DNA from: Pseudomonadota bacterium
Lineage (GTDB): Bacteria > Pseudomonadota > Alphaproteobacteria > Rhodobacterales > Rhodobacteraceae
Direction: 5' to 3'
Length of the DNA stretch: 64,000 nucleotides
Assembly: GCA_020161615.1 (NCBI GenBank)
Contig: JAIUPD010000007.1
Location: forward strand, 228,016-292,015
This document shows, piece by piece, positions 1-64,000 of the stretch. Positions within the stretch are counted from its first letter, which is position 1. The number at the start of each line of letters is the position of its first letter. The notes beneath the pieces were generated by a model that saw only the letters and a list, made by a program, of their open reading frames with translations, was not told the DNA's origin and did not search any database. The translations under genes and the position numbers were made by a program.

Positions 1-637
1 TCTCGATGTCGATGCCGGTGACTTCGCAATTCTGGATCAGGTCGACGCCGCGCTGGTCGGCGCCCCGGGCATAGCCCCAGGCCACCGCATCATGGCGCGC
101 GCTGCCGCCGCGCGGATGCAGGAGCCCGCCGTAGATCGGAAAGCGCGTCTGCTCGAAATCGAGATAGGGCAGATGCTTGCGCACCCCTTCGCGGTCCAGA
201 AGGATCGCATCGTCGCCCTGCGCCAGCATGGCGTTGCCGCGCCGGGCGAAAGCGTCGCGCTGGCCGTCGGAATGGAAGAGGTTGATGAGCCCCCGCTGCG
301 AATGCATGACGTTGTAGTTCAGCTCGGATTCGAGGCCTTCCCACAATTTCAGCGAATGCGAGTAGAACTCGGAATTGCCCGGCAGGAAGTAATTGGCCCG
401 CACGATGGTGGTGTTGCGGCCGATATTGCCGCTGCCCAGATAGCCCTTTTCCAGGATCGCGATATTCTTCAGCCCGTGGTTCTTCGCCAGGTAATAGGCC
501 GTTGACAACCCATGCCCGCCGCCGCCGATGATGATGATGTCATAGGCCGGTTTCGGCGCCGGATCGCGCCACGCCGGGCGCCAGCCCCGGTTGCCCGAAA
601 GCCCCTGCGTGAAGACGCGAAACCCCGAATAGCGCAT
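1..637 (-). CDS. soxB: Sarcosine oxidase beta subunit, 3'-truncated by window edge
   Basis: This is the N-terminal part (about 212 residues) of the FAD-binding beta subunit of heterotetrameric sarcosine oxidase, which demethylates sarcosine to glycine and passes the C1 unit to tetrahydrofolate. The start ATG at 637 gives the family-typical opening MRYSGFRVFTQ, followed by GNRGW and then DIIIIGGGGHGLSTAYYLAK, the dinucleotide-binding fold with its glycine motif, near residues 35-55. Downstream LEKGYLGSGNIGRNTTIVR is also characteristic of SoxB. The rest, and presumably soxDAG, lie outside the window to the left. The frame is open to base 1 and no disruption is seen. Confidence 0.88.
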   Translation of the reverse strand, partial: MRYSGFRVFTQGLSGNRGWRPAWRDPAPKPAYDIIIIGGGGHGLSTAYYLAKNHGLKNIAILEKGYLGSGNIGRNTTIVRANYFLPGNSEFYSHSLKLWEGLESELNYNVMHSQRGLINLFHSDGQRDAFARRGNAMLAQGDDAILLDREGVRKHLPYLDFEQTRFPIYGGLLHPRGGSARHDAVAWGYARGADQRGVDLIQNCEVTGIDIE

Positions 638-703
638 GCCCAGTCTCGTCCCCGGCCTTGTCCCGGCCTCCAGACAATCCTGTCCGGCAGGCGATGACAA
701 GCC

Positions 704-1162
704 TCAATCCGACACGCCCGGCACGGCAGCGACCTCGGCCCCCCGCGCATGTTCGCCCGCGCAAAGGGCGTGGTCGGCCAGGCTCTCGATGACGCGGCAA
801 TGGGCGGTATCGGCGCCGTCGCAAGCGATCATCCGGGTGAGTTCGCCCTTGAGCGCGGTCAGCGCGGCAATCCGCGCCTCGACCGAGGCCAGATGTCGCC
901 GCGCCAGCGAATCCGCCGGCGCGCAGGAGGCCCCGGGCTGGCCCTGAAGCGCCAGCAGATCGGCGATATCCTCCAGCGGGAAACCAAGGTCGCGGGCGTG
1001 GCGGACGAAGGCCAGCCGCTCGACCGCCGCCCGGTCATAGAGGCGCCGGCCGCTCTCGGTACGCGGCGCCTCGGGCAGAAGGCCCCGCTCTTCGTAGAAG
1101 CGGATCGTGTTGACCTTGACGCCGCTCCGACGCGCCGCTTCGCCGATGGTCAGATCGCGCAT
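704..1162 (-). CDS. MerR-family metal-responsive regulator (ZntR/CadR-like)
   Basis: A 152-residue MerR-family transcription factor. The N-terminal winged helix reads MRDLTIGEAARRSGVKVNTI with RFYEERGLL after it, followed by a dimerisation helix and a C-terminal metal loop. Cys80, Cys114, His121 and Cys122 lie close to the positions of the zinc ligands of E. coli ZntR (Cys79, Cys114/115, His119, Cys124), so Zn(II), Cd(II) or Co(II) sensing is likely; Cys134 is extra. The ATG at 1162 is chosen because the fold begins there; the in-frame extension upstream runs through the divergent promoter. It is divergent from a cation transporter whose promoter has the MerR architecture, so that gene is the probable target. 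The exact metal cannot be read from the sequence. Confidence 0.9.
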   Translation of the reverse strand: MRDLTIGEAARRSGVKVNTIRFYEERGLLPEAPRTESGRRLYDRAAVERLAFVRHARDLGFPLEDIADLLALQGQPGASCAPADSLARRHLASVEARIAALTALKGELTRMIACDGADTAHCRVIESLADHALCAGEHARGAEVAAVPGVSD

Positions 1163-1174
1163 GGCAAAACCCTC

Positions 1175-1205
1175 TTGCTTCTCCAGTCGCTGTAGGAAGT
1201 ATGAC
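1175..1205 (+). promoter_or_regulatory. MerR-type promoter/operator for the cation transporter
   Basis: A -35-like TTGCTT (1175-1180) and a -10-like TATGAC (1200-1205) are separated by exactly 19 bp. The spacer carries an imperfect dyad, CTCCAG-TCG-CTGTAG (1181-1195), extending outward to CTTC/GAAG. A 19-20 bp spacer with a central dyad is the hallmark of MerR-family activated promoters, where the regulator untwists the over-long spacer. It lies between the regulator start (1162, minus) and the transporter start (1237, plus). Confidence 0.7.
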
Positions 1206-1236
1206 CCGAGTCGGACCAAGACAAGGAGGGCCGACC

Positions 1237-1851
1237 ATGCCCCATGATTGCACGCACGACCACGAATTCGACGGCGCCTCACCCGCCTATCGCCGCGCCT
1301 TGGTCGCGGTGATCGTGTTGAACGCCGGCCTCTTCGGGGTCGAGATGACGGCGGGCGCCCTGGCCGGCAGCCGGGCGCTGCAGGCCGACGCGCTGGATTT
1401 CGCCGCCGATGCGCTGACCTACGGGATTTCCCTCTGGGCCATCGGGCGCCCCCTGGCGCTGAGGGCGCGGGTGGCGCAGATCAAGGGCCTGTCGCTGGCG
1501 CTGATGGCGCTGGCGATCCTGGGCCTCGCCATCGGCGACATGCTGGCGCCGGGCCTGCCCGAGGCCAGGGTGATGGGCGCCGTGGGTTTCGCGGCACTGG
1601 CGGCCAATGTCGCCTCGGTCCTGATCCTGATGCGCTGGAAAGACGGGGATTCGAATGTGCGTTCCGTCTGGCTGTGCTCAAGGAACGACGCCATCGGCAA
1701 TGTCGCGGTGATGGGCGCGGCGGTGATGGTCGCCTGGCTGGGATCCGGCTGGCCGGACCTGGTGGTCGCGGTGGCCATGGCGGGGCTGTTCCTGTCGTCC
1801 TCGGTCCAGATCCTCAGACGCGCGGCGCAGGAACGCGCGCACGCGCATTGA
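1237..1851 (+). CDS. Cation diffusion facilitator-like metal efflux protein
   Basis: A 204-residue integral membrane protein with about six hydrophobic segments, related to CDF (cobalt/zinc/cadmium) exporters. The second membrane segment holds acidic residues in QADALDFAADAL (Asp51, Asp54, Asp58), and the fifth holds SRNDAIGN (Asp151, Asn155), at the places where CDF proteins carry metal-binding DxxxD and H/DxxxD pairs. The second Asp of the latter pair appears as Asn. The N-terminus is His/Asp rich (MPHDCTHDHEFD), as in many CDFs, but the cytoplasmic C-terminal domain is missing, so this is a short CDF-like protein. The start at 1237 follows AAGGAGGG; the in-frame ATG at 1201 overlaps the promoter. 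Metal induction through the adjacent MerR regulator is expected. Confidence 0.8.
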   Translation: MPHDCTHDHEFDGASPAYRRALVAVIVLNAGLFGVEMTAGALAGSRALQADALDFAADALTYGISLWAIGRPLALRARVAQIKGLSLALMALAILGLAIGDMLAPGLPEARVMGAVGFAALAANVASVLILMRWKDGDSNVRSVWLCSRNDAIGNVAVMGAAVMVAWLGSGWPDLVVAVAMAGLFLSSSVQILRRAAQERAHAH

Positions 1852-1979
1852 GGGAAAGGCGGGGGGCTGCCGCCCCAAGAGACCGGGAAAGGCGGGGGGC
1901 TGCCGCCCCCCGCGCCCCCTGCCCAAAGGGGGGCACGCCCCCCTTTGGAAACCCCGTGGATATTTGGGGCACAAAGAAG
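1852..1979 (+). repeat. Structured intergenic repeat, copy 1
   Basis: Directly after the transporter stop lie two direct 25-bp units (1852-1876 and 1885-1909) that each fold as a G-rich hairpin (GGGG-CTGC-CGCCCC type). A perfect 11-bp stem with a CACG loop follows (CCAAAGGGGGG at 1923-1933, its complement at 1938-1948). Next is the family core CCCCGTGGATATTTGGGGC-ACAAAGAAG (1952-1979). The order hairpin, hairpin, core recurs elsewhere in the window. Position and structure suggest a transcription terminator or mRNA-end element; there is no long T-run. Confidence 0.75.
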
Positions 1980-1981
1980 CC

Positions 1982-4078
1982 CTATTCGGCTGCGACCGTG
2001 AAGACCGGTTCCATGCCGGCCAGGATCTCGGCCGAGAGATGGCACTTCACCTGATGGCCGCCGCCCACGTCGCGCAGCGGCGGCATCTCGGTCTCGCAGA
2101 TCCCGCCCGGAACCTGCGATTTCCAGCGGCAGCGGGTCTGGAACGGGCAGCCGGGCGGCGGGTTCACCGCCGAGGGGATGTCGCCTTCCAGCACGATGCG
2201 CTTCTTCTCGATCCGCGTGTCGGCGATTGGCACGGCGGACAGCAGCGCCTCGGTATAGGGATGATAGGGCGGCGCGAAGACCTGATCGGTGGTGCCCAGT
2301 TCGACGACATGGCCCAGATACATGACCAGCACCCGGTCGCTGAGATAGCGCACGATGCTCAGGTCATGGCTGATGAACAGCAGCGTCGTGCGGTTCTTGC
2401 GCTGGATATCCATCAGGAGTTCGGTGACGGCCGCCTGCACCGAGACATCGAGCGCCGAAACCGGCTCGTCCGCGATCACCACCTTGGCGTTGCCGGCGAA
2501 GGCTCGGGCGATGCCGACGCGCTGTTTCTGCCCGCCCGAGAGCTGGCGCGGCATCCGATTGGCGAATTCGCGCGGCAGTTTCACCAGATCGAGCAGCTCC
2601 AGCATGCGCTGCTGACGCTCGGCATCCGACGCGCCGACGCCGAAGATCTCGAGCGCACGGACGATCTGGCGACCCACGGTCATCGAGGGGTTCAGCGTGT
2701 CGAACGGGTTCTGGAACACCATCTGCAGGGACGAAACGGTATCGGTGTTGCGGTGCTGGATCGGCGTCGATTGCACGTTTTCGTCGAAAAGCATGATCTG
2801 CCCGTCGGTCGCCGTCTCCAGCCCCATCAGCACCTTGGCGAAGGTCGACTTGCCGCAGCCGGATTCGCCGACGATGGCCAGAGTCTCGCCCTCGCGGGCG
2901 TCGAAGCTCAGCGTCTCGTTGGCCTTGACCACCTTGGTGTCGCCCCCCTTGAAGAGCGAAGAGGCGGCGACCTCGTAATATTTGCGCACATTCTCCATCG
3001 ACAGCACCACCTCGCCGATATGCGAGCTGTCGTGCTGGACACCTGCCGCGATGGGGGCGTTCCAGTCGATCTCGTCGAAGCGGATGCAACGGCTGTCGTG
3101 GCGGGTGTCGCCCGCCACCGGCAGCATGGGGATCTCCTGCGCGTCGCAGCGGCCCTTTACGAAATAATCGCAGCGCGGGCCGAAATTGCAGCCCCGGGGG
3201 CGCTCGTGCGGGAGGGGGAAATTGCCGGGGATCGCCTTCAGCGGGCGCGAGGTCTTGTCGGCGCCGGGCAAGGGGATCGAACGGAACAGCGCCTGCGTAT
3301 AGGGGTGGCGCATCTTGTCGAAAACATCGGTGATATTGCCGGTCTCGACCGCCTCGCCCGAGTACATGACGGTGATGCGGTCGCAGACTTCCATCACGAG
3401 GCCGAGGTTATGCGAGATGAACAGCATCGAGGTGCCGTATTTCGCGGCAAGGTCATTGACCAGATCGACGATCCCGGCCTCGACCGTCACGTCGAGCGCG
3501 GTCGTCGGCTCGTCGAGGATCAGGAGCGCGGGTTTCGACATCAGCGCCATGGCGATGACGATGCGCTGCTGCTGGCCACCCGACAACTGGTGCGGATAGG
3601 CGTCGAGGATGCGGTCGGGATCGGGCAGGCGCACGTCGGCCACCAATTGCCGGGCCAGGGCGCGGGCCTGCGATTTCGGCATCTTCTGGTGGATCATCGG
3701 CACTTCGGCCAGCTGGTCGCCGATCTTCATGGCCGGGTTCAGCGAGGCCATCGGCTCTTGATAGATCATGGCGATTTCCGAACCGCGGATCTGACGCAAT
3801 TCTTCCTGGCTCATCGCCGTCAGGTCGCGCCCCTTGAAGCGGATCTTGCCGCCGACGATGCGGCCGTTGACGCCCAGGTCGCGCATCACGGCCAGCGCCA
3901 CGGTGGACTTGCCGCAGCCGGATTCCCCGACCAGGCCCATCGCCTCGCCCTTCATCACCCGGCAGGAGAAATCCATCACCGCCGGGATCTCGCGCAGGCG
4001 GGTGAAGAAACTGATCGAGAGATTCTCGATTTCGAGGATCGGTTGGGTTTCGTCCCAGGCAGGTGCGTTTTCGGTCAT
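1982..4078 (-). CDS. Dipeptide/oligopeptide-type ABC transporter, fused double ATPase
   Basis: A 698-residue protein with two complete ABC ATPase domains in one chain, equivalent to DppD plus DppF (or GsiA). Each half has a Walker A GESGCGKS, a signature (LSGGQQQR in the first, LSGGQKQR in the second), a Walker B (ILDEP, IADEP) and the oligopeptide-transporter C-terminal extension with a Cys-containing motif (GCNFGPRCDYF; GCPFQTRCRW), which in this family precedes the linker or end. It powers import through the two permeases encoded upstream on the same strand. It is the last gene of the importer operon; a repeat element separates it from the second permease. Likely substrates are short peptides, opines or sugar-acid conjugates; the sequence does not decide. 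Confidence 0.93.
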   Translation of the reverse strand: MTENAPAWDETQPILEIENLSISFFTRLREIPAVMDFSCRVMKGEAMGLVGESGCGKSTVALAVMRDLGVNGRIVGGKIRFKGRDLTAMSQEELRQIRGSEIAMIYQEPMASLNPAMKIGDQLAEVPMIHQKMPKSQARALARQLVADVRLPDPDRILDAYPHQLSGGQQQRIVIAMALMSKPALLILDEPTTALDVTVEAGIVDLVNDLAAKYGTSMLFISHNLGLVMEVCDRITVMYSGEAVETGNITDVFDKMRHPYTQALFRSIPLPGADKTSRPLKAIPGNFPLPHERPRGCNFGPRCDYFVKGRCDAQEIPMLPVAGDTRHDSRCIRFDEIDWNAPIAAGVQHDSSHIGEVVLSMENVRKYYEVAASSLFKGGDTKVVKANETLSFDAREGETLAIVGESGCGKSTFAKVLMGLETATDGQIMLFDENVQSTPIQHRNTDTVSSLQMVFQNPFDTLNPSMTVGRQIVRALEIFGVGASDAERQQRMLELLDLVKLPREFANRMPRQLSGGQKQRVGIARAFAGNAKVVIADEPVSALDVSVQAAVTELLMDIQRKNRTTLLFISHDLSIVRYLSDRVLVMYLGHVVELGTTDQVFAPPYHPYTEALLSAVPIADTRIEKKRIVLEGDIPSAVNPPPGCPFQTRCRWKSQVPGGICETEMPPLRDVGGGHQVKCHLSAEILAGMEPVFTVAAE

Positions 4079-4106
4079 CGGCTGGCTCCTGTGGCGGGCC
4101 GGGCAG

Positions 4107-4160
4107 CCGGGGGTTTCACACCCCCGGACCCCCGTGGCGTATTGTCGGCAGGATGAAGGG
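4107..4160 (+). repeat. Structured intergenic repeat, diverged copy 2
   Basis: A hairpin CCGGGGG (4107-4113) / CCCCCGG (4121-4127) is followed by CCCCGTGGCGTATTGTCGGC and AGGATGAAGGG (to 4160), a diverged version of the hairpin-plus-core family. It lies inside the ABC operon, in the antisense orientation relative to the operon, between the permease and ATPase genes. Confidence 0.5.
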
Positions 4161-4175
4161 GCGCGGGGCGGCCCA

Positions 4176-5336
4176 TCAATCCCTCAGGCTTTCTTCGCGC
4201 AGCCCGTCGGCCAGCAGGTTCAGGCCCAGGACGAGGCTCATGAGCGACAGCGCGGGCACCAGCGCGGGATGCGGATAGACGGTCAGCAGGCGCCGGCCGG
4301 CGTTGATGGTCGAGCCCCAGTCCGGGCTTTCGGGGCTCACACCCAGGCCAAAGAAGCCCAGCGTGCCGAGGAGGATGGTGGTGTAGCCGATGCGCAGGCA
4401 GAAATCGACGATCAGGGGCCCCCGGGCGTTGGGCAGGATCTCCCACAGCATGATGTACCAGGGCCCCTCGCCCCGCGTCTGGGCGGCGGCGACGTAATCG
4501 CGGGTCTTGATGTCGAGCGTGATGCCGCGGACGATGCGGAAGACGGTCGGCGCGTTGACGAAGACGACCGCGACGAAGACGTTCAGCAGGTTGGGCGACA
4601 TCGACCAGAGCCCGACGGGATCGGCGTTGAACACCAACCCGACATAGGCCCAAGCGCCGACCGCCAGCACGATTCCGACGTAAAGGTTGCGCTTGGCGGG
4701 CTGGGTGAAGAAGCGCGCGTTGAGCAGCACCGTGACAAAGAGGATCGGCACCAGAAACAGGATCCCGGCCATGACGCGCGGGATCGGCGTCTCCTGGATC
4801 TCGGGCGCGACCAGCAGGAAGAAGAGCAGGATCACCGGGAAGGCCAGCACCAGATTGGCGAGGAAGGTGAGCCCGGTATCCAGCTTTCCGCCGAAATAGC
4901 CCGCGGGCAGGCCCAGCGTGATGCCGATCATGAACGAGATCATGGCGGCGAAGGGGGCGATGCGCAGCACCTCGCGCGCGCCCATCACCATGCGCGAGAA
5001 GACGTCGCGCGCCAGGCTGTCGCCGCCCAGAAGGTAATAGGGATACAGATCGCGCGGATCGCGCAGCGCCGAGCCGGGCACGGCATTGCGCATGCCGCTG
5101 ACCTGCGACAGCGAGTCATGCGTGACGATGAAATTGGCGAACAGCGCCACGAACAGCCAGAACATGACGATGCCGAAGCCGATCATGCCGACCGTCGAGT
5201 CGAAGAGCTTGCCGTAAAGGCCAAGCCGGCGCTTGAAACGGATGGAGAGCGCATAGGTCAGGACCAGCGCGACCCAGACCGGCAGCAATTGCTGGGCGAT
5301 GCGGGCGAGGATTTCGAACCAGCTCAGGGGCTCCAT
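4176..5336 (-). CDS. ABC transporter permease, DppC-like
   Basis: A 386-residue inner-membrane permease of the binding-protein-dependent family. The C-terminal half carries the coupling-helix (EAA-like) region around RDYVAAAQTRGEGPWYIMLW and the DppC-typical stretch GTLGFFGLGVSPESPDWGS. It is longer than classical DppC (about 300 residues) because of an extra membrane-spanning stretch in the middle (around residues 190-250). It starts 14 bp after the stop of the preceding permease and is presumably co-transcribed with it. Together they form the translocation pore for the adjacent family-5 binding protein. Confidence 0.9.
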   Translation of the reverse strand: MEPLSWFEILARIAQQLLPVWVALVLTYALSIRFKRRLGLYGKLFDSTVGMIGFGIVMFWLFVALFANFIVTHDSLSQVSGMRNAVPGSALRDPRDLYPYYLLGGDSLARDVFSRMVMGAREVLRIAPFAAMISFMIGITLGLPAGYFGGKLDTGLTFLANLVLAFPVILLFFLLVAPEIQETPIPRVMAGILFLVPILFVTVLLNARFFTQPAKRNLYVGIVLAVGAWAYVGLVFNADPVGLWSMSPNLLNVFVAVVFVNAPTVFRIVRGITLDIKTRDYVAAAQTRGEGPWYIMLWEILPNARGPLIVDFCLRIGYTTILLGTLGFFGLGVSPESPDWGSTINAGRRLLTVYPHPALVPALSLMSLVLGLNLLADGLREESLRD

Positions 5337-5350
5337 GGGCGGGTCTCTCC

Positions 5351-6436
5351 TTACGAAATCCGGATACGGGGATTGAGATAGACATAGCCCACGTCCGAGA
5401 TGAGCTGGGTGACCAGGACCACGACCACCGCCACCACCGACGAGGCGAGCAGCAGTTCGATGTCGTTGTTGATGGCAGCCTCGTAGAGGGTCCAGCCAAA
5501 GCCCGGGTAGCTGAACAGCACCTCGGAGATGACGACACCGTTCAGAAGCCAGGGGATCTGCAGCATGATCACGGTGAAGGGGGCGATCAGCGCGTTCCGC
5601 AGCGCGTGCCGAACGACGATCTTGCCGAAGCTCACGCCCTTCAGCCGGGCGGTGCGGATGTATTGCTGCGTCATCACCTCGGTCATCGAGGCGCGGGTGA
5701 TGCGGGCGACATAGCCCATGCCGTACAATGCGATGGTCAGCACCGGCAGGGTGAAATTCGAGAAGGTGATGTCGTCAAGCGCCGAGCGGGCGTTGCCCTG
5801 AAACAGGACCGGCCCGTCTATCCAGCCCCAGCTGACCAGGAGCGGCGAGAGGCCGACGGTCGAGGACGCCAGCAGCGCGATCAGCAGGACGCCCGAGACA
5901 TATTCCGGCGTCGCGGTCGAGGCGATGGCGAAGGTCGAGAGCGCCCGGTCGGTGCGCGACCCCTCGCGCATGCCGGCCAGGATACCGACGATCAGCGCCA
6001 TCGGCACCATGACCGCCAGCACCCAGAGCATCAACAGCCCCGTGGCGCCCAGCCGCGCGGTCAGCACTTCGGCCACGCCGGCCCGGAAGCGGGTCGAGAA
6101 GCCCCAGTCGCCCTGCAGGATGCCGCAGCGCTCGCCCGCGGCCTCGGCCGTCCCGCGCAGGGCCACGCAGCGCCCGGTCACGGTGCCGTTGTCCTCGGTG
6201 CGGACCCAACCGGGCAGCACACCCAGCCATTCGCCATAGCGCACCAGCATGGGCGAGGCGTAGCCGTTCCTTTCCAGCCATCGGTCGACCTCGGCATCGG
6301 TCATCCGGCTGCCGGCCTGGGTCTTGGCCAGCGTCTCCAGTTTGGCCGGCATGTTGGTCAAGGCAAAGACGATGATGGTCAGGCACAGCGCCGTGACCAG
6401 CATCAGCCCGATGCGCCGGAAAAGGAACAGCAACAT
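5351..6436 (-). CDS. ABC transporter permease, DppB-like
   Basis: A 361-residue permease starting MLLFLFRRIGLMLVT, the usual DppB opening with one N-terminal membrane helix, then a periplasmic segment (roughly residues 30-125) and the transporter core. The motif region EVMTQQYIRTARLKGVSFGK with VVRHALRNALIAP is the conserved coupling loop of DppB proteins. It is the first permease after the binding protein and is paired with the DppC-like protein downstream. Confidence 0.92.
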   Translation of the reverse strand: MLLFLFRRIGLMLVTALCLTIIVFALTNMPAKLETLAKTQAGSRMTDAEVDRWLERNGYASPMLVRYGEWLGVLPGWVRTEDNGTVTGRCVALRGTAEAAGERCGILQGDWGFSTRFRAGVAEVLTARLGATGLLMLWVLAVMVPMALIVGILAGMREGSRTDRALSTFAIASTATPEYVSGVLLIALLASSTVGLSPLLVSWGWIDGPVLFQGNARSALDDITFSNFTLPVLTIALYGMGYVARITRASMTEVMTQQYIRTARLKGVSFGKIVVRHALRNALIAPFTVIMLQIPWLLNGVVISEVLFSYPGFGWTLYEAAINNDIELLLASSVVAVVVVLVTQLISDVGYVYLNPRIRIS

Positions 6437-6534
6437 GGCGTCTCCTGTGGCGGAGCGCAGCGTATGGGCTTACGCCCCTCGGCCGCAGCGGCGAAGGATG
6501 ACCGGAAGAACCGGAAAGGGACCGATGAAGGCGA

Positions 6535-6562
6535 GCGGGGCGCACCTTTCGGCACGCCCCGC
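6535..6562 (-). terminator. Stem-loop between binding protein and permease genes
   Basis: GCGGGGCG (6535-6542) pairs perfectly with CGCCCCGC (6555-6562) across a 12-base loop, 8 bp beyond the binding-protein stop codon in the minus orientation. No T-run follows. Such hairpins after ABC binding-protein genes usually stabilise the upstream message or partially terminate transcription, giving excess binding protein over membrane components. Confidence 0.55.
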
Positions 6563-6570
6563 ATCCCGGC

Positions 6571-8214
6571 TCACGAGAGCCAATACTTCACGTAATCGAC
6601 CACGAAGGTCGGGTGCATCTCGGCGCCATGGACATTGGGCCGGGCGTTGCGGAAGATCGAGCGCCAGTAGGGCTGGATGAGCACGCCCTCCTCCTGCATG
6701 ATCTCCTCGAGCCGGTGCATCACCTCGCGGCGGGCATCGGCATCGGCGATGCCGTTGGCCTGATCCAGCAGCGTGTCGAATTCCTCGTTCGAGAAGGCCG
6801 CCTCGTTCCACGGCACGCCCGTGCGATAGGCGAGGTTCAGGATCTGCACGCCCAGCGGGCGCATGTTCCATTCAGTGGCCGAGAACGGGTATTTCGTCCA
6901 GTCGTTCCAGAAGGTCGCGCCCGGCAGGATCGTCCGCTTGATGTTGATCCCGGCATCGCGGATCTGGGCCGCGACCGCGTCGCAGGTTTCGGCCTGCCAG
7001 GGCTCGTCGATCGAGATCAGCTCGAACTCGTAATCGCCAAGGCCCGCGGCCTCGATGGCCGCGCGCGCCGCCGCACCGTCCACCGTCAGGGGGGGCAGTT
7101 CGGCATATTCGGGATGGATCGGGCAGACATGGTGGTTTTCGGCCACGGTGCCCAGGTCGTTGTAGCCCAGTTCAAGGACGATGGCGTTCGACACGGCCAG
7201 CTGCAGGGCCTTGCGCACGTCCTTGTTGTTGTAGGGCTCGTTGTCCTGGTTGAAGCGCACGGCGATGGTCGCCGCGGTGACCGCCTCGGTCCGGGGCATG
7301 CCGATGGCATCGAAGATGTCGATGATATCGCCCTGCGCCTGGTAGTTGAGGTCGATCTCGCCCGATTCCGCCGAGGCGACCCAGGCCGCCGGGTCGTTGC
7401 CCAGGTCGATGAACTCGATCCGGTCCAGATAGGCGCCGTTGCCTTCGTTCCACCAGGTATGATCGGCGTTGCGCTCGACCACGGCGCCGATGCCGGGCTC
7501 GTAGCTGATCGGCAGATAGGGGCCGGTGCCGATCGGATTGGCGACCGGATCGTCGCCGGTGAACGAGGGATGCACCACCGCAGCCGGGTAATCCGCGATC
7601 GAGACCATCAGCGCGATATCGGGCTGGGTCAGATTGATGCGGACGGTAAGGTCGTCGACGATCTCGATCCCGCCCTCGCGCACTGCGTTGTTTTCCACCA
7701 GCGAGCCCATGCGGGTGGCCATCGAGTTGCCCTCGACCGAGGCATCGCACCAGCGCTCGAAGTTATGCGCCACATCGGCCGCGGTGAAATCGTCGCCGTT
7801 GTTCCACTTCACGCCCGGACGGACGCGCAGCGTATAGGTCTTGGCGTCGTCCGAGGCTTCCCAGCCTTCCAGCAGCACCGGCAGCAGCGTGCCGTCGCGC
7901 TGGTAATCGACCAGGTATTCCAGCCAGCCGCGGCAGGCATTGGCCAGTTCCGACCAGTCCCAGGTGCGCGGATCGCGCTGGGCCTTGATCGCCATCTGCA
8001 TCTTCAGCGTGCCGCCCATGGTGGGGGTCTGCGCCTGTGCCGCCGACGGGGCGGCCATGCCGATGAGGCCATAGGCAGCCGGCGCGGCGATCCCGAGCGC
8101 GGTCGCCCGGGTGAGGAATTCCCGGCGGCTGAGCTTGCCCGCGCGGTAATCGCGCGCATAGACCTCTGCCGCCGGATGAACCCGGGCACCGGTGTCTTGG
8201 ATAACGTCTTTCAT
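6571..8214 (-). CDS. ABC transporter substrate-binding protein, family 5 (Tat-exported)
   Basis: A 547-residue periplasmic binding protein of solute-binding family 5 (DppA/OppA type). Residues 29-34 (SRREFL) followed by a hydrophobic stretch ending AAQAQ near residue 62 form a twin-arginine signal, so it probably folds before export. Family features include GGTLKMQMAIKAQRDPRTWD at the mature N-terminus and WNNGDDFTAADVAHNFERW. The ATG at 8214 is preferred because GGGAGA lies just upstream; an in-frame ATG 25 codons earlier has no such site. It leads the importer operon, and the enzyme gene upstream on the same strand hints at a carboxylated or sugar-acid ligand, but that is inference. Confidence 0.92.
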   Translation of the reverse strand: MKDVIQDTGARVHPAAEVYARDYRAGKLSRREFLTRATALGIAAPAAYGLIGMAAPSAAQAQTPTMGGTLKMQMAIKAQRDPRTWDWSELANACRGWLEYLVDYQRDGTLLPVLLEGWEASDDAKTYTLRVRPGVKWNNGDDFTAADVAHNFERWCDASVEGNSMATRMGSLVENNAVREGGIEIVDDLTVRINLTQPDIALMVSIADYPAAVVHPSFTGDDPVANPIGTGPYLPISYEPGIGAVVERNADHTWWNEGNGAYLDRIEFIDLGNDPAAWVASAESGEIDLNYQAQGDIIDIFDAIGMPRTEAVTAATIAVRFNQDNEPYNNKDVRKALQLAVSNAIVLELGYNDLGTVAENHHVCPIHPEYAELPPLTVDGAAARAAIEAAGLGDYEFELISIDEPWQAETCDAVAAQIRDAGINIKRTILPGATFWNDWTKYPFSATEWNMRPLGVQILNLAYRTGVPWNEAAFSNEEFDTLLDQANGIADADARREVMHRLEEIMQEEGVLIQPYWRSIFRNARPNVHGAEMHPTFVVDYVKYWLS

Positions 8215-8416
8215 CTGAGTCTCCCTGTTGGCGCGGTTGATCGGCGGCGACGTTGCGCAGCGCCCCGGCTGGTGCTTATGCGGCACCAAGGACCCTGCTT
8301 GCGCCGTCCTGTTTGCGACCCGTCCCTATCCAAACGCGACCCTCTCCGAATTACAACCCGAAAACGGGTGCTTCCGTGCCGGGGCGCACGGGCGGCGGCG
8401 CAGGGCCGCGCCCGGA

Positions 8417-9649
8417 TCACTCGCGCGGGGCGCCCCCCTGAAAGGCATTCGCCACGCCATAATCGCAGGGCGCCTCCTGCATCTGCAGGTGGAGTGCATC
8501 GCCCGAATAGGGATGCGCCCGGGCGAGTGCCTCGTCAAAATCAATCCCCAGACCGGGGTGGCGCGGGACCGGGATATAGCCCTCCTCCACGCTCAGGCTG
8601 TGGCGGATCAGCGGCAGGTGGAAGGTGCCGCCGGTCTGGATCGTCTCGACCAGCAGCAGGTTCGGCAGCGTGGCGCCCAGCTGGATGTTGGCCGCCCATT
8701 CCACCGGCCCGGCATAGAGATGCGGCGCCACCTGGGCGCCGAAGGCCTCGGCCAGCGCCGCGATCTTTTTCGTCTCCAGGATCCCGCCCGAGCGTCCCAA
8801 AGCCGGCTGCAGGATCGAGGCTCCGCCCGACCTGAGCAAGGTCCCGAACTCGGCCTTGGTCGTCATCCGCTCGCCCGTGGCCAGTGGGATCCGCACCGCC
8901 TGCGCCACCTGCGCGAAATCCAGCAGGTTGTCGGGCGGGATGGGCTCTTCGTACCAGAGCGGGCTGTAGGGCTCCAAAGCCTGGCCCAGCCGAATCGCGC
9001 CCGAGGGGGTGAATTGACCATGCGTGCCGAACAGAAGATCGGCGCGGTTGCCCACCGCCTTCCTGATCGCCGCGCACATACGGACGCTGAGGTCGATATC
9101 CCAGAGCGCCGGCTGATGCCCGCCATGGATCGTATAGGGCCCGGCCGGATCGAACTTGATCGCGGTGAATCCCAGGTTCACGGCATCGAGCGCCGCCTCG
9201 GCCTGCATCTCGGGCGAGGTCCAGAAGGCGGCCGCGTCCATGCCGTCGAGCGGATAGAGATAGGTATAGGCCCGGAGCCGCTCGTTCATCAGCCCGCCCA
9301 GAAGGGCATGCACCGGCTGCTCCAGCGCCTTGCCCCAGAGGTCCCAGCAGGCGATTTCCAGCCCCGAGAAGGCGCCCATCACCGTCAGGTCCGGCCGCTG
9401 GGTGAAGCCCGAGGAATAGGCCCGGCGGAACATCTTCTCGACGTTCGACGGCGCCTCGCCCCGCATGTGGCGCTCGAAGACATCCTCGATGACCGCGACC
9501 ATGGCCTTCGGGCCGACCGAGGCCGCATAGACCTCGCCATAGCCCGAGATGCCGTTGTCGGCGGTCAGCTTGACGATCAGCCAATAGCGCCCACCCCAGC
9601 CAGGCGGCGGTGTGCCGATGACGAAGACTTCCAGATCGACGAGTTTCAT
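8417..9649 (-). CDS. Mandelate racemase/muconate lactonizing family enzyme (dehydratase-like)
   Basis: A 410-residue enolase-superfamily protein, closest in style to sugar-acid dehydratases. The N-terminal capping domain spans about residues 1-125, then the barrel. Visible active-site elements are KFDP (Lys165), GTHGQ (His210), WYEEP (Glu234), ATGER (Glu260) and APH (His310). The residue corresponding by eye to the first metal-ligand Asp (as in DVH of mannonate dehydratase) is Gly208, so either the metal site is unusual or the ligand is supplied elsewhere. It lies upstream of and in the same direction as the ABC importer, suggesting that the imported compound or its breakdown product is the substrate. 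The exact reaction is not assignable. Confidence 0.85.
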   Translation of the reverse strand: MKLVDLEVFVIGTPPPGWGGRYWLIVKLTADNGISGYGEVYAASVGPKAMVAVIEDVFERHMRGEAPSNVEKMFRRAYSSGFTQRPDLTVMGAFSGLEIACWDLWGKALEQPVHALLGGLMNERLRAYTYLYPLDGMDAAAFWTSPEMQAEAALDAVNLGFTAIKFDPAGPYTIHGGHQPALWDIDLSVRMCAAIRKAVGNRADLLFGTHGQFTPSGAIRLGQALEPYSPLWYEEPIPPDNLLDFAQVAQAVRIPLATGERMTTKAEFGTLLRSGGASILQPALGRSGGILETKKIAALAEAFGAQVAPHLYAGPVEWAANIQLGATLPNLLLVETIQTGGTFHLPLIRHSLSVEEGYIPVPRHPGLGIDFDEALARAHPYSGDALHLQMQEAPCDYGVANAFQGGAPRE

Positions 9650-9768
9650 GAATCCCCCCTCTGGCTATGTAGGTGGGCAATATGGCCCATCCTGGCGGGC
9701 CGGCGCCCCCTGACAGATACGATGCTGGCGGCTAGGATCGTGCCCAATACTGCCCTGGGGATGCCGAC

Positions 9769-10197
9769 ATGCCCGCCCGACTCCTTGGCCCCGACGACCT
9801 CGCCCTGCTCCTCGGCACTGCGCCGGGGCTCTTCGACCAGCCGGTCGACCCGGTACAGGCGCAAGCCTTCCTCGCCGACCCCTTGCACCGCATCGCCGCG
9901 GTGCTGGAACAGGACGAAATCCTCGCCTTCGCCTCGGGCACCATCCTGTTGCACCCCGACAAGCAACCGTCGTTCTTCGTCAACGAAGTCGGCACCCGCG
10001 AGGGGCATCGTCGCCGGGGTCATGCCACGGCCGCGCTGAGAATATTGTTCGAGGCCGCCCGCCGCAGCGGCTGCCAGGGGATCTGGCTGGGCGCCGAAAC
10101 CGACAACGACGCCGCCCGCGGCCTCTACCGGCGCCTCGGCGCGGACGAGATCGCCTTTGTCGGCTATGGCTGGGACGGCGCCTTTGACCTCGACTGA
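9769..10197 (+). CDS. GNAT-family N-acetyltransferase (AAC(3)-I-like)
   Basis: A 142-residue acetyl-CoA-dependent acyltransferase. The acetyl-CoA loop is seen as VGTREGHRRRGHATAALR (R/Q-x-x-G-x-G/A pattern) near residues 75-92, with the C-terminal NDAARGLYRRLG typical of GNAT strand 5/helix 4. The overall arrangement resembles small aminoglycoside 3-N-acetyltransferase-type GNATs, but the acceptor substrate cannot be inferred and resistance should not be assumed. Its stop lies 2 bp from the convergent alcohol dehydrogenase stop, leaving no room for a classical terminator. Confidence 0.85.
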   Translation: MPARLLGPDDLALLLGTAPGLFDQPVDPVQAQAFLADPLHRIAAVLEQDEILAFASGTILLHPDKQPSFFVNEVGTREGHRRRGHATAALRILFEAARRSGCQGIWLGAETDNDAARGLYRRLGADEIAFVGYGWDGAFDLD

Positions 10198-10199
10198 CA

Positions 10200-11279
10200 T
10201 CAGCGCTGCATCACGATGACATTGCGCAGGACATGGCCCTGCCGCGCATCGGCAATCGCCTGGTTGATCTCGTCGAACCGATAGCGCGCGGTGATCAGCT
10301 CCTCCAGCTTCAGCCGGCCCTGCCGCCACATCTCGACCAGATAGGGAATGTCCCGCTGCACCACTGTCGCGCCCATGAAACTGCCGGTCAGCCGCTGGGC
10401 CGTGGCAGCGACGATCACCGGCTCCACCTCCATCCGCGCGCCCGAGGGAGGCATGCCGACCATCACCACCTGGCCCCCCTTGCACGCGAGCGCAGGCGCC
10501 TGATTATAGGCGGCGATGGCCCCGACCGCCACGAAGACATGATCGGCGCCGCCCTCGGTCAGGCCCATGACCGCCCGGCGCAGGCCCTTCATGTCGGCCT
10601 TGAGCACATCGGTCGCACCGAATTCGGTGGCGGCGGCCAGCTTTTCCTCGGCGAGGTCGATGGCGATGATCCGCCCTGCCCCGGCCAGCCGCGCGCCCTG
10701 GATGGCGTTGAGCCCTACCCCGCCCGCGCCGATCACGACGACCGACTCGCCGGCCCGAACCCCGGCGGTGTTGATCACCGCCCCGGTCCCGGTGATCACC
10801 CCGCAGGCCAGCAGCGCGCCCAGCTCCATCGGCAGATCGTCGGGCACTTTCGCCACCTGGCTGGCATGCACGACGCATTCCTCGGCGAAACCGCCGGTGG
10901 CCAGCCCATGCTCGACGGTCGTGCCATCGGGCAGCTGCAACACGCCGTTGCCCCGGTCATAGGGCGCGGCGCAGAGGAAGGGCTTGCCGCCCCGACAGGC
11001 CCGGCATTGCCCGCAGGAACGGATCATCGAGACGACGACCGCATCGCCCGGGGCGAGGCCCCGGACGCCCTCTCCCAAGGCGATGATCCGCCCCGCCGCC
11101 TCGTGGCCATAGACGGCGGGCAGCTGGCTGGCCCAGATCCCGTCGATATAGCCCAGATCGGAATGGCAGATGGCGACGGCCTCGATGGCGACCTGAACCT
11201 CGCCCGGTCCCGGCGCGCGCAGCACCACCTCCTCGATCGTCAAGGGTTCGCCAAAGGCGCGGCACAGGGCTGCTTTCAT
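10200..11279 (-). CDS. Zinc-dependent alcohol dehydrogenase (class III-like MDR)
   Basis: A 359-residue medium-chain dehydrogenase/reductase that oxidises an alcohol with NAD(P)+. Catalytic zinc ligands are Cys38 (ICHSD) and His59 in GHE. The structural zinc loop is complete (Cys89, Cys92, Cys95, Cys103). The Rossmann motif GAGGVGLNAIQGARLAGA near residues 183-200 is followed by an acidic end of strand 2 (AIDLAEEK), favouring NAD+. Lengths and motifs resemble Rv- or mycothiol-type and class III ADHs. It is transcribed alone, with an intergenic repeat upstream of its start. Substrate unknown. Confidence 0.92.
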   Translation of the reverse strand: MKAALCRAFGEPLTIEEVVLRAPGPGEVQVAIEAVAICHSDLGYIDGIWASQLPAVYGHEAAGRIIALGEGVRGLAPGDAVVVSMIRSCGQCRACRGGKPFLCAAPYDRGNGVLQLPDGTTVEHGLATGGFAEECVVHASQVAKVPDDLPMELGALLACGVITGTGAVINTAGVRAGESVVVIGAGGVGLNAIQGARLAGAGRIIAIDLAEEKLAAATEFGATDVLKADMKGLRRAVMGLTEGGADHVFVAVGAIAAYNQAPALACKGGQVVMVGMPPSGARMEVEPVIVAATAQRLTGSFMGATVVQRDIPYLVEMWRQGRLKLEELITARYRFDEINQAIADARQGHVLRNVIVMQR

Positions 11280-11366
11280 GTCGGTTCTCCTTCTCCTGCC
11301 CCTGACAGACCACGCTCCTTGCCGCCGGGCAACCCCTCCGTCGCGTTGCCCCGGGGGCGACCGGGC

Positions 11367-11527
11367 AAGGGGGGCCTTCTGCCCCCCTCTTGGCCTGCGG
11401 CCAATTCACCCCCCGAGGATATTTGAGGCGCAAAGAAGTCGAAGAGCGGCGCCGGGACCGACGCGATCCGCCCGTCTCATCACTTTGCCAAAAATACGCC
11501 GGGGGGGCCGGGGGGCTGGCCCCCCGG
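11367..11527. repeat. Composite intergenic repeat, facing copies 3 and 3b
   Basis: The plus-oriented half has a hairpin AGGGGGG (11368-11374)/CCCCCCT (11382-11388), a second hairpin TTGGCC-TGC-GGCCAA (11390-11404) and the core CCCCGAGGATATTTGAGGCG-CAAAGAAG (11411-11438). The minus-oriented half has a core of the variant form CCCCCGGCGTATTTTTGGC-AAAG (read on minus, 11505 to 11483) preceded by a perfect 8-bp hairpin CCGGGGGG/CCCCCCGG (11508-11527). The cores face each other across 44 bp. The rest of the 11280-11676 gap shows no gene. Confidence 0.7.
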
Positions 11528-11676
11528 GGTCGCAACAAGCGCCGCCCCCTCCGCGGCGGGAGGCGCGCGGGGTGGGCGGGTGGGAGCGTGCCTCCCGCCG
11601 CCCGGCGCCGGGGCGAAAGGCGGCTTGGCAATCCTCTGCCGGCGCAATATGATCAAATTATCCTGCCGGAGTTCCC

Positions 11677-13053
11677 ATGCCCGCCGTTCCGCCCTCCCCG
11701 CCTGCCGGTCTCGATCCCCGGCGCCTCGCCGCCTTCCGGGCGCGCGAGGAGCAGCGCTTCGCCCGCGCCCGGCCTGTCACCCGCGCCCGTCTTGACGAAG
11801 GTGCCGAGGCCTGGCTCGCCGGCGTGCCGATGCATTGGATGCGCGACTGGCCCTCGCCCTTCCCGCTGGTCGTCCACCGGGCCGAGAAGGCACGGATCGA
11901 GGATATCGACGGCATCGAGATCGACGATTTCTGCCTGGGCGACACCGGCTCGATGTTCGGCCATTCCCCGGCGCCGGTTGCCCGGGCGATCCGCCGGCAG
12001 GCACGGCATGGGCTGACCTATATGCTGCCCTCGGAGGCGGCGCTGCGGGCCGGAGACCTGATCCGGCAGGTCTTCGGGCCGATGGTCTGGCAGGTGACGC
12101 TCAGCGCCACCGACGCCAACCGCCACGCCCTGCGGGTGGCAAGGGCCGTCACCGGGCGGCGCAAGGTGCTGGTGTTCAACGGCTGCTACCATGGCACGCT
12201 GGAGGATACGATGGTCGCCCTTGATGAAGGCCGCACGGTGGCGCGGCCGGGGCTGGTGGGCCAGGTCCTCGGCATCGCCGCCGAGGCGGTCTGCGTCGAG
12301 TTCAACGACCTTGCCGCCGTCGAGGCGGCGTTGGCCTCGGGCGAGGTCGCCGCGGTGCTGACCGAACCCGTGATGACCAATTCCTGCATGGTCCTGCCCC
12401 AGCCGGGTTTCCATGACGGGCTGCGCCAGCTCACCCGGCGCCACGGCACGCTTCTGATCCTGGACGAGACGCATACGCAAAGCTCGGGCCTCGGCGGCTA
12501 CACCGCGCGGCACGGTCTGTCGCCCGACCTCTTCGTCATCGGCAAATGCGTGGCGGGCGGCATCCCGACCGGCCTCTGGGGCATGACGCCCGAGGTGGCG
12601 GCGCGGTTCGCCGCCTATGATCTGGACCGGCCCGAGGGGCATTCGGGCATGGGCACGACCCTTTCCGGCAATCCGCTGCAATTCGCGGCGCTGGAGGCGA
12701 CGCTGGCCGAGGTCATGACCGGGGCGGCCTATGACCGCATGGAGCGGGGCGCCGCGCGCCTCGCCGCCGGGCTGGAAGCCGCGATTGTCCGCCATGCCCT
12801 GCCCTGGCACGTGGTCCGCGTCGGCGCCCGGGTCGAGTTCGTCTGCGCGCCGGGTCCTTTGCGTAACGGCACCGAGGCCGCCCGTGCCCAGGCGCCCGAG
12901 GTCGAGGCGGCGCTGCATCTGGGCCTGCTGAACCGGGGCTGTCTGATCGCACCCTTCCACAACATGATGCTGGTCTCGCCGGTGACGAAGAACCGCCAGA
13001 TCGACCGGCTGATCGCCGCCTTCGACGAAATCCTGTCCGAGTTGACCCGATGA
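11677..13053 (+). CDS. Class III aminotransferase, glutamate-1-semialdehyde aminomutase-like
   Basis: A 458-residue PLP enzyme of aminotransferase class III with strong HemL-like character. Key features are FCLGDTGSMFGHSPAPVARA (near residue 85-105), the PLP-binding Asp in LLILDETHTQ, and the Schiff-base Lys in FVIGKCVAGGIPTG. It overlaps the following glutamine-synthetase-like gene by 4 bp (ATGA), so the two proteins are probably made together and act on the same metabolite. True HemL would be redundant here because hemA in this window provides the C4 route to aminolevulinate; a role in amine or polyamine/omega-amino acid catabolism is more likely. Confidence 0.88.
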   Translation: MPAVPPSPPAGLDPRRLAAFRAREEQRFARARPVTRARLDEGAEAWLAGVPMHWMRDWPSPFPLVVHRAEKARIEDIDGIEIDDFCLGDTGSMFGHSPAPVARAIRRQARHGLTYMLPSEAALRAGDLIRQVFGPMVWQVTLSATDANRHALRVARAVTGRRKVLVFNGCYHGTLEDTMVALDEGRTVARPGLVGQVLGIAAEAVCVEFNDLAAVEAALASGEVAAVLTEPVMTNSCMVLPQPGFHDGLRQLTRRHGTLLILDETHTQSSGLGGYTARHGLSPDLFVIGKCVAGGIPTGLWGMTPEVAARFAAYDLDRPEGHSGMGTTLSGNPLQFAALEATLAEVMTGAAYDRMERGAARLAAGLEAAIVRHALPWHVVRVGARVEFVCAPGPLRNGTEAARAQAPEVEAALHLGLLNRGCLIAPFHNMMLVSPVTKNRQIDRLIAAFDEILSELTR

Positions 13054-14435
13054 CCCAGAACTGCCCCTCCGGCGCCACCCGCGCCGAGGCTGAAGCCTTT
13101 CTCGCCGCCCATCCCCAGATCCAGGCAATCGACATTCTCCTCCACGATTCCAACGGTATCGGGCGCGGCAAGATCATCCGCCGGCACGAGCTGATGTCGG
13201 TCTTCGAGGGCGGGCGGCATCTGCCGATCTCGATCCTGGGCCTCGATATCGTCGGTGAGGACGTGCACGAGACCGGGCTGATCTGGGACGCGGGCGACGG
13301 CGATCTGCGCGCCTGGCCGGTGCCCGGCACACTGGTGCCGCTGCACGGGACCGAGCCCGCGCGGGCCGAGATGTTCCTGGGTCAATATCACCTCGACGGC
13401 ACGCCCATGCTGTCGGACCCGCGCCATGCGCTGGCCCGGCAGGTCGAGGCGTTGACGGAAAGGGGCCTCTACCCCTCGGCCGCCTTCGAGCTGGAATTCT
13501 TCCTGCTCGACCCCGAGCGCGACGCGATGGGCCGCGTGCAGCCGGCGCGGGATGTGCTGGACGGGCGTTTCTCGGCCAAGACCGAGGTCTATTCGGTCGA
13601 TCAGCTGATCGGCATGCAGCCGCTCTTCACCGATATCTATGCCGGTGCCGCCGCCGCGGGGATCACCGCCGAGACGCTGATTTCCGAATATGCGCCAGGG
13701 CAATACGAGCTGACCTTGAAGTACCGCGACGATGTGTTGACGGCGGCCGACGACCTAGTGCGGCTGAAGCGGATCGTACGGGCGCAGGCGCGCAGACATG
13801 GCGTGGTGGCTTGTTTCATGGCCAAGCCCATCGCCGATTACGCGGGATCCGGGATGCATCTGCATGTGTCCCTGCGCGACGCAGGCGGCCGCAACGTCTT
13901 TGCCGAGGCGCCGGGCGCGGGCTGGACCGAGACGATCCGCCACGCCCTGGGCGGGCTGAAGCAGACGATGGGGGAATCGATGCTGGTCTTCGCGCCGCAC
14001 GCCAATTCCTGGCGCCGCTTCGCCAGCCAGAGCTATGCGCCGGTCTCGCCGAGCTGGGGCGTCAACAATCGCTCGGTGGCGCTGCGCATCCCGGCGGGCG
14101 ACCTGCGGGCGCGGCGGATCGAGCATCGGCCCTCGGGCGTCGATGCGAACCCCTATCTGGTGGCGGCCACCGTGCTGGCCGGCATCCGCAAGGGGCTGGA
14201 CGAGCGCATCGACCCCGGCCCCGAGACGACCGGCAATGCCTATGAGGCGGAAACCGGGGACATGCCCCGCGACTGGCGCGCGGCCATTGAGGCGGCGACG
14301 GGCTCCGCCTTCCTGAAAGACGCGCTGGGGGCGGAAATGCACCGCACCTTCACCGCGGTGAAGGCGGCGGAATACGCACGGGTGGCGCGGACCATCGCCG
14401 ATGTGGATTACGATCTGTATCTGCATCGGGTGTGA
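13050..14435 (+). CDS. Glutamine synthetase-like ligase (PuuA-type glutamyl-amide ligase)
   Basis: A 461-residue member of the glutamine synthetase superfamily. The N-terminal beta-grasp region contains HDSNGIGRGKI, and the catalytic domain has FELEFFLLD (metal ligands), FMAKPIADYAGSGMHLHVSL (ATP/glutamate site), the NSWRRF loop and NRSVALRIP. Such proteins next to aminotransferases often gamma-glutamylate amines (PuuA, GlnA3, GMAS-like) rather than make glutamine for biosynthesis. Translational coupling to the upstream class III aminotransferase supports a two-step amine pathway. Substrate unassigned. Confidence 0.9.
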   Translation: MTQNCPSGATRAEAEAFLAAHPQIQAIDILLHDSNGIGRGKIIRRHELMSVFEGGRHLPISILGLDIVGEDVHETGLIWDAGDGDLRAWPVPGTLVPLHGTEPARAEMFLGQYHLDGTPMLSDPRHALARQVEALTERGLYPSAAFELEFFLLDPERDAMGRVQPARDVLDGRFSAKTEVYSVDQLIGMQPLFTDIYAGAAAAGITAETLISEYAPGQYELTLKYRDDVLTAADDLVRLKRIVRAQARRHGVVACFMAKPIADYAGSGMHLHVSLRDAGGRNVFAEAPGAGWTETIRHALGGLKQTMGESMLVFAPHANSWRRFASQSYAPVSPSWGVNNRSVALRIPAGDLRARRIEHRPSGVDANPYLVAATVLAGIRKGLDERIDPGPETTGNAYEAETGDMPRDWRAAIEAATGSAFLKDALGAEMHRTFTAVKAAEYARVARTIADVDYDLYLHRV

Positions 14436-14467
14436 GCGGGGTTAACCTGGCTAGGTGACTCGGGAGC

Positions 14468-14625
14468 CCGGGGGGCTGCCGCCCCCGGATGAGTCAGAAG
14501 ACGGGGGCTGCCACCCCCAGAGAATACGGAAGGCGGGGGGCTGCCGCCCCCCGCACCCCCCGCTTCAAGGAGGGTTTTCCACCCTCCTTGAAAATCCTCC
14601 CGAGGATATTTGACGCGCAAAGAAG
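14468..14625 (+). repeat. Structured intergenic repeat, copy 4 (three G-rich hairpins)
   Basis: After the ligase gene come three G-rich hairpin units (14468-14488, 14501-14520, 14533-14554). A perfect 11-bp stem with a TTTTCCA loop follows (TTCAAGGAGGG at 14564-14574, complement at 14582-14592), then the core TCCCGAGGATATTTGACGCG-CAAAGAAG (14598-14625). The third G-rich unit is nearly identical to the unit at 1885-1912. It is sense-oriented to the upstream gene, as expected for a 3'-end element. Confidence 0.75.
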
Positions 14626-14667
14626 GGCGCGGTTGACGGGCTTCGGGGCGCGTGATCCCTTGGTTTC

Positions 14668-15816
14668 ATGCGCCTTGCCCTCGCCCTGATGTCGCTGCTG
14701 GCCGCGCCCGCCGGGGCGCAGAGCTGTCTGCCCGCGCACCTGCCGCCCGTCGCCGCCTGCGAGGGGGCGCGGCTGAGGGTCGCGGTGGTTGGCGATGTGC
14801 TGATCCATCAGGCGCTGGCGGTTCAGGGCTATGCGCGGGGCTTCGGCACGATCTGGGGCGCGGCCGAACCCTGGGTGAGGCGTGCGGATCTGGCGATCGC
14901 CAATCTGGAGGGGCCGGTGGCGCCCGGTCTGACGGCGGGGGGCGCGCGTCTGCCCGATCCGGGGCCGGTCTTCGACGGGCGGGTCCATACCGGCTATCCG
15001 CGGTTCAATTATCACCGGGCGCTGCTGCAGGACCTCGCCCGGGCGGGATTCGACGTGGTCACGACCGCCAACAATCACGCCCTGGACCGGGGCAGCGCCG
15101 GCGTGAACGCGACGCTGGAGGCGCTGGAGGCCGCAGGCCTCGACGCGGTAGGCAGCGGCGCACCGGGCGGGCCGCGCTGGCAGCCGCTCAGGCTGCGCAG
15201 CCCGGCGGGACGGCTGTCATTGCTGGCCTGCAGCTTTTCCACCAATGGCATCGCCGATCCCGGCCGCCAGATCGCCCGTTGCTACGACGACCGGGCGGGG
15301 CTCCTGGCCGCGGTCCGGGCCGAGGTCGCCTCGGGCGCCGGCGTGATCGTGCTGCCGCATTGGGGGCAGGAATACCAGACCCGGCCCGACAGCGCCCAGC
15401 GGTCGCTGGCGCGGGATCTGGCCCTTGCCGGGGCGATGGCGGTGATCGGCACCCATCCGCATGTGCCGCAGCCCTGGGAGGTGCTGGAAAGCCCGCTCGG
15501 CCCGGCACTGATCGTCTATTCCACCGGCAATTTCGTCGCGGCCCAGCCGCCGCTGGAACGCTCGACCGCGCCGATGGTCTGGCTGGAGCTTTGCCGCGGC
15601 GCGTCCGGGATGCGGGTCGGCGGCGCGGCCTATCTGCCGATGCAGATGAATTTCGAGCGCGGGCCGGTGCTGACCCTGCCCCGCCCCGGCGATGGTGCGC
15701 GGGCCGAGGCCGGTCTGGCGCTGCTCGACCGGCTGATCCCGGGGCGGGCGCTTGCGCCCGCTTGCCGGGATGCCCCCCGCAGCCCGGCGCCGCAGATGCC
15801 CCAAGACCGACCCTGA
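14668..15816 (+). CDS. CapA-family protein (poly-gamma-glutamate-type metallophosphatase fold)
   Basis: A 382-residue secreted protein with signal peptide MRLALALMSLLAAPAGAQ|S. The CapA (PGA_cap) domain is clear: VVGDVLIH near residue 33, LAIANLEGPV, VVTTANNHALDRGSAGV, VIVLPHWGQEYQ, VIGTHPHVPQPWE and IVYSTGNFV, which together form a calcineurin-like metal site. The family includes poly-gamma-glutamate assembly factors, but many members in non-capsulated bacteria are uncharacterised periplasmic hydrolases. No capB/capC neighbours are present, so a capsule role is not supported. It is monocistronic, ending 6 bp from the convergent P450 gene. Confidence 0.87.
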   Translation: MRLALALMSLLAAPAGAQSCLPAHLPPVAACEGARLRVAVVGDVLIHQALAVQGYARGFGTIWGAAEPWVRRADLAIANLEGPVAPGLTAGGARLPDPGPVFDGRVHTGYPRFNYHRALLQDLARAGFDVVTTANNHALDRGSAGVNATLEALEAAGLDAVGSGAPGGPRWQPLRLRSPAGRLSLLACSFSTNGIADPGRQIARCYDDRAGLLAAVRAEVASGAGVIVLPHWGQEYQTRPDSAQRSLARDLALAGAMAVIGTHPHVPQPWEVLESPLGPALIVYSTGNFVAAQPPLERSTAPMVWLELCRGASGMRVGGAAYLPMQMNFERGPVLTLPRPGDGARAEAGLALLDRLIPGRALAPACRDAPRSPAPQMPQDRP

Positions 15817-15822
15817 CCCCGC

Positions 15823-17007
15823 TCAGCGCCGGACCATTAGCCGCGACAGCGCGTGGAAATGATAGGTCCCGGCATAGACTGGCCGGCCGTCGAGCCTGAG
15901 CCCCGGGCAAAGCTCGAACAGGAGCGGCAGGGCGCGCAGCATTTCCAGCCGGGCGAGCGGGGCGCCGACGCAGAAATGCAGGCCCGCGCCGAAGGAGAGA
16001 TGCGTCTTGACCGGGCGGCCCGGGTCGAAACGCCCGGGCGCCTCGATCAGCGCCGGATCGCGGGCGGCGGCGGCCAGCATGACGCCGACCTGATCGCCCG
16101 GCTCGAAGACATGGCCCATCACCTCGATCCGCTCATAGGCCCAGCGGGTGAACATGTGCAACGGCGGGTCCCAGCGCAGGATCTCCTCCACCGTGCCCTC
16201 GCGCTTGTCGGGCGAGAGCCAGTCCTTCGGCCCGCCCTGCGACAGCACCGCCGCCACGCCGTTGCCGATGGCATGGACCGTCGCCTCGTGGCCCGCGTTC
16301 AGCAGCAGGATACAGGTCGAGATCAGCTCGTCGGTCGAGAGTTTCACACCCGCCTCCTCGGCCGCGATGAGCGAGGTGATGAGGTCGTCGCCCGGCGCGC
16401 GCCGCCGCTGATCAATATAGGCGCGCAGAAAGGCCGCGAATTCGGCGCTGGCCGTGGCGGCGGCGTCTTCCATCGCCCTGGTACGGCCCGCCTGATACAT
16501 GCCGACCATGGCGTGCGACCAGGCCAGAAGCTGATCCTTCATCGCCTCCGGCACGCCCAGCAGCCGGGCGATCACCACCACCGGGATGACCTCGGCAAAG
16601 GTCGGCAGCAGGTCGAAGGGGCCTTCCGCGGGGAAGGCTGCGATCAACTTGCGGGCCAGCGCCTCGATCTCGGGGCCCATGCCCTCGATCCGCCGGGCGG
16701 TGAAGGCGCGCAGCACCAGCGAGCGCAGGCGGGTGTGGCGGGGCGGCTCCAGCTCCAGCATGGAATGCGCCTCGATGGCGTAGAAGGGCGCGGTATGGGG
16801 GGCGATGGGACGCTGTTTTTCCACAGGAATTTCGCGGCCGAAGCGGCGGTCGCGCAGGATCTGGTTGGCCGCGGCATGGCCGAAGACGCAGGGAAGGCCG
16901 TAATCCTCCCACCAGACCACCCGACCGGCGGCGCGGGCGCGGTCATAGAACGGATAGGGGTTCTGGACGAAAGCGGGATCGGTGGGCGATTGGCTGAGGC
17001 GCTGCAT
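15823..17007 (-). CDS. Cytochrome P450
   Basis: A 394-residue soluble bacterial P450. Motifs are the I-helix LLNAGHEATVH, where the usual acid-alcohol pair reads Glu-Ala-Thr, the K-helix EEILR, a PERF-like region around FDPGRP, and the heme loop FGAGLHFCVG with the thiolate ligand Cys346. It carries out O2-dependent hydroxylation with an external ferredoxin; none is encoded next to it, although one lies at 47353-47673. It is transcribed alone, convergent with the CapA gene. Substrate unknown. Confidence 0.93.
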   Translation of the reverse strand: MQRLSQSPTDPAFVQNPYPFYDRARAAGRVVWWEDYGLPCVFGHAAANQILRDRRFGREIPVEKQRPIAPHTAPFYAIEAHSMLELEPPRHTRLRSLVLRAFTARRIEGMGPEIEALARKLIAAFPAEGPFDLLPTFAEVIPVVVIARLLGVPEAMKDQLLAWSHAMVGMYQAGRTRAMEDAAATASAEFAAFLRAYIDQRRRAPGDDLITSLIAAEEAGVKLSTDELISTCILLLNAGHEATVHAIGNGVAAVLSQGGPKDWLSPDKREGTVEEILRWDPPLHMFTRWAYERIEVMGHVFEPGDQVGVMLAAAARDPALIEAPGRFDPGRPVKTHLSFGAGLHFCVGAPLARLEMLRALPLLFELCPGLRLDGRPVYAGTYHFHALSRLMVRR

Positions 17008-17135
17008 GGGTCTTCCGCGAGGCTGAAGGCCGGACGGTGCCCGCCCGTGCGCCCGAGGTCAAGCAAGCCCCCGCCAGCGCACAGAAAAAGCGGCGCCCGG
17101 TTGAACCCATCCGCGACGTCATCCGTCTTACCCGC

Positions 17136-17528
17136 ATGAGCATCCCCCGTCGCCATCCGGCCCCGCCCCCGCCCCGGTCGCAATCCGGTTCGCTGCCCCT
17201 TGCACTGCCCGCCCTGTCCGTGAGGGGCGCCATCGCGCTGCTGGCCCTGGCGCTTCTGGCCGGGCTTTCGGTCATGGTGCCGGTCCGGGGCGAGGTGCTG
17301 GGCCTTGCCAGCGGCATCGCCGGCGTTCTGGCGGTAGCGCTGATCGTGCCCGAACCCGAGCGCCGCCCGCTGCTAGCGCTGGGCTGGGGCGCGCTCGCCT
17401 TCGCGCTGCCGGTGGCGGTGGTGCTGGCCCGACCCGGGCTGCCGCTCGGGCTGGGGCTCGCCTGTGGGGCGGCGGGGCTCTGGACGCTCTTCTGCCTCAC
17501 GGCTGACCGCGTCCTGCCCCGCCCGTAA
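17136..17528 (+). CDS. Hypothetical small membrane protein
   Basis: About 130 residues from the ATG at 17136. After a Pro/Arg-rich cytoplasmic N-terminus (MSIPRRHPAPPPPRSQ) come about four hydrophobic segments (roughly residues 28-46, 50-66, 74-92 and 97-115) separated by short charged turns such as PEPERRP. I recognise no family. It is divergent from the P450 and ends 3 bp before the convergent M20 dipeptidase. The reading frame stays open upstream to 17037, but that part would overlap the P450 promoter. No good ribosome site is visible, so the start is uncertain. Confidence 0.5.
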   Translation: MSIPRRHPAPPPPRSQSGSLPLALPALSVRGAIALLALALLAGLSVMVPVRGEVLGLASGIAGVLAVALIVPEPERRPLLALGWGALAFALPVAVVLARPGLPLGLGLACGAAGLWTLFCLTADRVLPRP

Positions 17529-17531
17529 ACG

Positions 17532-18929
17532 TCAGACCTTGGCCAGAGCGTCCAGCACCCGCACCCAGCTGCGGATCCCCTTGTGATAGGCCGAGAGGTT
17601 GTATTTCTCGTTCGGGGAATGGATCTGGTCATCATCCAGACCGAAGCCGATCAGCATGGCGTCCATGTCCAGCAGGTTCTGGAAATAGCCGGCAATCGGG
17701 ATCGAGCCGCCGCAGCCGATGAAGGCCGCGGGCTTCGGCCATTCGTCGCTGAGCGCCTTGCGCGCCGCCTCGAAGGCCGGATTCTCGATGGGCATCGTCG
17801 TGGCGGGGCTGCCCTCGGGGTCATGGATCGCATAGCTGCAATCTGCGGGCAGACGGGCGGCGACATGCGCCTCCAGCGATTTCAGGATCGCCTGGGGATC
17901 CTGCGTGCCGACCAGACGGAAGCTGATCTTGGCTATGGCCTTGGACGGCAGCACGGTCTTGAACCCGGCGCCGGTATAGCCCGAGGTCATGCCGTTCACC
18001 TCGCAGGTCGGGCGCGACCAGACCATTTCCAGCACGGAACGCCCCTTCTCGCCCGCCGGCACCGACAGGCCCACGCCGCCCAGGAACCCTTCGGCGTCGA
18101 AGCCGAGGTTCTCCCATTGCGCCTTCTGCGCGTTCGAGAGTTCCGGCACCCCGTCATAGAACCCCTCCAGCGTGCAGGCGCCGTCCTCGTCATGCAGATC
18201 GGCGAGGATCTTGGCCATGACATGCGCGGGATTGCGCGCCGCGCCGCCGAACATGCCCGAATGCAGGTCCTTGTTGGGGCCGGTGATGGTCAGTTCCAGC
18301 TTGGCCAGCCCCCTGAGCGCCGTGGTGATGGCGGGCGTTTCGGGGTCGAACATGCCGGTGTCGCAGATCAGCGCGAGGTCGGCCTTTAGATCCTCGGCAT
18401 GCGCCTTCATATAGGGCACGAGCGAGGGCGAGCCCGATTCCTCCTCGCCCTCGAAGAACATGGACACCTTGACCGGCAGGTTGCCATGCACCGCTTTCCA
18501 GGCGCGGCAGGCTTCGACAAAGGTCATCAGCTGGCCCTTGTCATCGGCCGCGCCCCGGCCGCGGATCACCTTGCCCGTGGGGGTGTCCTCGACCTGCGGG
18601 TCGAAGGGGTCGCGGTCCCAAAGGTTCAAGGGATCAACGGGTTGCACGTCATAGTGACCATAGAAGAGGACATGAATCGCCTCATCCGCGTCATTGTCGT
18701 CGTCATGCGCCACGACCATCGGATGTCCGGGCGTCACATGCTTGGCCGCGTCGAAGCCGAGTTCGGCCAGCGCATCGACCAACCAGTCGGCGGTGCGGTC
18801 GCATTCTTCCTTGAAGGCGGGATCGGTCGAGATCGACTGCAGGCGCAGCAAGCCCATCAGCCGGTCGAGCGACTCGTCCAGATGGGCATCGACATGCGAA
18901 AGAACGGGGGTAACGGCGTCGGAAGTCAT
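17532..18929 (-). CDS. M20-family dipeptidase (metallopeptidase)
   Basis: A 465-residue zinc dipeptidase of the M20 family (carnosinase/PepV-like clan). Metal-binding motifs are FYGHYDVQPVDP (His), GRGAADDKGQ (bridging Asp) and the catalytic MFFEGEEESGSPS (Glu). The dimerisation lid with KDLHSGMFGG (His/Gly pair) is intact and the C-terminal His is in DDQIHSPNEKY. It hydrolyses short peptides in the cytoplasm; no signal peptide is seen. It is a single-gene unit. Confidence 0.93.
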   Translation of the reverse strand: MTSDAVTPVLSHVDAHLDESLDRLMGLLRLQSISTDPAFKEECDRTADWLVDALAELGFDAAKHVTPGHPMVVAHDDDNDADEAIHVLFYGHYDVQPVDPLNLWDRDPFDPQVEDTPTGKVIRGRGAADDKGQLMTFVEACRAWKAVHGNLPVKVSMFFEGEEESGSPSLVPYMKAHAEDLKADLALICDTGMFDPETPAITTALRGLAKLELTITGPNKDLHSGMFGGAARNPAHVMAKILADLHDEDGACTLEGFYDGVPELSNAQKAQWENLGFDAEGFLGGVGLSVPAGEKGRSVLEMVWSRPTCEVNGMTSGYTGAGFKTVLPSKAIAKISFRLVGTQDPQAILKSLEAHVAARLPADCSYAIHDPEGSPATTMPIENPAFEAARKALSDEWPKPAAFIGCGGSIPIAGYFQNLLDMDAMLIGFGLDDDQIHSPNEKYNLSAYHKGIRSWVRVLDALAKV

Positions 18930-19113
18930 GGGAAATCCCTGCTGGTTGCCCGGTCACCCTAGTCCCGGCGCCGCGCCGAAGTCCAGCCGGGCCGCGCGCC
19001 GCGCGGCTGGGGCGCGTTCAACCGAATGTGTGCGGCGGGCACGCCGCGCAAGGGGCTGCACCCCAACGGCAAACCCGGTATAGGAAACCACCCCGTCTTT
19101 CCGAGGAATCGCC

Positions 19114-19695
19114 ATGTCGCACCGCTCTGCCCTCGTCCTTGCCAGCGTCTTCGCCGCCCTCGCCCTGCCTGCCGCGGCCGATCCCCTGGACGCGCGGACC
19201 GCTGCCGGGCAGCTCTATGCCGCCGATGCGGTCGAGGTGGCGCGCTACGACATGCCCGGTCTGTCGGCTCAGGAAACGGCGGCGCTGATGAGCGTGGCAC
19301 AGACCCAGCGCTATTACGCGGCGGTCGCCTTCGCCCCCAATGCGGGCATCATGGCCGAGCCGACGGTGCTGGCTGCCAACTACCATTCGCCCGAGGCCGC
19401 CCGCGCCGCCGCGCTCAATGGCTGCAACGAACGCCGCCAGGGCGGACGGGCCTGCGCGCTGGCGCTTGAGGTCCGGCCGCAGGGCTGGCAGGCCCGGGCG
19501 CTGACGCTCTCGGCCGATGCGACGCAGGGCTTTGTCGACCAGTACCGCGCCGCCACCGGCAGCCGCGCTTTCGCCGCCTCGGGCACTTCGGGGCAATGGG
19601 GAATCGGCCAGGGCCGCAACGCCGCGACCGAGGCGATTGCCGCCTGCCGGGGGGACAGCGCTGTTTCCGATTGTGCCGTGGTGATCGCGGATTGA
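19114..19695 (+). CDS. Secreted DUF4189-like protein upstream of hemA
   Basis: A 193-residue exported protein with signal peptide MSHRSALVLASVFAALALPAAA|D. Two repeats of the DUF4189 style are visible: AARAAALNGCNERRQGGRAC (about residues 92-111) and NAATEAIAACRGDSAVSDC (about residues 169-187), each with a pair of cysteines that probably form disulfides, plus GQWGIGQGRN. Because it lies just upstream of hemA it could easily be mislabelled as an aminolevulinate synthase; nothing in the sequence supports enzymatic activity. The start follows CGAGGAATC. Function unknown. Confidence 0.75.
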   Translation: MSHRSALVLASVFAALALPAAADPLDARTAAGQLYAADAVEVARYDMPGLSAQETAALMSVAQTQRYYAAVAFAPNAGIMAEPTVLAANYHSPEAARAAALNGCNERRQGGRACALALEVRPQGWQARALTLSADATQGFVDQYRAATGSRAFAASGTSGQWGIGQGRNAATEAIAACRGDSAVSDCAVVIAD

Positions 19696-19738
19696 CGGAA
19701 AAACATGCGAATGCGACGGGGTGCGACACTTTTTTGAA

Positions 19739-19752
19739 TTGATCCAGGTCAT
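19739..19752 (+). promoter_or_regulatory. Possible degenerate FNR-type box upstream of hemA
   Basis: TTGAT-CCAG-GTCAT matches 8 of 10 positions of the FNR/FnrL consensus TTGAT-N4-ATCAA, with a perfect left half. It lies 112-125 bp upstream of the hemA start. Rhodobacter hemA genes are known to be oxygen-regulated through FnrL, which makes the site plausible, but the right half is poor. Confidence 0.35.
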
Positions 19753-19863
19753 GGTTCTATCGCATTCAAACATGCATAGAACGCCCAGCTTTCGATTTGG
19801 GCCCGACAATCGCCGCCTCGACTTCGCATCGACCGGGACCCAGCAGGACGCCAGGAGAGACAC

Positions 19864-21093
19864 TTGACCTACGATTCCGCCCTCGACACCGCCCTGCAGC
19901 GCCTGCACGACGAAGGCCGCTACCGCACCTTCATCGACATCGAGCGCAAGAACGGCCAGTTCCCGCATGCGGTCTGGACGAAAGAGGACGGGTCGCAGAA
20001 GGACATCGCCGTCTGGTGCGGCAACGATTACCTGGGCATGGGACAGCACCCGGTGGTTCTGGCCGCCATGCACGAGGCGCTGGATGCGACCGGCGCCGGG
20101 TCGGGCGGCACGCGCAACATCTCGGGCACCACGGTCTACCACAAGCGGCTCGAGGCCGAACTGGCCGACCTGCACCAGAAAGAGGCGGCGCTCGTCTTCA
20201 CCTCGGCCTATATCGCCAATGACGCCACGCTTTCGACGCTGCGCGCCATCTTCCCGGGCCTGATCATCTATTCGGATGTGCTGAACCACAATTCGATGAT
20301 CGAGGGGATCCGCAAGAACGGCGGTGAGAAGCGCATCTTCCGTCACAACGACGTGGCCCATCTGCGGGAATTGCTGGAGGCGGACGATCCGGCGGCGCCG
20401 AAGCTGATCGCCTTCGAATCGATCTATTCGATGGATGGCGATTTCGGCCCGATCGAGGCCTTCTGCGACCTGGCCGACGAATTCAACGCGCTGACCTATA
20501 TCGACGAGGTGCACGCGGTCGGCATGTACGGCCCCCGCGGTGCCGGCGTGGCCGAGCGTGACGGGCTGATGGACCGGATCGACATCATCAACGGGACCAT
20601 GGCCAAGGCCATCGGCGTCTTCGGCGGCTATATTGCCGCGAGCGCGAAAATGGTTGATGCCATAAGGTCTTACGCGCCGGGCTTCATCTTCACCACCTCG
20701 CTGCCGCCGACGGTGGCCGCCGGTTGCGCCGCCTCCATCGCCTTTCTCAAGACGGACGAGGGTCAGGCGCTGCGCGACAAGCAGCAATTGCATGCGCGGA
20801 TCCTGAAGATTCGCCTCAAGGGGCTGGGTCTGCCGATCATCGACCATGGCAGCCACATCGTTCCGGTGCATGTCGGCCATCCGGTCCATTGCAAGCTGAT
20901 CTCGGACATGCTGCTTGACCGCCACGGCATCTATGTCCAGCCGATCAACTTCCCCACCGTGCCCCGCGGGACCGAGCGTCTGCGCTTCACCCCCTCGCCG
21001 GTGCACGATCCCAAGGAAATCGACCGGCTCGTTGCCGCCATGGACCAGCTCTGGGCCCATTGTGCGCTGAATCGCGCCGAACTCTCCGCCTGA
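19864..21093 (+). CDS. hemA: 5-aminolevulinate synthase
   Basis: A 409-residue PLP enzyme condensing glycine with succinyl-CoA, the first step of the C4 tetrapyrrole pathway in alphaproteobacteria. It follows the Rhodobacter enzyme closely from the N-terminus ([20 protein letters not shown]) through [26 protein letters not shown] and [14 protein letters not shown]. The PLP Lys is Lys248. The surrounding motif reads GTMAKAIG instead of the usual GTLGKAFG/GTLGKAYG, a noticeable change beside the active site. The start is TTG at 19864, with AGGAGA six bases upstream and the canonical N-terminus beginning there. Confidence 0.95.
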
Positions 21094-21243
21094 CAACGCC
21101 TTATGCTTCAATTGCTTTTCAGGATCTGCTAAACCTGACTTCAAGAGGTCGTTACGAGGCGACTCGCACCCGTTCATCCCGACGCGGTTCGAGACTTCGG
21201 TATAAGCGACCCGAGAAGAGCAGGCGGTCAAGGGACGGGGCAG

Positions 21244-22494
21244 ATGATCTGGCGCAAGGAACAGCCTCCGGCGCAGCACGATGAAGGTCCACGCGGGTTC
21301 GATGATTTCGAACTCCGGCTGGGTGATGTGCTGCGCGGTGAGAGGGCAACACTCGGCAAGTCGCTTCTGGACGTGCAGCGCGAGCTGCATATCCGCGCGA
21401 CCTATATCGCCGCCATCGAGAACGGCGATCTTCAAGCCTTTGAAACACCAAGCTTCATCGCCGGTTTCGTGCGCTCCTATGCACGCTATCTCGGCATGGA
21501 ACCCGAATGGGTCTACGAGCGCTTCTGCCTCGAACACGGTTTCCAGGTCTCGCACGGGATGTCCGGTTTCGCGAATTCCGCGCCCCGTCAGCCGCGTCCC
21601 GAACCCGTCGAACAACGCGGCGGTGCGCTGAAAGGTGTCGGCATCCTGCCCGATCCCGAACCCTTCTGGCGCCGGATCGAACCCGGCGCGCTGGGCTCCG
21701 TCTCGGTGCTGCTGGCGCTGATCCTGGGCCTTGGCTATGCCGGCTGGACCGTCCTGAAGGAAGTACAGCGCGTGCAGGTCGCCCCGGCCGATGTGGTTCC
21801 CCATGTCGCCAGCGACATCAACCCGCTCGCGCCCGAGATGCGCCACAGCTCGGGCGCTCTGGCCGCGAACGAGACCGATCCCCTGTCGGGCGCCGGAACC
21901 GCACCGCTGCCCACCGTGACCGGCACCCAGGATACGGCCGAGGAGACGCCGCCCTCCGGTGCCGAAGGCCGCGTGCGGATCGCCCGCGCGCCCGCGCTCG
22001 ACGTGCCGGTCCTGGTGCCGCGCGACGGGCCGATCGCCGCCATCGTGCCGGACACCACGATGCCCGCCGTGACCCAGGCCAGCGCCGGGGCCTCGACCGA
22101 TGCCGCGGTGATGGAGGCGCTGGCCGCCGCCTCGACCGAGCCCGCTGCCCCGCAGGTGGTCGGCGCCGGTCCCGATACGGTGGAACTGCTGGCCGTGCGC
22201 CCCTCGTGGCTGCGCGTCCGCGCTGCCGACGGCACGGTGATCTTCGAGCGGATCCTTGACGCGGGCGAACGCTACACGATCCCGCAGACGGATCAGCCGC
22301 CGACCCTGCACGCGGGCAACTCGGGCTCGGTCTATTTCCTGATCAACGGTCAGGCCTATGGACCCGCTGCGCCGGGCGCCCAAGTGGTGCGCAATGTGGC
22401 GCTCGACGCCCAGGCGCTGCGCACCGACTTCCAGGTCGCCGATCTGGGCCGCGATCAGGACCTGGCCGTCTTCGTCGCCCAGCTGCAGCAGTAA
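21244..22494 (+). CDS. RodZ-like helix-turn-helix membrane protein
   Basis: A 416-residue protein with RodZ architecture: an N-terminal HTH domain (about residues 22-90, with LGDVLRGERATLGKSLLDVQ and YIAAIENGDLQAF), a linker, one membrane helix (about 150-170) and a periplasmic region ending in a DUF4115 domain (about 313-400, with SWLRVRAADGTVIFERILDA). RodZ couples MreB filaments to the cell-wall elongation machinery. The HTH is probably a protein-interaction fold rather than a DNA binder. It precedes ispG, a common arrangement in proteobacteria, and a strong hairpin separates the two. Confidence 0.85.
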   Translation: MIWRKEQPPAQHDEGPRGFDDFELRLGDVLRGERATLGKSLLDVQRELHIRATYIAAIENGDLQAFETPSFIAGFVRSYARYLGMEPEWVYERFCLEHGFQVSHGMSGFANSAPRQPRPEPVEQRGGALKGVGILPDPEPFWRRIEPGALGSVSVLLALILGLGYAGWTVLKEVQRVQVAPADVVPHVASDINPLAPEMRHSSGALAANETDPLSGAGTAPLPTVTGTQDTAEETPPSGAEGRVRIARAPALDVPVLVPRDGPIAAIVPDTTMPAVTQASAGASTDAAVMEALAAASTEPAAPQVVGAGPDTVELLAVRPSWLRVRAADGTVIFERILDAGERYTIPQTDQPPTLHAGNSGSVYFLINGQAYGPAAPGAQVVRNVALDAQALRTDFQVADLGRDQDLAVFVAQLQQ

Positions 22495-22511
22495 CGATCC
22501 CGACATTCCGC

Positions 22512-22539
22512 CAAGGCCCGCGCCCCTGCGCGGGCCTTG
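22512..22539 (+). terminator. Strong hairpin between rodZ-like gene and ispG
   Basis: CAAGGCCCGCGC (22512-22523) pairs perfectly with GCGCGGGCCTTG (22528-22539) across a CCCT loop, a 12-bp GC-rich stem 17 bp after the upstream stop. The following TGCGTTTG has only a weak T-run, so it may terminate partially or protect the 3' end. Confidence 0.65.
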
Positions 22540-22611
22540 TGCGTTTGCCGCATTGCCCTGCCCCGCCCGCTTGCTTATCTCAGGGGCAGCTCCGAACGAG
22601 GATCCCGTCCC

Positions 22612-23736
22612 ATGTCGCTGAACCCGATCCGCCCCTGGCGCAACATCGAACGCCGCAAGTCGCGCCAGATCATGGTCGGCCGCGTCCCCGTGGGGGGCGA
22701 TGCGCCGATCTCGGTGCAGACCATGACCAATACCGACAGTTCGGACGTGAAGGCGACGCTGGCCCAGGTCATCGCCGCGGCCGAGGCCGGGGCCGATATC
22801 GTCCGTGTCTCGACCCCCGACGAATCCTCGACCCGGGCGCTGCGCGAGATTGTCCGCGAAAGCCCGGTGCCGATCGTCGCCGACATCCATTTCCACTACA
22901 GACGCGCCATCGAAGCCGCCGAGGCCGGCGCCGCCTGCCTGCGCATCAACCCCGGCAACATCGGCTCGACCGACCGGGTGCGCGAGGTGATCAAGGCCGC
23001 CCGCGACCACGGCTGTTCCATCCGCATCGGCGTCAATGCCGGCTCGCTGGAAAGGCACCTCCTGGACAAATACGGCGAGCCCTGCCCCGATGCGATGGTG
23101 GAATCCGGGCTCGACCATATCAAGATCCTGCAGGACAACGATTTCCACGAATTCAAGATCTCGGTAAAGGCTTCGGACGTCTTTCTGGCCGCCGCCGCCT
23201 ATCAGCAACTGGCCGAGGCCACCGACGCCCCCATCCACCTGGGCATTACCGAAGCGGGCGGCTTCGTCTCGGGCACGGTGAAATCGGCCGTGGGGCTGGG
23301 CAACCTGCTCTGGGCCGGGATCGGCGACACGATCCGCGTCTCGCTCTCGGCCGATCCGGTGCAGGAGGTGAAGGTCGGCTACGAGATCCTGAAATCCCTG
23401 GGTCTCAGGACCCGGGGCGTGCAGATCATCTCTTGCCCCAGCTGCGCGCGGCAGGGCTTCGACGTGATCAAGACCGTGGAAATCCTGGAAGAGCGCCTCT
23501 CGCATATCAAGACGCCAATGAGCCTCAGCATCATCGGCTGCGTGGTCAATGGCCCCGGCGAGGCGCTGATGACCGATATCGGTTTCACCGGCGGCGGCGC
23601 GGGCTCGGGCATGGTCTATATGGCGGGCAAGCAGGACCACAAACTCTCGAACGAGCGGATGGTCGATCATATCGTCGAGCTGGTCGAAAAACGCGCGGCC
23701 GAAATCGACGCCCAGAACGCTGCCACCACCGGCTGA
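22612..23736 (+). CDS. ispG: 4-hydroxy-3-methylbut-2-enyl diphosphate synthase (flavodoxin)
   Basis: A 374-residue enzyme of the MEP isoprenoid pathway converting methylerythritol cyclodiphosphate to HMBPP. The N-terminal TIM barrel includes [17 protein letters not shown] and RVSTPDE. The C-terminal iron-sulfur domain has Cys275, Cys278 (SCPSC) and Cys310 ([10 protein letters not shown]) with Glu317, the four ligands of the catalytic [4Fe-4S] cluster. The ATG at 22612 is preferred over in-frame upstream codons because homologues begin at the [10 protein letters not shown] region shortly after it. Confidence 0.96.
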
Positions 23737-23789
23737 GGCTTGGCGTCGGCCCGGCGCCATGGCAACCTCGCCGCTTCAGGGAGGTGCCC

Positions 23790-24080
23790 ATGCTGTTCAT
23801 GGTGATCGAGCGGTTTCAGGACAATGACATGGTGCCGGTCTATCAGGCGCTCGAGGATCGCGGGCGCGGCCTGCCGGAAGGGCTCGACTACGTCGACAGC
23901 TGGGTCGAAGCGAATTTCGGCCGCTGCTTCCAGCTGATGCGCTGCGATGACCTCACCCTGTTGCAACGCTGGGTGCTGCATTGGCGGGGCCTAGGCGCCA
24001 CGATGGAGATCGTGCCGGTGGTCCCCTCGGCCCAGACCCGTGCCGTCGTCGCCCCCCACCTCGGCCCCCGCAACGGCTGA
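23790..24080 (+). CDS. DUF3303 family small protein
   Basis: A 96-residue protein starting MLFMVIERFQ behind AGGGAGGTG, with later stretches LPEGLDYVDSWVEANFGRCF and QLMRCDDLTLLQRWVLHW. This pattern matches DUF3303, small ferredoxin-like (dimeric alpha-beta barrel) proteins of unknown function. It lies 53 bp downstream of ispG in the same direction and may be co-transcribed. A strong inverted repeat follows the stop. Confidence 0.8.
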   Translation: MLFMVIERFQDNDMVPVYQALEDRGRGLPEGLDYVDSWVEANFGRCFQLMRCDDLTLLQRWVLHWRGLGATMEIVPVVPSAQTRAVVAPHLGPRNG

Positions 24081-24088
24081 AAAAAGAA

Positions 24089-24114
24089 CGCCGCGAGAGG
24101 GAGGTCTCGCGGCG
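24089..24114 (-). terminator. Perfect 10-bp hairpin with U-tract on the minus strand
   Basis: CGCCGCGAGA (24089-24098) pairs perfectly with TCTCGCGGCG (24105-24114). On the plus strand it is preceded by AAAAAAG, so in the minus direction the hairpin is followed by CUUUUUU, the layout of an intrinsic terminator. On the plus strand it directly follows the DUF3303 stop and would act as a 3'-end hairpin. It could work in both directions. Confidence 0.6.
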
Positions 24115-24220
24115 CAGACAGGACCGGATGCAGGGAGGTGCCTCCGGAAACGGGAGTTGAAGATCGGACATCGGCCCGGCCCTTCATCGTTGGGTATAAC
24201 CGTTGCAGCCGCATCGAACC

Positions 24221-24234
24221 TTGATCTGGATCAA
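24221..24234 (+). promoter_or_regulatory. Perfect FNR/FnrL box
   Basis: TTGAT-CTGG-ATCAA is an exact match to the FNR-family consensus. It is 85 bp upstream of the fliG-like start (24319) and in a 238-bp gap with no other gene. This indicates oxygen-responsive control of the downstream gene, most likely activation under low oxygen if a promoter lies about 40 bp downstream. No other perfect copy was noticed in the window. Confidence 0.75.
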
Positions 24235-24318
24235 GCGCCAGCCCGAAGATTCCGCGCGCCTGTTATGCGGCGGTTAACTGCCTTCCCTCACCCTGAGGCC
24301 AAGCAGAACGGAATCGCC

Positions 24319-25416
24319 ATGACCCAGGACCTCGCGCCCATTTCCTTCGACGCGCTCGCCGCCGCGGCCGATCCGCCGCCCTCGCATGCCCATGCCCGCT
24401 CGGGCCGAAAGATCCCCGCCCTGACCGGCAAGCAGAAGGCCGCCATCCTGGTGCGGCTGCTGATCGCCGAGGGGGCGGATATCAAGCTTTCGTCCCTGCC
24501 CGAGGAGATGCAGACAAGTCTCACCGAAACCATCGCCCAGATGCGCCTTGTCGACCGCGACACGCTCAGCGCGGTGGTCGGCGAATTCGTGGAAACGCTG
24601 GAACAGGTCGGGCTCAGCTTCGCGGGCGGCCTCGGCGGCGCGCTGAAGGCGCTGGATGGCAAGCTCAGCCCCGGCGCAAGCTCCCGGTTGCGGCAGCGGG
24701 CGCGCGATGGCATCGACCCCTGGGAACGCATCGCCCAGACGGATTCGGCCACGCTGCTCAATGTGCTGGAACCCGAAAGCGCCGAAGTGGCGGCGGTGGT
24801 CCTATCCAAGCTCTCGGTCAGCAAGGCCGCGGAATTGCTGGGCAAGATGCCGGGCGAAAGGGCCCGCCGCGTGGCGTACGGCGTCTCCCTGACGGAAGGG
24901 ATCGCGCCCGAGATGGTCGCGCGCATCGGCGCCTCCATCGCCCGCGAAATCGACGGCAGGCCGTCCCGCGCCTTCCCCGCCGCGCCCGCCGCGCGGGTCG
25001 GCGCAATCCTCAATTCGACCACCGCCGTGGTGCGCGACACGCTGCTCACCGGACTTGAGGAAGATGATCGCGATTTCGCCGACGGGGTGCGCAAGGCGAT
25101 CTTCACCTTCGCCAATATCCCCGACCGGCTGAACCCGCGCGACGTGCCCCGGGTCCTGCGCGAAGTGTCGCAGGCCGACCTTATCGTCGCGCTCGCCGCC
25201 ACCCTGCCCGCGCCCGACAGCCTCGATGGCCAGGCCGCGACCTTCCTTCTGTCGAACATGTCGCAGCGCATGGCCGCCACCCTCAGGGACGAGGCCGAGT
25301 CGCGCGGCCGCATCAAGGCGAAGGAGGCCGAGCAGGCGCTCTCGGCCGTTGTCACCGCCGTCCGCAACCTGGTCGAGGCGGGCGAAATCACCCTGCGCAG
25401 CGACGAGGAGGAGTGA
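24319..25416 (+). CDS. Orphan FliG-like flagellar motor switch protein, EHPQ motif lost
   Basis: A 365-residue protein homologous to FliG, the rotor protein that binds FliM and interacts with the stator. N-terminal and middle domains are seen (TGKQKAAILVRLL; LLNVLEPESAEVAAVVLSKL; AAELLGKMPGERARRVAYGV), and a C-terminal ARM domain with the charged torque helix (LEEDDRDFADGVRKAIFTF) and LLSNMSQRMAATLRDEAES. The EHPQ motif used to bind FliM reads EPES. No other flagellar gene is nearby, and the gene follows a perfect FNR box. It may be a specialised or alternative motor protein; a degraded function is also possible. Start chosen at the ATG beginning MTQDLAP. Confidence 0.85.
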   Translation: MTQDLAPISFDALAAAADPPPSHAHARSGRKIPALTGKQKAAILVRLLIAEGADIKLSSLPEEMQTSLTETIAQMRLVDRDTLSAVVGEFVETLEQVGLSFAGGLGGALKALDGKLSPGASSRLRQRARDGIDPWERIAQTDSATLLNVLEPESAEVAAVVLSKLSVSKAAELLGKMPGERARRVAYGVSLTEGIAPEMVARIGASIAREIDGRPSRAFPAAPAARVGAILNSTTAVVRDTLLTGLEEDDRDFADGVRKAIFTFANIPDRLNPRDVPRVLREVSQADLIVALAATLPAPDSLDGQAATFLLSNMSQRMAATLRDEAESRGRIKAKEAEQALSAVVTAVRNLVEAGEITLRSDEEE

Positions 25417-25428
25417 GGGGCAGGCCGC

Positions 25429-26592
25429 TCACGCCACCTGCCCCGCTGCCCAGCCCGACGACCAGGCCCATTGGAAATTGTAGCCGCCCAGCCAGCCGGT
25501 CACATCGACCACCTCACCGACGAAATAAAGGCCCGGCACCGACCGCGCCTCCATCGTCTTTGACTCGAGCGCGGCGGTATCGACCCCGCCCAGCGTCACC
25601 TCGGCGGTGCGCCAACCCTCGGTCCCCGCGGGCGTCAGCTGCCAGCGGTGCAGCGCCTCGGCCAAGGAGGCCAGCGCCGCCTTGGATTGCACGGCCAGCT
25701 TGCCTGACAGCCTCGCCCGCGCCACCACCGCCCGCGCCAATCCCTCGGGCAGGTCCAGCGCATTGGGCAGATCGCGCGCGCCCCGCTCGGCCCGCGCCGC
25801 GCTGGCCTCGGCGGCGATGTCGCGCCCTGCCGCCAGGTCGACGGTGATCGCCTGCCCCTCGCGCCAATAGCTGGAAATCTGCAGGATCGACGGCCCCGAG
25901 AGTCCGCGATGAGTGAAAAGCAGGCCCTCGCCAAAGCTGATGCGGCTGCCCGCCAGGCCGACCCGCGCCTGAACGGCGAGGCCGGCCAGCGCCTTCATTC
26001 CGTCAAGCTGCGCATCGGTGAAGGTCAGCGGCACCAGGCCCGGACGCGGCTCGATCACCGGCAGGCCGAAGCTGCGGGCGATGTCATAGCCGAGCCCCGT
26101 CGCCCCCATCTTGGGGATCGACCGGCCGCCGGTCGCCACCACCAGCGCGGCGGCCTTCAGCGGTCCCTGGTCGGTCGTGACCACGAATCGCGGCGCCACG
26201 TCTTGCACGGCGACGCCCAGTCGCAACTCCCCCCCGGCTGCCACCAGGTCGCGCACCAACAGGTCAACGATCTGCCGGGCCGAACCGTCGCAGAACAGCT
26301 GCCCCAGCGTCTTCTCGTGCCAGGCAATTCCGGCCCTGTCGACCCGGGCGATGAAATCGTGCTGCGTGAAACGCCGGAGCGCGGATAGCGCGAAACGCGG
26401 ATTGGCCGAGAGGAAACGCTCGGGCGCGATATGCAGATTGGTGAAATTGCACCGCCCGCCGCCCGAGATGCGGATCTTCTCGCCCGGCGCGCGCGCGTGG
26501 TCCAGCACCAGCACCCGGCGCCCGCGCCGCGCGGCCTCGATCCCCGCCATCAACCCAGCCGCCCCGGCGCCGAGCACGATCACATCCCACAT
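25429..26592 (-). CDS. BaiN/HI0933-type NAD(P)/FAD-dependent oxidoreductase
   Basis: A 387-residue flavoprotein of the HI0933/BaiN (YhiN) family. The FAD-binding fold is at the N-terminus (WDVIVLGAGAAGLMAG, residues 2-17), followed by the family signature GEKIRISGGGRCNFTN and the terminal motif GLYFVGEVVDVTGWLGGYNF with QWAWSSG. BaiN-type enzymes reduce C=C bonds in bile-acid work, but most members have no known substrate. The ATG at 26592 places the Gly-rich motif at its normal position; longer frames run toward the tRNA gene. It ends 13 bp from the convergent fliG-like gene. Confidence 0.9.
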   Translation of the reverse strand: MWDVIVLGAGAAGLMAGIEAARRGRRVLVLDHARAPGEKIRISGGGRCNFTNLHIAPERFLSANPRFALSALRRFTQHDFIARVDRAGIAWHEKTLGQLFCDGSARQIVDLLVRDLVAAGGELRLGVAVQDVAPRFVVTTDQGPLKAAALVVATGGRSIPKMGATGLGYDIARSFGLPVIEPRPGLVPLTFTDAQLDGMKALAGLAVQARVGLAGSRISFGEGLLFTHRGLSGPSILQISSYWREGQAITVDLAAGRDIAAEASAARAERGARDLPNALDLPEGLARAVVARARLSGKLAVQSKAALASLAEALHRWQLTPAGTEGWRTAEVTLGGVDTAALESKTMEARSVPGLYFVGEVVDVTGWLGGYNFQWAWSSGWAAGQVA

Positions 26593-26809
26593 CGCCGAGT
26601 CTCCGCTTTCCGGCCCCTCTACCGCGCCGGACGCGCCGCGCAAAGCGGCGATCGACAGCGACGGCCGCGCAGAACGTCCCGGACGGGTTGACCGAGCGGC
26701 CGGAATCCCGTGTTGCCAAGGGCTTGCATGACAATCTGTCGGCACGTGAAGGTTTTTTTCCATCCCCCCCTTGCGGGGCGAAAACCCATTGGATAAACAC
26801 CGCCGCAGT

Positions 26810-26884
26810 TGGGGCGTGGCCAAGTGGTAAGGCAACGGTTTTTGGTACCGTGTACCGTAGGTTCGAATCCTACCGCCCCAGCCA
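26810..26884 (+). tRNA. tRNA-Gln (anticodon UUG)
   Basis: Acceptor stem TGGGGCG (26810-26816) pairs with CGCCCCA; the anticodon arm is ACGGT-TTTTGGT-ACCGT with anticodon TTG; the T arm contains GGTTCGAATCC. Discriminator G and an encoded CCA end the 75-nt gene. It reads CAA codons (and possibly CAG by wobble). Confidence 0.95.
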
Positions 26885-27409
26885 TTCCGTTTTATGAGAC
26901 GATTTCAATCGCTTGGTGCGCAGTGCGCTTTGCGCCCGGTGCCGCCGGGTCGCGCCGCAGGGGCCGCGCTTCCAGGATGGCGGGTTCGCGGGCCGCGCTA
27001 ATCTGTCGACAACGGTGAAAGGTGGATGGCGCGAGGCGAGGTTTCGACATCGCCCGTCGGTCGCCACCCTCGCTCGAGGCCGCTCCGCCCGGTCGATGCC
27101 CCTGCCACCCGCGAATTCCTGCGTTGAAATCGCTTACTTGGCCAGACACCAGAAATCGCGTACTTGGCCCGGCACCGCAACGCATTTCCGCGAGGCGCCG
27201 ATGCTCGGCTTCGCCCCCTCCATTCGGCTCAGCAGGGCAGATCGGCACCCGAGGCTTGGAAGGATGACCTGCGGCGGGTCGCCGGGATGCCCGATCCTGT
27301 GGCGGAGCAAGGCCTCAAGCCGCTTCTGCCGGATCATCCGAAGCAACCACAGGTCAGCCGTCAGCGAAACAGGTCAGCCACCGGCCACCCTTGCCGTGTC
27401 CCCCTGGCA
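26885..27409. other. Non-coding stretch after tRNA-Gln with a 26-bp tandem repeat
   Basis: No convincing gene is present between the tRNA and the chemoreceptor stop. At 27126-27176 two adjacent 25-bp units (27126-27150 and 27152-27176), beginning GAAATCGCKTACTTGGCC, match at 22 of 25 positions with a 26-bp period. Repeated subterminal motifs of this style occur at the ends of some insertion sequences (IS21-type), and tRNA 3' flanks are favoured integration sites, so a decayed mobile-element end is possible. No transposase or integrase remnant could be recognised. Confidence 0.45.
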
Positions 27410-29194
27410 TCACGCGGCAGCGCGGCGTCCGCCCCTTGGCGCTGTGCCAGACCTGTTCGGGATCTCGGCCGCAAGGCTGTTGCGCGGGGCAGTCCCGTCC
27501 AGGCGGAAGTCGCGCAGCAGGTCGGCGAGGGCGGTCGAACGCTGACGCAGTTCGTGGATCGCAACCGTGGTCTGCTGCACCATCGCGGCGTTCTGCTGGG
27601 TGACGGTGTCGAGCTGGCTGACGCCCACGTTGATCTCGGTCACACTATGCGCCTGATCGTCGGCAGCCTGCGCGACCTCGGTCATCAGCACAGCGATATC
27701 GTCCACTTGCCCTGAGAATTGCGACAAGGCCTCGCCCGAGCGGCGCACCAATTCGACCCCGTGATCGACTTGCTGGGTGCTGCCGCTGACCAGTTCCTTG
27801 ATCTCGCGCGCGGCATCGGAAGAGCGCTGGGCCAGCGCCCGCACTTCGGTGGCGACCACCGCAAAGCCGCGCCCCGATTCGCCGGCACGCGCCGCCTCGA
27901 CCCCGGCGTTCAGGGCCAGAAGGTTGGTCTGGAAGGAAATGTCGTCGATCAAGGTGATGATCTGCGCGATCTGCGACGAGCGGTTCTGGATGGCGGCCAT
28001 CGCCTCGATCGCCTCGCGCACGATGGGCTCGCTGATCTGGGCCTGCTCCTGCGCGCCGCGGGCGATCCGCTCGGCCTTTCGGGCGTTGCTCGCCGTCTCG
28101 GTCACCCGGGCGCTGATCTGCTGCAGCGCAGCCGCGGTTTCTTCCAGCGTCGCGGCCTGGGTTTCGGTCCGCTGCGACAGGTTGTCGGCCGAACCTGCCA
28201 TTTCGTCGCTGCCCTCGCGGATCTGGCCGGCCGACAGGATCACCGAACTGAGCGTCTGCCGGAGCGCCGCCACGGTGTCGTTGTAATCGGCGCGCAACGG
28301 CTCGTATCGTTCATCGAAAGCGGTGTCGATCACGGTGGTGAGGTCGCGACGGGAGAGGGCATTCAGACCGTCGCGCAGGGCTGCAACCACACGGATCTGC
28401 ATCTCGCGGTCGCGGTCGCGCGCCTCTTCGTCGTCGCGGGCGATGCGCAGCCGGTCACGCAGGTCCGCGACATGGCGGGCGAAATCGCCGATTTCGTCAT
28501 TGCGGTCGAGGGCGGTGATCGGCAGGTCGTAGCGGCCCTGCGCCAGATCCTCGAGCGACTTCGCCAGATGCTGCATCGGCGCCGAAATCATCCGCCGGAC
28601 GATGACAATGGCGCAGGCCATCATCACCGCGAGGATCACGATGGCGGTCGCGATATTGGCCAGATCGCCCGCATGGGCCCGTTCGACCGCGCGGGCCGTG
28701 CCCCAGCGGGTGGCGACCCCGCCGACGCGGGTGTCCGGGGAGCCGGCGCCGACGGGACCCGCCAGATCGAACCCCGTATCATGCGGGGCCAGCGTGGGTT
28801 CGCCCGCGGCAGCGGCGGCCTGGCGCAACGCGTCGATGAGGACGGGATCGCTGGTGCCGGTCGCGCCGAGCAGGCTGCCGTCTGCCCCGGTGACGACGAC
28901 CGCCGTCACGTCGCCGTCGCTCATGGCGACCATTTCGTCGATCAGGGACTGGATGCGCGGCGCATCGCCGAATCGCACCGGGTTCATCGCCCGGGCGGCA
29001 AACCCGCTGACAGATGCCTCGGCCTCGTCCTGCAGCGCCGCGGTGGCCAGTCTCTCGGATTCCCGCATCGAGAAGAAGATATTGGCGCTGACCACCACAC
29101 TCGTGGCCAGGAACACCAGCCCGGTGACCTTGACGAAGAGCGAGGCCCTGAGCGCGGGTCGATGAAGGCGGAGACGTCCGGGAACCCAGACCAT
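27410..29194 (-). CDS. Methyl-accepting chemotaxis protein
   Basis: A 594-residue chemoreceptor: membrane helix 1 (about 19-41), a short periplasmic domain (about 42-178), helix 2 (about 179-199), HAMP linker, then the coiled-coil signalling domain with the hairpin tip IDDISFQTNLLALNAGVEAA and RGFAVVATEVRALA. It controls a CheA-CheW complex. The C-terminus (GGRRAAA) has no CheR-binding pentapeptide. The start follows AGGAGGT. A gene for a periplasmic protein ends 22 bp upstream on the same strand, so the two are probably one transcription unit and functionally paired. Confidence 0.94.
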   Translation of the reverse strand: MVWVPGRLRLHRPALRASLFVKVTGLVFLATSVVVSANIFFSMRESERLATAALQDEAEASVSGFAARAMNPVRFGDAPRIQSLIDEMVAMSDGDVTAVVVTGADGSLLGATGTSDPVLIDALRQAAAAAGEPTLAPHDTGFDLAGPVGAGSPDTRVGGVATRWGTARAVERAHAGDLANIATAIVILAVMMACAIVIVRRMISAPMQHLAKSLEDLAQGRYDLPITALDRNDEIGDFARHVADLRDRLRIARDDEEARDRDREMQIRVVAALRDGLNALSRRDLTTVIDTAFDERYEPLRADYNDTVAALRQTLSSVILSAGQIREGSDEMAGSADNLSQRTETQAATLEETAAALQQISARVTETASNARKAERIARGAQEQAQISEPIVREAIEAMAAIQNRSSQIAQIITLIDDISFQTNLLALNAGVEAARAGESGRGFAVVATEVRALAQRSSDAAREIKELVSGSTQQVDHGVELVRRSGEALSQFSGQVDDIAVLMTEVAQAADDQAHSVTEINVGVSQLDTVTQQNAAMVQQTTVAIHELRQRSTALADLLRDFRLDGTAPRNSLAAEIPNRSGTAPRGGRRAAA

Positions 29195-29216
29195 GGCAGA
29201 ACCTCCTAGGCGGGAG

Positions 29217-29786
29217 TTACTGGATCAATTCGGCATCCACGCCGACGGTCATGGCCCCGACCATCTCGCCATTCGCCGGATCGACCAGCGGGAACGAGAT
29301 CTGGCCCTGATAGCGCCCGGTCGATTCGTCATACTCGACCTCGCTCACGTGCAGCGACCCGGGGCCCTGGCCGTAGGTTTCGGTGAACTTGGCCTCATCG
29401 CCCTGCCACATGTCCGAGGTGATGCCGGTCACCGCGACATTGAGGCCGGCCGCGTCCATCAGGATCACCTCGGTAATCCGCCCGCCCGAGGCATCGACCT
29501 GGCCGCGCAGGAAATCTGCGGCCGGATTGCGCAGGATCGGGGCGATGGTCGGCTGGTCGGCATGGCCGATCTCGGCCTGCCAGCTGCGATCGAGGGCAGC
29601 GACCTGATCGGCGGAAAAGACGCGGGTGGTCGCGTTCTGCGCGCGGACGGCGCCGATCAGCACCGGGTCATTCGCCCAGGCGGTGAGACTGGTCTGGTAA
29701 TAGCCCTGCAAGGCCTGGTGGAAATCCTGACCGGCGGCGGGCATGCCCCAGGTGACCGCGGCCAGCGCGAGCGCAACACGTCTCAT
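29217..29786 (-). CDS. Periplasmic cache-like sensor protein paired with the chemoreceptor
   Basis: A 189-residue exported protein (signal MRRVALALAAVTWGMPAAGQ). The mature part resembles single-cache/PAS-like extracellular sensor domains without a membrane anchor: ITEVILMDAAGLNVAVTGIT, SDMWQGDEAKFTETYG, and YQGQISFPLVDPANGEMVGA with MTVGVDAELI at the end. The start ATG at 29786 sits 7 nt after GGAG; an in-frame TTG five codons upstream is less likely. Being 22 bp upstream of the chemoreceptor start, it may bind a ligand and present it to that receptor. Ligand unknown. Confidence 0.75.
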   Translation of the reverse strand: MRRVALALAAVTWGMPAAGQDFHQALQGYYQTSLTAWANDPVLIGAVRAQNATTRVFSADQVAALDRSWQAEIGHADQPTIAPILRNPAADFLRGQVDASGGRITEVILMDAAGLNVAVTGITSDMWQGDEAKFTETYGQGPGSLHVSEVEYDESTGRYQGQISFPLVDPANGEMVGAMTVGVDAELIQ

Positions 29787-29878
29787 ACTGATACTCCTCA
29801 ACGGGTCCGCCGGAGGGCGGCGAGACTCGCACGGTAGAATCGAAGCTTTGACGGCCCGTTAATGCGCCCCTGCCCCGC

Positions 29879-30937
29879 TCAGGCGTCGTCGAGAACGATC
29901 ACATCCGCCGCGGCGATGCTGACCTCGGTGGCCGCGCCCAGGGGCGGCGGCGGGGTGTCGGGGCGGTTGAACGTGTCGAGCGACAGGCTCGTGCCCCCGG
30001 CCTCGACCCGGATGCGGATGACGGAGCCCAGGAAATGCACCTCGGCCACGCGGGCGGGCAGCACGATATCGCCCTGCGCGCGCCCCAGATGCAGCGCCTC
30101 GGGCCTGAGTGCCAGCGTGACCGCGGCGCCGGCCGGCCGCTCGATGGCGCGGCCCAGCGTGACCTCGCCTTCGGCCAGCGACACGCGGCCGGTCGCCGGG
30201 TCCTGCAGCCGCCCCTCCAGCATGCTCAGCGTGCCGACGAAATTGGCGACGAACCGGGTGCGGGGCCGGTTGTAGATCTCCAGCGGGCGGCCGGTCTGTT
30301 CGGCGATCCCGCCATTCATGACCACGATCCGGTCCGAGATCGACAGCGCCTCCTCCTGGTCGTGGGTCACGAAAATGGTCGTGATTCCCAGCCGTTGCTG
30401 AATTTCGCGAATCTCCGTGCGCAGGCTGACGCGGATCTTGGCGTCCAGCGCCGACAGCGGTTCATCCAGCAGCAGGACCTGCGGACGGGGCGCCAGCGCG
30501 CGCGCCAGCGCCACCCGCTGCTGTTGCCCGCCCGACAGCTGGAACGGATAGCGCGCGCCCAGATCCGGCAGGCCGATCAGCGCCAGCATCTCGGCCACAC
30601 GACTTGCCGCCTCGGCCTTGGGCACCCCTGCCACCTTCAGGCCGAAGCCCACATTCTCGGCCACCGTCAGGTTCGGAAACAGCGCATAGGCCTGAAACAC
30701 CATGCCGATGCTGCGCTGGTTCGGTTTCAGCCCGGTGATTGCCTTGCCGTCCACGGTGATGGCGCCGCTGTCGGGCGTCTCGAACCCCGCGACCATGCGC
30801 AACACGGTGGTCTTGCCGCAGCCCGAGGGGCCAAGGAACGAGACGAATTCGCCCTTGTCGATGCCAAGGTTGAAGTCCTTCACCACGCGCATCGCGCCGA
30901 AGGATTTTTCCAGATGGGAAAGGTCGAGGAAGGCCAT
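29879..30937 (-). CDS. ABC transporter ATPase, PotA/FbpC-like
   Basis: A 352-residue importer ATPase. Walker A is GPSGCGKTT (about residue 38), the signature LSGGQQQR and Walker B LLLDEPLSALD, with a C-terminal TOBE-type domain (about 240-350). It is the last gene of a four-gene operon; its ATG shares one base with the preceding permease stop (TGATG). The family serves polyamines, Fe(III), thiamine or phosphonates. Confidence 0.93.
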   Translation of the reverse strand: MAFLDLSHLEKSFGAMRVVKDFNLGIDKGEFVSFLGPSGCGKTTVLRMVAGFETPDSGAITVDGKAITGLKPNQRSIGMVFQAYALFPNLTVAENVGFGLKVAGVPKAEAASRVAEMLALIGLPDLGARYPFQLSGGQQQRVALARALAPRPQVLLLDEPLSALDAKIRVSLRTEIREIQQRLGITTIFVTHDQEEALSISDRIVVMNGGIAEQTGRPLEIYNRPRTRFVANFVGTLSMLEGRLQDPATGRVSLAEGEVTLGRAIERPAGAAVTLALRPEALHLGRAQGDIVLPARVAEVHFLGSVIRIRVEAGGTSLSLDTFNRPDTPPPPLGAATEVSIAAADVIVLDDA

Positions 30938-31719
30938 CAGCGTGCCACCCTGTTGTGTTTCGAGAATCGGGTGACGAGCTGGATCAGCCCCATGCAGGCC
31001 CAGGTGATGGCGAAGGCGATCACCGCCAGCGCCGCGGGCTCGTAGGCGCGGTTGGCGCCCAGAAGCTGCATGTAGGGGCCGAAGGCCGGGCGGTCCAGCA
31101 GCGCCGCCATGGTGAATTCGCCGATGACGATGGCGAAGGTGAGGAAGGCGCCGGACAGGACTGCGCCCAGCACATTGGGCAGGATGACACGCGCCAGGAT
31201 CGTGACCCAGCCGGCGCCCAGGGATTGCGCGGCCTCGGTCAGGGTGGCGACGTCGATGGTTCTGAGCCCCGTATCCACCGCGCGGTACATATAGGGCAGC
31301 GCCAGCACGGTATAGCCGAACATCAGCAGCATGTTCGTTCCGGTGACCGAGCCGGTCAGCGGCAACCAGCTGGAGGTGTTGTAAAGGCGGATATAGCCGA
31401 AGACGACAACGATCGAGGGGATGACCAGCGGCAGCAGGGTGATGAACTCGACCCAGGGCCTGAGGCCGGGCAGTTTCAGCCGCACCCAGAAGGCCGTGGG
31501 CACCACCAGCAGCACACCGCAAAGGATGGTCAGCACCGCCATCATCACCGAATAGCCGAAGGTCGCCTGAAAGCGCGGGTCGGCCAGCACGGTCGCATAG
31601 GCGTCGAAGGAATACTCGCCCCGCCGCATCTTCAGCGAGAATTCGGTCATGCCGTAGAGCGGCATGAGGAAGAAGGCGATGCCGATCAGCAGCGCGCCCC
31701 AGGACCAGAGCCGGGTCAT
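30937..31719 (-). CDS. ABC transporter permease, PotC-like
   Basis: A 260-residue inner-membrane permease with about six helices and the coupling motif EAAQSLGAGWVTILARVILP. It starts inside the stop of the preceding permease (ATGA, 4-bp overlap) and its own stop overlaps the ATPase start by one base, so the three are translationally coupled. Confidence 0.92.
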   Translation of the reverse strand: MTRLWSWGALLIGIAFFLMPLYGMTEFSLKMRRGEYSFDAYATVLADPRFQATFGYSVMMAVLTILCGVLLVVPTAFWVRLKLPGLRPWVEFITLLPLVIPSIVVVFGYIRLYNTSSWLPLTGSVTGTNMLLMFGYTVLALPYMYRAVDTGLRTIDVATLTEAAQSLGAGWVTILARVILPNVLGAVLSGAFLTFAIVIGEFTMAALLDRPAFGPYMQLLGANRAYEPAALAVIAFAITWACMGLIQLVTRFSKHNRVAR

Positions 31720-32582
31720 TTCAGCCACCTCTCGGAGCGGGCGCGCAGCACGATATAGAGCGCGTTGGCGAGCCCGGTGATGACGATCATGCCGAAGGCC
31801 AGCGCATAGCCGAGGTTCGGTGAGCCCAGCACGTCGCCCCTGATCTGCGCATAAAGCAGGATCGGCGCGATGTTCAGCGAAGGCCCGGTGAGCGCAATGG
31901 CGGTGGCGACGGCGCCGAAGGCATTGGCAAAGAGCAGCGCCATGGTGCCGAGGATCGAGGGGAAGAGGATCGGGAAGGCCACGATGCGCCAATATTGCCA
32001 GGAGGTGGCGCCGAGGATCGAGGCCGCCTCGCGCCATTCGCGTTTCAGGCCCTCCAGCGCCGGGGTGATGATCAGGATCATCAGCGGGATCTGGAAAAAC
32101 AGATAGGTGATGACCAGGCCCAGCGTGCTGAGCAGGTTGAAGCCCATGAGCCGCAGGTTGATGCCGAATTCGTGCCGCAGGTAGAGGGTGATGATCCCCG
32201 CCGGGCCGATGGTGGCGATGAAGGCAAAGGCCAGCGGGACGCCGGCGAAATTCGACGCGACGCCCGAGAAGGTCAGCAGCGGATTCTTCACCCAGCGCGG
32301 GCCGGCCCCCACGGTGACAGCGGCGGCCATGGCAAAACCCACCGCGCAGCCGATCAGCGCCGACCAGAAGGCGATCTTGATCGACACCCAATAGGCGGAC
32401 AGGATCGTCGGCGTGTTCAGCGCCAGGATGTTGCCGAAGGTGAAGCCGCCCTCGGGCGCGCGGAACGCGCCGACGACGATGTAGAGCGTCGGCAGCAGCA
32501 GGAAGAGACCGACGAAGACGAAGAACGGGACCACGCCCAGCCAGGTCAGCGGCAGGCCGGTCCTTGCGCGTGGTTGCGCCAT
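31716..32582 (-). CDS. ABC transporter permease, PotB-like
   Basis: A 288-residue permease with an N-terminal helix (LGVVPFFVFVGLFLLLPTLY) and the coupling loop EAASILGATSWQYWRIVAFP. It forms a heterodimeric channel with the PotC-like protein. The ATG at 32582 is used because the in-frame extension upstream overlaps the intergenic hairpin and binding-protein gene. Confidence 0.92.
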   Translation of the reverse strand: MAQPRARTGLPLTWLGVVPFFVFVGLFLLLPTLYIVVGAFRAPEGGFTFGNILALNTPTILSAYWVSIKIAFWSALIGCAVGFAMAAAVTVGAGPRWVKNPLLTFSGVASNFAGVPLAFAFIATIGPAGIITLYLRHEFGINLRLMGFNLLSTLGLVITYLFFQIPLMILIITPALEGLKREWREAASILGATSWQYWRIVAFPILFPSILGTMALLFANAFGAVATAIALTGPSLNIAPILLYAQIRGDVLGSPNLGYALAFGMIVITGLANALYIVLRARSERWLK

Positions 32583-32599
32583 GGGCTTCTCCCCGGGGA

Positions 32600-32629
32600 T
32601 CGGGGGACCGGCACGGACCGGACCCCCGA
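32600..32629 (-). terminator. Stem-loop between binding protein and permease genes
   Basis: TCGGGGG (32600-32606) pairs with CCCCCGA (32623-32629), with an inner CCGG/CCGG pairing in the loop. It lies 9 bp after the binding-protein stop (minus), without a T-run. As in the first importer, it probably adjusts the ratio of binding protein to membrane parts. Confidence 0.55.
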
Positions 32630-32637
32630 GGTTTCGC

Positions 32638-33741
32638 TTATTCGACGTTGGCGCCGACGACCGAATCCCAGCCCGCGACAACGGCGTCGCGGTTGGCGTT
32701 GACCTGATCCAGCGTCGGGAAGACGGCGGCTTCATAGGCCTCGGCCGGGGGCAGCGCATCCATCATCTCTTGCGGGACGACGCCACGGGCCACCAGATCG
32801 TTGAAGCGGATCGGGTGGCAATAGCCGGCCAGCCAGCCCAGCTGACCCTCGTCCGAATAGAGGTATTCCATCCAGAGCCGCGCGGCGTTCGGATGGGGCG
32901 CATAGGCGCTGATCGCCTGCACATAGACCCCGGCCAGCACCGCGTCGGAGGGCACGACCACCTCGACCGGCGGGTTGCCGGCCAGCGTGTCGCGCGCCGA
33001 AAGCGCGTTGTAATCCCACTGGATCAGGATCGGCGTGGTGCCTTGCGCCAGCGTGCCGGTCCGGCCGATGACCGGAACGAAATTGCCCGAGGCGTTCAGC
33101 TCGGCAAAGAACTCCAGACCCGCCTGAGCCGCGGCCGCACCCGGCTCGGCGCCACGGGCCATGCCGGCCGCCATCACCGCCAGGATCGCTTGGTTCGAGG
33201 CCCGCGGATCGCCCGCCAGCGCCACCTGGCCCACGTATTCGGGCTTCAGCAGGTCCGCGAACGAGGTCGGCACGTTATCCACGAGGTCGGTGTTCACGAT
33301 GAACGACATCACGCCGTAATAGTCGCCGTACCAATGACCCTCGGCGTCACGCGCGCCCTCGGGGATCGTGTCCCAGGTCGAGACCATGTAGGGCGTGATC
33401 AGCCCCTCGGCCTGAGCGGCCGGACCGAAGGCCAGACCGACGTCGATCACGTCGGGCGCCTGCGGCCCGGTGTTGTTCATGTTGGCGCGGATCGCTTCCA
33501 GCTCGTCGGCGGAACCCGCATCGGGGTTCAGTTCGTTGATTTCCAGGAACGGATACATCTCGCGGAAGCCCGCGATGACGTCGCCGTAACCGCACCAGTC
33601 ATGCGGCAGGGCGATGGTGGTCAGCATCCCTTCCGCGCGCGCGCCCTCGATCAGAGCGGCCATATCCTGCGCGAGTGCCGGCGCCGCCGACAGCATCGCC
33701 GCGATGCTGGCCGACGCCACCCGTACGGTCGTCGTTTTCAT
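32638..33741 (-). CDS. ABC transporter substrate-binding protein (iron/polyamine-type)
   Basis: A 367-residue periplasmic protein with signal peptide MKTTTVRVASASIAAMLSAA...ALAQ. The two-lobed family 1/8-type fold is recognised from AEGMLTTIALPHDW, GYGDVIAGFREMYPF, APDVIDVGLAFGPAAQA, WYGDYYGVMSFIVNTD and the aromatic-lined hinge GTTPILIQWDYNALS. Ligand could be a polyamine, ferric complex, or small phosphonate; residues do not settle it. It begins behind AGGAGG and leads the operon, divergent from the Anbu cluster. Confidence 0.9.
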   Translation of the reverse strand: MKTTTVRVASASIAAMLSAAPALAQDMAALIEGARAEGMLTTIALPHDWCGYGDVIAGFREMYPFLEINELNPDAGSADELEAIRANMNNTGPQAPDVIDVGLAFGPAAQAEGLITPYMVSTWDTIPEGARDAEGHWYGDYYGVMSFIVNTDLVDNVPTSFADLLKPEYVGQVALAGDPRASNQAILAVMAAGMARGAEPGAAAAQAGLEFFAELNASGNFVPVIGRTGTLAQGTTPILIQWDYNALSARDTLAGNPPVEVVVPSDAVLAGVYVQAISAYAPHPNAARLWMEYLYSDEGQLGWLAGYCHPIRFNDLVARGVVPQEMMDALPPAEAYEAAVFPTLDQVNANRDAVVAGWDSVVGANVE

Positions 33742-34124
33742 GAAAGCCTCCTGTTGGCAAAGCCGCCGCTTCTTCGCCCCGAAAATTGGAGCGTCACGGC
33801 TGGCCCGGGCTACTGAACATCCGAAACAGATTCGTGACAATCGGGGCAAAGCGCGAAAAGTCGCGATTCTGTCTTTTTTCTTTCGCTTGCCCGCCTGATC
33901 GGCAGTCCGCGCCCAGGCTCTGCGGTCTTCGATGGGGCGGCGGCGGACGCCCGGGCGCGGGCCTTCCGGCTTCGGCGCAGCCGCTGCCCGAACAACAGGC
34001 ACTCCGAAACACCCGCGCTCAGGAATTGCGCACGAGGCGAAGTAACCCCTCAAAAAACAGCAATCCTCTTACCATTGCCGACGACTGCAAATCGTCTAAA
34101 GTCGTGCAGAGTGGGGACAGTGAC
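33742..34124. promoter_or_regulatory. Divergent control region between ABC importer and Anbu operon
   Basis: A 383-bp gap without a gene. A short hairpin CGCGA (33852-33856)/TCGCG (33861-33865) is followed on the plus strand by TTTTTT (33874-33879). Near the Anbu operon start, ACGACT (34081-34086) and AGTCGT (34100-34105) form a spaced dyad, with CTGCA/TGCAG inside and around it, possibly an operator. No clear -35/-10 pair could be assigned. Confidence 0.4.
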
Positions 34125-35540
34125 ATGAGCACCTATTTCAACGAGATGATCGAAAGGGGCGCCGTCCGCCCCCCCTATGCGCGGTTGCAAGGCTGGGTCG
34201 ACCAGATGCCCGCCGAGTTGCGAAACCTCAAACAGGCCGAAGCCGAGGCGCTGTTCCGCCGCATCGGCATCACCTTCGCCGTCTATGGCGAGGGCGGCGA
34301 CCCCGACCGGCTGATCCCCTTCGACATGTTCCCCCGCGTGTTCAGCGCGCAGGAATGGTTCCGGCTGGAACGCGGCATCAAGCAGCGGGCGCGCGCGCTC
34401 AACGCCTTCCTCGCCGATGTCTATGACCGGGGCGAGATCATCCGCGCGGGCCGCATCCCCGGCCGCCTGGTCTATCTGAACGAGGCCTATGAAAAGGCGG
34501 TCGCCGGCATCCGCCCGCCCAAGAATGTCTACAGCCATATCGTCGGCATCGACCTGGTGCGCACCGGCCCCGACGAGTTCTTCGTGCTCGAAGACAATTG
34601 CCGCACGCCGTCCGGGGTCAGCTACATGCTGGAAAACCGCGAGATCATGATGCGGATGTTCCCCGAACTCTTCAGCGCCAATCGCATTCAGCCGGTCGAG
34701 GCCTATCCCGAACTTCTGCGCCGGACCCTGGCCTCGGTCGCGCCCGAGAAATGCACCGCCACCGAGCCCAATGTGGTGATCCTGACGCCCGGGCATTTCA
34801 ACTCCGCCTATTACGAACATTCCTTCCTCGCCGACATGATGGGCGTCGAGCTGGTCGAGGGTCAGGATCTGTTCGTCGAGGGCGAATTCGTCTGGATGCG
34901 CACCACCGAGGGCCCGCGCAAGGTCGATGTGATCTATCGCCGGATCGACGACGCCTTCCTCGATCCCCTGTGCTTCCGCCCGGATTCCATGCTGGGCGTG
35001 CCGGGGCTGATGGATGTCTACCGCTCGGGCGGGGTCTCGATCTGTTCGGCCCCGGGCGCGGGCGTCGCCGACGACAAGGCGGTCTATACCTTCGTGCCGG
35101 AAATGGTCCGCTTCTATCTGGGCGAGGAGCCGATCCTGCAGAACGTCCCCACCTGGCAATGCGCCAAGGCCGACGAATGCCAGTACGTGATGGAGAATCT
35201 GGCCGATCTGGTGGTCAAGGAAGTCCATGGCTCGGGCGGCTACGGCATGCTGGTCGGGCCGAAATCGACCAAGGAGCAGATCGAGGCCTTCCGTCACAAG
35301 ATCGAGGCCGATCCCGACAATTACATCGCCCAGCCGACGCTGGCGCTGTCGACCGTCCCCTCCTTTGTCGAGGAAGGCGTGGCGCCCCGCCATGTCGACC
35401 TGCGGCCCTATTGTCTGGTCGGCGAGCGGATCGAGCTGGTGCCGGGCGGCCTGACCCGTGTTGCGCTGCGCGAAGGCTCGCTCGTGGTGAACTCGTCGCA
35501 GGGCGGCGGGGTCAAGGACACCTGGGTGCTGGCCGAGTGA
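34125..35540 (+). CDS. Circularly permuted type 2 ATP-grasp protein (Anbu operon)
   Basis: A 471-residue protein of the circularly permuted ATP-grasp family. Typical segments are PFDMFPRVFSAQEWFRLERG, VLEDNCRTPSGVSYMLENR, VILTPGHFNSAYYEHSFLA, KEVHGSGGYGMLVGP (ATP-binding loop), DLRPYCLVG and VVNSSQGGGVKDTWVL at the end. Family members are predicted amide or peptide ligases. It is the first of four collinear genes with an alpha-E protein, a transglutaminase-like protein and Anbu. The ATG at 34125 begins the conserved region; the open frame upstream is non-homologous intergenic sequence. Confidence 0.92.
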   Translation: MSTYFNEMIERGAVRPPYARLQGWVDQMPAELRNLKQAEAEALFRRIGITFAVYGEGGDPDRLIPFDMFPRVFSAQEWFRLERGIKQRARALNAFLADVYDRGEIIRAGRIPGRLVYLNEAYEKAVAGIRPPKNVYSHIVGIDLVRTGPDEFFVLEDNCRTPSGVSYMLENREIMMRMFPELFSANRIQPVEAYPELLRRTLASVAPEKCTATEPNVVILTPGHFNSAYYEHSFLADMMGVELVEGQDLFVEGEFVWMRTTEGPRKVDVIYRRIDDAFLDPLCFRPDSMLGVPGLMDVYRSGGVSICSAPGAGVADDKAVYTFVPEMVRFYLGEEPILQNVPTWQCAKADECQYVMENLADLVVKEVHGSGGYGMLVGPKSTKEQIEAFRHKIEADPDNYIAQPTLALSTVPSFVEEGVAPRHVDLRPYCLVGERIELVPGGLTRVALREGSLVVNSSQGGGVKDTWVLAE

Positions 35541-35559
35541 CGGAGGCGGAGGAACGGAC

Positions 35560-36513
35560 ATGCTGAGCAGAACCGCCGACAACCTCTTCTGGATGGCCCG
35601 CTACATGGAGCGCGCGGAAACCGCCGCGCGGCTGCTGGACGTGGGCGCCCGGATCGCCATGCTGCCCAATTCGGAACAGGGCTATCGCAACGAATGGGAG
35701 GCGCTGTTGCATGCCTGCGGCAGCTATGACGCCTTCATGAAGAAATACGGCGACCCGGTGCAGCGCAACATCGAGAGCCATCTGTTCTTCGACCGCGAGA
35801 ATCCCTCTTCGGTCGTCTCCTGCATCACCCAGGCGCGGGAAAACGGCCGCATCGTGCGCACCGCGCTGACCACGCAGATGTGGGACGCGCTGAATTCGGC
35901 CTTCCAGGAGATGCGGCAGATCGAGCGCGAGCCGCGCTCGGACCAGTCGCTGAGCCGCCTGACCGACTGGACCCGGCGCCATTGCGCCATGGTTCGGGGC
36001 GCGATGGATGCCACCCACCTCAGGAACGACGGCTGGGATTTCCTGAACATCGGCTATTACCTCGAACGCGCCGACAGCACCGCGCGGCTTCTTGACGTCA
36101 AATACTACGTCCTGCTGCCGCATATCGACTTCGTGGGCTCGGGCTTGGACAATTATCAATGGCGCACGCTTTTGCGCGCGATGTCGCTGCACCGCGCCTT
36201 CCACTGGGCCTATGGCGGCGAGATCACGGCCAAGAAGATCGCGCATTTCCTGATCCTCAACCCCCAGACCCCGCGCGGCCTCAGCCCCTGCGTCGAGGCC
36301 CTGAACCTGCACCTTGACCGGCTGGCGCGCTATTACCGCCGCCCGACCCGGGCGCAGGAATCGGCCCGCAACATGATGGCCCGGATGTACGAGACCTCGA
36401 CCGAATCGATCTTCGACGAGGGGCTGCACGAATTCCTCACCCGCTTCATCCGCGAGGTCGCCGACCTCGGCGCCCGCGTGCATGAGGCCTATCTCAGCGG
36501 AGACGTGCGATGA
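35560..36513 (+). CDS. Alpha-E domain protein (Anbu operon)
   Basis: A 317-residue all-helical alpha-E domain protein. It opens with the diagnostic MLSRTADNLFWMARYMERAE, and YYLERADSTARLLDVKYYVL is a second conserved helix. Alpha-E proteins always travel with circularly permuted ATP-grasp proteins and are thought to be a partner or scaffold of the ligase. Starts 19 bp after the ATP-grasp stop and overlaps the next gene by 4 bp (ATGA). Confidence 0.92.
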   Translation: MLSRTADNLFWMARYMERAETAARLLDVGARIAMLPNSEQGYRNEWEALLHACGSYDAFMKKYGDPVQRNIESHLFFDRENPSSVVSCITQARENGRIVRTALTTQMWDALNSAFQEMRQIEREPRSDQSLSRLTDWTRRHCAMVRGAMDATHLRNDGWDFLNIGYYLERADSTARLLDVKYYVLLPHIDFVGSGLDNYQWRTLLRAMSLHRAFHWAYGGEITAKKIAHFLILNPQTPRGLSPCVEALNLHLDRLARYYRRPTRAQESARNMMARMYETSTESIFDEGLHEFLTRFIREVADLGARVHEAYLSGDVR

Positions 36514-37316
36514 GGCTCTTCGTCGAGCATGTGACGACCTATACCTATGACCAGCCCGTGCGGGGCGTGGTGCAAAGCCACCGCCTGCTGCCGACACAAT
36601 GCCAGAATCAGCTCACGCACCGCTGGAATGTCACCGTCTCGGACGGCATGCCGGGCGGCTCGTTCCGCGACGGCGCCGGTGACACGATCCAGGCCTGGAG
36701 CGTGCGCGGCCCCGTCGACCGGATCGAGGTGCGGGTCACGGGCGAGGTCACAACGACCGACCAGGCCGGCGTCCTGCGCGGCAACCGCGAGATCATCCCG
36801 CCGGTCGCCTGGCTGGATGAAACGCTGCCGACCCGTCCCGATGCCGCGCTGAAGGAGCTGGCCGCCAAGGCGGAAAGCCCGACCGCGCTGGGGCTTGCGC
36901 ATGAACTCTCGGCGCTGATCGCCGGGGCCATCGCCTATCGCCCCGGGGCCACCGACGCGCATACGACCGCGGCCGAGGCGCTGGCGCTGGGCGAAGGCGT
37001 CTGTCAGGACCACGCCCACGCACTGATCGCCTGCGCCCGGCTCAGGGACCTGCCCGCGCGCTACGTCTCGGGCTATCTGTTCACCGACAGCGACGGCAAG
37101 CCTCACGAGGCGGCGCATGCCTGGGCCGAGGTCTGGATCGAGGGGCTGGGCTGGGTCGGCTTCGATCCCGCCAATGCCTGTTGCCCCGACGAACGCTATA
37201 TCCGCCTCGGCTGCGGCATGGACGCCACGCATGCCGCGCCGATCCGCGGCACCGCCCGCGGTCCCGGCAGCGAAAGCATGGAGATCGCCGTTGCGGTTGC
37301 GGCAACGCAGCAGTAA
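36510..37316 (+). CDS. Transglutaminase-like cysteine peptidase family protein (Anbu operon)
   Basis: A 268-residue protein with the N-terminal beta domain of bacterial transglutaminase-like proteins (VEHVTTYTYDQPVRG) and a papain-like core. The catalytic triad is visible as Cys165 (GEGVCQDHAH), His203 (AAHAWAEVW) and Asp219 (GFDPAN). It probably cleaves or transfers peptide/amide bonds. Translationally coupled to the alpha-E gene. Confidence 0.92.
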   Translation: MRLFVEHVTTYTYDQPVRGVVQSHRLLPTQCQNQLTHRWNVTVSDGMPGGSFRDGAGDTIQAWSVRGPVDRIEVRVTGEVTTTDQAGVLRGNREIIPPVAWLDETLPTRPDAALKELAAKAESPTALGLAHELSALIAGAIAYRPGATDAHTTAAEALALGEGVCQDHAHALIACARLRDLPARYVSGYLFTDSDGKPHEAAHAWAEVWIEGLGWVGFDPANACCPDERYIRLGCGMDATHAAPIRGTARGPGSESMEIAVAVAATQQ

Positions 37317-37378
37317 AGGCAGGCGAAAGTGACCGCGGGACCGGATCTGCCGCGGATCGAGGGGGACGGCTCGCCGCC

Positions 37379-38101
37379 ATGACCTATTGCGTCGGATTGC
37401 TGCTCAAGGCGGGAATGGTCCTGCTGTCGGATACCCGGACCAATGCCGGGCTCGACAATATCGCCACCTATCGCAAGATGTTCGTCTTCGAGGATCCGGG
37501 CGAACGCGTGGTCACGCTGCTGACTGCCGGCAGCCTCTCGGTCACCCAGACCACGCTCGCCCGTCTGCGCGAGGCGATCGACCATCCCGAAGAGGGCGTG
37601 CCCTCGATCATGACCGCGCAGACCATGCTGGACGTGGCCGAGATCGTCGGCAACACGCTGGCCTCTGTCCGTCATGACATCGACGCAAGGATGGAGGCCA
37701 GCAAGGTCTCGACCTCGGCCTCGATGATCGTGGCCGGCCAGCGCAAGGGCGGCACGATGCGCATGTTCCTCATCTATCCCGAGGGCAATTTCATCGAGGC
37801 GACCGAAGATACCCCCTATCTGCAGATTGGCGAGCACAAATACGGCAAGCCGATCCTCGACCGGGTGGTGACGCCCGAAACCTCGCTCGACGACGCCCGC
37901 AAGGCGGTGCTGCTGTCGATGGATTCGACGTTGCGCTCCAACCTTTCGGTCGGCATGCCGCTCGATTTCGCGGTGATCGAGAAAGACGCCTGCCGCGTCT
38001 CGCGCCGCCAGCGGATCGAGGCCCAGGACGAAGATTTCCGCGCCATGTCGCAGGCCTGGTCCAACGCGCTGCGCGACGGGTTCCAGAAGATTCGCATCTG
38101 A
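37379..38101 (+). CDS. Anbu, ancestral proteasome-like Ntn hydrolase
   Basis: A 240-residue proteasome-superfamily protein. After Met removal the N-terminus is Thr1 (TYCVGLLLK), with Asp17 in SDTRTNAG and Lys32 in YRKMF matching the proteasome catalytic Thr1-Asp17-Lys33 arrangement. SMIVAGQRKGGTMRMFLIYP and the C-terminal helices are typical of Anbu rather than HslV. Anbu assembles into open helical or ring structures in other bacteria; its substrates are unknown. Position behind ATP-grasp, alpha-E and transglutaminase genes matches the conserved Anbu operon. Confidence 0.92.
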   Translation: MTYCVGLLLKAGMVLLSDTRTNAGLDNIATYRKMFVFEDPGERVVTLLTAGSLSVTQTTLARLREAIDHPEEGVPSIMTAQTMLDVAEIVGNTLASVRHDIDARMEASKVSTSASMIVAGQRKGGTMRMFLIYPEGNFIEATEDTPYLQIGEHKYGKPILDRVVTPETSLDDARKAVLLSMDSTLRSNLSVGMPLDFAVIEKDACRVSRRQRIEAQDEDFRAMSQAWSNALRDGFQKIRI

Positions 38102-38251
38102 TCCGGCGGCATCCCGCCGACCCCTGGAACCCCCTGTCCTTCCGCGCGTTTTTGCCTGCGCCCGATGCGCCCGCTCCTGCGACCCTCGGCGTGGTTGACG
38201 CCATCGCGGCGGGCGGGCATCACTCGGACGAACAGGGAAAAGGAGTGTCCC

Positions 38252-39436
38252 ATGGGCTGGAAAACCCTCGACGAGATGGATTTCGCCGGCAAGACCGCGC
38301 TGGTCCGCGTCGACATCAACGTGCCGTTCGAGAATGGCCAGGTCAGCGACTTCACCCGCATCGACGCGGTGCTGCCCACGATCCGCGACATCGCGGCCGC
38401 GGGCGGCAAGGTCGTGCTGATGGCCCATGTCGGCCGCCCCAAGGGCCAGCCCAATCCCGAGATGTCGCTGGCCCAGGTCCGCCCGGCGCTGGAGGCCCGC
38501 CTCGGCCAGCCGGTGGCCTTCGCCGAGGATTGCATCGGTGGCCCGGCAAAAAAGGCGGTGGCGGCGATGGAGCCGGGCGATGTGCTGCTTCTGGAAAACA
38601 CCCGCTTCCATGCGGGCGAGGAAAAGAACGACCCGATGATGGCCGCCTCGCTGGCGGCGCTGGGCCATGTCTATGTGAACGACGCCTTCTCGGCCGCGCA
38701 TCGCGCCCATGCCTCGACCGAGGGGATCGCGAAACTCCTGCCCTCCTGCGCCGGTCGCCTGATGGCGGCCGAGTTGCAGGCGCTGGACGCGGCCTTGGGC
38801 AACCCGCAGCGGCCCGTGGTGGCGGTGGTCGGCGGCGCGAAGGTCTCGACCAAGCTGGACCTGCTCAGCAACCTGATCACCAGGGTCGATGCGCTGGTGA
38901 TCGGCGGGGGGATGGCCAACACCTTCCTCGCCGCGCAGGGCAAGGGTGTCGGCAAATCGCTCTGCGAGCACGATCTGGCCGAGACGGCGCGCGCGATTAT
39001 CGCCAAGGCCGAGGAAATCGGCTGCCGTCTGGTGCTGCCCGTCGATCTGGTCGTGGCGCGCGAGTTCAAGGCCCATGCCCCGCACGAAGTGGTCGCCGAC
39101 TGCCCGCCGGATGCGATGATTCTGGACGCGGGTCCCGCCAGCGTGGCACAGATTGTCGACATCTTTAATGGATCGAAGACCCTGATCTGGAACGGCCCGC
39201 TCGGCGCTTTCGAGCTTGAACCCTTTGATACCGCTACCAATGCCGCAGCGAAAGCCGCGGCCGAACTGACCCGTGACGGCGCGCTCGTCTCGGTGGCGGG
39301 CGGGGGCGATACCGTGGCCGCGCTGAACCGCGCTGGCGCTGCGGGCGATTTCACCTATATTTCCACCGCGGGCGGTGCTTTCCTCGAATGGATGGAAGGC
39401 AAGGTGTTGCCCGGTGTTGCTGCGTTGGAGGCATGA
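38252..39436 (+). CDS. pgk: Phosphoglycerate kinase
   Basis: A 394-residue glycolytic enzyme transferring phosphate between 1,3-bisphosphoglycerate and ADP. Motifs are [68 protein letters not shown] and [13 protein letters not shown] with [18 protein letters not shown] at the end. The start at 38252 follows AAGGAG. Neither gapA nor fba is adjacent; the only coupled gene is a small unknown one. A weak hairpin (38104-38119) lies upstream behind the Anbu stop. Confidence 0.97.
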
Positions 39437-39714
39437 TGGAAGCGCATGATCCCGATGATCCGAAGGGTCTGATCCGCGAAGCCTATCGCATTGCCGGGAT
39501 CGGCGAGGCCGAGTGCCGGTCGATCCTGATCGACTGGGCGCTCAGTCTTCCGCCCAGTGTCGATTACGCGACGATCGCCAGCCGGCTCGCCGGCCGCGAC
39601 CGGCCCGGGGATCACCCGATGACCGGCCTGTTGCTGGCCGCGGGTGCCCCGCGCATGGGGATCGGCGGACGGCGTGGCGGCCGCAACGGGCGGCTCGGCG
39701 AAAACGCGCATTGA
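39433..39714 (+). CDS. Small hypothetical protein coupled to pgk
   Basis: A 93-residue soluble protein starting [21 protein letters not shown] helical N-terminal half (residues 8-35, then [19 protein letters not shown]) is followed by a Gly/Arg-rich tail ([18 protein letters not shown]). The start overlaps the pgk stop (ATGATG, 4 or 1 bp), which argues that it is real and co-translated. I recognise no family or function. Confidence 0.7.
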
Positions 39715-39851
39715 GGGCGGGGCGCAAGGGCTCTGCCCCGGCAGCAGAGCCTCTGGACAGGCTGGCGCCCGGCGCTAGCTGAGGGCATGTTGGCGGCGCG
39801 CCACCCCCTGCGCCTTTCTCCCTGCCCGAGTCCCCGTTTGCCCGAGTCCCG

Positions 39852-40829
39852 ATGCCCCTGCCCTCTCCGCTTGCGCTCGCCCTCACCCTGCTCACCCTCC
39901 TCGGTCTTGCCGGTTGCGCCACCCTGGTCGACAGCCGCGCCGACCGGCGCGAAACGCTGTGGATGAACGAATTCCCGCCCCTGGGCCGGTTCGTCGAGGT
40001 CGAGGGGCGTCGCGTGCATCTGTTGGTGACCGGCCGCAGCCGCGGCAGCGCGCCCGATGTCGTCCTGATCCATGGCGCGAACGGCAATCTGCGCGATTTC
40101 ACCTTCGATCTGGTGGCGCGGCTGGAGGAGGACTTCCGCGTCATCGCCGTGGACCGCCCCGGGCTTGGCTATTCCGACAGCTGGGGCGAGGCGGACAGCG
40201 ACCCGGGTCTGCAGGCCCGCGTCCTGCGCGAAGCCGTGGCGCAACTTGGCGTTCGCCGACCCATCGTCGTCGGCCATTCCTACGGCGGCGCGGTGGCGCT
40301 GGCCTGGGGGTTGCAGGCGCCGACCGAGACCGCGGCGCTGGTGCTGCTGGCTGGCGCGTCCGAACCCTGGGAAGGCGATCTGACCTTCTGGTACAATCTC
40401 AACGCCACGATCCTCGGCGGCCCCGCCCGCACCCTGGTCGCGGCCTTCGCCCCCGAACGCGCGGTCGAGGCGGCACTGGCCAATGTCTTTGCCCCCGAAG
40501 CGGTGCCCGAGGGCTATGGCGATCACATCGGCGCCGGGCTCTCGCTGCGGCGCGACTCGCAGGAGACGAACAACCGCCAGGTCAACAATCTGCTGCCCTA
40601 TATCACCGCCATGCAACCGCGCTATCCCGGCCTGCGGATGCCGATCGAACTGCTGCACGGCGACGCCGACGAGACCGTCCCCATCGAGGTCCACGCCCGC
40701 CGCTTCATCCGTGAGGTGCCCTCGGCCCGGCTGACCGAGATCCCGGGCGCGGGCCATATGCTGCACCACACCCATCCCGAGGCCGCGGTGGCGGTGATCC
40801 GGCAGGCCCGGCGCCGCGCCGGGCTCTGA
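39852..40829 (+). CDS. Alpha/beta hydrolase lipoprotein
   Basis: A 325-residue alpha/beta-fold hydrolase with a lipoprotein signal (TLLTLLGLAGC, lipobox LAGC near residue 22), so probably anchored to the inner or outer membrane facing the periplasm. Oxyanion motif is VLIHGANGN, the nucleophile Ser in VVGHSYGGA, the Asp in LLHGDADETVP and the His in PGAGHMLHH. Ester or amide substrate unknown. Ends 9 bp before the convergent permease. Confidence 0.88.
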   Translation: MPLPSPLALALTLLTLLGLAGCATLVDSRADRRETLWMNEFPPLGRFVEVEGRRVHLLVTGRSRGSAPDVVLIHGANGNLRDFTFDLVARLEEDFRVIAVDRPGLGYSDSWGEADSDPGLQARVLREAVAQLGVRRPIVVGHSYGGAVALAWGLQAPTETAALVLLAGASEPWEGDLTFWYNLNATILGGPARTLVAAFAPERAVEAALANVFAPEAVPEGYGDHIGAGLSLRRDSQETNNRQVNNLLPYITAMQPRYPGLRMPIELLHGDADETVPIEVHARRFIREVPSARLTEIPGAGHMLHHTHPEAAVAVIRQARRRAGL

Positions 40830-40838
40830 GCCGAGGGC

Positions 40839-41612
40839 TCAGAAAAGCCCGGTGATCCCGTCCCAGATCAGCTTGACCCCGACGATGGACACCATCGCAT
40901 AGGTGAAGGGATAGAAGACCTCGGGCCCCATCCGCCTGATGATCCCGGCGCCAAGGCGGACCGAGAGGATGGCGAGGGGCAGCATCAGCAGCGCCGACCA
41001 CAGGACCGGCACCTCGAAGAGGCCGAGCGCGGCATAGGGCACGACCTTCACCAGATTGACCACGGCGAAGAAGATCACCGAGGTGCCGGTGTAAAGCTTC
41101 GGATCCAGCCGCTTGGGCAGGACCTGGATCTGGAAGAGCGGCCCGCCGGCATGGGCGACGAAAGAGGTGAAACCGGCAATCGCCCCCCAGAGCCACCCCA
41201 TCGCCGGCACGTAGCGCGGCGCGCTGCCAAGATAGCGCCCCAGGGCCCAGCGGCCGGCGAAGCCCAGGGCGACGAGGCCCACGAGCAGCCGCACCATCGC
41301 GTCCGAAGTCACGGCCGCCGCCGCCCAGCCCGCCACGATGCCGATCATCGCCGCGGGCAGCATGGTCTTCAGCACCTCCCAATCGCGGTACTGGCGCCAG
41401 ATCCAGAGGCTCGCGGCATCCATCATCAGGAGAATGGGCAGCAGCACGGCCGCGGCCAGGACCGGCGGCATGACCAGCGACATGACCGGCACCCCCATCA
41501 AGGCGAAAGCCCCGCCCAGGCCGCCCTTGGAGAGACCCACCAGACCCACGGCCAGAAGCGTCACCCAGAGCATCGCCGGGCTTGCAAAGATCGTCCACTC
41601 CGCCAGGGCCAT
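40839..41612 (-). CDS. TauE/SafE family sulfite/anion exporter-like permease
   Basis: A 257-residue membrane protein with about eight hydrophobic segments. The duplicated TauE/SafE signature is visible as LVGLSKGGLGGAFALMGVPV in the first half and AIAGFTSFVAHAGGPLFQIQ in the second. The family exports sulfite, sulfoacetate or related organosulfur anions, or imports others; direction is not evident. The ATG at 41612 is chosen because the frame upstream runs through a repeat element. Confidence 0.88.
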   Translation of the reverse strand: MALAEWTIFASPAMLWVTLLAVGLVGLSKGGLGGAFALMGVPVMSLVMPPVLAAAVLLPILLMMDAASLWIWRQYRDWEVLKTMLPAAMIGIVAGWAAAAVTSDAMVRLLVGLVALGFAGRWALGRYLGSAPRYVPAMGWLWGAIAGFTSFVAHAGGPLFQIQVLPKRLDPKLYTGTSVIFFAVVNLVKVVPYAALGLFEVPVLWSALLMLPLAILSVRLGAGIIRRMGPEVFYPFTYAMVSIVGVKLIWDGITGLF

Positions 41613-41698
41613 CGCCGCTCTCCCATCCAACGGGGCGGTGATGCCCAGAGGGATCGGCGAAGGCAAGAGGCAGAATGACAGGGCGCCTGATTTGAAAG

Positions 41699-41966
41699 GG
41701 GGAGAGGTTTCGCCCTCCTCGCCCGCGCCTTCGGCCCGAGCGCCTCGGGCGACCAACGGCGCGGCGGTGCCGCGCCAAAGAAAGGGGGGCCGTCTGCCCC
41801 CCTCTTGGCCTGACGGCCAATTCACCCCCCGAGGATATTTGAAGCGCAAAGAAGGCGGCTTAACGCCCCCTTAGCCTTCATCTTTGTTCTGGAAATATCC
41901 TCGGGGGCTTCCAAAGGGGGCCCGAGGGTCCCCTTTGGCGGGGGGTGCGGGGGGCTGGCCCCCCGC
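41699..41966. repeat. Composite intergenic repeat, facing copies 5 and 6
   Basis: Fills most of the 41613-41975 gap. Left half (plus): GGGGAGAGGTTTCGCCCTCC near 41699, hairpin AGGGGGG/CCCCCCT (41783-41803), then the core CCCCGAGGATATTTGAAGCG-CAAAGAAG (41827-41854). Right half (minus): G-rich hairpin (41966-41947) 10 bp after the enoyl-CoA hydratase stop, 9-bp hairpin CCAAAGGGG/CCCCTTTGG (41911-41938), then the core (41907-41876). The two cores face each other across 21 bp containing GGCGGCTTAACGCC and could pair into a stem of nearly 30 bp in RNA. The left half is about 90% alike to 11367-11438 over 70 bp by eye. Confidence 0.8.
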
Positions 41967-41975
41967 CTTTACCCG

Positions 41976-42752
41976 TCACCGGCCCTCGAATTTCGCCGGG
42001 CGCTTTTCCAGAAACGCCATCACCCCTTCGCGGAAATCGCGGGTCGCGCCCATCTCGCCTTGCAGCCGCGCCTCGGTATCGAGTTGGGTGTCGAGATCGG
42101 CGGTCATCGAGGCCCGAAGCGCGCGCTTGATCGCGCCATAGGCGAGCGTGGGCCCGTTTGCGAGTTGTGCCGCCCTCGCCTGCCATTCCGCCGCGAATTG
42201 ATCGTCCGGCACCGAGGCCCAGATCAGCCCGGTCGCCGCCGCCTCGTCCGCCGTCACGGGGCCGGCGAAGAGCGATTGCCCCATGGCCCGGGCAAAGCCG
42301 ACCAGCCGTGGCAGCCAATAGGTGCCGCCCGCGTCCGGGATGAGGCCGATCCGCGCGAAGGCCTGCAGGAAGACCGCCGATTGCGTCGCGATCACCACAT
42401 CCGCGGCCAGCGCCAGATTGGCCCCCGCCCCCGCCGCCACGCCGTTGACCGCCGCAATGACCGGCACCGGGCAATCGTGGATCGCCCGCAACATCGGCTC
42501 GTATTCCTCGCGCAGGATCCGGCCGAGGTCGATCTCGTTGACCGAGGCCCCCGCGCCGAGGTCCTGACCCGAGCAGAAGGCCCGCCCCTCGCCCGTCATC
42601 ACCACGACGCGCGCGCGGGCGCCTAGGTCGCGCACCGCCTGGGTGATCTCGGCGCGCATCTGCGCGTTCAGCGCGTTCATCAGCGTCGGCCGGTTCAGCC
42701 GGATCAGGCCGACGCCCGCCTCTTCGGTGACGGTGATGGTGGTGTAGATCAT
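41976..42752 (-). CDS. Enoyl-CoA hydratase/isomerase, PaaG-like
   Basis: A 258-residue crotonase-fold protein. Features are RVVVMTGEGRAFCSGQDLG (CoA and oxyanion hole), PVIAAVNGVAAGAGANLALA, and ARIGLIPDAGGTYWLPRLVG, which carries the Asp expected in the PaaG (oxepin-CoA-forming isomerase) subgroup. No other phenylacetate genes are present, so it may serve another ring or fatty acyl-CoA. The start at 42752 skips a short in-frame extension. The TATAGATC-type leader is unremarkable. Confidence 0.88.
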   Translation of the reverse strand: MIYTTITVTEEAGVGLIRLNRPTLMNALNAQMRAEITQAVRDLGARARVVVMTGEGRAFCSGQDLGAGASVNEIDLGRILREEYEPMLRAIHDCPVPVIAAVNGVAAGAGANLALAADVVIATQSAVFLQAFARIGLIPDAGGTYWLPRLVGFARAMGQSLFAGPVTADEAAATGLIWASVPDDQFAAEWQARAAQLANGPTLAYGAIKRALRASMTADLDTQLDTEARLQGEMGATRDFREGVMAFLEKRPAKFEGR

Positions 42753-42821
42753 GGCGCCCTCCGACAATGCCGGGACCAGACTAGCCACAGGCGGCGTGCC
42801 CCGGCTAGGCGCAACCTTGCG

Positions 42822-43265
42822 TCACTCGTCGAGAAGCGCCTTGAGCCGCGCCTCTTCCTCGGCGCTCAGCGCCTCGGGTCCCGCCCGGCGCCGCCGCGCG
42901 GCCATCAGCGCAATCCCCAAGCCCGCGACCAGCAGCGCGGGCCCGGTGACCCAGAGGATCAGGTTCGAGCCGGTCGGCCGGGGATTGAGCAGGATGTATT
43001 CGCCGAACCGGTCGACCATGAATTGCACGGCTTCCTCGTTCGTATCGCCCGCCACCAGCCGCTCGCGCACCATGAGGCGGATGTCGCGGGCGATCTCGGC
43101 GTTGGAATCGTCGACCGATTCGTTGCGGCAGACGACGCAGCGCAGTTCCGCGGTGATGGCACGGGCGCGGGCCTCCATCGCCGGATCGGGCAGGATCTCG
43201 TCGGGTTGCACGGCGCCCGCGGCCATCGGCAGGACCAGCAGCAGGGCGAGGAGGAAGGCGCGCAT
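42822..43265 (-). CDS. ccmH: Cytochrome c biogenesis protein CcmH (CycL)
   Basis: A 147-residue protein with signal peptide, a periplasmic thiol domain containing LRCVVCRNESVDDSN (the CxxC that reduces apocytochrome c) and one C-terminal membrane anchor (LILWVTGPALLVAGLGIALM). It works with CcmF in heme attachment. The ATG at 43265 is supported by GGAG 8 nt upstream; a GTG at 43274 overlapping the ccmF stop is an alternative start. Confidence 0.93.
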   Translation of the reverse strand: MRAFLLALLLVLPMAAGAVQPDEILPDPAMEARARAITAELRCVVCRNESVDDSNAEIARDIRLMVRERLVAGDTNEEAVQFMVDRFGEYILLNPRPTGSNLILWVTGPALLVAGLGIALMAARRRRAGPEALSAEEEARLKALLDE

Positions 43266-43270
43266 CCGCG

Positions 43271-45244
43271 TCACTCCGCCGGTGCCGCGGCGGGCGGCGC
43301 GCGCCGCGCCCCGGCCGCCACCCGGAAGCGACGGTCGGTGAGCGAGATCAGCCCCCCGAGCGCCATCAGCGCCGAGCCGATCCAGAGCCAGACCGCGAAG
43401 GGCTTCACATAGGTGCGAAGCGCCCAGCCGCCGCCATCCTGCGGATCGCCGAGCGCGACATAAAGGTCGCGGGTCAACGTGTAGTGGATCCCGGCCTCGG
43501 TCGTGGGCATGCCGGCCGCGGGATAGACCCGTTTCTCGGGATGCAGCGTCGCGATGTAGCGGTCGCCGTCATGGACCTCGACCGTGGCCATGGTCGAGAT
43601 GTAATTCGGCCCCGGCTGACGCTCGACCCCGGTGAGGGTGAAAGTATGGCCGCTCAGGGTGAAACTCTCTCCCGGGCGCAGGACGCGGATATCCTCGCTG
43701 GCCCAGCCCAGGACGGCGGTCACGGCGAAGATGGTCACGCCGAGGCCGCCATGGGCGATGGCCTTGCCCCAATCGGCGCGCGGCAGCCGGGCGATACGGC
43801 GCAGCCGGTCGCCGATGCCCTGCCGCCCGCCGCGGGTCCAGAGGTCGATCAGCGCGCCGAACACCAGCCAGGAACCCAAGAGCACGCCGATCGGCGCCAG
43901 TGCCGAGCGTCCGGTCTGCAGTGCGAAGGCGAGCCCCGCCAGCGCCACGGCCAAGGCCAGCGCCCCGGTCATCGAGGCCGCGGCCTTGCCCAGCTTGCCG
44001 CGCTTCCAGGGCATGACCGCGCCCACGGGCAGGGCGATGGCCAGCGCCACCATGAAAGGGGTGAAGGCCGCGTTGAAGAAGGGCGCGCCGACGGAGAGAA
44101 CCCGCCCGAAGGCCAGTTCGCTGACCAGGGGCCACATGGTGCCGACGAAGACCACGAAGGAAGCCACCGCCAGCAGCACGTTGTTGAGGACCAGCGCCGA
44201 TTCCCGGCTGACCAGGGCGAAGACGCCCTTAGCCTCCAGCGCGGCGCCCCGCAGCGCGAAGAGGGTCAGCGCCCCGCCGACGAAGACGGCGAAGATCATC
44301 AGAATGAAGACACCGCGCTCGGGATCCGAGGCGAAGGCATGGACCGAGGTGATCACGCCCGAGCGGACGATGAAGGTACCCATCAGCGAGAAGCCGAAGC
44401 CGAGAATGGCCAGCAGGATGGTCCAGGCCTTCAGCGTCTCGCGCTTTTCCACCACGATGGCGGAATGGAGGAGCGCGGTGGCGAAGAGCCAGGGCATGAA
44501 CGACGCATTCTCGACCGGATCCCAGAACCAGAACCCGCCCCAGCCCAGCTCGTAATAGGCCCACCAGGAGCCGAGCGCGATGCCGATGGTCAGGAAGATC
44601 CAGGCGGCGAGCGTCCAGGGCCGGACCCAGCGGCCCCAGGCCGCGTCGACCTTGCCCTCGATCAGTGCGGCGACGGCGAAGGAGAAGGCCATCGAGAGCC
44701 CGACATAGCCGAGGTAGAGGAAGGGCGGATGGAAGGCGAGGCCCGGGTCCTGCAACAGCGGATTGAGGTCGTGGCCGTCGAAAGGCGGCAATGCCGTGCG
44801 CAGGAACGGGTTCGAGGTGAAGATCATGAAGGCGAGGAAGGCCGCGCCGATCGCGCCCTGCACCGCCAGGACGCGGGCCTGCAGCGTCGCGGGCAGATTG
44901 CCGCCGAACCAGGCCGCCGAGGCGCCAAACAGGGCGAGGATCAGCGACCAGAGCAGCAGCGAGCCCTCGTGATTCCCCCAGACGCCGCTGATCTTGTAGA
45001 GGAGCGGCTTCAGCGTATGGGAATTGTCGACGACCAAGAGGACCGAGAAGTCCGAGGTGACGAAAGCATAGGTCAGCGCCGCGAAGGCGATGGCCAGAAG
45101 CGCGAATTGCCCGCTGGCCAGCGGACCCGCGGCGGCCATCCAGTCTGCCCAGCCCTTCTGCGCGCCGACCAGCGGCACCAGGCTTTGCAGAAGCGAGACG
45201 GCGAAAGCCAGGATGAGGGCGTAATGTCCGAATTCGACGATCAT
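43271..45244 (-). CDS. ccmF: Heme lyase CcmF
   Basis: A 657-residue polytopic membrane protein. The heme-handling WWD motif is seen in WGGFWFWDPVENASFMPW, and ISGVWGNHEGSLLLW is the conserved N-terminal segment with periplasmic His. It transfers heme from CcmE to apocytochromes in system I. The gene immediately precedes ccmH; ccmE, ccmG and ccmABC are not in the window. The ATG at 45244 is the family-typical MIVEFGHYALILA start. Confidence 0.96.
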   Translation of the reverse strand: MIVEFGHYALILAFAVSLLQSLVPLVGAQKGWADWMAAAGPLASGQFALLAIAFAALTYAFVTSDFSVLLVVDNSHTLKPLLYKISGVWGNHEGSLLLWSLILALFGASAAWFGGNLPATLQARVLAVQGAIGAAFLAFMIFTSNPFLRTALPPFDGHDLNPLLQDPGLAFHPPFLYLGYVGLSMAFSFAVAALIEGKVDAAWGRWVRPWTLAAWIFLTIGIALGSWWAYYELGWGGFWFWDPVENASFMPWLFATALLHSAIVVEKRETLKAWTILLAILGFGFSLMGTFIVRSGVITSVHAFASDPERGVFILMIFAVFVGGALTLFALRGAALEAKGVFALVSRESALVLNNVLLAVASFVVFVGTMWPLVSELAFGRVLSVGAPFFNAAFTPFMVALAIALPVGAVMPWKRGKLGKAAASMTGALALAVALAGLAFALQTGRSALAPIGVLLGSWLVFGALIDLWTRGGRQGIGDRLRRIARLPRADWGKAIAHGGLGVTIFAVTAVLGWASEDIRVLRPGESFTLSGHTFTLTGVERQPGPNYISTMATVEVHDGDRYIATLHPEKRVYPAAGMPTTEAGIHYTLTRDLYVALGDPQDGGGWALRTYVKPFAVWLWIGSALMALGGLISLTDRRFRVAAGARRAPPAAAPAE

Positions 45245-45315
45245 GTCCCCGCTATAGCCTGCCCGGCCCCGCCCGCAAAGCACGAAGGCGCGAGGGGGCT
45301 GCGACAGCACAGCGC

Positions 45316-45722
45316 GGGGGAGAGGTTTCGCCCTCATCGGGAGCGGCTTCGCCGCGCCCTCCTCGGGCGACCAGCGGCGCGGCGTGCCGCCGCGCCGAAG
45401 AACGGGGGCCTTCTGCCCCCCTCTTGGCCTGACGGCCTGTCCGGCCCTTCGCTTGCGCTCCGGGCGTTCGGGCCTGACAAGGCGCCACCGGCGCCTCGTC
45501 CGGGCGGCCCTCACCCCCGAGGATATTTAGGGCGCAAAGATGACAGTTAAGTAGGCGTTAAGCCGCCTTCTTTGCGCTTCAAATATCTTCGGGGGTCTCT
45601 CAAGGGGGTGGAAAACCCCCTTGAGCGGGGGGTGAGCGGCGTCTCGGAAACGCGCCAGTGGCGCGTTTCAGCCGCGAACGCCGCGCCCGTGGCGCGGCCG
45701 GGAGTCGAGGGGGCTGGCCCCC
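45316..45722. repeat. Composite intergenic repeat, facing copies 7 and 8
   Basis: Occupies the gap between moaA and ccmF. Left half (plus): GGGGGAGAGGTTTCGCCCTC (45316), GGGGG/CCCCC hairpin (45404-45420), then the core CCCCGAGGATATTTAGGGCG-CAAAGATGA (45515-45543). Right half (minus): G-rich hairpin (45722-45709), perfect hairpins GAAACGCGCC/GGCGCGTTTC (45647-45669) and GCCGCGCC/GGCGCGGC (45680-45698), 9-bp stem TCAAGGGGG/CCCCCTTGA (45600-45624), then the core (45595-45567). The cores face across 23 bp with the same GGCGGCTTAACGCC motif as at 41.8 kb. No gene is seen. Confidence 0.8.
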
Positions 45723-45737
45723 CCGCTACCTGCGGAC

Positions 45738-46778
45738 TCAGCCGCCGGTATGGCTCATATGGCGGCTCATCTGGCCCGCCACCTTCTGGCGCGAATAGTC
45801 GAAATCATGGCCCTTGGGCTTGCGGGCAATGGCCGCGCGGATCGCCTCGACCAGCACCGCGTCATCGGCCGAGGCACGAAGGGGATTGCGCAGATCGGCC
45901 ATGTCCTCCTGGCCGAGGCACATGTAGAGTTCCCCCGTGCAGGTCAGCCGCACCCGGTTGCAGCTTTCGCAGAAATTATGGGTGAGCGGGGTGATGAAGC
46001 CGATCTTCTGCCCGGTCTCCTCGAGCCGGACATAGCGGGCGGGGCCGCCAGTCCGTTCGGCGAGATCGGTGAGGGTGAAGCGTTCGGCCAGACGCGCGCG
46101 CAGATCCCTCAGCGGCCAGTATTGGTCGAGGCGCACCTCTTCCGACATGTCGCCCATCGGCATGACCTCGATGAAGGTCAGGTCGTGCCCCTCGGCCGCG
46201 CACCAATCGACAATCGGGAACAGCTCGTCCTCGTTGAAGCCTTTCAGCGCCACCACGTTGATCTTGACCCGCAGGCCCGCGGCCCGCGCCGCCTCGATCC
46301 CGCTCAGCACCTGCGGCAGCCGGCCCCAGCGGGTGATCGTCGCGAATTTTGCGTCATCGAGCGTATCGAGCGAGACATTGATCCGCTTCACCCCGAGATC
46401 CGCCAGCGGCTGCGCGAACTTCGTCAGCTGCGAGCCGTTGGTGGTCAGCGTCAGTTCCCTGAGCGCGCCGGTTTCCAGATGGCGGCTCATCGCCTCGAAG
46501 AAGGTCATGATGCCCTTGCGCACCAGGGGCTCGCCGCCGGTCACGCGCAGCTTCTCCACCCCCAGCCCGATGAAGGCCGAACAGAGCCGGTCGAGTTCCT
46601 CCAGCGTCAGCAGCTCCTTCTTCGGCAGGAAGGTCATGTGCTCGGCCATGCAATAGGTGCAGCGGAAATCGCAGCGATCCGTGACCGAGACGCGCAGATA
46701 CTGGATCGCGCGCTGGAACGGATCGATCAGCGGCGCCGTGGGGGGCGCCATCCGGCTTTCGGGCAGGCTTGGGGTCAT
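45738..46778 (-). CDS. moaA: GTP 3',8-cyclase MoaA (molybdenum cofactor)
   Basis: A 346-residue radical SAM enzyme, first step of molybdopterin synthesis. N-terminal cluster Cys36, Cys40, Cys43 (RCDFRCTYC), SAM-site TGGEPLVR, and the C-terminal cluster Cys in [14 protein letters not shown]. The usual C-terminal GG tail is present (HMSHTGG). It is followed on the same strand by a composite repeat, and no moaBC/moeA neighbours are in the window. Confidence 0.97.
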
Positions 46779-46875
46779 GACATCTCCTCGCAGCCTGACT
46801 TAGGTAATGCGCGGTCGGGCAAGCGGCAAGGCGCGCCGCTTGCCGCCTGCGGGGACGAGCGCTAGACTTTGGTCT

Positions 46876-47346
46876 ATGCGCATCCTGACCCTCCTCCTCA
46901 TCCTCTCCGTCGCCGCCTGCAGCCGCCTCGGGCTTACGCCCGGTCGCGACCGCGGTCCCGACATCGCCGTGACCGAGGCTCCGGGGGCCGAGGTCTTGCG
47001 CCCGCAGGCCCGGCCGGGCGGCGCGGCGCTGCCCGCCGGCACCCCGCCGGGCGCCGGGGCCGATGGCAGCGTACCCCCGCCCCCGCCCCCCGCCGCCGAT
47101 GGACTGCTGGGCGAGACGCTGGCCGGGCTGGGCGCGACCGGCGGGCCGGGGCTGTGGCTGATGACCGGCCTTGTGACCGAGGTCCGGCCCGGCCGGGTCG
47201 AGACCGCGGGCGGCGGGCGGCTCAGCGTCGAGCTGCGCCCCTCGGGCGCCGCGCCCTCGGCCGGCAGCACGCTGTCGGTAGAGGCGATGCAGCAGCTGCA
47301 ATTGCCGCTGGGGCAATTGGCCAATCTCAGGGTCTACGCGGAATAA
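46876..47346 (+). CDS. Hypothetical lipoprotein
   Basis: A 156-residue lipoprotein with signal MRILTLLLILSVAAC (lipobox VAAC, Cys15). A Pro/Ala/Gly-rich linker (GSVPPPPPPAADG) leads to a small C-terminal beta-type domain (LMTGLVTEVRPGRVETAGGG to the end). I recognise no family. Ends 6 bp from the convergent ferredoxin gene. The start at 46876 is the ATG of the signal peptide. Confidence 0.7.
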   Translation: MRILTLLLILSVAACSRLGLTPGRDRGPDIAVTEAPGAEVLRPQARPGGAALPAGTPPGAGADGSVPPPPPPAADGLLGETLAGLGATGGPGLWLMTGLVTEVRPGRVETAGGGRLSVELRPSGAAPSAGSTLSVEAMQQLQLPLGQLANLRVYAE

Positions 47347-47352
47347 CGGCCC

Positions 47353-47673
47353 TCACCGGCCCGTCGCCACCTGGAAGACCGCGCCTTCCAGCGCCTCCGT
47401 CACGGTCACCTGACAGGTCAGGCGGCTGGTCGGCTGCGGCGCGTGGGCGTTAAACTCGATCGTGTCGGCCTCGTCGATCCGGGGTTCCGGCAGCGGGCCG
47501 TTCGGCGCCTCGATCAGGTAGCAATGGCAGGTCGCGCACATGGCCGAGCCGCCGCATTCGGCGATGATCCCGTCGACGCCCGCGTCCTTGGCGGCATACA
47601 TCAGCGGCTCGCCCGGCTTGGCTTCGACCAAACGCCGCCGGCCGCTTTCCTCGATGAAGGTGACCTTGACCAT
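47353..47673 (-). CDS. Adrenodoxin-type [2Fe-2S] ferredoxin
   Basis: A 106-residue ferredoxin of the adrenodoxin/putidaredoxin/terpredoxin class. Cluster ligands are Cys40, Cys46, Cys49 and Cys87 (C-x5-C-x2-C...C). Such ferredoxins feed electrons to bacterial class I P450s, and this gene closes the operon that contains the P450 at 54107-55357, its most likely partner. A dedicated ferredoxin reductase gene is not in the window. Starts 9 bp after the dehydrogenase stop behind GAGAGGA. Confidence 0.93.
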   Translation of the reverse strand: MVKVTFIEESGRRRLVEAKPGEPLMYAAKDAGVDGIIAECGGSAMCATCHCYLIEAPNGPLPEPRIDEADTIEFNAHAPQPTSRLTCQVTVTEALEGAVFQVATGR

Positions 47674-47682
47674 GGAATCCTC

Positions 47683-48435
47683 TCAGATGAACTGCTTGCC
47701 GCCGTCGATCACCAGCGTATGCCCGGTGACGAAGCCCGAGAGCGACGAGGCAAGGTACAGTGCGCCGCCGGTGATATCCTCGACCTCGGCATTGCGCTTG
47801 AGCGCGGCGCGGTCCACGCCATAGCTGCGCGCATCCTCGATCAGGCCGAGGCTCGCTTCAGTGAGGGTGAAGCCCGGGGCGATGACATTGACGCGGATGC
47901 CGTCGCGGCCCATCTCGCGCGCCATGGTGCGGGTCATGGCGATCACCGCCCCCTTGGAAGCTACGTAATGCATCCAGAGGGGCGAGCCCGACAGCACGGT
48001 GGCCGAGGCGATGTTGACGATCGAGCCGCCCTTCTGCGCCCGCATCAGCGGCGAGACAGCGCGGGTCATCTGCCAGACGCCCTTGATGTTGACCGCCATC
48101 ACCCGGTCCCAGATTGCCTCGTCGATCTCCTCGAAGGGCGCGCGCTGGAGCCCGGCATAGAGGGCCGCGTTGTTGATCAGCACATCCACGCCGCCCAGCT
48201 CGGCCTCGGCCCGCGCCACCACCGCCTTGCAGGAGGCCTGCTGCGTCACATCCAGCGTGGCGGCGATGCAGCCCTCGCCGATCTGCGCGGCGGTTTCCTC
48301 GGCGCCCGCGCGGTTGATGTCGGCGGCGATCACCCTGGCGCCGACCCCGGCAAAGGCCTGGGCGAAGGCGCGGCCAAGCCCGCCCCCTGCCCCGGTAACG
48401 ATCACGCGCTTTCCGGTCAACGAGATGTCGCCCAT
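47683..48435 (-). CDS. Short-chain dehydrogenase/reductase
   Basis: A 250-residue classical SDR. Cofactor motif TGAGGGLG (about residues 15-22), an Asp at the end of strand 2 (AADINR) favouring NAD+, NNAA, and the catalytic Ser-Tyr-Lys (IASATVLSG...YVASK). C-terminus SGFVTGHTLVIDGGKQFI is usual. In this operon it likely oxidises a hydroxyl introduced by the P450. Its start lies inside the 3' end of the upstream HD-domain gene (19-bp overlap), indicating coupling. Confidence 0.93.
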   Translation of the reverse strand: MGDISLTGKRVIVTGAGGGLGRAFAQAFAGVGARVIAADINRAGAEETAAQIGEGCIAATLDVTQQASCKAVVARAEAELGGVDVLINNAALYAGLQRAPFEEIDEAIWDRVMAVNIKGVWQMTRAVSPLMRAQKGGSIVNIASATVLSGSPLWMHYVASKGAVIAMTRTMAREMGRDGIRVNVIAPGFTLTEASLGLIEDARSYGVDRAALKRNAEVEDITGGALYLASSLSGFVTGHTLVIDGGKQFI

Positions 48436-49088
48436 TGGCCCGCTCCTTCGGTCTGGGGGAATTGGGGGAATTCGGGGCCGCGGCCCAGATAGGCCCGGAT
48501 CGCCTGTTCGGCGGCGACGGCGGCGGTATTGGCCTCGGCCAGGGCCCGGCCCTGCGGTGTCAGCATCAGCGGGTTCGAGCGTTCGCGCAGCATCATCAGC
48601 ACTTCGGACACCGAAACCCCGTACCAACCGGCGATGGTGCGCATCCCGTGCGGCGTGGTCCGCCAGCCCTTGTCCGCGTCCTTCAGCACCGCGTCGTTGA
48701 GGTTCTTGGCCTCCTTCGTCGTGTCATGGCCGTCGATGATGGCCAGCGCCGCCTCAATGTCGACGCCTTCGGGCCGGTGGCGCTCCAGAATCTCGCGGGC
48801 GATCTCGACCGAATGCAGTTCGTGCTCGCGGACCAGATCCTTGCGGGTCGGATAGCGGCCGATGGCCAGCAGCAGCAAATCCTCGGGGATGCGTTTCCAG
48901 CCGATATCGTGCAGCAGGATCGCGGGCAGGACCACGCTGTCATCCGCCTCGGGGATCTGGGCCAGCAGCGCGCGGGCCAGACCGTAGGCGACGATGGTGT
49001 GCTCGTCGTTGTTGCGCACGTCGAGATAGGGGCGCGCCTCGTGCCAGAGGGCAAGGTCGCGCGGCAGGAAAACGTCGTCGGGCGTCAC
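48417..49088 (-). CDS. HD-domain protein 1 of the P450 operon
   Basis: A 223-residue HD-superfamily protein. The metal motif is LLHDIGWKRIPED with a second acidic/His pair IDGHDTTKEAKNLND and ADKGWR. Compact HD proteins of this type hydrolyse phosphate monoesters or nucleotides. Start is GTG at 49088, overlapping the aldehyde dehydrogenase stop (GTGA). It is a paralogue-like partner of the HD protein at 50534-51130. Possible role: removing phosphate from a phosphorylated pathway intermediate, or binding one. Confidence 0.88.
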   Translation of the reverse strand: MTPDDVFLPRDLALWHEARPYLDVRNNDEHTIVAYGLARALLAQIPEADDSVVLPAILLHDIGWKRIPEDLLLLAIGRYPTRKDLVREHELHSVEIAREILERHRPEGVDIEAALAIIDGHDTTKEAKNLNDAVLKDADKGWRTTPHGMRTIAGWYGVSVSEVLMMLRERSNPLMLTPQGRALAEANTAAVAAEQAIRAYLGRGPEFPQFPQTEGAGQWATSR

Positions 49089-50521
49089 AGCGGCGGCTCC
49101 CAGCTCAGGTACAGGGTCTTGTATTCCAGATAGCTTTCAACGCCGTAGCGGCCCTTTTCGCGCCCCAGCCCGCTTTCCTTCATGCCGCCGAAGGGGACGT
49201 GATGGCTGGCGCGCTGGATGTCGTTGAGCCAGACGGAGCCCGCCTCGAACCCCTCGCACAGCGCCATGCCCAGCGCGAGGTCGCGGGTAAAGACGAAGCC
49301 CGCCAATCCGAAACGGCTGTCATTGGCCAGCCGCAACGCCTCGGCCGGACTGTCCACCGGGGCGATGCCGATCACCGGGCCGAAGGTTTCCTCGCGCATG
49401 ATCAGCATTTCGGGCGTGGCGTCGGCAATCAGCGTCGGCGGCATGTAGCAGCCGCCGTCATAGCCGGGGCCGCGCGCCTGCTCGCCGCCTGCGAGGATCC
49501 GCGCGCCCTTCGCCTTTGCATCGGCGATCTGCTGTTCCGAGGTGGCGAAGATGCGGGCGTTGACCAGCGGGCCCAGATCCCCCTCGCCGCCTGCGGGCGC
49601 CAGCGTCAGTTTCCGCGCCCGGGTGGCGAGCCGTTCCAGCAGCGCCTCGTAGACCGGGCGCTCGACATAGAGGCGGTTCACCCGGTAGCAGAACTGCCCG
49701 CTGTTGGCGAAGCCGTGGCGGGTGATCGCCTCGGCCGCCTTGTCGAGGTCGGCGTCGGCGCAGACGATGGCGGCGGAATGGCCGCCCAGTTCCAGCGTCA
49801 CCCGTTTCATGGTCCCGGCGGCGGCGGCGGCGATGGCCTTGCCGGCGGGGACGGAGCCGGTGAAGGCGATCTTGCGCGGCACCGGATGGGCGACCAGCGC
49901 CTCGCCCAACGCCCGGGCGCCGGTGACGACGTTGAAAAGCCCCGCGGGCAAGCCGGTCGCGTGGAAGAGCTCGGCCAGCATCAGGGTCGAGAGCGGCGTG
50001 TCCTCCGAAGGCTTGGTGACCACCGGACAGCCCGCGATCAGCGCCGCGCCGAGTTTGAACATCAACAGCGTGATCGGATAGTTGAAGGGCGTGATCGCCA
50101 CCACCACGCCCACCGGATCGCGGGTGACGACGATCCGCTCGCCGGGGGCCGAGCCCAGCGCCTGCGTCGCGTAAAGCCGCAGCCCTTCCTCGGCGTAGAT
50201 GTCGAGGAGGTTGGCGGAGCTGGCGATCTCGGCGATGCAGCCGGGCAAGGGGCGGCCCAGTTCGCGGTTCAGCGCCGCGCCGATTCGCGGCGCCTGATCC
50301 CGCATCGCCTGCGCGCAGGCCTTGACCAGCCGCACGCGCTCGGCCATCGGCACGCGCTTCCAGCCCTCGAAGGCCCGGGCGGCCGAGGCGATGGCGCGTT
50401 CGGCATCGGCGGCCTCGCCCAGCGGCACGGTGTCGATGACCGCGCCATTGGTCGGGTCCGTGACGGGCATCACCTGCCCCGATTGCGCGGCGACCCAGCC
50501 GCCATCCAGAAACATCTCCAT
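49085..50521 (-). CDS. Aldehyde dehydrogenase
   Basis: A 478-residue NAD(P)+-dependent ALDH. Features are TPFNYPITL (substrate tunnel), KPSEDTPLS, FTGSVPAGKAIA, general base Glu in LELGGHSA, catalytic Cys in NSGQFCYRVNR and the C-terminal FGGMKESGLGREKGRYGVE. It probably oxidises an aldehyde formed downstream of the P450/GMC steps to a carboxylate. Overlaps HD gene 1 by 4 bp, 12 bp from HD gene 2. Confidence 0.95.
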   Translation of the reverse strand: MEMFLDGGWVAAQSGQVMPVTDPTNGAVIDTVPLGEAADAERAIASAARAFEGWKRVPMAERVRLVKACAQAMRDQAPRIGAALNRELGRPLPGCIAEIASSANLLDIYAEEGLRLYATQALGSAPGERIVVTRDPVGVVVAITPFNYPITLLMFKLGAALIAGCPVVTKPSEDTPLSTLMLAELFHATGLPAGLFNVVTGARALGEALVAHPVPRKIAFTGSVPAGKAIAAAAAGTMKRVTLELGGHSAAIVCADADLDKAAEAITRHGFANSGQFCYRVNRLYVERPVYEALLERLATRARKLTLAPAGGEGDLGPLVNARIFATSEQQIADAKAKGARILAGGEQARGPGYDGGCYMPPTLIADATPEMLIMREETFGPVIGIAPVDSPAEALRLANDSRFGLAGFVFTRDLALGMALCEGFEAGSVWLNDIQRASHHVPFGGMKESGLGREKGRYGVESYLEYKTLYLSWEPPL

Positions 50522-50533
50522 CAGCGCGTTCCC

Positions 50534-51130
50534 CTACAGCACATGCGCGAGCAGCAGGGCCCGGGTACGGGCCAGCTCCTCGGTGGCCAGGCGGCGGCCC
50601 GGCTCGGTCTCGAATTTCGGCAGGATTGCCTCGTTGCGCGTGCAGTTCTGCACTGGCGTCTCGCCGAACCAGTCGCAGCCCACGGCGGTGCCCGTCACCT
50701 CGTAGCGCCAGAGCTTGTCGCTGTCGCGGACGATGCGGTCGTTCAGATGGCGCGGCTGCTCACGGGTGTCGTGGCCGTCGATGATCTCGCAGACCTGGGC
50801 GATGACCTCCTCGGACCAGCCGGTCGCGCGCAACACCTCGGTCCCCAGCCGCACGCCCTCGGCCTCGTGCCGGTAGCGCACATCCGATTGCAGGATGTTC
50901 TGGGACCGGAAGCCTTGTTCAATGATCTCCTCCATGTCGATGGCCCACCAGCCGATGTCATGCAGCAGGATCGCCAGCAGGCAGACATCGCGGTCGGCCT
51001 GGGGGAAATGCTCCAGCAGCCGCACGCACCAGGCGAAGGACAGCGGGATATGCACGTCATTCTTGCGCGCCCGCATGTAGGGTTCGGCTTCGCGCCAGAC
51101 AGGATCGTAGCGCGACAGGTCAGCAGTCAT
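50534..51130 (-). CDS. HD-domain protein 2 of the P450 operon
   Basis: A 198-residue HD-superfamily protein similar in layout to the HD protein two genes downstream. Motifs are LLAILLHDIGWWAIDMEEII and IDGHDTREQPRHLND with DSDKLWRYE. Both proteins share ARKNDVHI/VRNNDEHT-type N-termini and the order LLHDIGW ... DGHDT, so they probably arose by duplication. Located directly after the dikinase-like genes. A phosphatase or phosphoryl-sensing function fits, but is unproved. Confidence 0.88.
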   Translation of the reverse strand: MTADLSRYDPVWREAEPYMRARKNDVHIPLSFAWCVRLLEHFPQADRDVCLLAILLHDIGWWAIDMEEIIEQGFRSQNILQSDVRYRHEAEGVRLGTEVLRATGWSEEVIAQVCEIIDGHDTREQPRHLNDRIVRDSDKLWRYEVTGTAVGCDWFGETPVQNCTRNEAILPKFETEPGRRLATEELARTRALLLAHVL

Positions 51131-51181
51131 GGTCAGCGGTCCACAGGAAGAAGACGGGGGGCCCTGCGGCCCCCCGGGGGG

Positions 51182-52993
51182 TCAGTCGAGGATCGTCACC
51201 GTTCCGGCATTGCCATCGACGCGCAGCCGCATGCCAGTCTTGATCCGCGAGCTGGCGTTGCCGGTGCCGGTGACGGCGGGCAGGCCGTATTCGCGGCAGA
51301 CGATGGCCGCATGGCTCATCATGCCGCCGATATCGGTGACGGCGGCGCCGATCTTGCCGAAGACCGGCGCCCAGGAGGGCGCGGTGACCGGCGTGACCAA
51401 AATCTCGCCCTTCTGCAATTCGCTGAGCTGATCGGGCGAGCGCAGCACGCGGGCCACCCCCTCGACCACCCCCGGCGATCCGGCCATGCCGCGCAGGGCG
51501 CCGTCGTCCCCGTCCGATTTCACCCAGCGTTCCACCGCGTCCGAGGTGATGCCCCACAGCATGATGGTGAAGGGTTCGGTGATGACTTCGGGCGGGTTGT
51601 TCAGCGCGGGCAGCGGCGATTCCGCGGCCAGCGCCTCGTAGATGCGGCGGCGGCGGGCGATCTCCTCGGGCCAGACGGCGGTGCCGCGATAGGGCACGCC
51701 GATGGCCCAGCCGGCCGAATAATCCCAGAGCACGTCCCGCACTTCGTTGCGGTTGAGGAAGAACATGTCGTCGTCATTCTCCCAGAAGCCCTGATCCTTC
51801 AGCAGCTTGGAGAGTTGACGCATCTTCCGCCAGAAGACGCCCAGCGCCCAATGCTCGATGTAGAAGTTGTGATCTTCCACATAGGGGAACACGGTGCGCG
51901 CCAGACCCAACTTGCCGTCAAAGACCGCCTGCGCCTCGTCGTCCATCATCTCGCGATATTCGGCGGTGATGCGGTCACGCTCGGCCAGCAGTTTGGCGGT
52001 CGGGCGCATGATCTCGTCGCCCTCCTCGACCCGCTTGATGTAATCCTTCAGATAGCCCATCGGGATATCGAGGTGGTCGATCCAGTATTTGTCCGTCGAA
52101 TAGAAGCCGTTGCCCGAGGTGAAGTTGAACCACGGGTCCTTCGCCGCCTCCCATTGCGCCAGCCATTCCTTGCCGCCGGGTTTGGTGGCGAGCGTGGCCA
52201 GAATCACCTCCACGCTGTCGCCTTCGAACACCGGCGAGAGGCCCGAGGCCACGGCGAGCTTGGCCAGTTTCTTGATCTCGTCATCCGGGCGGAAGAGTTC
52301 CGAATCCACGCCCTGCACCATCTTGGCGATGGCCTGGTCGGGGATCTGCGGGAACTGGCCCTTCATGAAGCCGAAGAAATCGAGATAGGCCGCATAGCCG
52401 AGGTTCAGGAATTCGAAATGATGCTGCCAGATCTTGTAGGCCAGCTCGATCGCCTTGTCGTATTGGTCGAACAGCTGGTTCGTGCTGTCGAGGCCCACGC
52501 CCCCCGTCACCACCTCCAGCGCCTCGACCTCGGGCAGCGCCGTGAAATTCAGCGCGTCCAGCTCGCGGATCTTGGCCAGGACCTTGTCCTTCCAGTTCGC
52601 ATAAAGATCGCCCCAGTTCATGAAGTAATGGCCCGCACGCTCCATGAAATGCGGGACGCGGCCTTCGATCTGCTCGCCGGGGACCGCCACGGGCGAGAAA
52701 TAGACATAGCCGTTCAGGATGCGGTAATCGACGCCATTGGCGGGCGGCACCAGCAGGTGACGGGTGTTGTATTGCCCCAGCCCCTTGATGGCGAAATCCA
52801 GCATCACCGTGTCGAAGGGCCGGAACGGCGTCGGCCAATGCTGCGAGTTGCAGAACCAGAAGGTCGCGTCGTCCTGTTGCCGCCGCTGCGGCAGGAAATG
52901 CGTGTAATAGGGGTAGAGATCCTGCCAGCCCTCGGCGCCTTTCGGCGTCGGAACCTCGAAGGCCGAGGGGAACATGCTCTTCATGGCGTCCAT
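51182..52993 (-). CDS. Dikinase-type large subunit with PEP-utilizing mobile domain (PpsA-like)
   Basis: A 603-residue protein resembling the large (about 70 kDa) subunit of phenylphosphate synthase. Residues 1-510 form an all-new substrate-domain-like region (Trp/Tyr rich, e.g. FWFCNSQHWPTPFRP); the C-terminal 85 residues are a swivelling phosphohistidine domain with GGMMSHAAIVCREYGLPAVT, His561 being the expected phosphorylated residue. There is no PEP-binding barrel as in PEP synthase, so the acceptor is not pyruvate. With the ATP-grasp protein encoded upstream it would carry ATP-beta-phosphate to a substrate hydroxyl, releasing AMP and Pi. Start behind GGGAGGA. Confidence 0.88.
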   Translation of the reverse strand: MDAMKSMFPSAFEVPTPKGAEGWQDLYPYYTHFLPQRRQQDDATFWFCNSQHWPTPFRPFDTVMLDFAIKGLGQYNTRHLLVPPANGVDYRILNGYVYFSPVAVPGEQIEGRVPHFMERAGHYFMNWGDLYANWKDKVLAKIRELDALNFTALPEVEALEVVTGGVGLDSTNQLFDQYDKAIELAYKIWQHHFEFLNLGYAAYLDFFGFMKGQFPQIPDQAIAKMVQGVDSELFRPDDEIKKLAKLAVASGLSPVFEGDSVEVILATLATKPGGKEWLAQWEAAKDPWFNFTSGNGFYSTDKYWIDHLDIPMGYLKDYIKRVEEGDEIMRPTAKLLAERDRITAEYREMMDDEAQAVFDGKLGLARTVFPYVEDHNFYIEHWALGVFWRKMRQLSKLLKDQGFWENDDDMFFLNRNEVRDVLWDYSAGWAIGVPYRGTAVWPEEIARRRRIYEALAAESPLPALNNPPEVITEPFTIMLWGITSDAVERWVKSDGDDGALRGMAGSPGVVEGVARVLRSPDQLSELQKGEILVTPVTAPSWAPVFGKIGAAVTDIGGMMSHAAIVCREYGLPAVTGTGNASSRIKTGMRLRVDGNAGTVTILD

Positions 52994-53030
52994 TCTTTAT
53001 CCTCCCAGAGAATGGCCTTGTGACGTGTCG

Positions 53031-54110
53031 TCAAGTTTTCTTCTTGGCGGCCAGCGGATTGGTGAGCGTGCTGACGATGCCCATCATTCCGGTGGCATAG
53101 GCATTCCCCGGCGCCGCCTTCTTCTTCTGCGACCAGATGGTTTCGGGGCGTGATTGCAGGGCCAGCAGGTTCTGACCCTCAGGCAGATCGGCGTCGATGG
53201 CCCATTCCACGTCCTGCGGACAGCCGTTCTGCCGCTCGAGCCGCTTGGCAAGCTGGGCCACGGCAATCACCTGCGCGTCGGTCAGGCTGGGGGTCTGCCG
53301 CCGCGCGGCCTCTACCTCGCGCTCCACGGTCTCGCCGCGCCCGGCATCGCCGATCAATTCGACATGCTTGTCGCTGATCTTGCGGTCGATGATCTCCATC
53401 AGCACCTTCTCGACGCTGAAATTGTCGGGCGTCACCACGCCCGAGACGACCATTTCCCCCAGGCCCCAACTCGCATCAATGACAATCCGCGTGCGGTCGC
53501 CGGTCCCGGGGTCCAGCGTCATCGCCACCCCCGCGGCGCGGGCGTTCACCATCTTCTGCACGCCCACGCTCATGTTCACATCGACATGCGGGATCTTGTT
53601 CTTCTCACGATAGGCCACCGCCCGGGTGGCAAAGAGCGAGGCCCAGCAATCGCGGACCTTCTCGACCACCGCATCGGCGCCCTTGACCCAGAGATAGGTG
53701 TCCTGCTGCCCGGCGAAGGAGGCATCCGGCAGATCCTCGGCCGTGGCCGAGGAGCGCACGGCAACCGGCGTCCCCTCCCCCATGCTGGCGTAAGCCGCAC
53801 GGGTCGCGGCCTCGACCCCCTCGGGCATGCGGTGGCCGCGGATGCGGATGCGGATCGCCTGCGCGGCGCGGTCGATGCTGTCGATGTCGTCGGGATCAAC
53901 GCGGGCCAAATGCCGCTCGATCTCGGCCCTGAGGCCCGATTCCTCCAGCATCGCCAGATAGCCGTCGGTGGTCACGGCAAAGCCCGGCGGCACCGCGACA
54001 CCGGCCTGGGTCATCTCGCCCAGCGAGGCGCATTTGCCGCCAACCCGGGCCAGATCGTGCTTGCCGATCTGGTCGAAGGCCAGCGTATAGGTTCCGTCCG
54101 TCGCGATCAT
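53031..54110 (-). CDS. Dikinase-type ATP-binding subunit, PEP-synthase N-domain-like (PpsB-like)
   Basis: A 359-residue ATP-grasp protein equal to the N-terminal domain of PEP synthase/PPDK and to the 40-kDa subunit of phenylphosphate synthase. Motifs are VGGKCASLGEM, RSSATAEDLPDASFAGQQDT, DVNMSVGVQKMV, SWGLGEMVVSG, and DVEWAID...LLALQSRPET. It phosphorylates the histidine of the mobile domain using ATP. The start overlaps the P450 stop by 4 bp (ATGA). The C-terminal Lys/Thr tail is irregular. Confidence 0.92.
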   Translation of the reverse strand: MIATDGTYTLAFDQIGKHDLARVGGKCASLGEMTQAGVAVPPGFAVTTDGYLAMLEESGLRAEIERHLARVDPDDIDSIDRAAQAIRIRIRGHRMPEGVEAATRAAYASMGEGTPVAVRSSATAEDLPDASFAGQQDTYLWVKGADAVVEKVRDCWASLFATRAVAYREKNKIPHVDVNMSVGVQKMVNARAAGVAMTLDPGTGDRTRIVIDASWGLGEMVVSGVVTPDNFSVEKVLMEIIDRKISDKHVELIGDAGRGETVEREVEAARRQTPSLTDAQVIAVAQLAKRLERQNGCPQDVEWAIDADLPEGQNLLALQSRPETIWSQKKKAAPGNAYATGMMGIVSTLTNPLAAKKKT

Positions 54111-55357
54111 GCGGGTCTACCCAGTTCCACCATGACCGAGGTCGGAACCCGGAAGGTGATATTGCGGTGGTATGCGGGGCGGAAGCCCGGGGCGAGCGTC
54201 ATGGTCGGGAACCGCTCGACCAGTTGACGCGGCAGGATCGCGGCCTCCATCTTGGCCAGCTGGAAGCCCAGGCAATAATGGATGCCGTAGCCGAAGCTCA
54301 GATGGGTGCGGGCATTGTCGCGCAGGATGTTCAGCGTCTCGCCCTGCGGGAACCGCGCCTCGTCGCGGTTGGCGGACCCGGTGATCATCAGGATCTCGGC
54401 CCCCGCGGGCAGGGTCACGCCGCCTACGACGGCCTCGGTCCGCGCCTTGCGCCGCCAGCCCACGACCGAGGGCATGTAGCGCAGCATCTCCTCGACCGCG
54501 TTCGGGATCTTGCCGGGATCGGCCTTGATCGCTTCCCAGGCCTCGGGGTTGTCCAGCATGGCCATCAGGTAATTGCCCATGAAGGTCGAGGTCGTCTCGT
54601 GCCCCGCAAACAGCGTGGAATAAAGGACGCCCGCGATCTCTTCATTGCTGATATCGGCCCCCTCCGCCTGCAGGCGCAGCAGGTCGGTGGGAAAGTCGTC
54701 GCCCGGATCGGCCCGGCGCAGATCCAGCAGGTCGTGGATATATTTCCAGTAGGCCACCATGTCATGCGCGACGGGAATCTGTTCCTCGTCCGACAGGTCC
54801 GACCAGGTCATCTTGCCCCGGCTCATGCCGTATTGCTTGATCTTCGGCACATCGGTGTCGGGGATGCCCATCAGCGTAAACAGCACACGGGCGGGCACCG
54901 GATAGGCGACGATCTCCCAGAAATTCACCGGCCCGCCACCGCGCCCGGCCTCTTCCAGCCGGTCGAGATGGGTCCTCACGATCTCTTCGATCTGCGGCTC
55001 GATCGACTTGAAGCGGCGCGGGCCGAAGCAGGATTGCGCCACCTTGCGGATGCGGGTGTGATCCGGCGGGACGCGGGCGGTGAGACCGGAATAGGCGGTG
55101 AAGCCCCCGTCCTTGAGGATCTGCCGCCCCTCCTCGCACATCGGCCGCATCGGCTTTTGTGCATTCTCCGAACTGAAGGTCTTCCAGTCGTCGAAGATTG
55201 CCTTGATGTCGTCATAGCGCGAAACGACCCAATAGCCGGTCGGCTCGTGAAAGAAGATCGGCTCTTCCTTGCGGAATTGCTCCCAACGGGCATGGGGCGT
55301 ATTCAGATCGAACGGGTCATACCCGTTCGACGGCTTCACGCCGTCAATCGTGTGCAT
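54107..55357 (-). CDS. Cytochrome P450 (catabolic operon)
   Basis: A 416-residue soluble P450. I-helix LFAGHETTSTF has the full acid-alcohol pair, K-helix EEMLR, and heme loop FGYGIHYCLG with ligand Cys362. In contrast to the P450 at 15.8 kb it sits in a regulated multi-gene operon. Expected to hydroxylate the imported compound, fed by the operon's adrenodoxin-type ferredoxin (47353-47673). It begins behind GGGAGGAT, 61 bp after the regulator stop, and is coupled to the dikinase ATP subunit. Confidence 0.95.
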   Translation of the reverse strand: MHTIDGVKPSNGYDPFDLNTPHARWEQFRKEEPIFFHEPTGYWVVSRYDDIKAIFDDWKTFSSENAQKPMRPMCEEGRQILKDGGFTAYSGLTARVPPDHTRIRKVAQSCFGPRRFKSIEPQIEEIVRTHLDRLEEAGRGGGPVNFWEIVAYPVPARVLFTLMGIPDTDVPKIKQYGMSRGKMTWSDLSDEEQIPVAHDMVAYWKYIHDLLDLRRADPGDDFPTDLLRLQAEGADISNEEIAGVLYSTLFAGHETTSTFMGNYLMAMLDNPEAWEAIKADPGKIPNAVEEMLRYMPSVVGWRRKARTEAVVGGVTLPAGAEILMITGSANRDEARFPQGETLNILRDNARTHLSFGYGIHYCLGFQLAKMEAAILPRQLVERFPTMTLAPGFRPAYHRNITFRVPTSVMVELGRPA

Positions 55358-55418
55358 GTCGATATCCTCCCATCTCGGGGACCCTGGTGCCCTCCGGGCT
55401 GGGTCTCGAGCTTGCGAC

Positions 55419-56918
55419 TCAGCGTAGGACCAATTCTTTGGTTTTTCTTTGGCTCAGCGAAAGCCGGTCGAGGGATCGGCAAAGCTCATCATAAACCGCC
55501 CTGATTTCAACGCCTTCCTTGGCCTCGCCCAGAGTCGTCAGCGCCGTCCGGTATTGGCGGAACTGGCGGTGCATGGCATCGGGGCGGCCCATGGCGTGAA
55601 AGACCCGCATCGCCTCGGCATTGGCGGCTTCGCTGGTCGGGTCGATGGCGACGGCCCTCTGCGCCCATTCCAGCGCCTCGCCATAGCGGCGGTACTTGCG
55701 CAGAAGCTTCGACAGGTCGAAATGCAGCCGCATCGCCATCTCGCGCAGCCAGGTGCGGCGCGGCATGATCCAGTCCTCGGTCTCGGTCGCGAGGTATTCG
55801 AGCGGCAGATCCTCGAACAGGTCCCCGGCATAGAGCCGTTCGGCCTCGAAATAGATCGGCAGCGCCAGATCCTCCTGCCCGTGCCGCGCCAGCGACAGCC
55901 CGCGCCGGCAGAGCTGCTCGAAGGCGGTGATGTCGATCAGACTGCCGTCCGGCACGTTCAGCCGGTAGTAATCGCCGTTGCGGGTGATGGCATGCTGGCT
56001 GCCCAGCACCTTGCGGACCATGGCAACGGTATGGTGCAACCGCGCCCGCTTGGTCTGTTCCGCCTCCAGATCCGGCCAGAGCAATTCGCTGATCTGGTCG
56101 GCATGCGCCCCTTTCTCGCCCGCATTGAGCAGATAGGCGAAGAGCGTCTTGCTCTTCTTCGGCGCTCCGCCCTTGGTGCGCCAGTCGACCTCGCGGTGGC
56201 CATCGACGAAGACCCTCAGCTGCCCCAGGCAATGGATATGCCAGCGCGCCCGGGCCGAGGGGGCGCCCAGCGTCGCCCGGTCCTCGTCCAGCCAGTGCGG
56301 GGACGCACCCCTTGCCGCGGCCTTGTCGAAGGTGCGGAAAAAGGTCTGACCGGCGAAATCGGGCACCACGCGGCCCAGCATGAAGCCCAGCTGTTCGTCC
56401 AGCGTCGAGGCGGTCAGCAATTCGCGGGGCAGCCAATAGGGATTCTCATAAAGCCCCGACGGCGCTAGGAAATGTTGGTGCGCCCTGAGCGCGGCCTGCA
56501 AGTGCTCCTCGATCATTCGGTCCTGATTGTAGATCGAGACCACCGTGACCCCCAGCTCCGACGCCGCCTGCTCGGCCACCGTGCCCCAGGCCTCGATGGC
56601 GTTGACGCCCAGCATCGCCGCCAGACTCCAGGTCATGTCGATGAGGATCGTCTCCACCCCGCCCAGCGCGGCCACCCGGTCGCGCACCTTCGCGTAGACA
56701 TCCTCGGGCTCGACGGGCAGCCGGTCGAAGCCCAGCGCCGACAGAGGGCAGCGCCGCCCCTCGGGCACCTGCACCAGCAGGCCCGCGTCATCGCTGACCA
56801 GCAGCGCCGCGCGAGAGCGATCCTGCAAGGCGGCCTCCAGAAAGGCGCCCTCGGTGAAATGGCAAAACAGCGCCGCGTTGATCTCGGCGCCTTGTGGCGA
56901 ATCATCCTGCTCGGCCAT
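55419..56918 (-). CDS. MEDS-SARP transcriptional regulator
   Basis: A 499-residue regulator with an unusual fusion. Residues about 12-150 resemble a MEDS/DcmR-type sensory domain (INAALFCHFTEGAFLEAALQ; ILIDMTWSLAAMLGVNAIEA; VVSIYNQDRMIEEHLQAALRAH). Residues about 230-320 form an OmpR-type winged helix (LGQLRVFVDGHREVDW; KSKTLFAYLLNAG; ELLWPD), and 335-480 a BTAD/TPR region (FEQLCRRGLSLARHGQEDLA and EALEWAQRAVAIDPTSEAAN). It is the first gene of the operon, divergent from the GMC/Liv genes, and probably controls both. SARP activators bind direct repeats near -35; none was pinned down. Confidence 0.82.
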   Translation of the reverse strand: MAEQDDSPQGAEINAALFCHFTEGAFLEAALQDRSRAALLVSDDAGLLVQVPEGRRCPLSALGFDRLPVEPEDVYAKVRDRVAALGGVETILIDMTWSLAAMLGVNAIEAWGTVAEQAASELGVTVVSIYNQDRMIEEHLQAALRAHQHFLAPSGLYENPYWLPRELLTASTLDEQLGFMLGRVVPDFAGQTFFRTFDKAAARGASPHWLDEDRATLGAPSARARWHIHCLGQLRVFVDGHREVDWRTKGGAPKKSKTLFAYLLNAGEKGAHADQISELLWPDLEAEQTKRARLHHTVAMVRKVLGSQHAITRNGDYYRLNVPDGSLIDITAFEQLCRRGLSLARHGQEDLALPIYFEAERLYAGDLFEDLPLEYLATETEDWIMPRRTWLREMAMRLHFDLSKLLRKYRRYGEALEWAQRAVAIDPTSEAANAEAMRVFHAMGRPDAMHRQFRQYRTALTTLGEAKEGVEIRAVYDELCRSLDRLSLSQRKTKELVLR

Positions 56919-57145
56919 TCCCCCCTCCGAAATCCGTGATTTCCCCGGAGATTAGTTCATACGGCAATCATTGCCAAAGAGAAACCAAAGTCTCACGCCT
57001 AGCCTTGGCTCAGCGTCTGGGGAGGCGCAGGGAGGATTCGTCGGCATCGCAACTGTCGCGCCCGGTCTGGGGCGTGGTCGGAAAAGCTTTGCCTGCGAAA
57101 GGGTTGCGCCAGGCGACGGCGCCGATCTGGGGGCAGATTACGCCG
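56919..57145. promoter_or_regulatory. Divergent control region of the P450/dikinase and GMC/Liv units
   Basis: A 227-bp gap between the regulator start and the GMC start, without a gene. It contains an A/T-rich island (56945-57000, with TTAGTTCATACGGCAATCATTG), unusual for this GC-rich window, as expected for promoters. Copies of TGGCTCAG/AGCCTTGGCTC occur near 57000. I could not assign -35/-10 boxes or SARP heptamer repeats with confidence. Confidence 0.45.
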
Positions 57146-58786
57146 ATGACTGTGACGATGAGCTTCGATTACGTGATCGTCGGCGCGGGTTCGGCGGGGG
57201 CGGTACTGGCGCATCGCCTGTCCGAAGATCCCGGCGTCCGGGTCTGTCTGATCGAGGCCGGTCCGCGCGACCGCTCTCCCCTGATCCGGGTGCCGCTGGG
57301 GGTCATGGTTCTGGCCAGGGACCGGCGGCACAACTGGCTTTACACCTCGGCCCCGCAAGAGGGGCTGAACGGTCGGCAGGTGTCGATCCCGCGCGGCAAG
57401 GTGCTGGGCGGTTCCTCGGCGATCAACGGCATGATCTACATCCGCGGCCATCGGGCGGATTATGACGGCTGGGCAGCGCTGGGTTGCGCGGGTTGGGATT
57501 ACGCGTCGCTCCTGCCCTATTTCCGGCGCTCGGAGGGCAACGACGATCCGTCGATGGACGACAGCTTTCATGGCCGCGACGGGCCGCTCTCGGTCACCTC
57601 GCTGCGCGACGCCTCGCCGGTGGACCGCGACTTCATCGAGGCGGCCGGGCAGATGCAGATCCGCGCCTGCGCCGATTTCAACGCGCCCGAGCCCGAGGGC
57701 GTCGGCCTCTATCAGGTGACGCAGAAGGATGGCAAACGCCATTCCACGGCCGAGGCCTTCCTCAAGCCGATCCGCGCCCGGCAGAACCTGCATGTCGAGA
57801 CGGGGCTGGAGGTCACCCGCGTTTCGGTCGCCGAGGGCCGCGCCACCGGCATCCTGGGGCGGCGGCCGGACGGCAGCGCGGTCACGATCCATGCCGCGGG
57901 CGAGGTGATCCTCAGCGCCGGGGCCATCGGCTCGCCCGATATCCTGCTGCGCTCGGGCATCGGTCCGGGGGCCGAGATCGCGGGCTGGGGCGGCGCCCCG
58001 GTGCTGGATCTGCCGGGCGTCGGGCGCAACCTTCAGGATCATGTCGATTGCCTGGTGATCAGCCGCTCGCGCTCGCGCCAACCCTATGGCCTGTCGCTGC
58101 CCGCCCTGCCCCGGCGGGCGCTGGATGTCGCGAACTGGCTGACGCGGCGGCGCGGCATGTTCTCGTCCAACATGGTCGAGGCCGGGGGATTCGTGCGAAC
58201 CTCGCCGGCCGAGGCGCGGCCCGACATCCAGTTCCACATCATCCCCGGGTTGAAAAGCCATCGCGGGCGGATGGTGGAATGGGGCCACGGCGTCACGCTG
58301 CATACGTGTGTCCTCAGACCCGACAGCCGCGGTTCCGTGACCCGCAGCGGGACGGAGGGCGCGCCGGTCGTGGACCTGGGCCTGCTGCGCGAGGAAAGCG
58401 ATGTGGTGCGGCTGGCCAGGGGCGTCGCCCTGGCGCGGCAGATCCTGCGCCAGGCGCCCCTCGCCCGCCACGGCCTGACCGAGGTGATCCCGGGCGAGGC
58501 GGTGACCGATGACCGGGCGCTGCAAGCCTTTGTGCGCGACCAGGCGCGGACCGTCTACCACCCGGTCGGCACCTGCGCGATGGGCATCGGCGCCGAGGCG
58601 GTGGTCGACCCCCAGCTCAGGGTCCGCGGCATCGCCGGGCTCAGGGTTGTCGATGCCTCGATCATGCCGCGCATCGTTTCAGGCAATACCAACGCCCCCG
58701 CCATCATGATCGCCGAAAAGGCCGCCGACATGATCCGCGCGTCCCGGCATGCCGCGCCCGCCCGCTCGGCCCGGGCGGCGGAGTGA
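57146..58786 (+). CDS. GMC-family alcohol dehydrogenase/oxidase
   Basis: A 546-residue FAD-dependent GMC oxidoreductase (choline dehydrogenase/AlkJ-like). FAD motif DYVIVGAGSAGAVLAHRLSE, GMC signature 1 RGKVLGGSSAINGMIYIRG and signature 2 GAIGSPDILLRSGIG, catalytic YHPVGTCAMG and NTNAPAIMIAEKAADM. It oxidises primary alcohols to aldehydes, consistent with the ALDH across the divergent promoter. The start may be ATG 57146 or 57158; upstream frame is in the promoter. It is the first gene of the plus-strand unit. Confidence 0.93.
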   Translation: MTVTMSFDYVIVGAGSAGAVLAHRLSEDPGVRVCLIEAGPRDRSPLIRVPLGVMVLARDRRHNWLYTSAPQEGLNGRQVSIPRGKVLGGSSAINGMIYIRGHRADYDGWAALGCAGWDYASLLPYFRRSEGNDDPSMDDSFHGRDGPLSVTSLRDASPVDRDFIEAAGQMQIRACADFNAPEPEGVGLYQVTQKDGKRHSTAEAFLKPIRARQNLHVETGLEVTRVSVAEGRATGILGRRPDGSAVTIHAAGEVILSAGAIGSPDILLRSGIGPGAEIAGWGGAPVLDLPGVGRNLQDHVDCLVISRSRSRQPYGLSLPALPRRALDVANWLTRRRGMFSSNMVEAGGFVRTSPAEARPDIQFHIIPGLKSHRGRMVEWGHGVTLHTCVLRPDSRGSVTRSGTEGAPVVDLGLLREESDVVRLARGVALARQILRQAPLARHGLTEVIPGEAVTDDRALQAFVRDQARTVYHPVGTCAMGIGAEAVVDPQLRVRGIAGLRVVDASIMPRIVSGNTNAPAIMIAEKAADMIRASRHAAPARSARAAE

Positions 58787-58924
58787 CCCCATGACATCGA
58801 TCTTCACCCCCCGCGACCACAGCAAGCCCGGGGATTGGAGCTGCGGCGACGGAACCGGGAGGGTTCCGTCGCTGCCAAGACCGAAAACGGCACCACAAAG
58901 CACGTCCAACGGAGGAGACAAACC

Positions 58925-60178
58925 ATGCATTTCGCAAGAACGATCGGGGTGGCCGGCGCCATTCTGACGCTGTCGCTGGGCACTCAGGCCATGGCCGAGG
59001 TCAGTTGCGGCATGAACACGGGACAGGCCGCCACCGGGGCCCCGATCCTGGTCGGCGGCATCTACGGCAACGCAGCCCCGGGCGACTGGTCGTCCTCGAC
59101 CGATTCCGCCGCCGCCTATTTCGCCTGCGTCAACGCCAACGGCGGCATTCATGGGCGCCCCGTCGATTACCGGGTCGAGAACGACCAATGGAACCCCGAA
59201 GCCGCCGCCCAGGCCGCCGCGCGTCTGGTCAACGACACGCCGACCGTGGCCATGGTCGGCAACGGGTCCTTCATCGAGATGGCGGTGAACGCCAATACCT
59301 ACGAGGCGGCCGGGATCATGGTCATGGCCTCGGCCTGCGCCATCTCGGAATGTTTCGAGACGCCGAACATCGTCTCGACCAACCAGGGGCCGCTGTCCTC
59401 GAACCTCGGCGCCGCGCAATACGCGGTCGAGGAACTGGGCGCGCAGCATGTCGCCTGCATCGGGCTCAACATCCCCAACAACGGGATCTGGTCGTGCCAG
59501 GCGGTGCAGGATTTCATGCGCTCGCGGGGCGGCGACGCGACGGCGGTGCTGATCAACCCGGGCGCGCCGGACGTGAACTCGGCGCTCCTCGAGGCCATGG
59601 CCTCGGGCGCGGACACGATCCTCATCAACCAGCCTGCAGGCATCGCGCTCGCGATCCTCTCGGCCGCCGAGGAACAGGACCTGCGCGATCAGTTCAACTG
59701 GATCGCCCCCACGCCGCTTTACGATCAATCGGTTCCGGCCGCGGTCGGCGCCTATTGGTGGGGCCACATCTACGTCAACGCCGAACTCGCGCCCCTTGAG
59801 GTGAACGGCCCCGACGCGCAGAACTGGATCGCGGTGCTGGATCAATACGGCCAGCCCGACGACCCGCGCGACAGCTTCGGGCAGGCGGGCTATCTGTCGG
59901 CGCGCTTCTTTACCGAGGCGATGCTGGCCATGGACCCCGCGCAGCTTGACGACCGGGCAGCGGTCGGCGCGGCGATCCGCGGGATCAGCGGCTATACCTC
60001 GGACCTGATGTGCGGCCCCTATTACGTGGGCGACGCCGATTTCCACATGCCGAACCACGCCGGCTACATGGTCAAGGTGGTCGAGGGCGGCTTCGAGATC
60101 GTCCGCGAGTGCTACGAATACGACAGCCCCTATTTCGAGCCGCATATCGCCCTCGAAACCCAGCTCGGCCTGCGCTGA
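58925..60178 (+). CDS. Liv-type ABC substrate-binding protein
   Basis: A 417-residue periplasmic protein of the branched-chain/aromatic ligand type (type 1 fold). Signal peptide MHFARTIGVAGAILTLSLGT up to AMA|E. Family segments include PILVGGIYGNAAPGDWSSST, FACVNANGGIHGRPVDYRVE and MVGNGSFIEMAVNANTYEAA; extra Cys pairs (CGMNTG, CAISEC) may form disulfides. Members of this group bind diverse small hydrophobic or aromatic acids as well as Leu/Val. RBS GGAGGAG is 8 nt upstream. It lies 138 bp after the GMC gene. Confidence 0.92.
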   Translation: MHFARTIGVAGAILTLSLGTQAMAEVSCGMNTGQAATGAPILVGGIYGNAAPGDWSSSTDSAAAYFACVNANGGIHGRPVDYRVENDQWNPEAAAQAAARLVNDTPTVAMVGNGSFIEMAVNANTYEAAGIMVMASACAISECFETPNIVSTNQGPLSSNLGAAQYAVEELGAQHVACIGLNIPNNGIWSCQAVQDFMRSRGGDATAVLINPGAPDVNSALLEAMASGADTILINQPAGIALAILSAAEEQDLRDQFNWIAPTPLYDQSVPAAVGAYWWGHIYVNAELAPLEVNGPDAQNWIAVLDQYGQPDDPRDSFGQAGYLSARFFTEAMLAMDPAQLDDRAAVGAAIRGISGYTSDLMCGPYYVGDADFHMPNHAGYMVKVVEGGFEIVRECYEYDSPYFEPHIALETQLGLR

Positions 60179-60184
60179 GACCTG

Positions 60185-60210
60185 CCCCGCCGCAGAAAGC
60201 TGCGGCGGGG
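60185..60210 (+). terminator. Stem-loop between binding protein and LivH genes
   Basis: CCCCGCCGCAG (60185-60195) pairs perfectly with CTGCGGCGGGG (60200-60210) across AAAG, an 11-bp stem 6 bp after the binding-protein stop. It probably stabilises the binding-protein message or causes partial termination. Confidence 0.7.
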
Positions 60211-60233
60211 TCCCACAGAACGGGCGGGACGCG

Positions 60234-61190
60234 ATGATACTGGCACGATACGGAAACTGGCTGCTCTGGGCCTTGCTCATGGCGGGGCTGATCGGCTTCT
60301 TCGGCTGGGGCGGACGCCCACAGATGGTGGGGCTGTTCATCGCCTCGGGGCTGGCGGTCGGCTCGCTTTACGCCTTGGCGGGGATCGGCATCGTCGTCCT
60401 CTACCGCGCGACCGGCGTCCTCAATTTCGCGGGCGGCGCGGCGGGGGCGGCGGGGGCGATGACCGCCTGGCAACTGACCGCCTGGGGTTTCTGGGAGCCG
60501 CTGGGCTGGCTCGCCTGCCTGCTGGTCGCCACCGCCATCACGCTCTTCTACGGGCGCCTCATCGCGCCGCGCCTCGCCTGGCGGGAAACCGTGGTCAAGG
60601 CGGTGGCGACGCTGGGCTTCGCGCTCATTATCCTCGGCGCCATCAGCTTCCTCTGGGCCGATGACCCGCGCTCGATCTCGCTGCCGACCGACGCCATCGG
60701 GGTGCGGCTGCTGGGGATGCGGATCACCGCGACGCGGCTTCTTCTCTTCGCCGCCTCCATCGGGATCGTGCTGGGCATCTGGCTGTTCCTCGCCCGCACC
60801 ACCATCGGCCTGCAGATGCGGGCGCTGGCCAATGACCGGGACCTGGCGGCGCTGATGGGCATCCCGATCCTCAGGGTCGAGACCATCGCCTGGGGCATCG
60901 CCGGGCTGCTGGCAGGCTTCACCGGGCTGATGTTCGCCGATCTGATCCGGCTGGAGCCCAGCGTCATCACCTTCATGGTCATCCCCGGCATCGCCGCCGC
61001 CATCTGCGGGCGGCTGGAGAACCTGGCCGTGGTGCTGATCGGCGGGCTGTCGATGGGCGTGATCGAAAACATGCTCACCATGTCGCCTGTGCTGCGCGGG
61101 GTGCGGCCCATTGCCCCCTTCGTCATCGCGGCGCTGGTGCTGCTTTACTATCAACGCGGCCAACGGCTGACCTTCGGCGGGCGGGACTGA
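60234..61190 (+). CDS. Liv-type ABC permease LivH
   Basis: A 318-residue permease with about eight membrane segments. LivH signatures are GLAVGSLYALAGIGIVVLYR, TGVLNFAGGAAGAAGA, IGLQMRALANDRDLAALMGI and RLENLAVVLIGGLSMGVIE. It forms the pore with LivM, encoded 1 bp downstream. N-terminal extra helix (residues 8-28) is present. Confidence 0.93.
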   Translation: MILARYGNWLLWALLMAGLIGFFGWGGRPQMVGLFIASGLAVGSLYALAGIGIVVLYRATGVLNFAGGAAGAAGAMTAWQLTAWGFWEPLGWLACLLVATAITLFYGRLIAPRLAWRETVVKAVATLGFALIILGAISFLWADDPRSISLPTDAIGVRLLGMRITATRLLLFAASIGIVLGIWLFLARTTIGLQMRALANDRDLAALMGIPILRVETIAWGIAGLLAGFTGLMFADLIRLEPSVITFMVIPGIAAAICGRLENLAVVLIGGLSMGVIENMLTMSPVLRGVRPIAPFVIAALVLLYYQRGQRLTFGGRD

Positions 61191-61191
61191 G

Positions 61192-62184
61192 ATGCGGCAC
61201 CTCTTCCACGTCACCCCCTCGGGATGGGCGGGCCTCGCCACCGCCGCCTTCGGCATCCTGGTGCTGCCGTCCCTTGCCAGCAGCTACTGGCTGTCGGTCT
61301 TCACCTCGATGGGCTGTTTCCTCCTGGCCATTGCCGGGGTCGCCTTCATGTACGCGCGCCTCGGCATGGTGTCCCTGACGCAGGTGGGCCTGATGGGCGT
61401 CGGCGGCTGGATCGCGCTGCGCCTCAATCACGCCTTCGACTTCCCCTTCGAGGTCAACCTCGCGCTGGCCGCCACCGCCACCATGATCTTCGGCTGGATC
61501 CTCGCCCTGCCCGCCCTCAGGATGCGGGGCCTCTATCTGGCGCTGGTCACGCTGATGGCGGCAGGCGGGCTGGAGATCATCTTCGCCACCTTCCAGTTCC
61601 CGAACGGCGGCGCGGGGTTCTGGGGCGTGCAGACCGGCTCGGGCGCGGCCTTCCGGCGGCCCTGGATCGCCCAATCCCCGCAGGCCTATCTGCGCTATGT
61701 GATCGCCTGCGCCCTGCTCGGCTTCCTCTGCATCGAGCTGCACCGCCGCCTGCAACCGGGCCGAGCCTGGGCGCTCATTCGCCGGTCCGAGGCCGCGGCG
61801 ATGGCAGCGGGGGTCAATGTCACGCTCTACAAGACCTGGGCCTTCGGCATCGCCGGGCTTCTCGGCGGGGCCGCGGGCGCGCTGCTGGCGGGTTCGCTGG
61901 GCTTGCTGGACGACGGGACGTTCCGCGCCTCGGAAAGCGTGATGATCTTCGCGCTGGCGGTGGTCGGGGGCGCGCATTCCTGGCAGGGCGCGCTGATCGC
62001 GGCGGTTCTCTACAAGGTGCTGCCGGCGCTGCTGAACATCTGGGGCGTGGACGCGAACCTCGCCTTCGTCATCTTCGGCGCGGGCCTCCTGCATGCCGTG
62101 ATCACCGCGCCGCAGGGGATCGCCGGGCAGGTCCTGGAAGGACTGGGGCGCCTGTCGCCGAAACGCGGGGCCAAGGATGCTTGA
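61192..62184 (+). CDS. Liv-type ABC permease LivM
   Basis: A 330-residue permease with about ten hydrophobic segments. ARLGMVSLTQVGLMGVGGWI, LPALRMRGLYLALVTLMAAG and VNVTLYKTWAFGIAGLLGGA with GALLAGSLGLL are conserved LivM features. Overlaps the LivG start by 8 bp, so the operon is translationally coupled. Confidence 0.93.
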   Translation: MRHLFHVTPSGWAGLATAAFGILVLPSLASSYWLSVFTSMGCFLLAIAGVAFMYARLGMVSLTQVGLMGVGGWIALRLNHAFDFPFEVNLALAATATMIFGWILALPALRMRGLYLALVTLMAAGGLEIIFATFQFPNGGAGFWGVQTGSGAAFRRPWIAQSPQAYLRYVIACALLGFLCIELHRRLQPGRAWALIRRSEAAAMAAGVNVTLYKTWAFGIAGLLGGAAGALLAGSLGLLDDGTFRASESVMIFALAVVGGAHSWQGALIAAVLYKVLPALLNIWGVDANLAFVIFGAGLLHAVITAPQGIAGQVLEGLGRLSPKRGAKDA

Positions 62185-62890
62185 GATCGAGGATGTGACC
62201 GTCCGTTTCGGCGGCGTCGTCGCGCTGAGCGCGGTCTCGGTGCGCTTCGACAAGGCCGTCAACGGCATCATCGGCCCGAACGGCGCGGGCAAGACCACGC
62301 TGATGAACGTGCTGTCGGGCTTTGTGACGCCCGCCTCGGGCCGGGTCGTCGGCGATGGCGAGGCGCTCTTGCCGCTCGCGCCTCACCGGCGCGCGCATTG
62401 GGGCCTGCGCCGCAGCTTCCAGAAGGAAGAGATCGCCGACGACCTGACCGTCTTCGAGAATGTGCTGGTGCAGATCGACCATTCCCGCAGCCCCGCCCGG
62501 ACCAAGACGGCCGAGGTGGAGGCGATGCTGGCCCTCGTCGGCATGGCGGATCGCGCGGGCAAGAGGGGCGCCGCGCTCTCGGGCTTCGAGCGGCGGCTGA
62601 CCGATGTCGCGAAATGCCTGGTGGGCAAGCCGCGGCTGGTGATGTTCGACGAACCGGCGGGCGGCATGTCGGTGGACGAATCCCGGCAGCTGGGGAGGCT
62701 GATCCGCCAGATCCACGGCACCACCGGCGCGCAGGTGCTGGTCATCGACCACGATGTCGAGCTGATCCGCAGCATCTGCGAGGACACGCTGGTCCTCGAT
62801 TTCGGGCGCCGCATCGCCTTTGGGCCGACGGCCGAGGTGCTGGACGATCCCCGCGTCAAGGCCGCCTATCTGGGCACCGAGGAGGTCTGA
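62177..62890 (+). CDS. Liv-type ABC ATPase LivG
   Basis: A 237-residue ATPase. Walker A GPNGAGKTT, Walker B LVMFDEPAGGM, and switch His in VIDHDVELI. The signature region reads LSGFERRLTDVAKCL, differing from the usual LSYG/LSGG. Possibly a family variant; the rest looks intact. Paired with LivF downstream (2-bp gap). Confidence 0.9.
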   Translation: MLEIEDVTVRFGGVVALSAVSVRFDKAVNGIIGPNGAGKTTLMNVLSGFVTPASGRVVGDGEALLPLAPHRRAHWGLRRSFQKEEIADDLTVFENVLVQIDHSRSPARTKTAEVEAMLALVGMADRAGKRGAALSGFERRLTDVAKCLVGKPRLVMFDEPAGGMSVDESRQLGRLIRQIHGTTGAQVLVIDHDVELIRSICEDTLVLDFGRRIAFGPTAEVLDDPRVKAAYLGTEEV

Positions 62891-62892
62891 GC

Positions 62893-63597
62893 ATGGCTTT
62901 TGTCGTCACCGATCTGGCGGTCGCGAAAGGCGGGCGTACCGCGGTTTCCGGCATCTCGCTACAGATCGAGCCGGGACAGGTGGTCGCGGTCCTCGGCGCC
63001 AATGGCGCGGGCAAGTCCGAGCTGGTGCTGGGCCTTGCCGGCATGCTGCCGGTGACCGCGGGCAGTGTCGCGCTGGACGGGCTGCCGCTGGCCGGGCGCG
63101 GCCCCGATGCGATCCGCCGCGCGGGAATCGCCGCCGTGCCCGAGGGGCACCGCGTCCTCGCCCGCCTCAGCGTGGATGACAACCTGCGCGCCGCGGGCTC
63201 GATCCTGTCCCATGGGGCAGACGAGACGCTGGCCGATACCTACGCCCTCTTCCCCGAACTGGCCGAGCGCAGGAAACAGATCGCCGGGACCCTCTCGGGC
63301 GGCCAGCAACAGATGCTGGCTTTGGGGCACGCGCTGATGGCCCGCCCGCGCTACATGCTGATCGACGAGATGTCACTGGGTCTGGCGCCCTTGGTGGTCA
63401 AACGACTGATGGGCTTTGTCGAGGGGTTGAAGGCCCGGGGCGTCGGCATCCTGCTGATCGAGCAATTCACCAGCCTGGCGCTGGGGGTGGCCGACACGGC
63501 GCTGGTGCTGCGCTCGGGCAAGCTGCGGTTCTCCGGTCCGGCCGGGGATCTGCGCGCCGATCCCGCGGCGCTGGACCGGGCCTATTTCGGGCAATAG
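62893..63597 (+). CDS. Liv-type ABC ATPase LivF
   Basis: A 234-residue ATPase. Walker A GANGAGKSE, signature LSGGQQQM, Walker B MLIDEMSLGLAP, switch region LLIEQF. Last gene of the importer unit; a GC-rich hairpin follows before the convergent truncated TRAP gene. The ATG at 62893 is used; longer in-frame codons lie inside LivG. Confidence 0.93.
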   Translation: MAFVVTDLAVAKGGRTAVSGISLQIEPGQVVAVLGANGAGKSELVLGLAGMLPVTAGSVALDGLPLAGRGPDAIRRAGIAAVPEGHRVLARLSVDDNLRAAGSILSHGADETLADTYALFPELAERRKQIAGTLSGGQQQMLALGHALMARPRYMLIDEMSLGLAPLVVKRLMGFVEGLKARGVGILLIEQFTSLALGVADTALVLRSGKLRFSGPAGDLRADPAALDRAYFGQ

Positions 63598-63641
63598 CCC
63601 ACCCGCAGGCCCCGCGCCTTTCAAGAGAATCGAGGCGGTCG

Positions 63642-63669
63642 GGGGCGGCTGGCGGATCGCCGCCGCCCC
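63642..63669. terminator. Convergent hairpin after LivF
   Basis: GGGGCGGC (63642-63649) pairs with GCCGCCCC (63662-63669) across 12 bases in the 78-bp space between the LivF stop and the TRAP permease stop. No T-run; likely serves both convergent units. Confidence 0.5.
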
Positions 63670-63675
63670 GGACCC

Positions 63676-63874
63676 CTAGCGCATCACGTTGGGCAGGAAA
63701 GTCGCGATCCCCGGGAACAGCAGGATCAGCACGCCCCCGGCGACCATCGCCACGATATAGGGCATGACGCCAAGGAAGATCGCCGTCAGCGGGATCTCGG
63801 GCGCCACGGATTTCACGGTGAAGACATTCATGCCGATGGGCGGCGAGATCAGGCCCAGCTCGATGACGATGATC
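63676..63874 (-). pseudogene. TRAP transporter large permease (DctM-like), C-terminal remnant split by IS66-type element
   Basis: About 65 residues of the C-terminus of a DctM-family permease: IVIELGLISPPIGMNVFTVK, SVAPEIPLTAIFLGVMPYIV and AGGVLILLFPGIATFLPNVM. These match the final two membrane helices of TRAP large subunits. At 63875 the sequence changes to an IS66-family end, so the gene is interrupted; the remaining part should lie on the far side of the element, beyond the window. The frame continues by chance a few residues into the IS. Confidence 0.8.
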
Positions 63875-64000
63875 GTAAGCGGGAAGGTGAGGCCGTTCAG
63901 GCCTTGTAGCACCAGGGCATGAGAGCGTCGATTTCGGCGCTTGGCCACTGGTTGGCGATGCGCTCCAACGTCTGGGTCAGCCACGCGACGGGGTCGACGT
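63875..64000 (-). mobile_element. IS66-family insertion sequence end (partial)
   Basis: The element begins with GTAAGCGGGAAGGTGAGG at 63875, the terminal signature (GTAAGCG) of IS66 inverted repeats. The transposase reads on the minus strand to a stop at 63897-63899. The element interrupts a TRAP permease gene and continues past the window edge, so length, accessory genes and the 8-bp target duplication cannot be checked. Confidence 0.8.
63897..64000 (-). CDS. IS66-family transposase TnpC, C-terminal fragment
   Basis: The last 34 codons are visible: VDPVAWLTQTLERIANQWPS followed by AEIDALMPWCYKA and the stop. DPxAWLxxxLxRI...LLPWNW/YK is the usual IS66 TnpC C-terminus. The stop is 22 bp inside the element end, normal for the family. 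The 5' part is beyond the window. Confidence 0.82.
   Translation of the reverse strand, partial: VDPVAWLTQTLERIANQWPSAEIDALMPWCYKA

Follow-up and report, generated by a model that had tools for sequence, protein, structure and literature searches.

The nine-gene cluster of the window, the stretch of 64,000 nucleotides analysed here, probably encodes an alkylphenol pathway of the Cre type, in which phosphorylation comes first. Since the clade of the window combines this Cre-type front end with a carboxylation module of the Hpe type, ethyl side chains would also, or even mainly, be handled. We infer the individual reactions, their order and their substrates from gene content, homology, linkage and co-occurrence. 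The core of the cluster is already known, its counterpart being the cre operon for 4-cresol in Corynebacterium glutamicum, where the phenol is phosphorylated before the P450 oxidises the alkyl group (PMC7764795); what looks to be new is its pairing with the Hpe-type module. An earlier note on this DNA knew of no described pathway that joins these parts, and proposed that a P450-made alcohol is phosphorylated. The cre operon does join them, in the reverse order, and the idea of an undescribed core falls with it, homologous clusters having been assigned to a known pathway as far as the core is concerned.

In C. glutamicum, creH and creI are assigned to 4-methylbenzyl phosphate synthase, creJ to the P450, creE and creF to subunits of the P450 system, creG to 4-hydroxybenzyl alcohol dehydrogenase, creC to an aldehyde dehydrogenase, and creD to a phosphohydrolase (PMC7764795). 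In the pathway proposed for the window (Table 1), the I subunit, with ATP, would charge a histidine of the H subunit, which would hand the phosphate to the phenolic hydroxyl. The P450 and its ferredoxin would hydroxylate the alkyl side chain of this aryl phosphate, the SDR and the aldehyde dehydrogenase would oxidise the resulting alcohol, and an HD enzyme would strip the phosphate, followed by PobA and protocatechuate ring cleavage. With the Hpe-type module, whose genes for a biotin carboxylase complex, a HAD phosphatase, an SDR and a ligase lie in other parts of the genome, 4-ethylphenol would be converted via 4-ethylphenyl phosphate and 1-(4-phosphophenyl)ethanol to 4-phosphoacetophenone, and carboxylation, dephosphorylation and formation of the CoA ester would then lead to 4-hydroxybenzoate and acetyl-CoA. 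Alkylphenols were among the substrates suggested earlier and fit, whereas nothing was found that points to terpenoids, cyclic ketones or ethers, and a route for these was rejected.

Table 1. Features of the cluster and of the divergent genes beside it
Feature	Position	Strand	Basis
2Fe-2S ferredoxin, presumed P450 electron donor (CreE/F role)	47353..47673	-	Pfam Fer2 34.5 bits
SDR, presumed alcohol dehydrogenase (CreG role)	47683..48435	-	Pfam adh_short_C2
HD protein 2, of the second HD clade, with conserved catalytic residues	48417..49088	-	Pfam HD, HD tree
Aldehyde dehydrogenase (CreC role)	49085..50521	-	Pfam Aldedh 501 bits
HD protein 1, presumed CreD-type aryl-phosphate phosphohydrolase	50534..51130	-	Pfam HD
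H subunit, two-component phenol dikinase (substrate-binding and swivel domain, Ser560-His561)	51182..52993	-	603 aa, PEP-utilisers mobile domain
I subunit, dikinase ATP-grasp	53031..54110	-	PPDK_N 372.7 bits, 359 aa
P450 related to PDB 5xjn/5gwe	54107..55357	-	436.7 bits vs 5xjn
SARP-type regulator	55419..56918	-	Pfam BTAD 53.5 bits
Divergent GMC oxidoreductase	56894..58786	+	Pfam GMC_oxred_N/C
Periplasmic binding protein, branched-chain-amino-acid-type ABC importer	58835..60178	+	Pfam Peripla_BP_6
Two ABC permeases (60234-61190, 61192-62184)	60234..62184	+	Pfam BPD_transp_2
Two ABC ATPases (62177-62890, second within ORF 62398-63597)	62177..63597	+	Pfam ABC_tran

The nine open reading frames at 47353-56918 were all recovered where they had been placed, on the minus strand and in the families named for them, as judged by Pfam. 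Overlaps between neighbouring genes do not exceed 19 bp, and gaps do not exceed 61 bp, given the SDR start that yields a 250-aa protein; the listed frame begins at TTG 48627, and homologues favour the 250-aa form. For the regulator, the SARP/BTAD part of the label "MEDS-SARP" held, whereas the MEDS part did not, with only BTAD and a weak TPR match appearing in Pfam at E≤1e-3. A homologue of this regulator is present in 40/80 loci.

The order SARP-P450-I-H-HD-ALDH-HD-SDR is kept in all four of the other genomes from the same order that possess an H homologue of 67-81% identity, and the ferredoxin was detected in three of these four. In a sample of 390 genomes of the order, homologues of this class occur in only 5, one of them the window's own, and five further genomes have H matches at 27-37%. 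The best-matching 80 genome loci come from four phyla, and in 78 of them the genes for P450, I and H directly follow one another; the two exceptions are L045, which is cut by a contig end, and L084, which is without a P450 (L021/L036 and L024/L054 are the same genomes, each entered twice). Together, the conserved triplet and the conserved gene order show that the gene set is more than a chance grouping.

The sequences of the two dikinase subunits point to the two-component phenol-dikinase type. H scores 1001 bits against NF006150 (cut-off 650), a model whose cut-off is exceeded in 1 of 14 control genomes, and its PPDK_N partner I is the sole match to that domain in its own genome at E≤0.001, with 9goj as its best PDB match (277.6 bits). 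H also carries the TDIGGMMSH motif, as described for CreH/PpsA in PMC12167813. Phosphorylation of the substrate as the key step, proposed before, appears to have been right, with a dikinase of the phenol type and the cre operon as its match. An identity as PEP synthase or PPDK was rejected because H matches those enzymes only in the swivel domain, and a phenylphosphate carboxylase route was rejected because ppc and CBS genes are absent among the nine genes.

In the H tree, in which the sequence of CreH is not among the rows, H is placed in a P450-linked clade, apart from seven Pps-type, Hpe-type and other outgroup rows. Furthermore, a serine precedes the catalytic histidine of the window's H, as in CreH, whereas HpeH has a cysteine. 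Trees were built by quick searches under LG+G4 with SH-aLRT support only, and the H tree contains long branches (L020, L084 and others); rows were left out for H below 500 aa, for P450s below 70% coverage or 330 aa (83/84 kept), and for HD proteins below 150 aa (148/151 kept). Both features of H, and a P450 nearest to 5xjn, argue against an Hpe-type pathway for 4-hydroxyacetophenone or acetovanillone in which the P450 and the aldehyde dehydrogenase act elsewhere, for example on ring methoxy groups. Such a pathway would accord with the HpeCBA, HpeD and HpeE homologues of the same genome, and is nonetheless very improbable.

The closest solved structure to the window's P450 is 5xjn/5gwe, at 48.8% identity to 5xjn, the next different protein scoring 250 bits. 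Actinobacterial clusters have P450s that share 59-79% identity with 5xjn, and 5xjn nests inside the clade of these P450s; the window's P450 falls in a clade of 13 rows, here called A-type. We take 5xjn/5gwe to be CreJ, an identification that conflicts with PMC10879549, where a vitamin D compound is given as the ligand bound by 5GWE. For the B-C loop, an exact-block test matched 44/83 P450s and was replaced by an alignment, in which the window's P450 has Tyr176 and Val298 where the other P450s have Trp (72/72) and Ile (71/72). From the alignment, these two residues are the first candidates for an altered P450 pocket. The ferredoxin adjoins the SDR in most relatives and was detected in 62/80 loci; a reductase gene is absent among the nine genes.

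The SDR and the aldehyde dehydrogenase belong, at the family level, to the families expected for CreG and CreC, and the SDR is 54-55% identical to that of Rhodococcus plasmid clusters. CreD is presumably an HD protein, and HD protein 1 clusters in the HD tree with the HD protein that adjoins the aldehyde dehydrogenase in actinobacterial clusters. Its invariant residues are H27, H57-D58, H88, H120 and D136; HD protein 2 conserves H30, H60-D61, H89, H121 and D139, with D137 nearly so. Column conservation was used here, as a regular expression for the metal ligands proved too strict (0/150 rows). Searches of the HD profiles against the PDB gave weak matches only (best E 0.0016 and best E 1.1), and the HD fold also includes diiron oxygenases. 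It is plausible, as had been suggested, that the HD proteins act on phospho-compounds. Most members of the clade retain the aldehyde dehydrogenase and the CreD-type HD protein; neither would be needed for ethylphenol alone, which counts against the ethyl route.

Toluene-4-monooxygenase can make 4-cresol, and a TmoA-like toluene monooxygenase is encoded at 8 of the 86 P450-type loci (93 searched), while pobA- and/or pcaH-like genes occur at 13 of the 86. On Rhodococcus plasmids, P450-I-H-SDR-ferredoxin-reductase-HD-ALDH lie near toluene-4-monooxygenase. The window's own genome has a pobA gene over cut-off with LigA and LigB genes adjoining, but pobA is frequent in the order anyway (77/121), which weakens it as support. 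These neighbours, and the retention of the aldehyde dehydrogenase and CreD-type HD protein, are what would be expected if the cluster did no more than convert 4-cresol, or a close analogue of it, to 4-hydroxybenzoate, while the carboxylase served imported 4-hydroxyacetophenone and merely shared the kinase. We consider this reading unlikely, though deserving of real weight; against it stand the tracking of the window's P450 type by the carboxylase, and one locus (L069) that keeps the P450 and SDR without the aldehyde dehydrogenase and HD protein 1.

A carboxyltransferase of at least 70% identity was found in 10/10 tested genomes with an A-type P450 and in 0/20 others, L055 being left out of this comparison, where the ten include the query's own genome and are all related, and are thus not independent events. 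A ligase of at least 61% identity was present in 9/10 of the A-type genomes, with at most 44% in the other 15. The carboxyltransferase lies in the flank of 11/80 loci, namely seven in the window's clade and L069, L081, L089 and L092. As the carboxylase of the latter four is linked although their P450s are not of the A-type, this P450 type is not required. In L037, L042 and L044, H belongs to the window's clade, but the P450 is not in the A-type clade and a carboxylase of this kind was not found; a further genome, G246, has a full carboxylase operon (CT 69%, ligase 60%), is absent among the H matches, and is apparently without the kinase. All of these cases count against the proposed model. In the metagenome-assembled L069, the genes P450-I-H-HD2-SDR-BCCP-BC-CT follow one another on a single strand, with no aldehyde dehydrogenase, HD protein 1 or ferredoxin detected, and the Rhizobium plasmid L019 has H-I-BCCP-BC-CT-HAD-ligase in a row.

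The window's genome contains homologues of HpeCBA (BCCP, BC, CT), of the HAD phosphatase HpeD and of the ligase HpeE. IclR-BCCP-BC-CT-HAD-SDR are found on contig 5, unlinked to the cluster, which counts against the model, and an acetoacetate-CoA-ligase-like enzyme, 62% identical to the ligase of L033, on contig 2, a third contig. For the convergent operon of the clade, a methylcrotonyl-CoA carboxylase set, considered from ORF sizes, was rejected because Pfam and NCBIfam identify an AMP-binding ligase, HAD, PYC_OADA and biotin carboxylase. HpeCBA carboxylated phosphorylated, not free, substrates, and the module acts on phospho-acetophenones (PMC9618137). Since the window's I subunit is also the only PPDK_N protein of its genome, the window's kinase is the evident supplier of phosphorylated substrate for the carboxylase. 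We lean, by a little, towards an undescribed aerobic 4-ethylphenol pathway in which the Cre-type front end makes 4-phosphoacetophenone for the Hpe-type back end. Its assembly seems to have happened repeatedly, both in Alphaproteobacteria and in Actinobacteria. Literature searches found no description of the pairing of a Cre-type core with an Hpe-type carboxylase, though Fig. S5 in the SI of PMC9618137, on combinations of hpe homologues, might include some of the loci.

The divergent GMC oxidoreductase, whose true start is probably downstream of 56894, near the motif MTVTMSF, is kept next to the cluster in the window's clade. The periplasmic binding protein of the importer occurs in 12/80 loci, and no PDB match was found for it at E≤1e-5. 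The GMC and ABC genes are left unexplained by the Cre-type/ethylphenol model and were counted against it. Both are kept beside the clade and would fit an alcohol substrate, as the earlier note's order would have it, with a P450-made or imported alcohol phosphorylated by the dikinase and then handled by the HD proteins; in two other genomes (L028, L128), the operon of a distant dikinase pair also encodes a GMC protein and an ABC importer. Yet the loci L123-L127 have importer-GMC-ALDH modules and no dikinase, and the cre precedent places phosphorylation first. We find that order scarcely credible.

If the joining of a Cre-type front end with the Hpe-type module is real, it would be a second aerobic aromatic route with carboxylation, the authors of PMC9618137 having stated that they knew of none besides Hpe. 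It would also show that phosphate-tagged intermediates allow P450 and carboxylase modules to be combined. The reason why such pathways start by phosphorylation is given as unclear in the available text of PMC12167813, and a clade whose single kinase supplies two back ends would make this question testable. In addition, a cluster that is conserved among Rhodobacterales and their relatives gains a predicted substrate, 4-ethylphenol, and it also offers new variants of kinase and P450 for oxidising alkylphenols.

Comparison with the cre operon, for which the P450 was compared by sequence and the other Cre proteins were matched by description alone, shows that both have a phenol dikinase of two components, a P450 and its ferredoxin, dehydrogenases for alcohol and aldehyde and, presumably, a phosphohydrolase, and in both the P450, I and H genes are neighbours. 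Unlike cre, the window has a SARP regulator where actinobacterial clusters have IclR, a pair of HD proteins, a cluster that lacks a reductase gene, the divergent GMC and ABC genes, a P450 with the 48.8% identity to 5xjn noted above, and an Hpe-type carboxylase in the genome. The Hpe pathway of Rhodococcus rhodochrous GD02 (HpeHI, HpeCBA, HpeD, HpeE) has a kinase of the same kind as the window's, and its carboxylase, HAD phosphatase and ligase have homologues in the window's genome, whereas a P450 and an HD protein are not named for it in the available text of PMC9618137. The window differs in that its kinase belongs to the P450-linked clade and the carboxylase lies on another contig. The p-ethylphenol pathway of Aromatoleum aromaticum EbN1 is anaerobic, unlike the one proposed here, and is not known to use a P450 in oxidising the side chain. 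It has a homologous carboxylase, XccBCA, which serves ethylphenol degradation and is clustered with hpeHI homologues (PMC9618137). The phenylphosphate synthases of Thauera and Aromatoleum have homologous H and I subunits (47.6% and 49.6% to those of Azoarcus KH32C), and the same phosphohistidine mechanism has been proposed for these dikinases (PMC12167813); that system, however, includes a third subunit with a CBS domain as well as ppc genes, which Azoarcus L017 has and which are not among the nine genes, and it has no P450. Finally, rifampin phosphotransferase and PEP synthase share the ATP-grasp and swivel domains with the window's dikinase, but are single-chain enzymes with other substrate-binding domains (PMC12167813).

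Nine minus-strand genes form a compact cluster in the window, in which no two adjoining genes share more than 19 bp or are separated by more than 61 bp. They encode a SARP-type regulator, a P450, the 359-aa ATP-grasp subunit (I) and the 603-aa swivel-domain subunit (H) of a two-component phenol dikinase, two HD proteins, an ALDH, an SDR and a ferredoxin. The earlier note had named the same families, and these stand for all nine genes, save that the regulator is a BTAD protein in which Pfam finds no MEDS domain. On the opposite strand, from the regulator outward, lie a GMC oxidoreductase and then a branched-chain amino-acid-type ABC importer; past the ferredoxin are seemingly unrelated genes for a MoaA-like radical SAM protein and CcmF.

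Coordinates of the features discussed
Feature	Sequence	Positions	Strand
Nine-gene cluster	window	47353-56918	-
Second HD protein (HD2)	window	48417-49088	-
Operon region with distant dikinase pair (genome G025)	L028	1737-10802	

With the exception of a reductase, the predicted functions of the cluster are those of the 4-cresol (Cre) pathway of Corynebacterium glutamicum. Its genes are given as coding for an aldehyde dehydrogenase (creC), a phosphohydrolase (creD), P450-system subunits (creE, creF), a 4-hydroxybenzyl alcohol dehydrogenase (creG), a 4-methylbenzyl phosphate synthase (creH, creI) and a P450 (creJ), and phosphorylation as the first step of cresol degradation (PMC7764795). The earlier view that no described pathway joins these parts is too strong: the core of the cluster corresponds to a described pathway, for which no report from this group was found. 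Two Rhodococcus plasmids carry the order IclR-P450-I-H-SDR-ferredoxin-reductase-HD-ALDH, with toluene-4-monooxygenase genes nearby, and their proteins share 60-61% (H), 54-55% (I), 50-51% (P450) and 54-55% (SDR) identity with those of the window. The best PDB match of the window's P450 is 5xjn/5gwe (436.7 bits; next different protein, 250 bits), which the PDB listing names as Cytochrome P450 only. We take 5xjn, 5gwe and 7ccf to be CreJ. At 59-79% identity, 5xjn falls inside the clade of the actinobacterial-cluster P450s, so at the very least it is of their type. Elsewhere, 5GWE is treated as a vitamin D binder (PMC10879549).

The dikinase subunits and the P450 occur together in other genomes too. 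When 84,980 species genomes were scanned, at least 500 candidates encoding a relative came up, and the best 80 were kept for counts. Of these best 80, 78 have P450, I and H as consecutive genes; I and H occur in all 80, an SDR and an ALDH in 76 each, a ferredoxin in 62, two or more HD proteins in 60, a SARP regulator in 40 and an IclR regulator in 34. These 80 represent Pseudomonadota, Actinomycetota, Bacteroidota and Chloroflexota. The flank search covered 93 loci, 86 of the P450-linked kind (four of these being duplicates of two genomes); 8/86 have a toluene-4-monooxygenase alpha homologue, and 13/86 a pobA- and/or pcaH-like gene. Among 20 tested genomes, PobA is above cut-off in 17, protocatechuate 3,4-dioxygenase beta in 11 and LigA in 10; one or other of the last two, the ring-cleavage markers, was found in 20/20. 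In the window's own genome LigA, LigB and pobA lie together on contig 4. As pobA is above cut-off in 77/121 genomes of the order, its presence alone says little.

H scores 1001 bits against NF006150 (cut-off 650), and I, a stand-alone PPDK_N protein, is the sole match to PPDK_N at E<=0.001 in its genome. The two-component phenol dikinases HpeHI, CreHI and PpsAB share a T/SxxGGxxxH motif, in which the residue preceding His is Ser in CreH and PpsA and Cys in HpeH (PMC12167813); the window's H (TDIGGMMSHAAIV) has Ser, like CreH and PpsA and unlike HpeH. In a quick tree of 94 H proteins, which contains long branches, 87 P450-linked rows (including L045, cut by a contig end, and L084, without a P450) split from seven outgroup rows with starred support of 100, the outgroup including phenylphosphate-synthase-type Azoarcus and Hpe-type Rhizobium proteins. 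HpeHI also phosphorylates cresol, its rate being about one quarter of that with 4-hydroxyacetophenone (PMC12167813), so kinases of this type tolerate such a spread of substrates. H and I also lie on a haloarchaeal plasmid (L020), where a metallophosphoesterase flanks them on one side and a HAD phosphatase on the other, with ring-hydroxylating dioxygenase genes nearby, and on a Thermomicrobium roseum plasmid (L018) without obvious partner genes alongside.

A tree of 150 HD proteins divides 87 rows in the CreD position, beside ALDH, from 63 second-HD rows (support 91, not starred), and the H, HD, H, H, D pattern is kept in both sets. By position, HD1, the HD protein between H and the ALDH, is a better candidate for CreD than HD2. 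The second HD clade, its metal ligands intact, accompanies such clusters in several phyla.

The window's H belongs to a clade of 18 rows (98, starred), most of which have the divergent GMC oxidoreductase and importer. Thirteen P450s of these loci, the window's included, form one clade on a long stem (100, starred; 0.52), here called A-type; those of L037, L042, L043 and L044 fall outside it. A-type P450s have Tyr at position 176 and Val at position 298, compared with Trp in 72/72 and Ile in 71/72 other P450s, and they also differ at I-helix positions 257 and 259. From the alignment, these four residues are candidates for what sets the A-type apart. At the remaining locus, L084, the genes are those for SARP, I, H, the GMC oxidoreductase and the importer, without P450, HD, ALDH or SDR, and H sits on a long branch. 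ALDH-GMC-SBP-ABC modules without a dikinase occur in five genomes of the order (L123-L127; SBP 61-74% to the window's importer). In L028 and L128 (genomes G025 and G026), one operon holds a distant dikinase pair (I ~38%, H ~28% to the window's), a GMC oxidoreductase (64% to the window's) and a branched-chain-type ABC importer, and there is no P450; at L028 there is a divergent ALDH. Both genomes are absent from the pobA matches among the genomes of the order (n=121).

In seven loci of the window's clade (L033, L034, L035, L036, L039, L040 and L046), and partly in L041, where the contig ends, an operon convergent to the cluster encodes a biotin carboxylase (BC), a carboxyltransferase (CT; PYC_OADA/HMGL-like), a HAD phosphatase, an acetoacetate-CoA-ligase-like enzyme and, in most cases, an SDR. 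The Hpe pathway of Rhodococcus rhodochrous GD02, HpeCBA-HpeD-HpeE, is composed in this way (PMC9618137). An Hpe-type module on a Rhizobium plasmid is preceded by an H and an I of its own (CT 59% to L033). CT at >=70% is present in 10/30 genomes, which are all 10 with the A-type P450, the window's own included; the best among the other 20 is 41%, in an Arthrobacter genome with an adjoining H/I pair. The ligase reaches >=61% in 9/10 A-type genomes (query among them) and <=44% in the 15 remaining genomes of the 25 compared. A CT lies in the flank of 11/80 loci (best 80 of at least 500 candidates). The window's genome carries the module in two pieces, with IclR-BCCP-BC-CT-HAD-SDR on contig 5 (BCCP, biotin carboxyl carrier protein; CT 71% to L033) and the ligase (62%) on contig 2. 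HpeCBA carboxylated phospho-acetovanillone and phospho-acetophenone and not the free compounds (PMC9618137), and no second PPDK_N protein was found in this genome; the window's kinase would thus be the evident source of phosphorylated substrate for the contig-5 carboxylase. Contig 11 holds a second BC (56%) and CT (35%) pair (L153), close to an ORF of 927 aa that matches P450 weakly (26%).

Only 3 of 380 drawn genomes of the order have CT at >=69%: the window's own, G187, in which the cluster is also present, and G246. The last carries a complete Hpe-type operon beside a branched-chain-type ABC importer (L168), and it does not figure among the H matches from genomes of the order. This makes G246 a genuine exception: it may have a different kinase, its kinase may be absent from the assembly, or the module may be able to function in another way.

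Other lineages appear to have joined cluster and module, independently or by transfer. In a Rhodobacteraceae MAG with a P450 that is not A-type (L069), the genes follow one another as SARP-P450-I-H-HD2-SDR-BCCP-BC-CT; ALDH, HD1 and ferredoxin were not detected in this stretch, which a contig end cuts within CT. In Arthrobacter sp. C2 (L092), BCCP-BC-CT-HAD-ligase immediately precedes IclR-P450-I-H, and in L089 and L081 the module adjoins the cluster in orientations different from L092. The P450 would hydroxylate an ethyl group next to the ring and the SDR would then oxidise the ring-adjacent alcohol to a ketone, which could be used by an acetophenone carboxylase and not by an ALDH; the gene content of L069 matches this. 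CreJ has reportedly been studied with phosphorylated ethylphenols (7ccf). In Aromatoleum aromaticum EbN1, anaerobic ethylphenol degradation uses XccBCA, a homologue of HpeCBA that is clustered with hpeHI homologues (PMC9618137). Together, the ketone logic, L069 and this precedent make 4-ethylphenol our best guess for the substrate of the extended pathway; loci that retain ALDH and HD1 probably still accept 4-cresol as well.

The core pathway is already known, and its joining with an Hpe-type module is the part for which no description was found in the open-access literature searched. Diverse combinations of hpe homologues are mentioned, for a supplementary figure, in PMC9618137.
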